Source of the DNA: Rhodococcus sp. HM1
GTDB taxonomy: Bacteria; Actinomycetota; Actinomycetes; Mycobacteriales; Mycobacteriaceae
Assembly (NCBI RefSeq): GCF_023218075.1
Contig: NZ_JALPTB010000069.1
Coordinates: 1 to 33,352 of the forward strand
Reading direction: 5' to 3'
Length of the DNA: 33,352 bases
The position numbers and the translations under genes were made by a program. A model generated the notes under the pieces. The model saw nothing but the letters and a program-made list of their open reading frames with translations, did no database searches and was not told the DNA's origin. Shown here piece after piece: positions 1 to 33,352 of this stretch (its first letter is position 1; each line of letters starts with the position of its first letter).

Positions 1-337
1 GGAGAAGGACGAGGCGCAGATGGCGCACGAGCAGGCGCTCGTCGACGCCGGGCATCATGCCGGTGGTGTCGACGACGTCGAGGGCATCGTGCCGCAGATG
101 CAGGCCACGCCGGGCATGCCCGAACGCAAGGCCGTGGCGCGCCGTCACGAGCGGGTGCGGCAGATCCTGCACACCCTCCCGGAGAGCGCTCAGGCCGCCA
201 TCCTCGAGAGCTACGACCAGGAAGAAGCCGCGCACGTCGCGGCAGCGGTACCCGCAGGCTACGACGGCCGTGACGACGACACGCAGGTGATCCCCGTCTA
301 TCGCGAGGAATTCGATCAGCAGTACGGCCAGAAGTAG
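1..337 (+). CDS. mceG: MceG/Mkl-type ABC transporter ATPase, C-terminal end (5' partial)
   Basis: The reading frame is open from the window edge (first full codon at 2) to TAG at 335-337, so only about the last 111 residues are present. The Walker and signature motifs lie upstream, outside the window. What remains is a charged tail containing RHERVRQILHTLPESAQAAI, which fits the C-terminal extension of Mce ATPases (Mkl, MceG). That extension is not part of the ABC core. The yrbE permease starts 8 nt after the stop, behind a GGAG ribosome-binding site, so the two are probably cotranscribed. Inferred role: energising the Mce lipid importer encoded downstream, by ATP hydrolysis on the cytoplasmic face. 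An ATG at 20 is internal and is not the start. The assignment rests on tail similarity and context. Confidence 0.75.
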   Translation, partial: EKDEAQMAHEQALVDAGHHAGGVDDVEGIVPQMQATPGMPERKAVARRHERVRQILHTLPESAQAAILESYDQEEAAHVAAAVPAGYDGRDDDTQVIPVYREEFDQQYGQK

Positions 338-345
338 GAGACCAG

Positions 346-1140
346 ATGGGGGTCGGCAGTAGTTCGCTGGTGCGTCCGGTACACGGTGCACTCACTCAAG
401 CCGGGAACATCGTCGAACTGTTCGTCGACGTCGTGCGGAACACCTTCCGTCGCCCGTTCCAGTTCCGGGAGTTCATCGAGCAGGCGTGGTTCATCGCGAG
501 CGTCACGATCCTGCCGACCGCCCTGGTCGCCATTCCGTTCGGGGCCGTCGTGTCCCTTCAGACCGGCTCGCTCATCAAGCAGCTCGGTGCCGAATCGTTC
601 ACCGGTGCCGCCAGCGTGCTCGCGGTGATCCAGCAGGGCAGTCCGATCGTGACCGCCCTGCTGATCGCCGGCGCGGCCGGATCCGCCGTCACCGCCGACC
701 TCGGGTCGCGCACGATCCGCGAGGAGATCGACGCCATGAGGGTGCTGGGCATCGATCCGGTCCAGCGGCTCGTCGTCCCGCGTGTCCTGGCGATGATCCT
801 GGTGGCGCTGCTGCTCAACGGACTCGTCTCGGTCGTCGGCATCGCCGGCGGCTACTTCTTCAACGTCATCCTGCAGGGCGGCACCCCGGGTGCGTATCTG
901 GCGTCGTTCTCGGCGCTCGCCCAGTTGCCCGACCTGTACGTCGCCGAACTCAAGGCGGCCGTCTTCGGTCTCATCGCCGGAGTCGTCGCCGCCTACAAGG
1001 GCCTGAATCCCGGGGCCGGCCCGAAGGGCGTCGGTGAAGCCGTGAACCAGACCGTCGTCATCACGTTCCTGCTGCTGTTCTTCGCGAACCTGATCCTGAC
1101 GATGGTGTACCTGCAGATCGTGCCTGCGAAGGGATCCTGA
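346..1140 (+). CDS. yrbEA: YrbE/MlaE-family permease, first subunit (YrbE-A)
   Basis: A 264-residue integral membrane protein of the MlaE/YrbE permease family. In Mce systems two YrbE proteins form the inner-membrane channel that links the ATPase to the Mce protein assembly and moves lipid substrates. The family hallmark, a cytoplasmic loop with EEIDAM at residues 126-131 followed by GIDPVQRLVVPR, is intact; this loop is thought to contact the ATPase. Several hydrophobic segments fill residues 45-255. The ATG at 346 has GGAG at 337-340 (spacing 5). The second permease begins 4 nt after the stop. Length is normal for the family. Confidence 0.93.
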   Translation: MGVGSSSLVRPVHGALTQAGNIVELFVDVVRNTFRRPFQFREFIEQAWFIASVTILPTALVAIPFGAVVSLQTGSLIKQLGAESFTGAASVLAVIQQGSPIVTALLIAGAAGSAVTADLGSRTIREEIDAMRVLGIDPVQRLVVPRVLAMILVALLLNGLVSVVGIAGGYFFNVILQGGTPGAYLASFSALAQLPDLYVAELKAAVFGLIAGVVAAYKGLNPGAGPKGVGEAVNQTVVITFLLLFFANLILTMVYLQIVPAKGS

Positions 1141-1144
1141 AGCG

Positions 1145-2005
1145 ATGACGATTGCAAAGGGCCGCGGAGATCTCTTCCTGCTCCGGGGCAGGAGGGTGCT
1201 GCGCGCACCGTTGAACGTCCTGGATCGCGCAGGCGACCAGATGTCGTTCTATGCGCGGGCGGTCGCGTGGACTCCGAAGACGATCACGCACTACCGCAAG
1301 GAGGTGCTGCGGCTGCTTGCCGAGGTCACCTTCGGCAGCGGTGCGCTCGCCGTCATCGGCGGCACCATCGGCGTCATCGCGATGATGTCCGGCTTCACCG
1401 GCGTCGTCGTCGGCCTGCAGGGTTACGCCGCGCTCGAACAGCTCGGATCGTCGGTGCTGACCGGCTTCCTGTCGGCCTACGTCAACACCCGTGAGCTCGC
1501 GCCGGTCGTGGCCGCGCTCGCGTTGTCCGCGACCGTCGGGTGCGGCTTCACCGCGCAGCTGGGCGCCATGCGCATCAGCGAGGAGATCGATGCGCTCGAG
1601 GTGATGGCGGTGCCGTCGGTGCCGTTCCTGGTCACCTCCCGCATGATCGCCGGATTCGTCGCCGTCATCCCGCTGTACATCATCGGCCTGCTCGCCGCGT
1701 ATCTCGCGACACGCGTGATCAGCACGTTGTTCAACGGTCAGTCGTCCGGCTCGTACGACCACTACTTCTATCTGTTCCTGCCACCGGAGGACGTGCTCTA
1801 TTCGTTCGCGAAGGTGCTGATCTTCGCGTTCGTGCTGATCCTCATCCACTGCTACTACGGCTTCCACGCCAGCGGTGGCCCAGCGGGTGTGGGTGTCGCG
1901 GTCGGCCGGGCGGTCCGCACCGCCATCGTCACCATCGCCGTTCTCGACTTCTTCCTCAGCCTCGCGATCTGGGGCACGACGACGACGGTGAGGGTCGCCG
2001 GATGA
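1145..2005 (+). CDS. yrbEB: YrbE/MlaE-family permease, second subunit (YrbE-B)
   Basis: A 286-residue second permease of the Mce importer. It carries the same cytoplasmic signature, EEIDAL at residues 146-151, within a multi-pass hydrophobic protein, and has a longer basic N-terminus than YrbE-A, as is usual for the B subunit. It presumably pairs with YrbE-A to form the transmembrane domain of the ABC importer. The ATG lies 4 nt after the yrbE-A stop. Its own stop overlaps the mceA start as ATGA (2002-2005), which indicates translational coupling and equal stoichiometry. Confidence 0.93.
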   Translation: MTIAKGRGDLFLLRGRRVLRAPLNVLDRAGDQMSFYARAVAWTPKTITHYRKEVLRLLAEVTFGSGALAVIGGTIGVIAMMSGFTGVVVGLQGYAALEQLGSSVLTGFLSAYVNTRELAPVVAALALSATVGCGFTAQLGAMRISEEIDALEVMAVPSVPFLVTSRMIAGFVAVIPLYIIGLLAAYLATRVISTLFNGQSSGSYDHYFYLFLPPEDVLYSFAKVLIFAFVLILIHCYYGFHASGGPAGVGVAVGRAVRTAIVTIAVLDFFLSLAIWGTTTTVRVAG

Positions 2006-3357
2006 TCGAGACACCCTCGACGCTCCGCCGCCGCGTGCTGGGACTGGTGTTCTTCCTGGTCCTGGCGTTGTTCCTGGCCGGCACCATCGCGATGTACAAC
2101 AAGGCCTTCAAGAAGGTCGTCGAGGTCGACCTGCTGACCGACAGCGTGGGCAACGCGCTGCCGCACAATGCCGACGTCAAGGTCCGCGGCATGATCGTCG
2201 GCGAGGTGCGGTCGACGTCGGTCGAGGACGGTCAGGTCACCGCGCACCTGGCGATCGACCCGGACAAGGCGGAACTGATTCCGGCCAATTCGACGGCCCA
2301 GCTGTTGCCGAAGACGCTGTTCGGTGAGCGTTACGTCGCCCTGCTGCTGCCCGAGGACCCGGCCCGTCCGCTCGCCGCCGGCGACGTCCTGGTGCAGGAC
2401 AAGAGCGCGCGGACCGTCGAACTCGGTGAAGTTCTCGACGGGGTCCTCCCGCTCCTGCAGGCCATCCCGCCGGAGGACCTGGCGAGCACGCTCGGTGCGC
2501 TCGCGCAGGGCCTCAGCGGTCGCGGCGAGACCCTGGGACGCACGGTCGAGCATCTCGAGCAGATCTTCCGCGAGGTCGGAGTCGAACTGCCGGCCCTGCA
2601 GGAGGACCTGCGCGGACTCGCGGACTTCTCGCAGACCTACGCGGAGGCGGCACCGGACCTGGTGAACGCGTTCAACAACCTGCGCACCACCGGAAACACC
2701 GTGGTCGAGCAGGAGAACCAGATCGCGACCCTGCTGGTCTCCGCGACCGGTGCATCGTCCGACACCGCCGGACTGCTGGAGACCAACGCGGCGTCGATCA
2801 TCAGCATTTCCGCGGACTCGAAGGAGGCGTTGCAGCTGCTGGCCCGGTACTCGCCGTCGTTCCCGTGCATGCTGAAGGGTTTCGCCGATGCCGCCCCGGC
2901 CGCCGCGGGTGTGCTCGCGGTGGACGATCCCTTCCCCGGTGTGCGCGCAAGCGTCCAGTTCACGAATCCGAAGGGCCGCTACCTGCCGAACCAGGACGAA
3001 CCGCGGCTGCTCGACGACCGGGGACCGGCCTGCTACGACAACGTCACCGCGCCCGGCCGGAAGTTCCCGCAGTACCCGGGCGGCTCGATCAACGACGGCT
3101 CCTACCAGGTGCCGTCCCGCAACCCCGGGCCCGAGACGATCCCGTTCTTCCCGGCCCCCGAGGGTTCCGGGGTTCCGGACGACGTCGGCGTGATCATCGG
3201 CACCGTTCCGGTGTCCTACACGGGCTCGGCGGCCGAACAGGAAACGCTCGACGTGATCTACGGGGCCGCGACCGGTCTCGAACCCGGTGACGTGCCGCGG
3301 TGGACCACCCGGCTCGGCGCGCCGGCGATGCGGGGAACGGAGGTGAGCTTCGAATGA
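2002..3357 (+). CDS. mceA: Mce family protein MceA
   Basis: A 451-residue Mce protein. It has a short basic start, one N-terminal membrane segment (about residues 13-29) and an MCE/MlaD domain at roughly residues 37-115. A long helical region follows, then a C-terminal part with a Cys pair (SFPCMLKG and GPACYDN) and Pro/Gly-rich sequence. Known role of the family: six different Mce proteins form a periplasm-spanning tube that carries lipids such as fatty acids or sterols to the YrbE permeases. The start chosen is the ATG at 2002, which overlaps the previous stop as ATGA. The frame stays open far upstream, but that part is antisense-like shadow over yrbE-B. The substrate cannot be read from the sequence. 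Confidence 0.93.
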   Translation: MIETPSTLRRRVLGLVFFLVLALFLAGTIAMYNKAFKKVVEVDLLTDSVGNALPHNADVKVRGMIVGEVRSTSVEDGQVTAHLAIDPDKAELIPANSTAQLLPKTLFGERYVALLLPEDPARPLAAGDVLVQDKSARTVELGEVLDGVLPLLQAIPPEDLASTLGALAQGLSGRGETLGRTVEHLEQIFREVGVELPALQEDLRGLADFSQTYAEAAPDLVNAFNNLRTTGNTVVEQENQIATLLVSATGASSDTAGLLETNAASIISISADSKEALQLLARYSPSFPCMLKGFADAAPAAAGVLAVDDPFPGVRASVQFTNPKGRYLPNQDEPRLLDDRGPACYDNVTAPGRKFPQYPGGSINDGSYQVPSRNPGPETIPFFPAPEGSGVPDDVGVIIGTVPVSYTGSAAEQETLDVIYGAATGLEPGDVPRWTTRLGAPAMRGTEVSFE

Positions 3358-4433
3358 GGGGACTGGCAGCACCTCTGATCAAACTGATCGTCTTCGCGGT
3401 CGTCACGGTCGTCGCGACGGGCATCCTCGCCGCGACCATCGCCAGCCTCGGCGGCGGTGGCGGCGAGAAGTACCACGCGATCTTCTCCGACGTCACCTCG
3501 CTCAACAAAGGTGACGAGATCCGCATCGCGGGCGTCCGGGTCGGGCAGGTGGAGGACATCTCGATCGTCGACGAGCGCAACGCCGAAGTGACGTTCACCG
3601 TCGAGGACCGCGACTACCTGCCCGCATCCACCACCGCGACGATCCGGTACCGCAACCTCGTCGGCCAGCGGTACATCGCGCTCGGGCAGGGCGAGGGCGC
3701 ACAGGGACAGAAGCTGAATCCGGGCGAGACGATCCCGCTCGAGCGGACCAAGCCCGCGGTGAACCTCACCACGCTGTTCAACGGTTTCCGGCCCCTGTTC
3801 CAGACCCTGTCGGCGGAGGACGTCAACAAGCTGTCGTACCAGATCGTCCAGGTGTTCCAGGGCGAATCGGGAACCGTCGACGACCTGGTGCGCAGCACCG
3901 CGTCGCTGACCAACACGATCGCCGACAAGGACGCGGTCATCGGCGCGGTCATCGACAACCTCAACACGGTGCTGACCACCGTCAACGAGCGGGACGACGA
4001 GCTCGATGCGCTGCTCGTGAACACCCAGGCGCTGGTCAGCGGCCTGGCCGCGGATCGTGAGACGGTCGGATCCGCGGTGCAGTCCCTCGCCGGTCTGACG
4101 GACGCGGTCGCCGACGTGCTCGAACCGACCCGTCCGGCGATCACACAGTCGATCACCGCGGTGAACCAGCTCGCCGGCACCCTGAACGCCAACAGCGGCG
4201 CCGTCGACCAGGTTCTGGAGACGCTGCCCGTCAAGCTCGAGAAGCTCGGCCGGGTCGCGAGTTACGGCTCGTGGTTCCAGTTCTATCTGTGCGGCATCGA
4301 CATCATCGCCGGTCCGGGCTCGGTCCCGTATCTGAATCTGCCCACCGGGCTGCCCACGGTGAACCAGCCGATCTACACCAATGCCGCGAAACGGTGCACG
4401 CAGGACGGAATGCAGGAGTTGCAGGGACGATGA
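3354..4433 (+). CDS. mceB: Mce family protein MceB
   Basis: A 359-residue Mce protein with an N-terminal hydrophobic anchor (about residues 8-26), a Gly-rich linker (GGGGG) and the MCE domain, with KGDEIRIAGVRVGQVEDI at its core. A coiled-coil-rich stretch follows, and the C-terminal region has conserved-looking cysteines (FYLCGID, AAKRCTQDG). The start is the ATG at 3354, overlapping the mceA stop as ATGA (3354-3357). It is the second of the six tube-forming subunits and should act in the cell envelope, anchored in the inner membrane. Length and layout are typical. Confidence 0.92.
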   Translation: MRGLAAPLIKLIVFAVVTVVATGILAATIASLGGGGGEKYHAIFSDVTSLNKGDEIRIAGVRVGQVEDISIVDERNAEVTFTVEDRDYLPASTTATIRYRNLVGQRYIALGQGEGAQGQKLNPGETIPLERTKPAVNLTTLFNGFRPLFQTLSAEDVNKLSYQIVQVFQGESGTVDDLVRSTASLTNTIADKDAVIGAVIDNLNTVLTTVNERDDELDALLVNTQALVSGLAADRETVGSAVQSLAGLTDAVADVLEPTRPAITQSITAVNQLAGTLNANSGAVDQVLETLPVKLEKLGRVASYGSWFQFYLCGIDIIAGPGSVPYLNLPTGLPTVNQPIYTNAAKRCTQDGMQELQGR

Positions 4434-5428
4434 GTAGACGTCGCAGTCCGGCAGCGGCCGGTGCCCTGGGCATTCTGGTGGTCCTGCTGGCCACGCTGTC
4501 CGCGTTCTTCCTGGACTCGCTGCCGATCATCGGCGCCGGCGCCACCTACAAGGCCGAGTTCAGTGAAGCGGCAGGCCTCAAGCCCACCAACGAGGTGCGC
4601 ATCGCCGGCGTCAAGGTCGGCCAGGTCACCGCGGTCGAGCTCGAGGGCGACCGCGTCGTCGTCGAGTTCAACGTCAAGGACGCGTGGATCGGCGACGACA
4701 CGTCGGCCTCGATCCAGATCAAGACGATCCTCGGCCAGAAGTACCTCGCGCTCGATCCGCGCGGAACCGAGGTGCTGAATCCGTCGGACGTGATTCCGCT
4801 CGAGCGCACGGTGGCGCCGTACGACGTGATCGAGGCGTTCTCGTCCGCAGCGACCACCCTCGGTGACATCGACTCCGAACAGCTCGCCGCCGGATTCGCT
4901 GCCCTGTCCGATGCGTTCTCCGAGACACCCGACGACGTGCGGGCCGCGCTCGACGGGGTGAGCCGGATCTCGGAGACGATCGCGAGCCGCGACCAGGAGC
5001 TGAAGAAGCTGCTCGACGCGACCGCGCAGACCTCGCAGATCCTCGCCGACCGCAATGTCGAGTTCAACCGGCTCATCAGCGACGGTGCGCTGCTGGTCGC
5101 GGAGCTCAACAACCGCCGGGAGGCGATTTCGCAGCTGCTCGACGGCACGCAGCGGATGTCGACCGAGCTGAGCGGTCTCGTCCAGGAGAACGAGGAGCAG
5201 TTCGGTCCCGCACTCGAACAGCTCCGCGGTGTCGTGCAGATCCTGCAGGACAACAACGACAATCTCGATCGTGCCTTCGAGCTGTACGAACCCTTCGTGC
5301 GCCTGTACACGAACGTCGTCGGCAACGGCCGCTGGTTCGACCAGGTCGTCGTGAACCTCACCCCGCCGGGGCTGCCGGACATTCCGGGCTACCGGGAGCC
5401 GGGCCGCACGCTGGAAGGGGGTAACTGA
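4430..5428 (+). CDS. mceC: Mce family protein MceC
   Basis: A 332-residue Mce protein with one N-terminal membrane anchor after a short Arg-rich start (MSRRRSP). The MCE domain contains NEVRIAGVKVGQVTAVELEG, and a long helical region runs to near the C-terminus. It is somewhat short for MceC proteins, because the Pro-rich C-terminal extension seen in many homologues is missing here. The start is the ATG at 4430, overlapping the mceB stop as ATGA. The stop at 5428 shares its last base with the mceD start (TGATG). It is the third subunit of the importer tube. Confidence 0.92.
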   Translation: MSRRRSPAAAGALGILVVLLATLSAFFLDSLPIIGAGATYKAEFSEAAGLKPTNEVRIAGVKVGQVTAVELEGDRVVVEFNVKDAWIGDDTSASIQIKTILGQKYLALDPRGTEVLNPSDVIPLERTVAPYDVIEAFSSAATTLGDIDSEQLAAGFAALSDAFSETPDDVRAALDGVSRISETIASRDQELKKLLDATAQTSQILADRNVEFNRLISDGALLVAELNNRREAISQLLDGTQRMSTELSGLVQENEEQFGPALEQLRGVVQILQDNNDNLDRAFELYEPFVRLYTNVVGNGRWFDQVVVNLTPPGLPDIPGYREPGRTLEGGN

Positions 5429-6690
5429 TGGCGCACGCCGAGAACGGGGACGACTCCACGCGCGGGAACGGACGCACGGCAGTGCTCGTCGCGCTCGCCG
5501 CGGCACTGGTGGCAGCGCTCGTCGCCGGCGGCTGGTACGCCTACCAACGTGTCGGCACGACCGAGATCACCGCGTACTTCGACAAGGCCGTAGGCATCTA
5601 CGAAGGCTCCGACGTCCGGGTGCTGGGTGTCGAGGTCGGCAAGGTCCTGTCGGTCGAGCCGCAGGGCGATCTCGTGCAGGTCCGTATGCGCGTGAACCGC
5701 GGGGTGGACATCCCGGCCGACGCGCGGGCCGCGCAGATCACGCCGTCGGTCGTCGCCGACCGGTACGTGCAGCTCGCTCCCGCCTATACGGGCGGCGAGA
5801 CGATGCAGAGCGGCGCGGTGATCCCGCGTGAACGCACGGCCACGCCCGTCGAGGTCGACGAGCTCTACGCCACCATCGACGAGCTGTCGCGCGCGCTGGG
5901 ACCGGAGGGCGCGAACAAGGAAGGCGCGCTGTCGCAGTTCGTCGAGGTCGGCGCGGAGAACCTCGCCGGCAACGGGGAAGCGCTCGGCCGCAGTATCGAT
6001 CAGCTGTCCGCGGCGACCCGCACCCTGAACTCCTCGCGTGACGACCTGTTCGGCACCGTCGAGAACCTGCAGGTGTTCGTGAGCGCTCTCGCCGCGAACG
6101 ACGAGCAGGTACGGGTCTTCAACAGCCAGCTCGCCGAGCTGTCCGGATTCCTCGCGGGGGAGCGGGAGGATCTCGGTCAGGCCCTGAACCAGCTGTCGGT
6201 GACGCTGGGCGACGTCGCGACGTTCGTGCAGGACAACCAGGCGATCCTGAAGGACAACGTCGACGCGCTCGTGCCGATCACGCAGACGCTCGCGGATCGC
6301 CGGGATTCGCTGGTCAACTCGCTGACCCTGCTGCCGCTGGCGGTGAGCAACCTCGTCAACTCGTACGACGCGGAGGCCGGGGCATTGTCGTCGCGACTCG
6401 TGCTTACCGACCTCCAGGATCCGAACGCCGCCGTGTGCAAGCTGATCGACCTCGGAAAGCTGGTGCCGGGCGACGAACGCTTCGAACGGCTCGGACGACA
6501 GATGCAGCCGCTCATCGACCGATGCGGCGACATCATGGCGCAGGTGACCGCGGACCAGAGGTCGCCGGATCTGATCCTGCCGTTCGGCATCCTGAGCGGC
6601 GAGAACATCCAGCGGCAGGTGGTTCCGGGCACGGTGCCCGGCGTCGAATCGCCGCGACTGCAGCTCGGCGGAGAGGGGGGTGATCGGTGA
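5428..6690 (+). CDS. mceD: Mce family protein MceD
   Basis: A 420-residue Mce protein. A polar N-terminus of about 16 residues precedes an Ala/Val-rich membrane anchor (about residues 18-38). The MCE domain contains SDVRVLGVEVGKVLSVEPQG, followed by a long helical part and a C-terminal region with two cysteines (AAVCKLID, IDRCGDI). The ATG shares one base with the mceC stop, and GGAAGGGGG just upstream (about 5414-5422) serves as ribosome-binding site. It is the fourth subunit of the lipid-import assembly. Nothing looks truncated. Confidence 0.92.
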   Translation: MAHAENGDDSTRGNGRTAVLVALAAALVAALVAGGWYAYQRVGTTEITAYFDKAVGIYEGSDVRVLGVEVGKVLSVEPQGDLVQVRMRVNRGVDIPADARAAQITPSVVADRYVQLAPAYTGGETMQSGAVIPRERTATPVEVDELYATIDELSRALGPEGANKEGALSQFVEVGAENLAGNGEALGRSIDQLSAATRTLNSSRDDLFGTVENLQVFVSALAANDEQVRVFNSQLAELSGFLAGEREDLGQALNQLSVTLGDVATFVQDNQAILKDNVDALVPITQTLADRRDSLVNSLTLLPLAVSNLVNSYDAEAGALSSRLVLTDLQDPNAAVCKLIDLGKLVPGDERFERLGRQMQPLIDRCGDIMAQVTADQRSPDLILPFGILSGENIQRQVVPGTVPGVESPRLQLGGEGGDR

Positions 6691-7985
6691 GGCACTCGAA
6701 ATCGGGGATCCCCTCGGTGGGGTCGGGACGTGCGGTCGCCCTCGCCGCGGGGCTGTGTGTCGTGGCGGTGACGGTGTCGGGCTGCGGCGGGGTTTCCGAT
6801 ATTCCGCTGCCCGGTGGCCCGGACGTCGGAAGTGACCCGATGCACCTGACCATCGCGTTCGAGGACGTGCTGGACCTCGTGCCGCAGTCCGCGGTGAAGG
6901 TGGACGGTGTGCCGGTCGGTCGCGTCGAATCGATCTCCGTCGCCCCGGACGGCTGGACGGCGGATGTGGACGTCGTGGTGCAGTCCTCGGTGGATCTGCC
7001 GGCGAATGCGCTCGCGGAGGTCGAGCAGACCAGCATCCTCGGCGAGAAGTTCGTCCAGCTGAGCTCGCCCCCGACGGACCCGTCGACGCAGAGGCTGGCC
7101 GACGGCGATTCGATCCCCGTCGAGCGGACCCGCGCCGCGACCGAGATCGAACCGGTGCTGGGCGCGCTGTCGCTGCTGCTCAACGGCGGCGGTGTGGGAC
7201 AGCTCGCGCCGGTGGTCAAGGAACTGTCGACTGCGTTCGACGGGCGCGAGGGAACCACGCGCAGTCTGCTCGAACAGGCGGATCTGCTGATCGCCGGACT
7301 CGAACAGCAGAAGAACGACATCACGCGTGCGCTGGACGGGCTGGACACGCTGAGCACGAACGTGGCCGCGCAGACCGACCGGATCGCCGGGATTCTCGAC
7401 GAGCTTCCGGTCGCGACGGAGGTCCTCGAGCAGCAACGCCCGCAGCTCGTCGAACTGCTCACGCAGCTCGATCGGCTCGGCACGGTCGGAACCGATGTGC
7501 TCGAACAGTCGAAGGACGATCTGATCGCCGACCTGCTGGCGCTGCGCCCGACTCTGCAGCAACTCGCGATCTCCGGAGACGACCTGGTCGAGGCGTTGCC
7601 GTTCATCCCGACCGTGCCGTTCCCGGACGGGGTGGAGAAGATCGCGCTCGGCAGTTCGGTGAACCTGTTCCTCATCGTCGATCTGCAGATCGGGGACGCG
7701 CTCGCGGCCCTCGGTGTCGGACAGGGCGAGCCGGTCTACCGGGAGCCCAAGTTCGGTAACCCCAAGCCGCTGGTCGATCCGTCCAACCCGTACGTCGACG
7801 GCAACGGTCCGCGGCCGGGATGGCCGACGGTGTCGCTCCTGCCGATCCTGCCGACGCCCACCTTGCCCGAGACGGTCGCGGTGCCGGGTCTCCCGGCGGG
7901 TGTCGCCGTCCCCGGGGACGCGGCCGCGCCGCCCAATCCCCTGGAGGGCCTGATGAACCAGCTCGGACTCGGGGGTGGCCGATGA
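6687..7985 (+). CDS. mceE: Mce family lipoprotein MceE (LprK type)
   Basis: A 432-residue Mce protein with a lipoprotein signal peptide: basic start, hydrophobic core at about residues 16-30, and lipobox VSGC with the lipidated Cys at residue 33. MceE is the lipoprotein subunit in known mce operons (LprK in M. tuberculosis mce1), so the position fits. The MCE domain follows (SAVKVDGVPVGRVESI), then a helical region and a Pro-rich C-terminus. The GTG start at 6687 overlaps the mceD stop as GTGA, with a GGAGAGGGGGG ribosome-binding stretch just upstream. Confidence 0.93.
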   Translation: MRHSKSGIPSVGSGRAVALAAGLCVVAVTVSGCGGVSDIPLPGGPDVGSDPMHLTIAFEDVLDLVPQSAVKVDGVPVGRVESISVAPDGWTADVDVVVQSSVDLPANALAEVEQTSILGEKFVQLSSPPTDPSTQRLADGDSIPVERTRAATEIEPVLGALSLLLNGGGVGQLAPVVKELSTAFDGREGTTRSLLEQADLLIAGLEQQKNDITRALDGLDTLSTNVAAQTDRIAGILDELPVATEVLEQQRPQLVELLTQLDRLGTVGTDVLEQSKDDLIADLLALRPTLQQLAISGDDLVEALPFIPTVPFPDGVEKIALGSSVNLFLIVDLQIGDALAALGVGQGEPVYREPKFGNPKPLVDPSNPYVDGNGPRPGWPTVSLLPILPTPTLPETVAVPGLPAGVAVPGDAAAPPNPLEGLMNQLGLGGGR

Positions 7986-9229
7986 GATCGCGCCTGGTCA
8001 AAGCGCAGCTCGCGGTGTTCGTGGTGATCGCGCTGCTCGGTGTGCTGTTCGTCGGCGCCCGGTACGTCCGTCTCGACAACCTGTTGGGCTTCGGGCAGTA
8101 CACGGTGAACGCGCAGTTCGCGACGTCCGGTGGTGTCTTCAAGAACGCGGAGGTCACCTACCGTGGTGTCCCGGTCGGGCGGGTCGGTGAACTGTCGCTC
8201 ACCGAGGACGGCCTCAACGTCGAGCTGAAACTCGACAACGGCGGCCCGGACATCCCGGCGTCGGCACGCGCGGTCGTGGCGAACCGCTCCGCGATCGGTG
8301 AGCAGTACGTCGACCTGCGGCCCGACACCGACGAAGGCCCGTTCCTGGTGGACGGGTCGGTCATCGAACAGGACCGGACCGCCGTTCCGATCCCGGTGGA
8401 GGACCTGCTGGTGAGCACGAACGACCTGGTGCGATCGGTCCCGGTGGACGACTTGCACACCCTCATCACGGAACTCGGCGACGCGTTCGACGGCCGCGGT
8501 GACGATCTGCAGGTGCTCGTCGACTCGCTGGCCGAGCTCAGCGCGGCCGGTGTGGACTACCTGCCGCAGACGGTCACTCTCGTCCGGGACAGCGAGACCG
8601 TGCTGAACACGCAGTCGGTGCAGTCGTCGGCGATTCAGCAGTTCAGTTCCGATCTGGACCTGGTCACGGCGCAATTGCGCGAAAGCGACCCGGACATCCG
8701 GCGTCTCATCGAGACGGGACAGGCCGCCAGCGAGCAGCTGACCCAGCTGGTCGCGGACAGCGGTCCGGGTCTGACGACCGATCTCACCAACCTGGCACTG
8801 CTCGGCGACAAGCTCGCGCCCCAGGCGATCGCGCTGCAGCCGCTCCTGGCGTTCCTGCCCGCGGTGGCCGGCAGCTCCTCGACGGTCGCACCGGGCGACG
8901 GCGCGGTCCGGCAGGGCATCGTCCTCGAGACGAACAACCCGCCGTCCTGCACGATCGGATACGAGGGCACCTACGAGATCCTCGACGAGATGCACCGGCA
9001 GAACCCGAACTTCGACGACACGCAGCAGGACTTCCCGTTCAACACGAACGCGTCGTGCGAAGTGCCGCAGGGCAGCGTCACCGGCGTGCGCAGCGCCAAC
9101 CGGATCGTGTTCGCCGATCCTCTGACCCTCCAGCCGTGGGACTTCATCCCGAAGAAGGACCCGGACAAGTTGAACCTGAACCCGATCGCGACGCAACTGG
9201 CACCGCTGCTCGGGGTCACCCCGAAGTGA
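7982..9229 (+). CDS. mceF: Mce family protein MceF
   Basis: A 415-residue Mce protein, the last of the six subunits. It has an N-terminal membrane anchor (about residues 9-26) and an MCE domain with KNAEVTYRGVPVGRVGEL. A helical section follows, and a C-terminal region with a Cys pair (PPSCTIGYEG, NASCEVPQG). The start is the ATG at 7982, overlapping the mceE stop as ATGA; the frame extends further upstream, but that overlap sits inside mceE. It ends 18 nt before the first Mce-associated gene. Length is normal if on the short side. Confidence 0.92.
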   Translation: MRSRLVKAQLAVFVVIALLGVLFVGARYVRLDNLLGFGQYTVNAQFATSGGVFKNAEVTYRGVPVGRVGELSLTEDGLNVELKLDNGGPDIPASARAVVANRSAIGEQYVDLRPDTDEGPFLVDGSVIEQDRTAVPIPVEDLLVSTNDLVRSVPVDDLHTLITELGDAFDGRGDDLQVLVDSLAELSAAGVDYLPQTVTLVRDSETVLNTQSVQSSAIQQFSSDLDLVTAQLRESDPDIRRLIETGQAASEQLTQLVADSGPGLTTDLTNLALLGDKLAPQAIALQPLLAFLPAVAGSSSTVAPGDGAVRQGIVLETNNPPSCTIGYEGTYEILDEMHRQNPNFDDTQQDFPFNTNASCEVPQGSVTGVRSANRIVFADPLTLQPWDFIPKKDPDKLNLNPIATQLAPLLGVTPK

Positions 9230-9247
9230 AGTGAGTAGGTTGTTGGA

Positions 9248-9919
9248 GTGAGCGAGGAGACCACAACCCGACCGGCAGGCGACAGGTTCCGCACGGTGGG
9301 GCTCGCGGTCGTCGGCGTCGTCGCGCTGGTCGCGCTGGCGGCTGCGATCTGGTTCGGTGTCGGCTGGGGCCGGGCGTTGTTCGTCGAGCGGCCCACGGCC
9401 GACGCGAGGGATGCGGCGCTGTCCGGCGCGATGCAGGCGGCGATCAATCTGAACAGTGTCGACGCGGACGACGTCGACCGATCGCTCGACAACATGCGGT
9501 CGTCGATCACCGGTGATGCGCTGGTGAACGATCTGAACGCCACCGAACAGCAGATCCGCGACCAGGTCGCGGCCACCGGCACCGGGATGGCGGCCGATGT
9601 TCTGTTCGGGTCGCTGACGGAGCTGAACACCGACGACGACACCGCGCGTGCGCTCGTGGTGTTGTCGGTGACCACGACGACGCCCACGAACTTCGTGAAG
9701 AACAAGGTGTCGGTCGAGGTCGCCGTCCGTAAGGACGGGGACATCTGGAAGGCGGAGACGATCCAGCCGCTCGGTTCGGTGGAGCTCGAGTCCGGTGCGA
9801 ATCCGGAGGCCGCTCCGGCTCCCGCAGAACCGGCCGCGCCGCCCGCCGGAACGCCCCTGCCCGAAACTCCGCTGCCCGCCGAGCCGACGGCCCCGGCCGG
9901 ACCGGCGCCCGGGCAGTAG
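9248..9919 (+). CDS. Mce-associated membrane protein (Mam), first
   Basis: A 223-residue protein: a short polar N-terminus, a single transmembrane segment (about residues 18-38), an extracytoplasmic alpha+beta domain resembling the VirB8/NTF2-like fold of Mce-associated proteins, and a Pro/Ala-rich tail from about residue 178. Proteins of this kind follow mceF in most actinobacterial mce operons. M. tuberculosis work indicates they stabilise or assemble the Mce complex, but no enzymatic role is known. The GTG at 9248 is the first good start after mceF. The upstream GGAG abuts the start too closely to be ideal, so expression may depend on reading through from mceF. Confidence 0.82.
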   Translation: MSEETTTRPAGDRFRTVGLAVVGVVALVALAAAIWFGVGWGRALFVERPTADARDAALSGAMQAAINLNSVDADDVDRSLDNMRSSITGDALVNDLNATEQQIRDQVAATGTGMAADVLFGSLTELNTDDDTARALVVLSVTTTTPTNFVKNKVSVEVAVRKDGDIWKAETIQPLGSVELESGANPEAAPAPAEPAAPPAGTPLPETPLPAEPTAPAGPAPGQ

Positions 9920-9958
9920 GGGACCGACGGTGACCGAGCAACTCGAGGAGTGTGTGTA

Positions 9959-10891
9959 GTGCCGCCGCAACGACGCAATCCGGGAACCGGTGGGCCGCGC
10001 CGACGTCCGAAGATCGCCGGAACCGGCCGCGCGCAGGGCCCTGCCGGCGCCGCCCGGCCGACGGCTCCGACTGCGCGGCCGGCGGCTCCCGGGCAGGACA
10101 CGAGCGCGCCGAAGCCCGAGGTCGGGGAATCGGTCGTCGAAGCCGGCACGCCCGAGGGCGCGGCGGTGGAGCTGTCCAAGAAATCCGAGCCGGAGACCGC
10201 AGCCGAGGCCGTCGAGACCCCTGAGTCTGCCGAGACCCCTGAGTCTGCCGAGAGCACTGAGTCTGCCGAGGCCACTGAGTCTGCCGAGAGCACTGAGTCT
10301 GCCGAGAGCACCGGGACTGCCGAGGCTGCTGCCGTGCCCGCCGAGCCGGAGCCCGGCCGGGAGGTCGCTCCGGAGGATGCCGCCGGGACGGAGCCCACGG
10401 CACGGGCCGGCACGCGTCCGCTGCTGCTCCTCGGCGGCGCCGCGGTCGCCCTGGGCGTGTTCGCGGTGGTCGCCGCGTTCCAGCCCGGTGCGAGGGTCGA
10501 GAACCGGGCGTGGGTCGACACGGCCGCGACCGCACAGGTCGAGCGCGCCGCCACCGAGGCCATCGAGACGATGCACGGCTACAACTACGAGACGATCGAC
10601 GACAACTTCGCGGCGATCCGCAAGGTGCTGACGCCGGAGATGCAGGAACAGTTCGACCGGACCGCGGAGGTGACGAAGCAGGCCGCGGTGCAGACGCACA
10701 CGGTCACGCAGGTCGACGTCACGCACATCGGGGTGTCCATGCTCGACGATTCGCGTGCGGAGGTGGCGGCATACATCAACGTCAGCGCGACGGGCGACGG
10801 GATCGCCCAGGGCAGCGCGGCGGCGCCGCTGCGGGTGCGGATGGAGCGGATCGACGGACGCTGGCTGGTCTCGGAACTGACCGACAGGTGA
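9959..10891 (+). CDS. Mce-associated membrane protein (Mam), second, with repeat-expanded N-terminus
   Basis: A 310-residue protein. The first roughly 150 residues are disordered, basic then acidic, and include six tandem hexapeptides of the ETPESA type at residues 86-121. One transmembrane segment (LLLLGGAAVALGVFAVVAAF) follows, then an extracytoplasmic domain (about residues 180-310) like that of other Mam proteins, with YNYETIDDNFAAIRKVLTPE. The start is decided by the ribosome-binding site: GAGGAG at 9945-9950 sits 8 nt before GTG 9959, whereas GTG 9950 overlaps that site. It is the last gene of the mce operon and probably an accessory factor of the importer. Confidence 0.8.
   Translation: MPPQRRNPGTGGPRRRPKIAGTGRAQGPAGAARPTAPTARPAAPGQDTSAPKPEVGESVVEAGTPEGAAVELSKKSEPETAAEAVETPESAETPESAESTESAEATESAESTESAESTGTAEAAAVPAEPEPGREVAPEDAAGTEPTARAGTRPLLLLGGAAVALGVFAVVAAFQPGARVENRAWVDTAATAQVERAATEAIETMHGYNYETIDDNFAAIRKVLTPEMQEQFDRTAEVTKQAAVQTHTVTQVDVTHIGVSMLDDSRAEVAAYINVSATGDGIAQGSAAAPLRVRMERIDGRWLVSELTDR
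10214..10321 (+). repeat. Tandem 18-bp coding repeat, six units
   Basis: Six consecutive 18-bp units in frame within the second Mam gene, each encoding E-x-x-E-S-A (ETPESA, ESTESA, EATESA); the last unit is degenerate. Units begin at 10214, 10232, 10250, 10268, 10286 and 10304. The repeated codon TCT is rare in this GC-rich region, and its reuse in five units points to recent slippage duplication. Confidence 0.9.
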
Positions 10892-11043
10892 CCCCGGTCG
10901 GGGGCTGTTTCGCTGCGGTCGGCGCGGTCCCGGCGAAACGATCTCTTGACGCGGAGAGCGGTAGCGGTCACTCTATCGGTACGCCCGCGCGAACTCGCGA
11001 GAAAGTCCGAGTTCCGGAGAGGGGCTTGCTTCAGGCACCCCTG

Positions 11044-11073
11044 TTGGACATCTGCCGTTTTTCGGTGTAGGTT
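11044..11073 (+). promoter_or_regulatory. Predicted rpoB promoter
   Basis: TTGGAC (11044-11049) and TAGGTT (11068-11073) are separated by 18 nt, a good match to the actinobacterial housekeeping-sigma pattern. Transcription would begin near 11080, leaving a leader of about 190 nt before rpoB. The remaining sequence from 10892 to 11272 shows no convincing gene. It holds a short CCCC/GGGG hairpin around 11128-11140. Confidence 0.5.
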
Positions 11074-11261
11074 AGGACTTTGCGCTGGCTGCCTCCTGTC
11101 CAAACCTCGTTCGCAAAGCCGGAAGTGCCCCCTCGTGGGGTGCCCGCCGCCGGTCTTCGTGATGGGGCTGTCGTTCGGGTTGTGACCAGCCGAAACGCCC
11201 CACTGAAGAAGCAGGTACAGCGGCGGTCGCACCGGTTGGAGCGGCCCGCGTGAGGTGCTGG

Positions 11262-11266
11262 AAGGA
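11262..11266 (+). promoter_or_regulatory. Ribosome-binding site that decides the rpoB start
   Basis: AAGGA lies 6 nt before TTG 11273. The longer alternative, GTG 11255, has only a GGAG at 11238-11241, 13 nt away. The site therefore favours the TTG start. Confidence 0.6.
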
Positions 11267-11272
11267 CGCATC

Positions 11273-14200
11273 TTGGCAGTCTCTAGCCAGACCAAGGCAG
11301 TTGCCGGAATCCCCGGAGCCCCGAAGAGAGTCTCGTTCGCGAAGATTCGCGAGCCGCTCGAGGTCCCCGGGCTCCTCGATCTACAGACAGATTCCTTCGA
11401 ATGGTTGATCGGCTCCGAGCGCTGGCGCGCGAAGGCTGCCGAACGTGGTGACGGGCCTGTTGTCGGCGGCCTCGAGGAGATCCTCGCAGAGCTCTCGCCG
11501 ATCGAGGACTTCTCGGGTTCGATGTCCCTGTCCTTCTCCGACCCGCGCTTCGACGAGGTCAAGGCCTCCGTCGAGGAGTGCAAGGACAAGGACATGACGT
11601 ACGCGGCTCCGCTGTTCGTCACGGCCGAGTTCATCAACAACAACACCGGCGAGATCAAGAGCCAGACGGTCTTCATGGGTGACTTCCCGATGATGACCGA
11701 CAAGGGCACCTTCATCATCAACGGCACCGAGCGCGTCGTCGTGTCGCAGCTGGTGCGGTCCCCTGGCGTCTACTTCGACCGGAACGTCGACAAGAGCACC
11801 GAGAAGGACCTGCACAGCGTCAAGGTGATCCCGGGCCGCGGTGCATGGCTCGAGTTCGACGTCGACAAGCGCGACACCGTCGGCGTCCGCATCGACCGCA
11901 AGCGCCGCCAGCCGGTCACCGTGCTGCTCAAGGCCCTGGGCTGGACGAACGAGCAGATCGTCCAGCGCTTCGGTTTCTCCGAGATCATGATGTCCACGCT
12001 GGAGAAGGACAACACGGCCGGCACCGACGAGGCGCTGCTCGACATCTACCGCAAGCTGCGTCCGGGCGAGCCGCCGACCAAGGAGTCCGCGCAGACCCTG
12101 CTGGAGAACCTCTTCTTCAAGGACAAGCGCTACGACCTGGCGCGCGTGGGACGTTACAAGATCAACAAGAAGCTGGGCCTGAACAGCGGCCAGCCGATCG
12201 CGGCGTCCACCCTCACCGAGGAAGACATCGTCGCCACGATCGAGTACCTGGTGCGCCTGCACGCCGGTGAAACCGTGATGACCGCCCCCGACGGCGTCGA
12301 GGTCCCGGTCGAGGTCGACGACATCGACCACTTCGGCAACCGTCGTCTGCGCACGGTCGGCGAGCTCATCCAGAACCAGATCCGTGTCGGCCTGTCCCGC
12401 ATGGAGCGCGTGGTGCGCGAGCGTATGACCACGCAGGACGTCGAGGCGATCACGCCGCAGACGCTGATCAACATCCGTCCCGTCGTGGCCGCGATCAAGG
12501 AGTTCTTCGGAACCTCCCAGCTGTCGCAGTTCATGGACCAGAACAACCCGCTCTCGGGCCTGACCCACAAGCGCCGCCTGTCCGCGCTGGGCCCCGGCGG
12601 TCTGTCCCGTGAGCGCGCCGGCCTCGAGGTCCGCGACGTCCACTCGTCGCACTACGGCCGCATGTGCCCGATCGAGACCCCGGAAGGCCCGAACATCGGC
12701 CTGATCGGCTCGCTGTCGGTGTACGCGCGGGTCAACCCGTTCGGTTTCATCGAGACCCCGTACCGCAAGGTCGAGAACGGCGTCGTCACCGACGAGGTCG
12801 TCTACCTGACCGCCGACGAGGAGGACCGCCACGTCGTGGCGCAGGCCAACTCGCCGATCGGTCCCGACGGCCGGTTCACCGAGGATCGCGTTCTCGTCCG
12901 TAAGAAGGGCGGCGAGATCGAGTACATCCCGGCCGCCGAAGTCGACTTCATGGACGTTTCGCCGCGTCAGATGGTGTCGGTCGCGACCGCGATGATCCCG
13001 TTCCTCGAGCACGACGACGCCAACCGTGCCCTCATGGGTGCGAACATGCAGCGTCAGGCCGTGCCGCTGGTGCGCAGCGAGGCTCCGGTCGTCGGTACCG
13101 GCATGGAACTGCGTGCCGCCGTCGACGCCGGCGACGTCATCGTCACCGAGAAGACCGGTGTGGTCGAGGAGGTGTCCGCCGACTTCATCACCGTGATGGC
13201 CGACGACGGCACCCGCAAGACCTACCGTCTGCGCAAGTTCGACCGTTCCAACCAGGGCACCTGCTCGAACCAGCGTCCGATCGTGGACGAGGGTCAGCGC
13301 GTCGAGGCCGGCCAGGTCCTCGCCGACGGTCCCTGCACCCAGAACGGTGAGATGGCGCTCGGCAAGAACCTGCTCGTGGCGATCATGCCGTGGGAAGGCC
13401 ACAACTACGAGGACGCGATCATCCTGTCGCAGCGCCTCGTGGAGGAGGACGTGCTCACCTCGATCCACATCGAGGAGCACGAGATCGACGCCCGCGACAC
13501 CAAGCTCGGTGCCGAGGAGATCACCCGCGACATCCCGAACGTCTCGGACGAGGTCCTCGCCGACCTGGACGAGCGCGGCATCGTCCGCATCGGTGCCGAG
13601 GTCCGCGACGGCGACATCCTCGTCGGCAAGGTCACCCCGAAGGGTGAGACCGAGCTGACCCCCGAGGAGCGGCTGCTGCGCGCGATCTTCGGCGAGAAGG
13701 CCCGCGAGGTCCGCGACACGTCGCTGAAGGTGCCCCACGGCGAGACCGGCAAGGTCATCGGCGTGCGCGTGTTCTCCCGCGAGGACGACGACGATCTGCC
13801 TCCGGGCGTCAACGAGCTCGTCCGCGTGTACGTGGCGCAGAAGCGCAAGATCCAGGACGGCGACAAGCTCGCCGGCCGCCACGGCAACAAGGGCGTCATC
13901 GGCAAGATCCTCCCGCAGGAGGACATGCCGTTCCTGCCCGACGGCACCCCGGTCGACATCATCCTCAACACCCACGGTGTTCCGCGTCGTATGAACATCG
14001 GCCAGATCCTCGAGACGCATCTCGGCTGGATCGGCAAGGCCGGCTGGAACATTCAGGTCGCGGAGGACGGCAGCCGTCCCGAGTGGGCGCAGAACCTGTC
14101 CGACGAGATGCTGTCGGCGGAGCCGAACACCAACATCGCGACCCCGGTGTTCGACGGTGCGCGCGAGGACGAGCTCAGCGGTCTGCTGGCCTCGACCCTG

Positions 14201-14761
14201 CCGAACCGCGACGGTGAGGTCATGGTCGGTGAGGACGGCAAGGCGACGCTGTTCGACGGTCGTTCCGGCGAGCCGTTCCCGTACCCGGTGTCGGTCGGCT
14301 ACATGTACATCATCAAGCTGCACCACCTCGTCGACGACAAGATCCACGCTCGGTCGACCGGTCCGTACTCGATGATCACCCAGCAGCCGCTCGGCGGTAA
14401 GGCCCAGTTCGGTGGCCAGCGCTTCGGTGAGATGGAGTGCTGGGCCATGCAGGCCTACGGTGCGGCGTACACGCTGCAGGAGCTCCTCACCATCAAGTCG
14501 GACGACGTCGTCGGCCGCGTTAAGGTGTACGAGGCGATCGTCAAGGGCGAGAACATCCCGGAGCCGGGTATCCCCGAGTCCTTCAAGGTTCTCCTGAAGG
14601 AGCTCCAGTCGCTCTGCCTGAACGTCGAGGTGCTCTCGAGCGACGGCGCGGCCATCGCGATGGCCGACGGCGACGACGAGGACCTGGAGCGGGCAGCGGC
14701 CAACCTGGGCATCAACCTTTCCCGCAACGAGTCGGCCACGGTCGACGACCTCGCGAACTAG
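11273..14761 (+). CDS. rpoB: DNA-directed RNA polymerase subunit beta
   Basis: 1162 residues from TTG 11273 (1168 from GTG 11255), close to the usual actinobacterial length. This is the beta subunit of RNA polymerase, which forms much of the catalytic cleft. The N-terminal [20 protein letters not shown] is diagnostic. The rifampicin-binding cluster (12509-12601) is wild type, with Asp at 12536, His at 12566 and Ser at 12581, the positions equivalent to M. tuberculosis D516, H526 and S531. The C-terminal region contains the conserved [18 protein letters not shown]. There is no sign of a second, resistance-type rpoB. It follows the mce operon after a 381-nt gap and is cotranscribed with rpoC. 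Confidence 0.99.
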
Positions 14762-14773
14762 GAAGCCGACCCC

Positions 14774-14855
14774 GGAGGAGGCGCGTATGGACGGCAACGA
14801 CGACGCCGCATCCTTCGCGCCTCCCCGGGGGCCCGGCAGCGATAGCGACAACTAG
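14774..14855 (+). CDS. Possible small ORF between rpoB and rpoC (22 codons, ORF 14787-14855)
   Basis: GGAGGAG at 14774-14780 is a near-perfect ribosome-binding site, 6 nt before ATG 14787. The frame runs 22 codons to TAG 14853-14855. The peptide begins [17 protein letters not shown] and ends in Ser/Asp residues; it is acidic, hydrophilic and matches nothing I recognise. It fills most of the 129-nt gap between rpoB and rpoC and ends 35 nt before rpoC. It could be a translated small protein, a ribosome-loading device for rpoC, or chance. Coordinates include the ribosome-binding site. Confidence 0.35.
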
Positions 14856-14890
14856 CAGCAACACAACCCGCACAGGGGAAAGGAAGTTAC

Positions 14891-18862
<3,972 letters not shown>

Positions 18863-18881
18863 GCAACTACCGTAGACACGC

Positions 18882-18915
18882 AGGTCCCGCCCCTTTCTCT
18901 TCGGGGGCGGGACCT
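18882..18915 (+). terminator. Intrinsic terminator of the rpoBC operon
   Basis: Perfect 12-bp stem: AGGTCCCGCCCC (18882-18893) pairs with GGGGCGGGACCT (18904-18915) around a 10-nt loop (TTTCTCTTCG). It is followed by TCGTGTATT, a weak U-rich tail as is common in high-GC actinobacteria. It lies directly after rpoC. Confidence 0.9.
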
Positions 18916-19247
18916 TCGTGTATTCGGCGTACGGGACGCCGCACCCCATCCGTGGACGGACTCCTGCACGAAGTCTCCTCGGGCGGGCCGTACCGCGATG
19001 ACGACTCTTTCGATTCGATTGTGCTGCAACAGATTCCGATCCTGGATCGCAGGCACTGCCTGCGCCGCTCGCAGGCCCCGGCTTCGGGCCCGGCGGCGAG
19101 ATCCCGGAACGTAAATCCCGAGATGGTCGAAATTTAGATTATCAACCCCGATGAGTGAGTTCCGGATCGACAACTTCGAGCCCATAGACAGTTTCTTTGA
19201 CTGGAACCGCATATTTGTAAACGAATACGGCCCCCATCGGGTATTAA
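18916..19247. other. Gap after rpoC without a convincing gene
   Basis: No frame here has a credible ribosome-binding site together with recognisable protein sequence. The one structured element is a near-perfect palindrome, GCAGGCA-C-TGCCTGC, at 19049-19063. Base composition becomes less GC-rich from about 19130 onward than in the flanking genes. Confidence 0.6.
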
Positions 19248-19277
19248 TTGTGCTATGCGGAACGCCCGTGCTAGCCT
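19248..19277 (+). promoter_or_regulatory. Predicted promoter of the carrier-protein gene cluster
   Basis: TTGTGC (19248-19253) and TAGCCT (19272-19277) are separated by 18 nt, the same geometry as the other promoters read in this window. Transcription would start near 19284 and give an unusually long leader of about 335 nt before the first cluster gene. Confidence 0.45.
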
Positions 19278-19345
19278 GTGAAAGTCGATCGGGAGGGGTC
19301 GGCGAAATTCGATACACCTTGGGGGCACGGTGACTTATCGCATTC

Positions 19346-19361
19346 AGCTGCTCGAGCAGCT
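19346..19361. repeat. Perfect 16-bp palindrome in the cluster leader
   Basis: AGCTGCTCGAGCAGCT is a perfect dyad about 60 nt downstream of the predicted transcription start. It could be an operator or an RNA hairpin. A second, shorter dyad, TCGACG-TT-CGTCGA, lies at 19410-19423. Confidence 0.6.
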
Positions 19362-19557
19362 TTCGGTTTCGACATCAGGCCGGTCCGCGAATTCCCGCGG
19401 ATCGGTTTCTCGACGTTCGTCGAATTCTCGCTTTTCGTAATTCGAGTTATTTCTGAAGTTTCGATCGACGCGGTATCGGCCGGCTCGCGTGACGTGTGTG
19501 GCCGGCGGAAAACGATGCGTCGGCATATCTCGAAACGAACTGCACATTCTCTGTCTG

Positions 19558-19579
19558 CCGCACTGTAATTGCAGTGCGG
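19558..19579. promoter_or_regulatory. Inverted repeat just upstream of the first cluster gene
   Basis: CCGCACTG (19558-19565) and CAGTGCGG (19572-19579) form a perfect 8-bp dyad with a 6-nt AT-rich spacer. It ends 26 nt before the AAGGAG ribosome-binding site (19606-19611). The size and AT centre fit a homodimeric repressor operator; as RNA it would form a stable hairpin. Its function is not shown by the sequence. Confidence 0.5.
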
Positions 19580-19618
19580 TATCGAATCCTGCGCGGATGA
19601 AAAATAAGGAGAAGTTGT

Positions 19619-20707
19619 ATGCGTGTCGTCGTCGTGGGCGCCGGATATGCGGGAACGATTGCCGCGAATCGGCTGGCGAAGAAGGTTCCCGATGCCGAGA
19701 TCACCATTGTGAACGATCGTCCGGAGTTCGTGGAGCGGGTTCGCCTGCACCAGCAGACCGCCGGCACCGGTGGCGCCGCGACGCCACTGTCGTCGATGCT
19801 GCGCAAGGGGATTGCGTTCCGTCTCGGAAGCGCCGTGAAGATCGGGGGCAACCAGGTCGTCCTCGCCGACGGCGAGCAGCTGGGATTCGACTACGCCGTC
19901 ATTGCCACCGGCGGATCGGTCCATCCGATTCCCGGGTCGATTCCTGTCGGGACCTGGGAAGGTGCCCGTATCGCGGAAGCGCGGCTCGCGGGTCTGCAGG
20001 ACGGCGGCGACGCCGTTGTCGTCGGTGGGGGACTGACGGGCATCGAAACCGCGTCCGAGATCGCACGTTCCCGCAAGGGGCTGAAGGTGCGGCTCGTCGC
20101 CGACGAGTTCGCGGCAGGCCTGTCCGAGGGCGCTCGCCGAAAGGTGCGGAAGTCGCTGGAGAAGGCCGGTGTCGAAATCCTGGCGGACCGGATCGTCGGC
20201 ATCTCCCAGGGGCAGGGGCGTGACGTCGTTCGTCTCGCATCGGGTTCCGCGTTCGAGACGGACGTGACGTTGTGGGCCGTGATCTCCGGTGTGTCGGACT
20301 TCGTGGCGCAGAGTGGCCTCGCCGTAGACGAACGGGGCCGGGCGCTGGTCGATCGGTTCCTGCGGAGCGAGGGATCGCCCAACGTCTTCGTCGTGGGGGA
20401 CTGTGCGGCAGTTCCCGGCGCACGTCCGTCCTGTGCGACGGCATCACCGCAAGGCGCGCACACGGCCGACAATCTGCAGCGGATCTCCCGCGGGAAGGAT
20501 CTCGCGCCGTACTCGATGGGTTACGTCGGCCAGGCTGTCGGCCTGGGTGGGATGAATGCACTCATGCAGCTGGTGCGATCCGACGACAGCCCACGGAATC
20601 TGTATTTCTCCGGATTCTTCGCAGGCGTGACGAAGGAGATCGTCAGCCGGTACGCGAAATTCGGATCACGAACCGCAATCTATGTATGGAGAAAGGGTCG
20701 AATTTGA
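19619..20707 (+). CDS. NAD(P)/FAD-dependent oxidoreductase (NDH-2/FSP1-like)
   Basis: A 362-residue flavoprotein of the pyridine-nucleotide disulfide oxidoreductase fold. It has an N-terminal FAD-binding GAGYAG (residues 7-12), a central NAD(P)H-binding GGGLTGIE (136-143), and the C-terminal FAD-contacting VVGDCA (Asp 261). It has no redox-active CxxxxC pair, so it is not a disulfide reductase; it resembles the NADH:quinone-oxidoreductase and FSP1-like group. It lacks an obvious long C-terminal membrane anchor. The ATG at 19619 has a strong AAGGAG 7 nt upstream. It overlaps the next gene as TTGA. In this context it may oxidise or reduce a carrier-bound acyl group or a quinone-like cofactor; the substrate is unknown. 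Confidence 0.85.
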   Translation: MRVVVVGAGYAGTIAANRLAKKVPDAEITIVNDRPEFVERVRLHQQTAGTGGAATPLSSMLRKGIAFRLGSAVKIGGNQVVLADGEQLGFDYAVIATGGSVHPIPGSIPVGTWEGARIAEARLAGLQDGGDAVVVGGGLTGIETASEIARSRKGLKVRLVADEFAAGLSEGARRKVRKSLEKAGVEILADRIVGISQGQGRDVVRLASGSAFETDVTLWAVISGVSDFVAQSGLAVDERGRALVDRFLRSEGSPNVFVVGDCAAVPGARPSCATASPQGAHTADNLQRISRGKDLAPYSMGYVGQAVGLGGMNALMQLVRSDDSPRNLYFSGFFAGVTKEIVSRYAKFGSRTAIYVWRKGRI

Positions 20708-20991
20708 GTGGGGGTCTCATCACTGTCGGCCACCTGGAGGATCGGATAAGGGAGCGTCTGGGGGACGTCGTTCCGGACGAATTCGAGATCACGGCGGAAA
20801 CGCGACTGGACGACCTGGGTTTGACGAGCCTGCAGTTCGGCGACCTTCTCATGGAATTGGAGGACGAACTCGGCTCGGACTTCGACCTCTATCTGGTCGC
20901 CGATGTCGTCACGGTCGGCGAACTCGCCGACCTTCTCGAACAGCAGGCACCCCGGTGGTCTGCGACGGAACAGGCAAGGGAAGTCACCTAA
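20704..20991 (+). CDS. Acyl carrier protein
   Basis: A 95-residue acidic carrier protein. LDDLGLTSLQFGDLLMELED contains the 4'-phosphopantetheine attachment site, Ser42, in the usual D-x-G-x-x-S-L setting. The length and four-helix pattern fit a free-standing ACP that tethers an acyl intermediate as a thioester. The TTG start at 20704 overlaps the previous stop (TTGA) and has AAAGG at 20692-20696 correctly placed. The ATG at 20686 has no ribosome-binding site. The stop TAA is immediately followed by the next start. It is probably loaded by the neighbouring ligase and is not the fatty-acid-synthesis ACP. Confidence 0.9.
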   Translation: MSGGLITVGHLEDRIRERLGDVVPDEFEITAETRLDDLGLTSLQFGDLLMELEDELGSDFDLYLVADVVTVGELADLLEQQAPRWSATEQAREVT

Positions 20992-22680
20992 TTGAATCCG
21001 CGAAACGAAGCGCCGGACAATTTCTGGACGCGAATATTTGTCACCGCAACCGATTATCGGACCGGTCTGAATTTCTGGGAGGGGCGCCAATATGCGCCCT
21101 ATTCGCGCGCGGATCTCGTCGCCGAGGCAAGGAGGGTGGCGGGAGAACTCGCCTCGGACGGGGTTCGGAAGGGCGACGTCGTGGCCATCGTGCTCGACAA
21201 CTCCGCCGCCGCCGTGAGGTCGCTGCTGGGCTGCTGGTATCTGGGCGCCGCCGTTGCGTCCCTACCCGAACGGGTGGTCGGCACCGACGCCGAAAGCTAC
21301 TGCACCCAGATCGAATCCATCGTCGATCGGATCCGTCCGCCCCTCCTTCTCTGCAGCGACCGGGCGCTTGCGGACATCCGGCAGTCGGCCGGCGTGGCGT
21401 CGGTGGTGCGCAGCTTCGAGGCTCTGGGATCGGAGCAGGTCGCAATCGCATCGGAACCGGACTTTCCCGGTCTCCACGACCCGGCGTTCATCCAGTTCTC
21501 GTCCGGGAGCACCGGCAATCCGAAGGGCTGCGTGCTCAGTGCTTCGGCCATCGCACACCAGCTGGACATGATCGCCGAGATGGTCGACTTCGGGCCCGGC
21601 ACGGTCGGTGTGAACTGGGCGCCGTTCTCGCACGACATGGGGTTCTTCGGCGGTCTGATGAGCGGACTGTGGAACGACGGCGAGGGCTACTACTCGACGA
21701 CGGCACGATTCCGCTTGTCGCCCCGCACCTGGCTGGAAGATCTCGCCCACTATCGCGCGACGTACACCTCGGCATCGCCGACGGCTCTGCACGTCGCAGC
21801 AAAGGTCATGCACATCCGGAAGAAGCCGTTGCCGGGCGACCTCGCTTCCCTCAGGTGCCTCATGGTGGGCGCGGAACGGATCAGCTGGGAGGTCGTGGCC
21901 GACGTACAGGAATGCCTGGGTCCGTACGGGCTCCGGGCGGACGCGGTACGGCCCGCGTACGGCCTCGCGGAAGGAACGCTGGTGGTGACCGCGTCCGCGA
22001 ACGATCGCGAACCCGGATACTGCAGTGTCGACGCGCTCGAGCTGGCGGAGGGACACGTCCGGTTCGTGCCCGAGAGCGACGAGAACTCGTGCCGGATCGT
22101 CAGCTGTGGGGTGCCGCTGCCGGGTGTCGAGCTGGACGTGCCGGAAGGGGCCGGCCGATTGGCGTCGATCAGGTTCCGTTCGCCGTCGGCGGCGACGGGT
22201 TACTACTCGAACCGGGAAGCCACGGCCGCCCGCTTCGGTGCCGACGGATTCGTCGACACCGGTGATCTGGGTTTCGTGCACGGCGGTGAGCTGTACCCGG
22301 TCGGCCGCGCGGACGATCTGATCTGTATCGGCGGGCGCAACGTGTACGTGAACGCCATCGAGTCGGAGATCGAGGCCACGATCGAAGGACTGCGCAGCGG
22401 AAGCACCGCGCTGATCGACTCGACACCCCACGCCGGCGATCGCACGCTGGTCTACATCGCCGAGGTGGGCGGGACGAACATCGACGGCGCCGGTATCGCG
22501 CGCGAGATCGCACACACGTGCAGGCGCAGAAGCGCGCTCGTCCTGGACAGGGTCGTCCTGGTTCCGCGGCGCACGTTGCCCCGCACGCCGTCCGGCAAGA
22601 TTCAGCGGCACAAGTGCCGATCGATCGTCGAGCATTCCGGCGGCGCGCACCAGATCATCGAATCCATCAGCGTTCGCTGA
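20992..22680 (+). CDS. Fatty acyl-AMP ligase-like (FAAL) acyl-ACP ligase
   Basis: A 562-residue adenylate-forming enzyme. The ATP-binding loop FSSGSTGNPKG is at residues 169-179, HDMG at 214-217, YGLAEGT at 323-329, TGDLG at 423-427 and the catalytic Lys at 536 (TPSGKIQ). HDMG, the YGLAE motif and GRADDLICIGGRNVY are features of fatty acyl-AMP ligases, which pass acyl-adenylates to carrier proteins rather than to CoA. The gene begins with TTG directly after the ACP stop, with AAGGGA upstream. Inferred role: activating a carboxylic acid and loading the adjacent ACP. Whether the FAAL-specific insertion is present would need an alignment, so a CoA ligase is not fully excluded. Confidence 0.85.
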   Translation: MNPRNEAPDNFWTRIFVTATDYRTGLNFWEGRQYAPYSRADLVAEARRVAGELASDGVRKGDVVAIVLDNSAAAVRSLLGCWYLGAAVASLPERVVGTDAESYCTQIESIVDRIRPPLLLCSDRALADIRQSAGVASVVRSFEALGSEQVAIASEPDFPGLHDPAFIQFSSGSTGNPKGCVLSASAIAHQLDMIAEMVDFGPGTVGVNWAPFSHDMGFFGGLMSGLWNDGEGYYSTTARFRLSPRTWLEDLAHYRATYTSASPTALHVAAKVMHIRKKPLPGDLASLRCLMVGAERISWEVVADVQECLGPYGLRADAVRPAYGLAEGTLVVTASANDREPGYCSVDALELAEGHVRFVPESDENSCRIVSCGVPLPGVELDVPEGAGRLASIRFRSPSAATGYYSNREATAARFGADGFVDTGDLGFVHGGELYPVGRADDLICIGGRNVYVNAIESEIEATIEGLRSGSTALIDSTPHAGDRTLVYIAEVGGTNIDGAGIAREIAHTCRRRSALVLDRVVLVPRRTLPRTPSGKIQRHKCRSIVEHSGGAHQIIESISVR

Positions 22681-22699
22681 TTGCCCCCCCTCTGTTTCA

Positions 22700-22723
22700 C
22701 CCGCGCGCGATGGGGCGCGCGGG
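22700..22723 (+). terminator. Strong hairpin between the two ligase genes
   Basis: CCCGCGCGC (22700-22708) pairs perfectly with GCGCGCGGG (22715-22723) around a 6-nt loop. There is no U-tract. It could be a partial terminator, an RNA-processing or stability element, or a barrier that lowers expression of the downstream genes. It sits in the only sizeable gap (80 nt) inside the first half of the cluster. Confidence 0.45.
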
Positions 22724-22760
22724 CATCCTCTGTGATCTAGAGCGAAAGTGGTTGTTACAC

Positions 22761-24365
22761 ATGCTCAAGCGACCCAAGAACTTGGGATTGATGTTCGAAT
22801 GGCATGCGGGCAGGTCGAGGCAGCTGACCGTCCATCTCGATCGTCCACTCGATATCGAAGGTCCGGACGGGCCGCTCTTCTACAACGGCCGGGCGCTCGC
22901 CGACCTCGTCGCGGAAGCCTCGGGCTGGCTCCGCGCCGCGGGGGTCGGCCGCGGCGACCACGTGGCGGTCGTGAAACCGAATCATTTCGACATGATCGTG
23001 CTGGCAGCGGCCGCGGCCCGGATCGGCGCGGTCGCAGCGCTCGTGTCCGCCGCGGACACGCCGCACCACCATGCCGCACTGCTCGATCGGATTCGGCCGG
23101 TCGTCTCGATCATCTCGTCGGACGTCCTCGAACGAGCCGCATCCGCCGGGCTGGACCTGCGAGGACACGGCACGACGATCGTGCTCGGGCGCGACGCGGA
23201 TCCCGCCCGCGCCGACGAACTGGACCTGAAGTCGCTACGGGGAAAGCCCGTTCCGAAGCCCGACCCCGCCCCCGACGACGCGCCGATGTTCATCACCCAC
23301 ACGTCCGGCACGACCGGGGTGCCGAAGCTGGTCGTCCACTCCGCGACGTCCAACCACTACGCGAGCAGGCTCGAGCTGACGCCGTTCCCCGTGATCGTCA
23401 ATCGCCGGTCGGACACGACCCTGGTATCGATTTCGTTCGCCCACTCCCGCTCGCTCGCATGGATCGGTGCGCAACTCAAATGGGCTCCGGCGAAGGTCGT
23501 CGTGGCGAGCCGGTACGAACCCGAATCCGTGGAGAAGGTGTTCGAGCAGCATCTGCCCACGACCGTCGAGGCCACACCGAACGTCTACCAGCGGTGGAAG
23601 GTCCTGGCGGAGAGGCGGCCCGAGCTGTTCGCTCACGTGCGGTTCTACCTCAACACCTTCGACCTGATGCACCCGTCGACCGTCCGGACGTTCCTGAACG
23701 CGTCCAGCCGGCGTCTTCCCGTCTGGGCGCAGTCGTGGGGTCAGAGCGAGGTGGGCCCGATCGCAGGTGCGCTGTATACGCGGGCGATGGTCCGCCGGCG
23801 GGGTGTCGCCTCGACGAACAACGTCGGGTGGTCGGTGCCCTGGCTCATCCGGACCCGGGTCGTCGACCCGGAAACGGGAGAACCGGTGAGGCGCGGGCGG
23901 ACCGGAATACTCATGTCGCGCAGTCGATCCCGTTGCATCGACTATCTCGGCGAGACGGACCGGCACGAACTGAAGTCCGCCGGGGAATGGTGGAACACCG
24001 GCGATCTCGGATACAAGGATCTGCTGGGCCGGGTCAGGTTCGTGGATCGCGCGGTCGACGAGATTCCCGGGCTGAGCGGCACCGAACTCGAAAGTATCCT
24101 GCTCGACCGCATTCCCAACGCGATCGAGGTGATCGTGCTGGGGGTCTCGGGAAGTGCGCCGCTGCCCGTGCTGAGCCTGGACGGGGGCTCGATCAGCGAC
24201 GCGGAATGGCGGGCGGCGACGAAGGGCCTGCCTGCGATGGCCGATCCGGTGGTGATCGCGTGGGAGGACCTCCCGCGGACCTCGACCTGGAAGGTTCGCC
24301 GCGGCGCACTCCGGCGGTCGCTGGTGGGGACCGAGCTCGGTGACGGAGTGAGCACGTGGACCTAG
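22761..24365 (+). CDS. Second adenylate-forming ligase (ANL superfamily)
   Basis: A 534-residue AMP-binding enzyme, clearly different from the FAAL. It has HTSGTTGVPK at residues 180-189, WGQSEVG at 326-332 (Glu330), WNTGDLGY around Asp415, and a probable catalytic Lys511 in RTSTWKVRR, where the usual P-x-G-K is not kept. The N-terminal AMP-binding and C-terminal lid domains are both present. The acid it activates and the final acceptor (CoA, the ACP or an amine) are not evident. The start is uncertain: ATG 22761 is preferred. A GTG/ATG further upstream would lie in or before the hairpin at 22700-22723, and ATG 22791 is also possible. Its end overlaps the next gene by 10 nt. Confidence 0.82.
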   Translation: MLKRPKNLGLMFEWHAGRSRQLTVHLDRPLDIEGPDGPLFYNGRALADLVAEASGWLRAAGVGRGDHVAVVKPNHFDMIVLAAAAARIGAVAALVSAADTPHHHAALLDRIRPVVSIISSDVLERAASAGLDLRGHGTTIVLGRDADPARADELDLKSLRGKPVPKPDPAPDDAPMFITHTSGTTGVPKLVVHSATSNHYASRLELTPFPVIVNRRSDTTLVSISFAHSRSLAWIGAQLKWAPAKVVVASRYEPESVEKVFEQHLPTTVEATPNVYQRWKVLAERRPELFAHVRFYLNTFDLMHPSTVRTFLNASSRRLPVWAQSWGQSEVGPIAGALYTRAMVRRRGVASTNNVGWSVPWLIRTRVVDPETGEPVRRGRTGILMSRSRSRCIDYLGETDRHELKSAGEWWNTGDLGYKDLLGRVRFVDRAVDEIPGLSGTELESILLDRIPNAIEVIVLGVSGSAPLPVLSLDGGSISDAEWRAATKGLPAMADPVVIAWEDLPRTSTWKVRRGALRRSLVGTELGDGVSTWT

Positions 24366-25276
24366 AGGCAACCGCGAGGGACGGCCTCGTCGACGAGGTG
24401 TTCGCGGTTTTCGAAGGTGAGCTCCGGGAGGTCCTGCGCACCGTTCCCTACAACAGTGCGGCGCAGTTCGTCGACCTCTTCGGCGACGGGGAACGCAGTC
24501 CGCGGCTCGGAGCGGCGTGCGTGTTCCAGACGCTGGAGGTCGCGAGGCGGGTCGAGGAACGCACGGGTATTCCTGCTCGTCTGATACCGGACGGCCGGCA
24601 CCTGGCAGCGATCTTCGAGTACGAGGGCGGACTCGTCCTGCTCGATCCCTACCTGCTGCACACGACTCCGATCCACATCGAGGCACGTACTGTACGCGCG
24701 GGGTCGGGGCGGGTGGTCTCGACCGCGGCTCCTGTGCGCACGGACTCCAGGGGAGTGGTCCGGCCGGGACGGCTCACCGCGCGCTACCGGACCTACGGCG
24801 ACGGCTGGGTCGTTCGCCTGGAGTATTCGAAGTTCAGCCCCACCCGGGGCAGATATCTGCTGTCCAGGCTGTTCACGTTGCGCTCGGAGGACGCATTCGA
24901 CCGGCCCGACGGCGGGCTTCGGGTCGAGGCGCTGCCGCGGGAGTTCCTGGCGTCGATCCTGACCGATCCCGAGCAGACCAGCCTGTCCATCCGGGCGCTG
25001 GACGATTCGCTGGAACACACCTGTGAGGTCATCCTTCCGTTGCACGGCTATGCAGGGCGGATCTTCTCGGCCGGCGACCTCTGGCTGCGGGACAGCGCGG
25101 GGGTGTCCTTCCCGCACTCGGATCCGGCCGCAGCGCCGGTGTGGAACGAACTGGCCGCCTCGACGGGGCTCGGTTCCGCCGACATCGTCGATCACCTGCT
25201 GTGCGCCGCCGACATCTATCGGAGCGTCGCCGATCCCGACGGCGACGTCCAACCCTATTCGTTCGAGAGTGAGTGA
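24356..25276 (+). CDS. Probable arylamine N-acetyltransferase-like (Cys-His-Asp) acyltransferase
   Basis: A 306-residue protein I recognise only by pattern. Cys55 (RLGAACVFQTLEV), His82 (DGRHLAAIFEYEG) and Asp97 (LVLLDPYLL) have the order and approximate context of the Cys-His-Asp triad in arylamine N-acetyltransferases and transglutaminase-like folds. The His-Asp spacing of 15 equals that of classical NATs, while the Cys-His spacing is shorter than usual. NAT relatives in antibiotic pathways, such as RifF, release a carrier-bound acyl chain by forming an amide. By analogy this enzyme could transfer the acyl group from the ACP to an amine. The GTG start has GGAG 7 nt upstream and overlaps the ligase gene by 10 nt, showing coupling. 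Confidence 0.55.
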   Translation: MDLEATARDGLVDEVFAVFEGELREVLRTVPYNSAAQFVDLFGDGERSPRLGAACVFQTLEVARRVEERTGIPARLIPDGRHLAAIFEYEGGLVLLDPYLLHTTPIHIEARTVRAGSGRVVSTAAPVRTDSRGVVRPGRLTARYRTYGDGWVVRLEYSKFSPTRGRYLLSRLFTLRSEDAFDRPDGGLRVEALPREFLASILTDPEQTSLSIRALDDSLEHTCEVILPLHGYAGRIFSAGDLWLRDSAGVSFPHSDPAAAPVWNELAASTGLGSADIVDHLLCAADIYRSVADPDGDVQPYSFESE

Positions 25277-25278
25277 CG

Positions 25279-25776
25279 ATGAGCAAGTTTCGGACGGTGT
25301 TCGTCGCCGGCACCATGCAGGGCGCGACTCCGGGCTTCGCGATCCGGGATCAGGGCTATCGAGACGAAATCGGTGACATCCTGCGTGCCTACAATCCCGA
25401 CATCGAGTGCTTCGACCCGCACCAGGCGATGCAGAGTTTCATCGCGTCGATCGGGATGCCGTTGGCCGTCGGCTATCAGAAGCTCGCCGAGACGGAGGTC
25501 GTCGACGAGGCGGAGCTCGACAGCGAAGTGGGTCTGCTGCGGGAGAAGTTCCGGGAATTGACGGCCTACGCGGCCGAGTGCGATCTGTTGGTCGCATTCC
25601 TGCCTGGGGGTGTACCGAGCATGGGTACCGCGATGGAGATGTATGCCGCGCACTGCGGTGGCAGCGTCGTCGCCAGCATCACCGAGATGCGGCAGAACCT
25701 GGCGGTGCTGTCCACCTCCGAGGTGATCGTTCCCGACCTTCCCGCGTTCGAGAGCTGGCTCGCGACGAAGGGCTGA
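25279..25776 (+). CDS. Nucleoside 2-deoxyribosyltransferase-like protein
   Basis: A 165-residue protein of a Rossmann-like fold. The N-terminal VFVAGTMQG, then CDLLVAFLPGG, then PSMGTAMEMYAAH with Glu120 match the family pattern of nucleoside 2-deoxyribosyltransferases and nucleotide N-glycosidases (S-x-G-T-x-x-E-x-x-x-A). Glu is the catalytic nucleophile in that family. Members such as MilB and BlsM hydrolyse CMP in nucleoside-antibiotic pathways; others act in salvage. The reaction here, exchange or hydrolysis, cannot be told. The start could be ATG 25279 or GTG 25273, which overlaps the previous stop as GTGA. Its place in the cluster suggests a nucleoside- or ribose-derived building block. 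Confidence 0.65.
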   Translation: MSKFRTVFVAGTMQGATPGFAIRDQGYRDEIGDILRAYNPDIECFDPHQAMQSFIASIGMPLAVGYQKLAETEVVDEAELDSEVGLLREKFRELTAYAAECDLLVAFLPGGVPSMGTAMEMYAAHCGGSVVASITEMRQNLAVLSTSEVIVPDLPAFESWLATKG

Positions 25777-25833
25777 GCCGGTGGGCAATGCAGTGTGGGG
25801 CGAAGCGAACGATTCCGTGAGGCAGGGACCCGA

Positions 25834-28092
25834 GTGATCAAGATGGCAACGCGCACTGCAATCGCCGCGCCGCGGCTGCTCCTGGGCATCTGGATCGCCG
25901 TGGTGGCGATGTTGGGTGTGTTCGGCGCCGGGGTGGCCTCGCACCTCGGCGCGGGAGGGTTCGTCGCTCCGACCGCCGAATCCTCCGTTGCTGCACAGCA
26001 ACTCGAAGAAGTCTTCGACCGCGGCGGGATGACACTGGTCTTTTCGGTGAAGGCCCGGGACGGGGCGGATTCGCCGACGGCCCGCGCTGCCGGTACCCGG
26101 ATCGCGGAGGATCTCGCCGGTGATCCGAGGGTGACATCGGTCGTGTCGCTCTGGGGCAACCCCGAACTGGCGATCGCGTTGCGCAGTACCGACGGCTCGA
26201 CGGGATTGGTGGTCGCCGGTGTGCGGGGCGGTGACAACGACGGTGCCGCCAACTCGCGGGCGCTCGCGGACGAGTACGGCGGTTCCACCGGGGACGTGGA
26301 GATCGATGTCGCGGGCGAGGGGATGGTCTACGACTGGATGTCCACCCAGTTGGAGAAGGACCTGCTGCTCGCGGAGTCGATCGCCGTGCCGATCACGTTC
26401 GTCGTGCTGGTGTTCGTGTTCGGCAGTGTGGTGTCGGCGTTGATCCCGGTCGCGGTCGGGGTGGCGACGATCGTCGCCACGGCAGGCATCCTCAGGGCGA
26501 TCACACTCGTGACCGATGTGTCGATCTTCGCGCTCAACCTCGCCGCATCGTTGAGCCTGGCACTCGCGATCGACTACAGCCTGCTCATCGTCAACCGGTA
26601 CAGACACGAACGTGCCGCCGGATTCGGCAGTGCCGACGCCTTGGTCCGGACGATGAGCACGGCCGGACGGACGGTGCTGTTCTCGGGTCTGATCGTCGGG
26701 CTCAGCCTGTCCGCCATGGCCCTGTTCCCGCTGTACTTCATGCGGTCCTTCGCGTACGCCGGCGTCGCCGTGGTCGCCTTCGCCGTTCTGGTGACGATGA
26801 CCGTCACCCCGGCGATCGTGTCCGTCCTCGGTGATCGCCTGGAGATGTTCGCGGTGCGGAAGAGCGCACGGCGGGCCGCCGCCGAACGGCCCGTCGAGCG
26901 GTCGGGGTGGTACCGGCTCACGCACCGCGTGATGCGGAACTCGGCGGTGGTGGCTGCGTCGCTCGTCGTGTTGCTTCTCGCCGTCGGCGCGCCGATCCTC
27001 GGAATCGACCTCGGGTATCCCGACGAACGGGTCCTGTCGGAGGATGCGCCGCCGCGGCGGGCCGCAGAGCAACTGAGCGCGGACTTCGCCCAGAGTGCTC
27101 TCGCGCAGACGCAGATCGTTCTGCCCGAAGGGGCGTCCGTGCGGTCGGAGCTGAACACCTATGCCTCAGGCCTGTCCTCGGTCGACGGGGTCGCGGCGGT
27201 ACTGGCGCCGGAGGGCACCTACGTCGGCGGGGTCAGGGTTGCGAACGGCGATCCCGGTGCCGTCGCGGGCCGGGCGGCGATGCTGACGATCGCCACCTCG
27301 TCCGACGCCCGGGACGACCTCGCGACGATGCTGGCCGATCTGCGCGCGGTGCCGGCTCCCGCCGAGACGCTGTTCCACAGCAAGGAGCAGCACGACCGGG
27401 ATGCGGTCGACGGGATCATGGGCACACTCCCGTGGGCGCTCGGTCTGATCGCGCTGACGACGTTGTGTGTCCTGTTCGTGCTCACCGGGAGCGTCCTGCT
27501 TCCGATCAAGGCACTCGTGATGAACCTGCTCTCGCTCTCGGCGGTGTTCGGGTTCCTCGTCTGGGTCTTCCAGGACGGCCACCTGGGCGGTCTGGGTGCC
27601 ACGGGCACCGGCTTCCTGGTCGCCATCGTCCCCGTCCTGATGTTCTGCGTCGCGTTCGGGTTGTCGATGGACTACGAGGTCTTCCTCCTCGATCGGATCA
27701 GGGAGTTCTGGGTGGATTCGGACCGCACCCGCCGATCCAACGAGGAGGCGGTGGCGCGCGGGCTCGCCCACACCGGCCGGGTGGTCACGGCCGCGGCATT
27801 GCTCATGGCGATCGTCTTCGCCGCGCTCGGCACGTCGTCGGTGGCGTTGATGCGCATGTTCGGGGTCGGGATGGCGCTCGCGGTCGTCCTGGACGCCACG
27901 GTGGTCCGGGTTCTGCTGGTGCCGTCGTTCATGAAGCTGATGGGGCGGCTCAACTGGTGGGCGCCGGCGCCGCTCGCACGGTTCCACGCGAAGATCCAGG
28001 GCCGGAGCCGCCCGGAGAGCAACGACCCCGGCACCGGTATGTCGGGGGGCGCGGCGTCGAGTGGTGACGAGGCTGTGGCGAAGGTGCCCTGA
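25834..28092 (+). CDS. MMPL/RND-family transporter
   Basis: A 752-residue membrane protein with the 12-TM, two-halves architecture of MMPL/RND exporters. There is an N-terminal TM, an extracytoplasmic loop, a block of five TMs, then a repeat of the same plan. The proton-relay Asp-Tyr pairs are present in both halves: IDYSLLI (D247-Y248) and MDYEVFLL (D613-Y614). The family exports lipids and lipid-linked metabolites in mycolate-containing bacteria. As the last gene of the cluster it probably exports the product. The start GTG 25834 has AGGGA 5 nt upstream; the frame is open back to 25795, without better support. Its stop lies 22 nt from the convergent sixA-like stop. Confidence 0.9.
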   Translation: MIKMATRTAIAAPRLLLGIWIAVVAMLGVFGAGVASHLGAGGFVAPTAESSVAAQQLEEVFDRGGMTLVFSVKARDGADSPTARAAGTRIAEDLAGDPRVTSVVSLWGNPELAIALRSTDGSTGLVVAGVRGGDNDGAANSRALADEYGGSTGDVEIDVAGEGMVYDWMSTQLEKDLLLAESIAVPITFVVLVFVFGSVVSALIPVAVGVATIVATAGILRAITLVTDVSIFALNLAASLSLALAIDYSLLIVNRYRHERAAGFGSADALVRTMSTAGRTVLFSGLIVGLSLSAMALFPLYFMRSFAYAGVAVVAFAVLVTMTVTPAIVSVLGDRLEMFAVRKSARRAAAERPVERSGWYRLTHRVMRNSAVVAASLVVLLLAVGAPILGIDLGYPDERVLSEDAPPRRAAEQLSADFAQSALAQTQIVLPEGASVRSELNTYASGLSSVDGVAAVLAPEGTYVGGVRVANGDPGAVAGRAAMLTIATSSDARDDLATMLADLRAVPAPAETLFHSKEQHDRDAVDGIMGTLPWALGLIALTTLCVLFVLTGSVLLPIKALVMNLLSLSAVFGFLVWVFQDGHLGGLGATGTGFLVAIVPVLMFCVAFGLSMDYEVFLLDRIREFWVDSDRTRRSNEEAVARGLAHTGRVVTAAALLMAIVFAALGTSSVALMRMFGVGMALAVVLDATVVRVLLVPSFMKLMGRLNWWAPAPLARFHAKIQGRSRPESNDPGTGMSGGAASSGDEAVAKVP

Positions 28093-28118
28093 CGGACGGG
28101 TTTCCGGGCGGACGTCAG
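28089..28118. terminator. Inverted repeat between convergent genes
   Basis: CTGACG (28089-28094) pairs with CGTCAG (28113-28118), and an inner CGG/CCG can also pair. It spans the stop codons of both the MMPL gene and the opposing phosphatase gene. The stem is short and has no U-tract on either side, so a bidirectional terminator role is only possible. Confidence 0.3.
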
Positions 28119-28606
28119 CGGGGGATGTGGAAGTCCGTGAGCTCGGCGCGGCCGGCCTCGAGTTCGTGCCAGGCTCCGCGGACCGTCAGCACCACGACGG
28201 CGGACGTGGGGAACTTCTCGGCGAGCTGGTGGGCGGCCTCGCTCTCGTGATCGGGGGCGAGCAACAGTGCCGTCCGCGACAGCGTCGGCTCGTGGCCGAC
28301 GACGAGGAGGGTCGCCACGTCGTCGTCGACAGTGCGGACGGCGTCGATGAGGATGTCCGGGGTCGTTTCGTAGAGATCGTCCCGGAAGTCGACCGGCGCT
28401 TCGATCGCAGCTTCGGTCAGCGTCCTGCGGGTGCGCACCGCCGTGGAGCACAGCACTGCGTCGATCGGCGGCTGGTGTGCCCGGAGCCACCGGCCGGCGA
28501 GTCCGGCTTCACGTCGCCCGCGCGGGGCCAGCGGACGCTCGTGGTCGGCGACGCCTTCCGGGTATGCGGACTTGCCGTGTCGCAGCAGGATGAGGGTGCG
28601 CGTCAT
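28115..28606 (-). CDS. SixA-like histidine phosphatase
   Basis: A 163-residue protein of the histidine-phosphatase (phosphoglycerate mutase-like) superfamily. The N-terminal LILLRHGKS holds the catalytic RHG (residues 9-11), and VVGHEPTLS provides the second catalytic His. Length and motifs match SixA, which removes phosphate from phosphohistidine proteins; actinobacterial relatives have mixed or unknown substrates. Its ATG overlaps the thioesterase stop as ATGA on the minus strand (28606-28603), so the two are coupled. The frame is open far upstream, but that is a shadow of the thioesterase gene. Confidence 0.88.
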   Translation of the reverse strand: MTRTLILLRHGKSAYPEGVADHERPLAPRGRREAGLAGRWLRAHQPPIDAVLCSTAVRTRRTLTEAAIEAPVDFRDDLYETTPDILIDAVRTVDDDVATLLVVGHEPTLSRTALLLAPDHESEAAHQLAEKFPTSAVVVLTVRGAWHELEAGRAELTDFHIPR

Positions 28607-29469
28607 GCGTCCCACCGTAGGTGTTCCGACCCATTGCCGGACGGAGTGGCGATGCCGGATTTGCCGGGTGTCGGCACCTTCGTGACCGTCGCCCGCGCGA
28701 CCCTGGCGACGGCCCGGACCTCGTCGCCGACGGTGAACCACAGGGAGAGCGCGTCGTCCTCGTGGCGGGTGCGGATGGTCAGCTCGTCGCCGGCGACGAC
28801 GGGCCGCAGGTGCTCGACCACCGCCCGGTACGGGCCGTCCTGCAGGTCGCTGCGCTCGGCGAGGTGTTCCTCGACGCCGTGCCAGTAGGTCGCGTTGTTG
28901 ACGTGGTCGAACGGGTCGATGTCGGTGACACGCAGTGGAAACGGCGCGGCGTGGTCGGTGCCGTCGGCGTCGGGGGAGAGCCATGCGCGCCACCGGAGCC
29001 GCGTGTCGTGGGCGTGCCGCGCCATGCGCTCGAACAGGGGATCGCTGATGCGGGTGGGGGCGCCGCTGGTCGGGCTGATGTCGATCCAGAATCCCGCGGT
29101 GTCGATCAGGGCTCCTTCGCCGTCGGGTTCGATCTCGTCCATCCGCACCCGGATGTTGGCCCATCGCGTCGACAGTGCGTCGCACCACCGGCGCAGCCGC
29201 AGGTGTTGCGGGTACCGCGCGGGACGGTGCACGTCGATGACGGTGCGCCGGACGATCCAGAGGGGATCGGTGCCGGTCGCGTCGAGGGCGGCGAGGTTGT
29301 CGGTGCCGATGTCCTGGAGATAGCGGGCGATGCCGTCGAGCCGTAGCCGCTGGTTGTTGTCGACGTCGCCGGTGCGGACGGTGCGTTCCGTGGTGTAGGG
29401 CGACGCGTCCGCGGGTAGATCGCTGAGCGGTTGTGTCGCCGACGGTGTGGCAGTCGTGTCGGTCCCCAT
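28603..29469 (-). CDS. Acyl-ACP thioesterase (FatA/FatB-like, tandem hotdog)
   Basis: A 288-residue protein with two hotdog domains. The first contains TVRTGDVDNNQRLRLDGIAR and the second DPFDHVNNATYWHGVEEHL, where the Asn and His correspond to active-site positions in the FatA/FatB family. Such enzymes release free fatty acids from acyl-ACP in the cytoplasm. It is transcribed divergently from fprB, with 167 nt between, and is the first gene of a two-gene unit with the phosphatase. It faces the carrier-protein cluster, but nothing shows that it serves it; housekeeping lipid turnover is as likely. Confidence 0.87.
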   Translation of the reverse strand: MGTDTTATPSATQPLSDLPADASPYTTERTVRTGDVDNNQRLRLDGIARYLQDIGTDNLAALDATGTDPLWIVRRTVIDVHRPARYPQHLRLRRWCDALSTRWANIRVRMDEIEPDGEGALIDTAGFWIDISPTSGAPTRISDPLFERMARHAHDTRLRWRAWLSPDADGTDHAAPFPLRVTDIDPFDHVNNATYWHGVEEHLAERSDLQDGPYRAVVEHLRPVVAGDELTIRTRHEDDALSLWFTVGDEVRAVARVARATVTKVPTPGKSGIATPSGNGSEHLRWDA

Positions 29470-29535
29470 CCGCAGCCCCCTTGCGTTCGTGGATCGCCCG
29501 ATTCTCGCAGGAGCGGACGTCGTGTGCAGTGTGTC

Positions 29536-29568
29536 TTGCGGTGTTCGTGGCGAGGCGACTACAGTCGC
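29536..29568 (+). promoter_or_regulatory. Predicted fprB promoter with an overlapping dyad
   Basis: TTGCGG (29536-29541) and TACAGT (29560-29565) are separated by 18 nt, giving a start near 29572. The -10 is embedded in a perfect inverted repeat, GCGACT-AC-AGTCGC (29555-29568), so a dimeric regulator binding there would block the promoter. Confidence 0.5.
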
Positions 29569-29636
29569 ATTTAACTGTTACGCAGTGTCACATGAAATGC
29601 GGCGGCCCGGCCGCCCGGCTCCCGAGGACCCAGACC

Positions 29637-31319
29637 ATGGCCTACGTGATCACCCAGACGTGCTGCAACGACGCGAGCTGCGTGGCCGTCTGCCCGGTCA
29701 ACTGCATCCACCCGACCCCCGAGGAACGGGAATTCGCGACCGCCGAGATGCTGCACATCGACCCGCAGACCTGCATCGACTGCGGTGCCTGCGCCGACGC
29801 GTGCCCGGTCGAGGCGATCTTCCCCGAGGACACCCTGACCCCGGAGCGGGCCCGGTTCGCCGAACTGAACGCCGCCTACTACGCCGCGCACCCGACGCCC
29901 GACGGCTGGCTTCCGCTCACACCCACCCCGGCGCCGCCGCGCGATCGCGGCACGTTGCGGGTTGCGATCGTCGGTGCGGGGCCCGCCGCCTGCTATGCCG
30001 CGCAGGAGCTGCTCGAACGCTCCGACGTCGAGGTCGAGATGTTCGACCGGCTGCCGACTCCTTTCGGTCTCGTCCGCGCCGGCGTCGCACCGGATCATCC
30101 CGGCACCAAGACGGTCACCGAGTCGTTCGAGCGGTCGTTCCGGCGTGACGCGTTCGGACTGCACCTCGACGTCGAGATCGGCCGCGACCTCTCCCACGCC
30201 GATCTGCTCGCCCACCACCACGCCGTGATCTACGCCGTCGGTGCCTCCGCCGACCGGCACCTCGGCATCCCCGGCGAGGACCTCCCCGGTAGCCACGCCG
30301 CCACCGAATTCGTCGGGTGGTACAACGGGCACCCCGACTACGCGGACCGCACCTTCGACCTCAGCGGAACCACCGCGGTGATCGTCGGCAACGGCAACGT
30401 GGCGCTCGACGTCGCCCGGATCCTCACGACGGACGTCGACGAGCTGGCCCGCACCGACATCGCCGATCACGCGCTGGAGGCCCTGCGCCGCAGCGCCATC
30501 CGGGAGGTCGTGCTCCTCGGCCGGCGGGGTCCGGCCCAGGCGGCCTACAGCAACCCCGAGTTCCTGGCGCTGCGCGATCTGCACGGCGTCGACGTCGTCG
30601 TCGACGAGTCGGAGCTGGAACTCGATCCGGTCAGCGCACGGCTCGCCGCCGCCGATCCCGCCGTCGAGCTGCGCATGCGTCTCGCGCGCGAGTACGCGCA
30701 GACCCAGCCGATCCCCTGGCGCAAGCGCATCGTCTTCCGGTACCTGACCTCGCCCACCGAACTGCTCGGCGACGACCGCGTCACCGGTGTCCGGCTCGTA
30801 CGCAACGAGCTGATCGAAGGGGAGAACGGCACGCTCGTGGCCCGGCCCGCCGGCGACCACGAGGATCTGCCTGCGCAGCTGGTGCTGCGGTCGATCGGGT
30901 ACCGGGGCGTGCCGGTGCCCGGCGTGCCGTTCGACGAGCGTCGCGGCGTCGTCCCGAACACCGGCGGCCGCGTCGAGAACGGCGTGTACGTCACCGGATG
31001 GATCAAACGTGGCCCGAGCGGGGTCATCGGCACCAACAAGGCCTGTGCGAAGGAGACGGTCGCGGCACTGCTCGCAGACTTCGACGCCGGCCGGTTGACC
31101 GCACCGGCCGCGGGACGTCGCGAGCTGACGCGCCTGCTCGCCTCGCGCCGCCCGAACCGGGTGGATCTGCGGGGCTGGCAAGCGATCGACGAGGCCGAGC
31201 GCGCCGCCGGCCGGGCGCAGGGCCGCCCGCGGGTCAAGATCACCGATCGCGCCCGGCTCGTCGAGATCGGCGCCCGTCGCGGACCGGCCCGGCTGTTCCG
31301 TCGCCTGGTCCCGATGTGA
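29637..31319 (+). CDS. fprB: Ferredoxin/ferredoxin-NADP(+) reductase FprB
   Basis: A 560-residue fusion. The N-terminal ferredoxin has CCNDASCVAVCPVNC (Cys 9-23) and CIDCGACADACP (Cys 46-56), enough for one [3Fe-4S] or [4Fe-4S] cluster plus one [4Fe-4S] cluster. It is followed by an adrenodoxin-reductase-like flavoprotein, with the FAD site VGAGPAAC near residue 113 and a second dinucleotide site VGNGNVALDVAR. Known role of the family: NADPH-dependent electron supply to cytochromes P450 and other ferredoxin users. The ATG at 29637 has GAGGA at 29624-29628 (spacing 8). The frame upstream of it is not coding. Confidence 0.95.
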   Translation: MAYVITQTCCNDASCVAVCPVNCIHPTPEEREFATAEMLHIDPQTCIDCGACADACPVEAIFPEDTLTPERARFAELNAAYYAAHPTPDGWLPLTPTPAPPRDRGTLRVAIVGAGPAACYAAQELLERSDVEVEMFDRLPTPFGLVRAGVAPDHPGTKTVTESFERSFRRDAFGLHLDVEIGRDLSHADLLAHHHAVIYAVGASADRHLGIPGEDLPGSHAATEFVGWYNGHPDYADRTFDLSGTTAVIVGNGNVALDVARILTTDVDELARTDIADHALEALRRSAIREVVLLGRRGPAQAAYSNPEFLALRDLHGVDVVVDESELELDPVSARLAAADPAVELRMRLAREYAQTQPIPWRKRIVFRYLTSPTELLGDDRVTGVRLVRNELIEGENGTLVARPAGDHEDLPAQLVLRSIGYRGVPVPGVPFDERRGVVPNTGGRVENGVYVTGWIKRGPSGVIGTNKACAKETVAALLADFDAGRLTAPAAGRRELTRLLASRRPNRVDLRGWQAIDEAERAAGRAQGRPRVKITDRARLVEIGARRGPARLFRRLVPM

Positions 31320-31390
31320 CGTAGGTCGCCCAGGGACCGTTTTGGGGCCGCCTGACCAGCGGATATGCCGAGCCACGAAAATTAAGTCAC

Positions 31391-31420
31391 TTGGGGTGCG
31401 TCGGCGGAACTCGTTACGAT
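31391..31420 (+). promoter_or_regulatory. Predicted promoter of the MFS gene
   Basis: TTGGGG (31391-31396) and TACGAT (31415-31420) are separated by 18 nt. Transcription would start near 31427, about 105 nt before the ATG. No regulator gene is adjacent. Confidence 0.5.
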
Positions 31421-31532
31421 CGCGGAACATCGGCACCGCGACTTCGCTGATGAGTCATCACGCGCTTCTCCGACGTCGTCCTCGGCGCGGGTGGGCGTGC
31501 ACTGTGCCACCTGCGACCCAGGAGAAACACCC

Positions 31533-33056
31533 ATGACACCCCCATCCGAGGGTTCCAACGTCGCCGCGTCCGACGGCAAACTCGACGCTGCCGTACTGAA
31601 GATCGCCTCCGTGGTGGTCCTCGGTGCCATCATGTCCATCCTCGACGTCACCGTGGTGTCCGTCGCTCTGCCGACGTTCATGCAGGAGTTCCAGGCCAGC
31701 TACGCCACCGTGGCCTGGACGATGACCGGTTACACGCTGGCGCTGGCCAGCGTCATCCCGCTGACCGGCTGGGCGGCCGACCGGTTCGGCTCGAAGCGGC
31801 TGTACCTGACCGCGCTCGTGCTGTTCGTCGCGGGCTCCGTGCTGTGCAGCATGGCGTGGGACATCACCTCGCTCATCGCGTTCCGCGTGCTGCAGGGCCT
31901 CGGCGGCGGCATGCTCATGCCGCTCGGCATGACGATCATGACCCGTGCCGCCGGCCCGCACCGCGTCGGCCGCGTCATGGCAGTGCTCGGTATCCCGATG
32001 CTGCTCGGCCCCATCGGCGGCCCCATCCTCGGCGGCTGGCTGATCGAGTCCGCGAGCTGGCACTGGATCTTCCTCATCAACCTGCCGATCGGCATCGTCG
32101 CGCTGATCACCGCATTCGTCGTGCTGCCCAAGGACGAGCCCAGCGAATCCGAGTCGTTCGACTTCGTCGGCATGCTGCTGCTGTCGCCGGGTCTGGCGCT
32201 GTTCCTGTTCGGCGTCTCGTCGATTCCCGAGGTCGGGACCGTCGCGTCTCCGCGCGTGCTGATCAACGGCATCATCGGTGTGATCCTGATCGCGGCGTTC
32301 GTGTTCCACGCGCTGCGTGCGAAGAACCCGCTGGTGGATCTGCGCCTGTTCCGCAACCGTCAGCTCACCTTCGCGGTGCTCACCATGTCGGTGTTCGCCA
32401 TCGGCTTCTTCGGCGCGGGTCTGCTGTTCCCCAGTTACTTCCTCCAGGTGCGGGGTGAGACCACGCTGTCGGCCGGTCTGCTGCTCGCCCCGCAGGGCAT
32501 CGGCGCGATGCTCACGATGCCGATCGCCGGTCAGCTCGTGGACCGGATCGGCCCCGGCAAGATCGTCCTGGTCGGTCTGACCCTGATCGGCGTCGGCATG
32601 TCGGTGTTCACGCAGGTCGGCGTCGACACCTCGTACGTGTTGCTCCTCGGCGCCCTGTTCGTGATGGGTATGGGCATGGGCTGCACCATGATGCCGACGA
32701 TGACCGCGGCGCTGCAGACCCTCACCGACCACAGCATCGCGCGGGGATCGACGCTGATGAACATCGTGCAGCAGGTCGCCGGTTCGATCGGTACGGCCAC
32801 GATGTCGGTGATCCTCACCAACCAGATGGCCGCTCCCGCCGGTGCCCCCGAGGGCGCCGCGACCCCCGACGCCGACATGGTCGCGCAGCTTCCGCCCGAG
32901 GTGCAGCAGTCGATCCTGTCCTCGCTCGCCGACGCATTCGGAACCACCTTCCTCGTCGCGACGTGCGTCATGGTGCTCGCACTGATCCCGGCCGCGTTCC
33001 TGCCGCGCACGCGTTCGGAGCACGCCGACCAGGCAGCGCCGGTCGTCGTGCACTGA
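31533..33056 (+). CDS. DHA2-family MFS transporter (EmrB/QacA type)
   Basis: A 507-residue protein with about 14 hydrophobic segments, the size of DHA2 drug:H+ antiporters. Motif A-like GWAADRFGSKRLYL follows TM2, the first-helix motif LDVTVVSVALP is present, and antiporter motif C-like GPIGGPILGGWL sits in TM5. The family exports drugs, dyes and related compounds using the proton gradient. The ATG at 31533 has AGGAGA at 31520-31525, a better start than the frame's upstream opening at 31491. It is a single-gene unit between its own promoter and a strong hairpin. The substrate is unknown. Confidence 0.93.
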   Translation: MTPPSEGSNVAASDGKLDAAVLKIASVVVLGAIMSILDVTVVSVALPTFMQEFQASYATVAWTMTGYTLALASVIPLTGWAADRFGSKRLYLTALVLFVAGSVLCSMAWDITSLIAFRVLQGLGGGMLMPLGMTIMTRAAGPHRVGRVMAVLGIPMLLGPIGGPILGGWLIESASWHWIFLINLPIGIVALITAFVVLPKDEPSESESFDFVGMLLLSPGLALFLFGVSSIPEVGTVASPRVLINGIIGVILIAAFVFHALRAKNPLVDLRLFRNRQLTFAVLTMSVFAIGFFGAGLLFPSYFLQVRGETTLSAGLLLAPQGIGAMLTMPIAGQLVDRIGPGKIVLVGLTLIGVGMSVFTQVGVDTSYVLLLGALFVMGMGMGCTMMPTMTAALQTLTDHSIARGSTLMNIVQQVAGSIGTATMSVILTNQMAAPAGAPEGAATPDADMVAQLPPEVQQSILSSLADAFGTTFLVATCVMVLALIPAAFLPRTRSEHADQAAPVVVH

Positions 33057-33074
33057 CACCGCACATCCACACAC

Positions 33075-33118
33075 CGCCGGGCGCGGGCAGTGACGCAGGT
33101 CGCTGCCCGCGCCCGGCG
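33075..33118 (+). terminator. Terminator hairpin after the MFS gene
   Basis: A perfect 16-bp GC-rich stem: 33075-33090 pairs with 33103-33118 around a 12-nt loop. It begins 18 nt after the MFS stop and has no U-tract, as in many actinobacterial terminators. Confidence 0.8.
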
Positions 33119-33169
33119 TCGTCGATAGGCTTTCCGGCGCACATCACGGCGATCGGAACGGAAACGCGA

Positions 33170-33352
33170 ATGAAGACCGAACACCGCGACAGTGGTGCCG
33201 TCGGAGGAGCATCGGAGACACGAGCCACGACACCGACCACACTGCCGCGTCGAGTCCTGCTCGGCGGTGCCGGGGCCGTCGCGGCGACCGCGGCGCTCAC
33301 CGCGTGCGGCGCCTCGGCCGGCGCGGGGGCCGAGGCGCCGCACGCGGTGAGC
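33170..33352 (+). CDS. Tat-type lipoprotein, N-terminal part (3' partial)
   Basis: The ATG at 33170 opens a frame that is still open at the window edge (61 codons). A polar N-region of about 26 residues leads to LPRRVLLGGAGAVAATAALTAC: a twin-arginine motif, a hydrophobic core and a lipobox LTAC, so the protein is probably exported folded by the Tat system and lipid-anchored. A Gly/Ala-rich linker follows. Small Rieske-type proteins of actinobacteria often begin this way, but no functional domain is inside the window. A TAGGCT at 33126-33131 could be its -10. Confidence 0.65.
   Translation, partial: MKTEHRDSGAVGGASETRATTPTTLPRRVLLGGAGAVAATAALTACGASAGAGAEAPHAVS

Follow-up and report, generated by a model that had tools for sequence, protein, structure and literature searches.

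What is made by a carrier-protein gene cluster that contains neither a nonribosomal peptide synthetase (NRPS) nor a polyketide synthase (PKS)? This question is raised by seven genes of Rhodococcus sp. HM1, for which the original prediction was a small acylated, perhaps nucleoside-linked, metabolite that is made on one carrier and then exported. That overall interpretation is partly supported by our analysis of the window, the whole stretch of 33,352 nucleotides. The genes lie on an island, and we put at about 40% the probability that this island belongs to a widespread type of cassette with a fatty acyl-AMP ligase (FAAL), an acyl carrier protein (ACP), an amide synthase with the arylamine N-acetyltransferase (NAT) fold and a phosphoribosyl N-glycosidase as its core, working via a 5-phosphoribosylamine (PRA) mechanism.

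The seven genes and their island

All seven genes were confirmed on the + strand, and they mostly overlap or abut, as had been claimed. Four of the six junctions do so (from gene 1 to gene 7: a 22-bp overlap, abutting genes, an 80-bp gap, a 10-bp overlap, a 4-bp overlap and an 18-bp gap). The features are as follows.

18870..18927, + strand: inverted repeat behind rpoC (24-bp arms, 88% complementary, 10-nt loop)
18920..28105, no strand: island with all seven genes, absent from relatives (flank comparison with same-genus loci)
19619..20707, + strand: gene 1, FAD/NAD(P)H oxidoreductase, FSP1/AIFM2- and NDH-2-like (Pyr_redox_2, 2.3e-37)
20686..20991, + strand: gene 2, free-standing ACP (PP-binding, 2.3e-9; ATG at 20686)
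20992..22680, + strand: gene 3, FAAL (AMP-binding, 6e-47; TTG start)
22761..24365, + strand: gene 4, second adenylate-forming (ANL) ligase, acyl/benzoyl-CoA-ligase-like (AMP-binding, 6.2e-42)
24356..25276, + strand: gene 5, NAT-fold acyltransferase, predicted amide synthase (predicted fold, Cys-His-Asp triad)
25273..25776, + strand: gene 6, predicted N-glycosidase of the NDT/MilB/DNPH1 fold (predicted fold, invariant residues)
25795..28092 (from the first possible start), + strand: gene 7, MMPL-family exporter, MmpL3-like (PF03176, 5.2e-65)

Gene 1 matches 7xpi (3.4e-21), FSP1 entries and YjlD (3.5e-18), and gene 7 scores 333 bits against NF052608, for which the cut-off is 1400. The best solved-structure matches of gene 3 are FAALs (3kxw, 1e-46; 3pbk, 5e-44), to which it is nearer than to CoA ligases. 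The ACP gene, with its phosphopantetheine site assigned by motif (GLTSLQ), abuts the FAAL gene on the upstream side, and the FAAL is predicted from sequence to load this ACP.

The island measures ~9.2 kb and lies downstream of rpoC. Sixteen same-genus loci were compared at this site; the contig of one ends there, and the island is missing in all 15 that show both flanks, which are separated by 10-1252 bp. Similarity to the relatives ends at 18915-18933 on the left, and the island thus starts near the downstream edge of the inverted repeat, which is terminator-like by shape. No direct repeats were found within either edge region when each was scanned against itself, Rfam at gathering scores gave nothing in 18800-28300, and a promoter and terminator scan gave no signal above chance. 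Neither the NAT-like protein nor the nucleoside deoxyribosyltransferase (NDT)-like protein had a match in plasmid records.

A recurring core in scattered actinobacteria

A search of the named genomes with the single NAT sequence gave no match, and a NAT alignment gave 19 loci. The set of relatives found through NAT comprises 27 loci, the window included, of which 12 form the clade of the window and 15 are others; L030, L031, L033-L035 and L067 (repeats of L004, L006, L007, L016, L019 and L009, as indicated by the length of the contig or an identical gene map) and a broken fragment in G586 were left out. The NAT-like and NDT-like genes are adjacent in all 27 loci, far beyond chance, and the NDT-like gene is never missing beside NAT. 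A full-length FAAL is present in 25 loci and an ACP in 24. The core of FAAL, ACP, NAT and NDT thus recurs in scattered actinobacteria.

The expectation that the seven genes co-occur in conserved order holds for this core and, within the clade of the window, for the second ligase (12/12; in the 15 others this ligase does not appear as a best match). It does not extend to the rest: FAAL and ACP do not keep one position with respect to NAT-NDT, the FAD oxidoreductase of gene 1 has no match in 19 other loci, and an MMPL gene was matched near the core in 4 of 26 relatives (L003, L018, L019 and L062, in the last on the other strand). Similarly, the absence of NRPS and PKS genes is true for the window but not for the family, as in some relatives the core has PKS, NRPS, KSIII or P450 genes beside it.

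Additional genes differ between loci. A thioesterase domain in L016 is a possible release step, and SbnA/SbnB-type (2,3-diaminopropionate) genes are present in L018 and, by similarity, in L019. Seven relatives have two acyl-CoA dehydrogenase-type genes (L002 by Pfam, the others by similarity). FAAL and ACP, with or without two acyl-CoA dehydrogenases, are known as lipoinitiation modules of the ramoplanin, enduracidin and friulimicin type. The FAAL and the free ACP are shared with these modules, but neither those seven relatives nor the seven genes of the window have an NRPS match, and a ligase-NAT-NDT set is found instead.

The NAT-like and NDT-like proteins

Gene 5 had been called NAT-like with a Cys-His-Asp triad, and its predicted structure, an arylamine-N-acetyltransferase/amide-synthase fold with this triad, bears this out; C55, H82 and D97 are invariant in 29/29 aligned sequences. 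PF00797 gives no hit at E up to 0.1 in the protein, nor at E up to 0.001 in the genome. The fold was found by VIA-align but not by Foldseek alone, and identity to NAT-fold structures is 9-18% over the structural alignments. Gene 5 is a predicted amide synthase, which would acylate an amine. Ansamycin amide synthases are exemplified by RifF. Gene 5 shares fold and triad with arylamine N-acetyltransferases and the ansamycin amide synthase GdmF but, unlike them, its family has an NDT-like partner in every locus and mostly FAAL and ACP as well, and it lacks the PF00797 match of the arylamine N-acetyltransferase family.

For gene 6, the predicted structure likewise favours the earlier assignment as NDT-like, being a nucleoside-deoxyribosyltransferase/nucleotide N-glycosidase fold. 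The protein scores 12.8 bits against PF05014, below the cut-off of 28.8, and of 19 family members 18 match this model when E values up to 1 are allowed, the best being 1.8e-4. F10, S116, G118 and E122 are invariant in 19/19 aligned sequences, and E122 is the catalytic Glu of a GTxxE motif. With MilB/BlsM and DNPH1, gene 6 shares the predicted fold, the catalytic Glu and the phosphate Ser. Like MilB, the family retains the phosphate-binding Ser/Gly and the ribose-selecting Phe, where DNPH1 has Tyr; unlike all of these enzymes, gene 6 is coupled to acyl-ACP genes and its protein is below the PF05014 cut-off. We predict that gene 6 cuts off a phosphorylated ribose.

Amicetin biosynthesis also combines a NAT, a CoA ligase and a nucleotide hydrolase in one pathway (AmiF/AmiL/AmiI), a likeness to our set in gene content. 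By analogy, the NDT-like enzyme might act first, releasing a nucleobase (for example cytosine or adenine) from a 5'-nucleotide in the manner of MilB and BlsM, and NAT would then acylate the base to give an acylated nucleobase. We consider this improbable, though the best placed of the three alternatives that we weighed. The CMP N-glycosidases MilB and BlsM recognise the pyrimidine ring by an F-L-x-x-P-F motif (PMC4081090), and the gene 6 family has F-[VLI]-A-G-[TLIV]-[MI]-Q instead in 19 rows; the position of the pyrimidine-stacking Phe22 of MilB is Met/Ile in 19/19 rows and that of Arg23 is Gln. Compared by gene content, the cassette further differs from the amicetin set in its ACP-based acyl donor, and acylation of a free base needs no PurF, yet four loci carry one (see below).

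True transferases exist within the NDT fold family, and the conserved residues cannot separate hydrolase from transferase, so the enzyme might act as a transferase and leave the amide nitrogen carrying a (phospho)ribosyl group. The product would then be an N-ribosyl amide, nearer to the nucleoside-linked idea. This is the least probable of the alternatives, as MilB and DNPH1, which both have Ser in the phosphate site, are described as hydrolases.

A proposed phosphoribosylamine scheme

In 4 of the 27 loci, all of them outside the 12-member clade of the window, a PurF-type (phosphoribosylamine-forming) gene is located between the gene 6 homologue and FAAL. The catalytic Cys and the PRPP-loop motifs are present in all four copies, and the L009 copy, the only one scored, exceeds the TIGR01134 equivalog cut-off (382.5 bits vs 350). 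In a tree with 10 of 12 housekeeping rows (L071 and L073, unmatched by the motif filter, were dropped) and without the native PurF of the L062 and L064 hosts, the four copies group together, with support under the usual threshold and long branches.

Because of this gene and the residues of the NDT-like enzyme, we recast the nucleoside-linked metabolite as a phosphoribosyl intermediate that is cleaved, with no nucleoside in the product. A carboxylic acid would be adenylated by FAAL and loaded on ACP, as homology suggests. The acyl group would move to the invariant Cys of the NAT-fold enzyme and then to the amine of PRA or of a similar phosphoribosyl amine, so that an N-acyl phosphoribosylamine is formed. 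Its N-ribosyl bond would be cleaved by the NDT-like enzyme, which has a Glu nucleophile and a Ser/Gly that binds phosphate, to yield ribose 5-phosphate and a primary amide. The MmpL protein of the window may export this amide, perhaps after further acylation through the second ligase. PRA would come from housekeeping PurF in this organism and from cluster-borne PurF in some relatives. We tentatively propose, at somewhat lower confidence than the cassette reading as a whole, that specialised metabolism uses PRA, which is unstable and the first intermediate of purine synthesis, as a carrier of ammonia, with NAT acylating it from acyl-ACP and a dedicated glycosidase removing the sugar.

Several observations count against this scheme. 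PurF is confined to those few loci and its grouping is weakly resolved, the NAT acceptor is not readable from sequence, and an amide leaves less readily than a nucleobase. In relatives with PKS or NRPS genes the FAAL-loaded chain should be elongated, and therefore NAT may act elsewhere there. L016 also has a thioesterase domain that could serve for release, and the second ligase has no clear place. NDT-like pieces occur without a NAT match in G543, G679 and G779 (6 candidates per genome scored for NAT), and NDT family members in general far outnumber the NAT matches seen.

Antibiotic clusters often carry a duplicate of the drug target, and the cluster PurF could be such a copy of an inhibited target that confers self-resistance. 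The NAT acceptor would then be an ordinary amine, for which the SbnA/SbnB-type genes are a possible source, and the NDT-like enzyme would have another role, perhaps in salvage. We regard this as unlikely, slightly more so than acylation of a free base. The cluster PurF of L009, a locus of Streptomyces sp. PKU-EA00015, shares only 44% identity with the other full-length PurF in the same genome and with that of the L013 genome, the four copies group together in the tree that lacks two of the hosts' own PurF, and NDT accompanies NAT at every locus.

That the gene set is not a recognised pathway agrees with our survey: among the papers listed in literature searches that covered few subscription journals, there is no described NAT-NDT-FAAL system, and the NAT and NDT homologues listed are mostly named hypothetical proteins. 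Hydroxamate pathways (actinonin, matlystatin) and lydiamycin were considered and set aside; PMC5719088 and PMC12130866 gave no match for ribosyl, arylamine, acetyltransferase, amidotransferase or FAAL, and glutamine is mentioned once in the former and not in the latter. As far as the surveyed literature goes, the cassette is undescribed and its product not known.

The NAT-like and NDT-like proteins of the window, both below the Pfam cut-offs, belong to tightly paired families that mark a recurring biosynthetic cassette, and the pair provides a two-gene signature for mining actinobacterial genomes. Genome-mining tools keyed on NRPS or PKS may miss the cassette where it stands alone, as in the window. 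If true, the PRA reading would tie amide formation in secondary metabolism to primary purine metabolism, and sugar-based nitrogen installation would be a route to primary amides beside the glutamine amidotransferases.

The seven genes and the pairing of NAT with NDT

The seven genes of the original prediction, all on the forward strand, are present as it had them, with small corrections only. They overlap or nearly abut, the exception being 80 bp between the FAAL and the second ligase. Pfam supports genes 1, 2, 3, 4 and 7. The corrections concern the coordinates of genes 2 and 4:

start 20686, +, ACP (gene 2)
22761-24365, +, second ligase (gene 4)

The closest relatives are FSP1/AIFM2 and NDH-2-type oxidoreductases for gene 1, FAALs for gene 3 and CoA ligases, e.g., FadD5 and benzoate-CoA ligase, for gene 4, and gene 7 is MmpL3-like. 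Gene 5 (NAT, a predicted amide synthase) and gene 6 (NDT, a predicted N-glycosidase) had no match in the Pfam/NCBIfam scan (E up to 0.1); gene 6 has a very weak PF05014 signal (E 0.14).

The NAT gene is rare. Surveys of 18 same-genus genomes, 101 relatives and 396 genomes drawn from the phylum (six candidates per genome scored) turned it up in one genome apiece, each time the window's own. Another family had it in 8 of 394 genomes, one of the eight a broken fragment, and two further families in 3/300 and 5/297. Across 27 loci (19 named, 2 from the 394-genome survey, 5 from the two further families and the window), NAT adjoins NDT in every case, with the NDT match limited to its second half in locus L008 and the NAT split in L066. 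Since all 27 were retrieved through NAT, the adjacency is to be read in one direction: where NAT is, NDT is too. With 3369 members up to 1e-8 among 7997 candidates, NDT is a large family, and some of its proteins may therefore lack a NAT partner. Full-length copies of NAT and of NDT coincide in the same seven of the 394 genomes; NDT pieces lacking a NAT match occur in three (two pieces each in G679 and G779, one in G543) and a NAT fragment alone in one.

A full-length FAAL is present in 25 of the 27 loci; L066 has a partial ligase, and L015 has no FAAL within the 2.7 kb examined upstream. An ACP, free or KS-fused, was seen in 24 (that of L001 is a 53-residue match) and not in L008, L015 or L066. 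The named hosts cover seven actinobacterial families and one Proteobacteria MAG. A close NDT relative (P0127) also comes from Variovorax gossypii, outside the Actinobacteria.

An island behind rpoC

The seven genes lie in an island at 18920..28105, with Mce/MlaD genes and rpoB to the left and its left edge near the downstream end of an inverted repeat of terminator shape:

4271-9229, +, four Mce/MlaD genes, upstream of rpoB
9950-10891, weak DUF6459-like protein, between the Mce/MlaD genes and rpoB
14891-18862, rpoC, called from its place behind rpoB

DNA of the rpoC 3' end is present in all 18 same-genus genomes, the window's own counted. The 17 relatives gave 16 loci for comparison. The island is absent from 15, where 10 to 1252 bp separate the rpoC flank (to 18915-18933) from its right-hand counterpart (from 28104-28122); the 16th is a contig end at the site. 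The two closest relatives (left flank 97% identical) have 44 and 46 bp in its place. The approximately 9.2 kb was thus, most simply, acquired in the window's lineage.

At this site two of the relatives (loci L039 and L040) carry other DNA, about 1.1-1.25 kb long, and therefore this place may take up DNA repeatedly. Past the right edge lies a thioesterase-like gene, parts of which resemble DNA that several same-genus relatives have at this position, and then a fusion gene:

28603-29469, -, acyl-ACP thioesterase-like gene (PF01643, 2.3e-13)
29433-31319, +, fusion of an FdxA-like ferredoxin and a GltD-like flavoprotein reductase

Four architectures around a common core

The loci fall into four architectures, with neighbor genes mostly named by similarity to one Pfam-scanned representative. 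Type A (12 loci, the window among them) has second ligase-NAT-NDT plus FAAL, an ACP in 11 of 12, a DoxX-like gene in all except the window, and two acyl-CoA dehydrogenase-type genes in seven (L002, L004-L007, L029 and L032). Type B (five loci) has flavin monooxygenase-NAT-NDT. In five of the six type C loci, NAT-NDT is followed by FAAL, a KS-ACP fusion, an LLM-class oxidoreductase and a PKS, and the NDT-FAAL interval holds a PurF gene in L064 and a methyltransferase in L065; L066 was assigned to this type through NAT similarity alone. The four type D loci have, beside NAT-NDT-FAAL-ACP, an NRPS with a P450 (L016), a desaturase (L017), or, ahead of the core, an MMPL exporter and SbnB/SbnA-type genes for 2,3-diaminopropionate (L018 and L019); in L018 the SbnB-type and the SbnA-type gene are both over the equivalog cut-offs.

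The NAT tree supports A (100/100), C (100/99) and D (88/83), and B is not one group. The NDT tree is broadly concordant (A 100/99, C 90/91, D 92/77), with a long branch for the window's NDT.

A predicted route to a primary amide

In MilB (PMC4081090), the 5'-phosphate is contacted by Ser97 and Gly99, selection for ribose is due to F17, and Phe22 stacks against the base; the substrate complex carried a mutated E103, whose counterpart in DNPH1, E104, is the nucleophile (PMC10603095). In the NDT alignment (19 rows, the window and 18 loci; L008 and later loci left out), Ser, Gly and Glu are kept at the same spacing and, by motif, Phe stands at the F17 position in all 19 rows, whereas the Phe22 position is never Phe. 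From these residues we infer that the NDT substrate would be a 5'-phosphoribosyl compound with a leaving group other than a pyrimidine.

The placement of PurF, the phosphoribosylamine-forming enzyme, is a line of evidence independent of the NDT residues. A PurF-type gene lies in the NDT-FAAL interval of three type B loci (L009, L013 and L062) and one type C locus (L064); the catalytic Cys motif and PRPP loop are conserved in all four copies, and that of L009 is over the purF equivalog cut-off. Among 19 genomes searched (the hosts of L012, L062 and L064 lie outside this set), only those of L009 and L013 have a second full-length PurF. The four cluster copies form one group (92/90) apart from ten housekeeping PurFs, including those of the L009 and L013 hosts, which counts against recent self-resistance duplication, although the long branches weaken the argument.

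Upstream of the PurF-bearing cluster of L062 there is an amide-cleaving relative, close to the predicted amide pathway:

L062 14075-15796, -, N,N-dimethylformamidase beta-subunit-like gene (PF20254, 1.5e-82)

LOG-type phosphoribohydrolase genes lie close to the core in L001 (TIGR00730 passed) and L003 (by similarity). The simplest scheme that uses the NDT residues, the placement and grouping of PurF and the LOG-type genes is one in which acyl-ACP and phosphoribosylamine would give N-acyl-phosphoribosylamine, which would then be converted into a primary amide.
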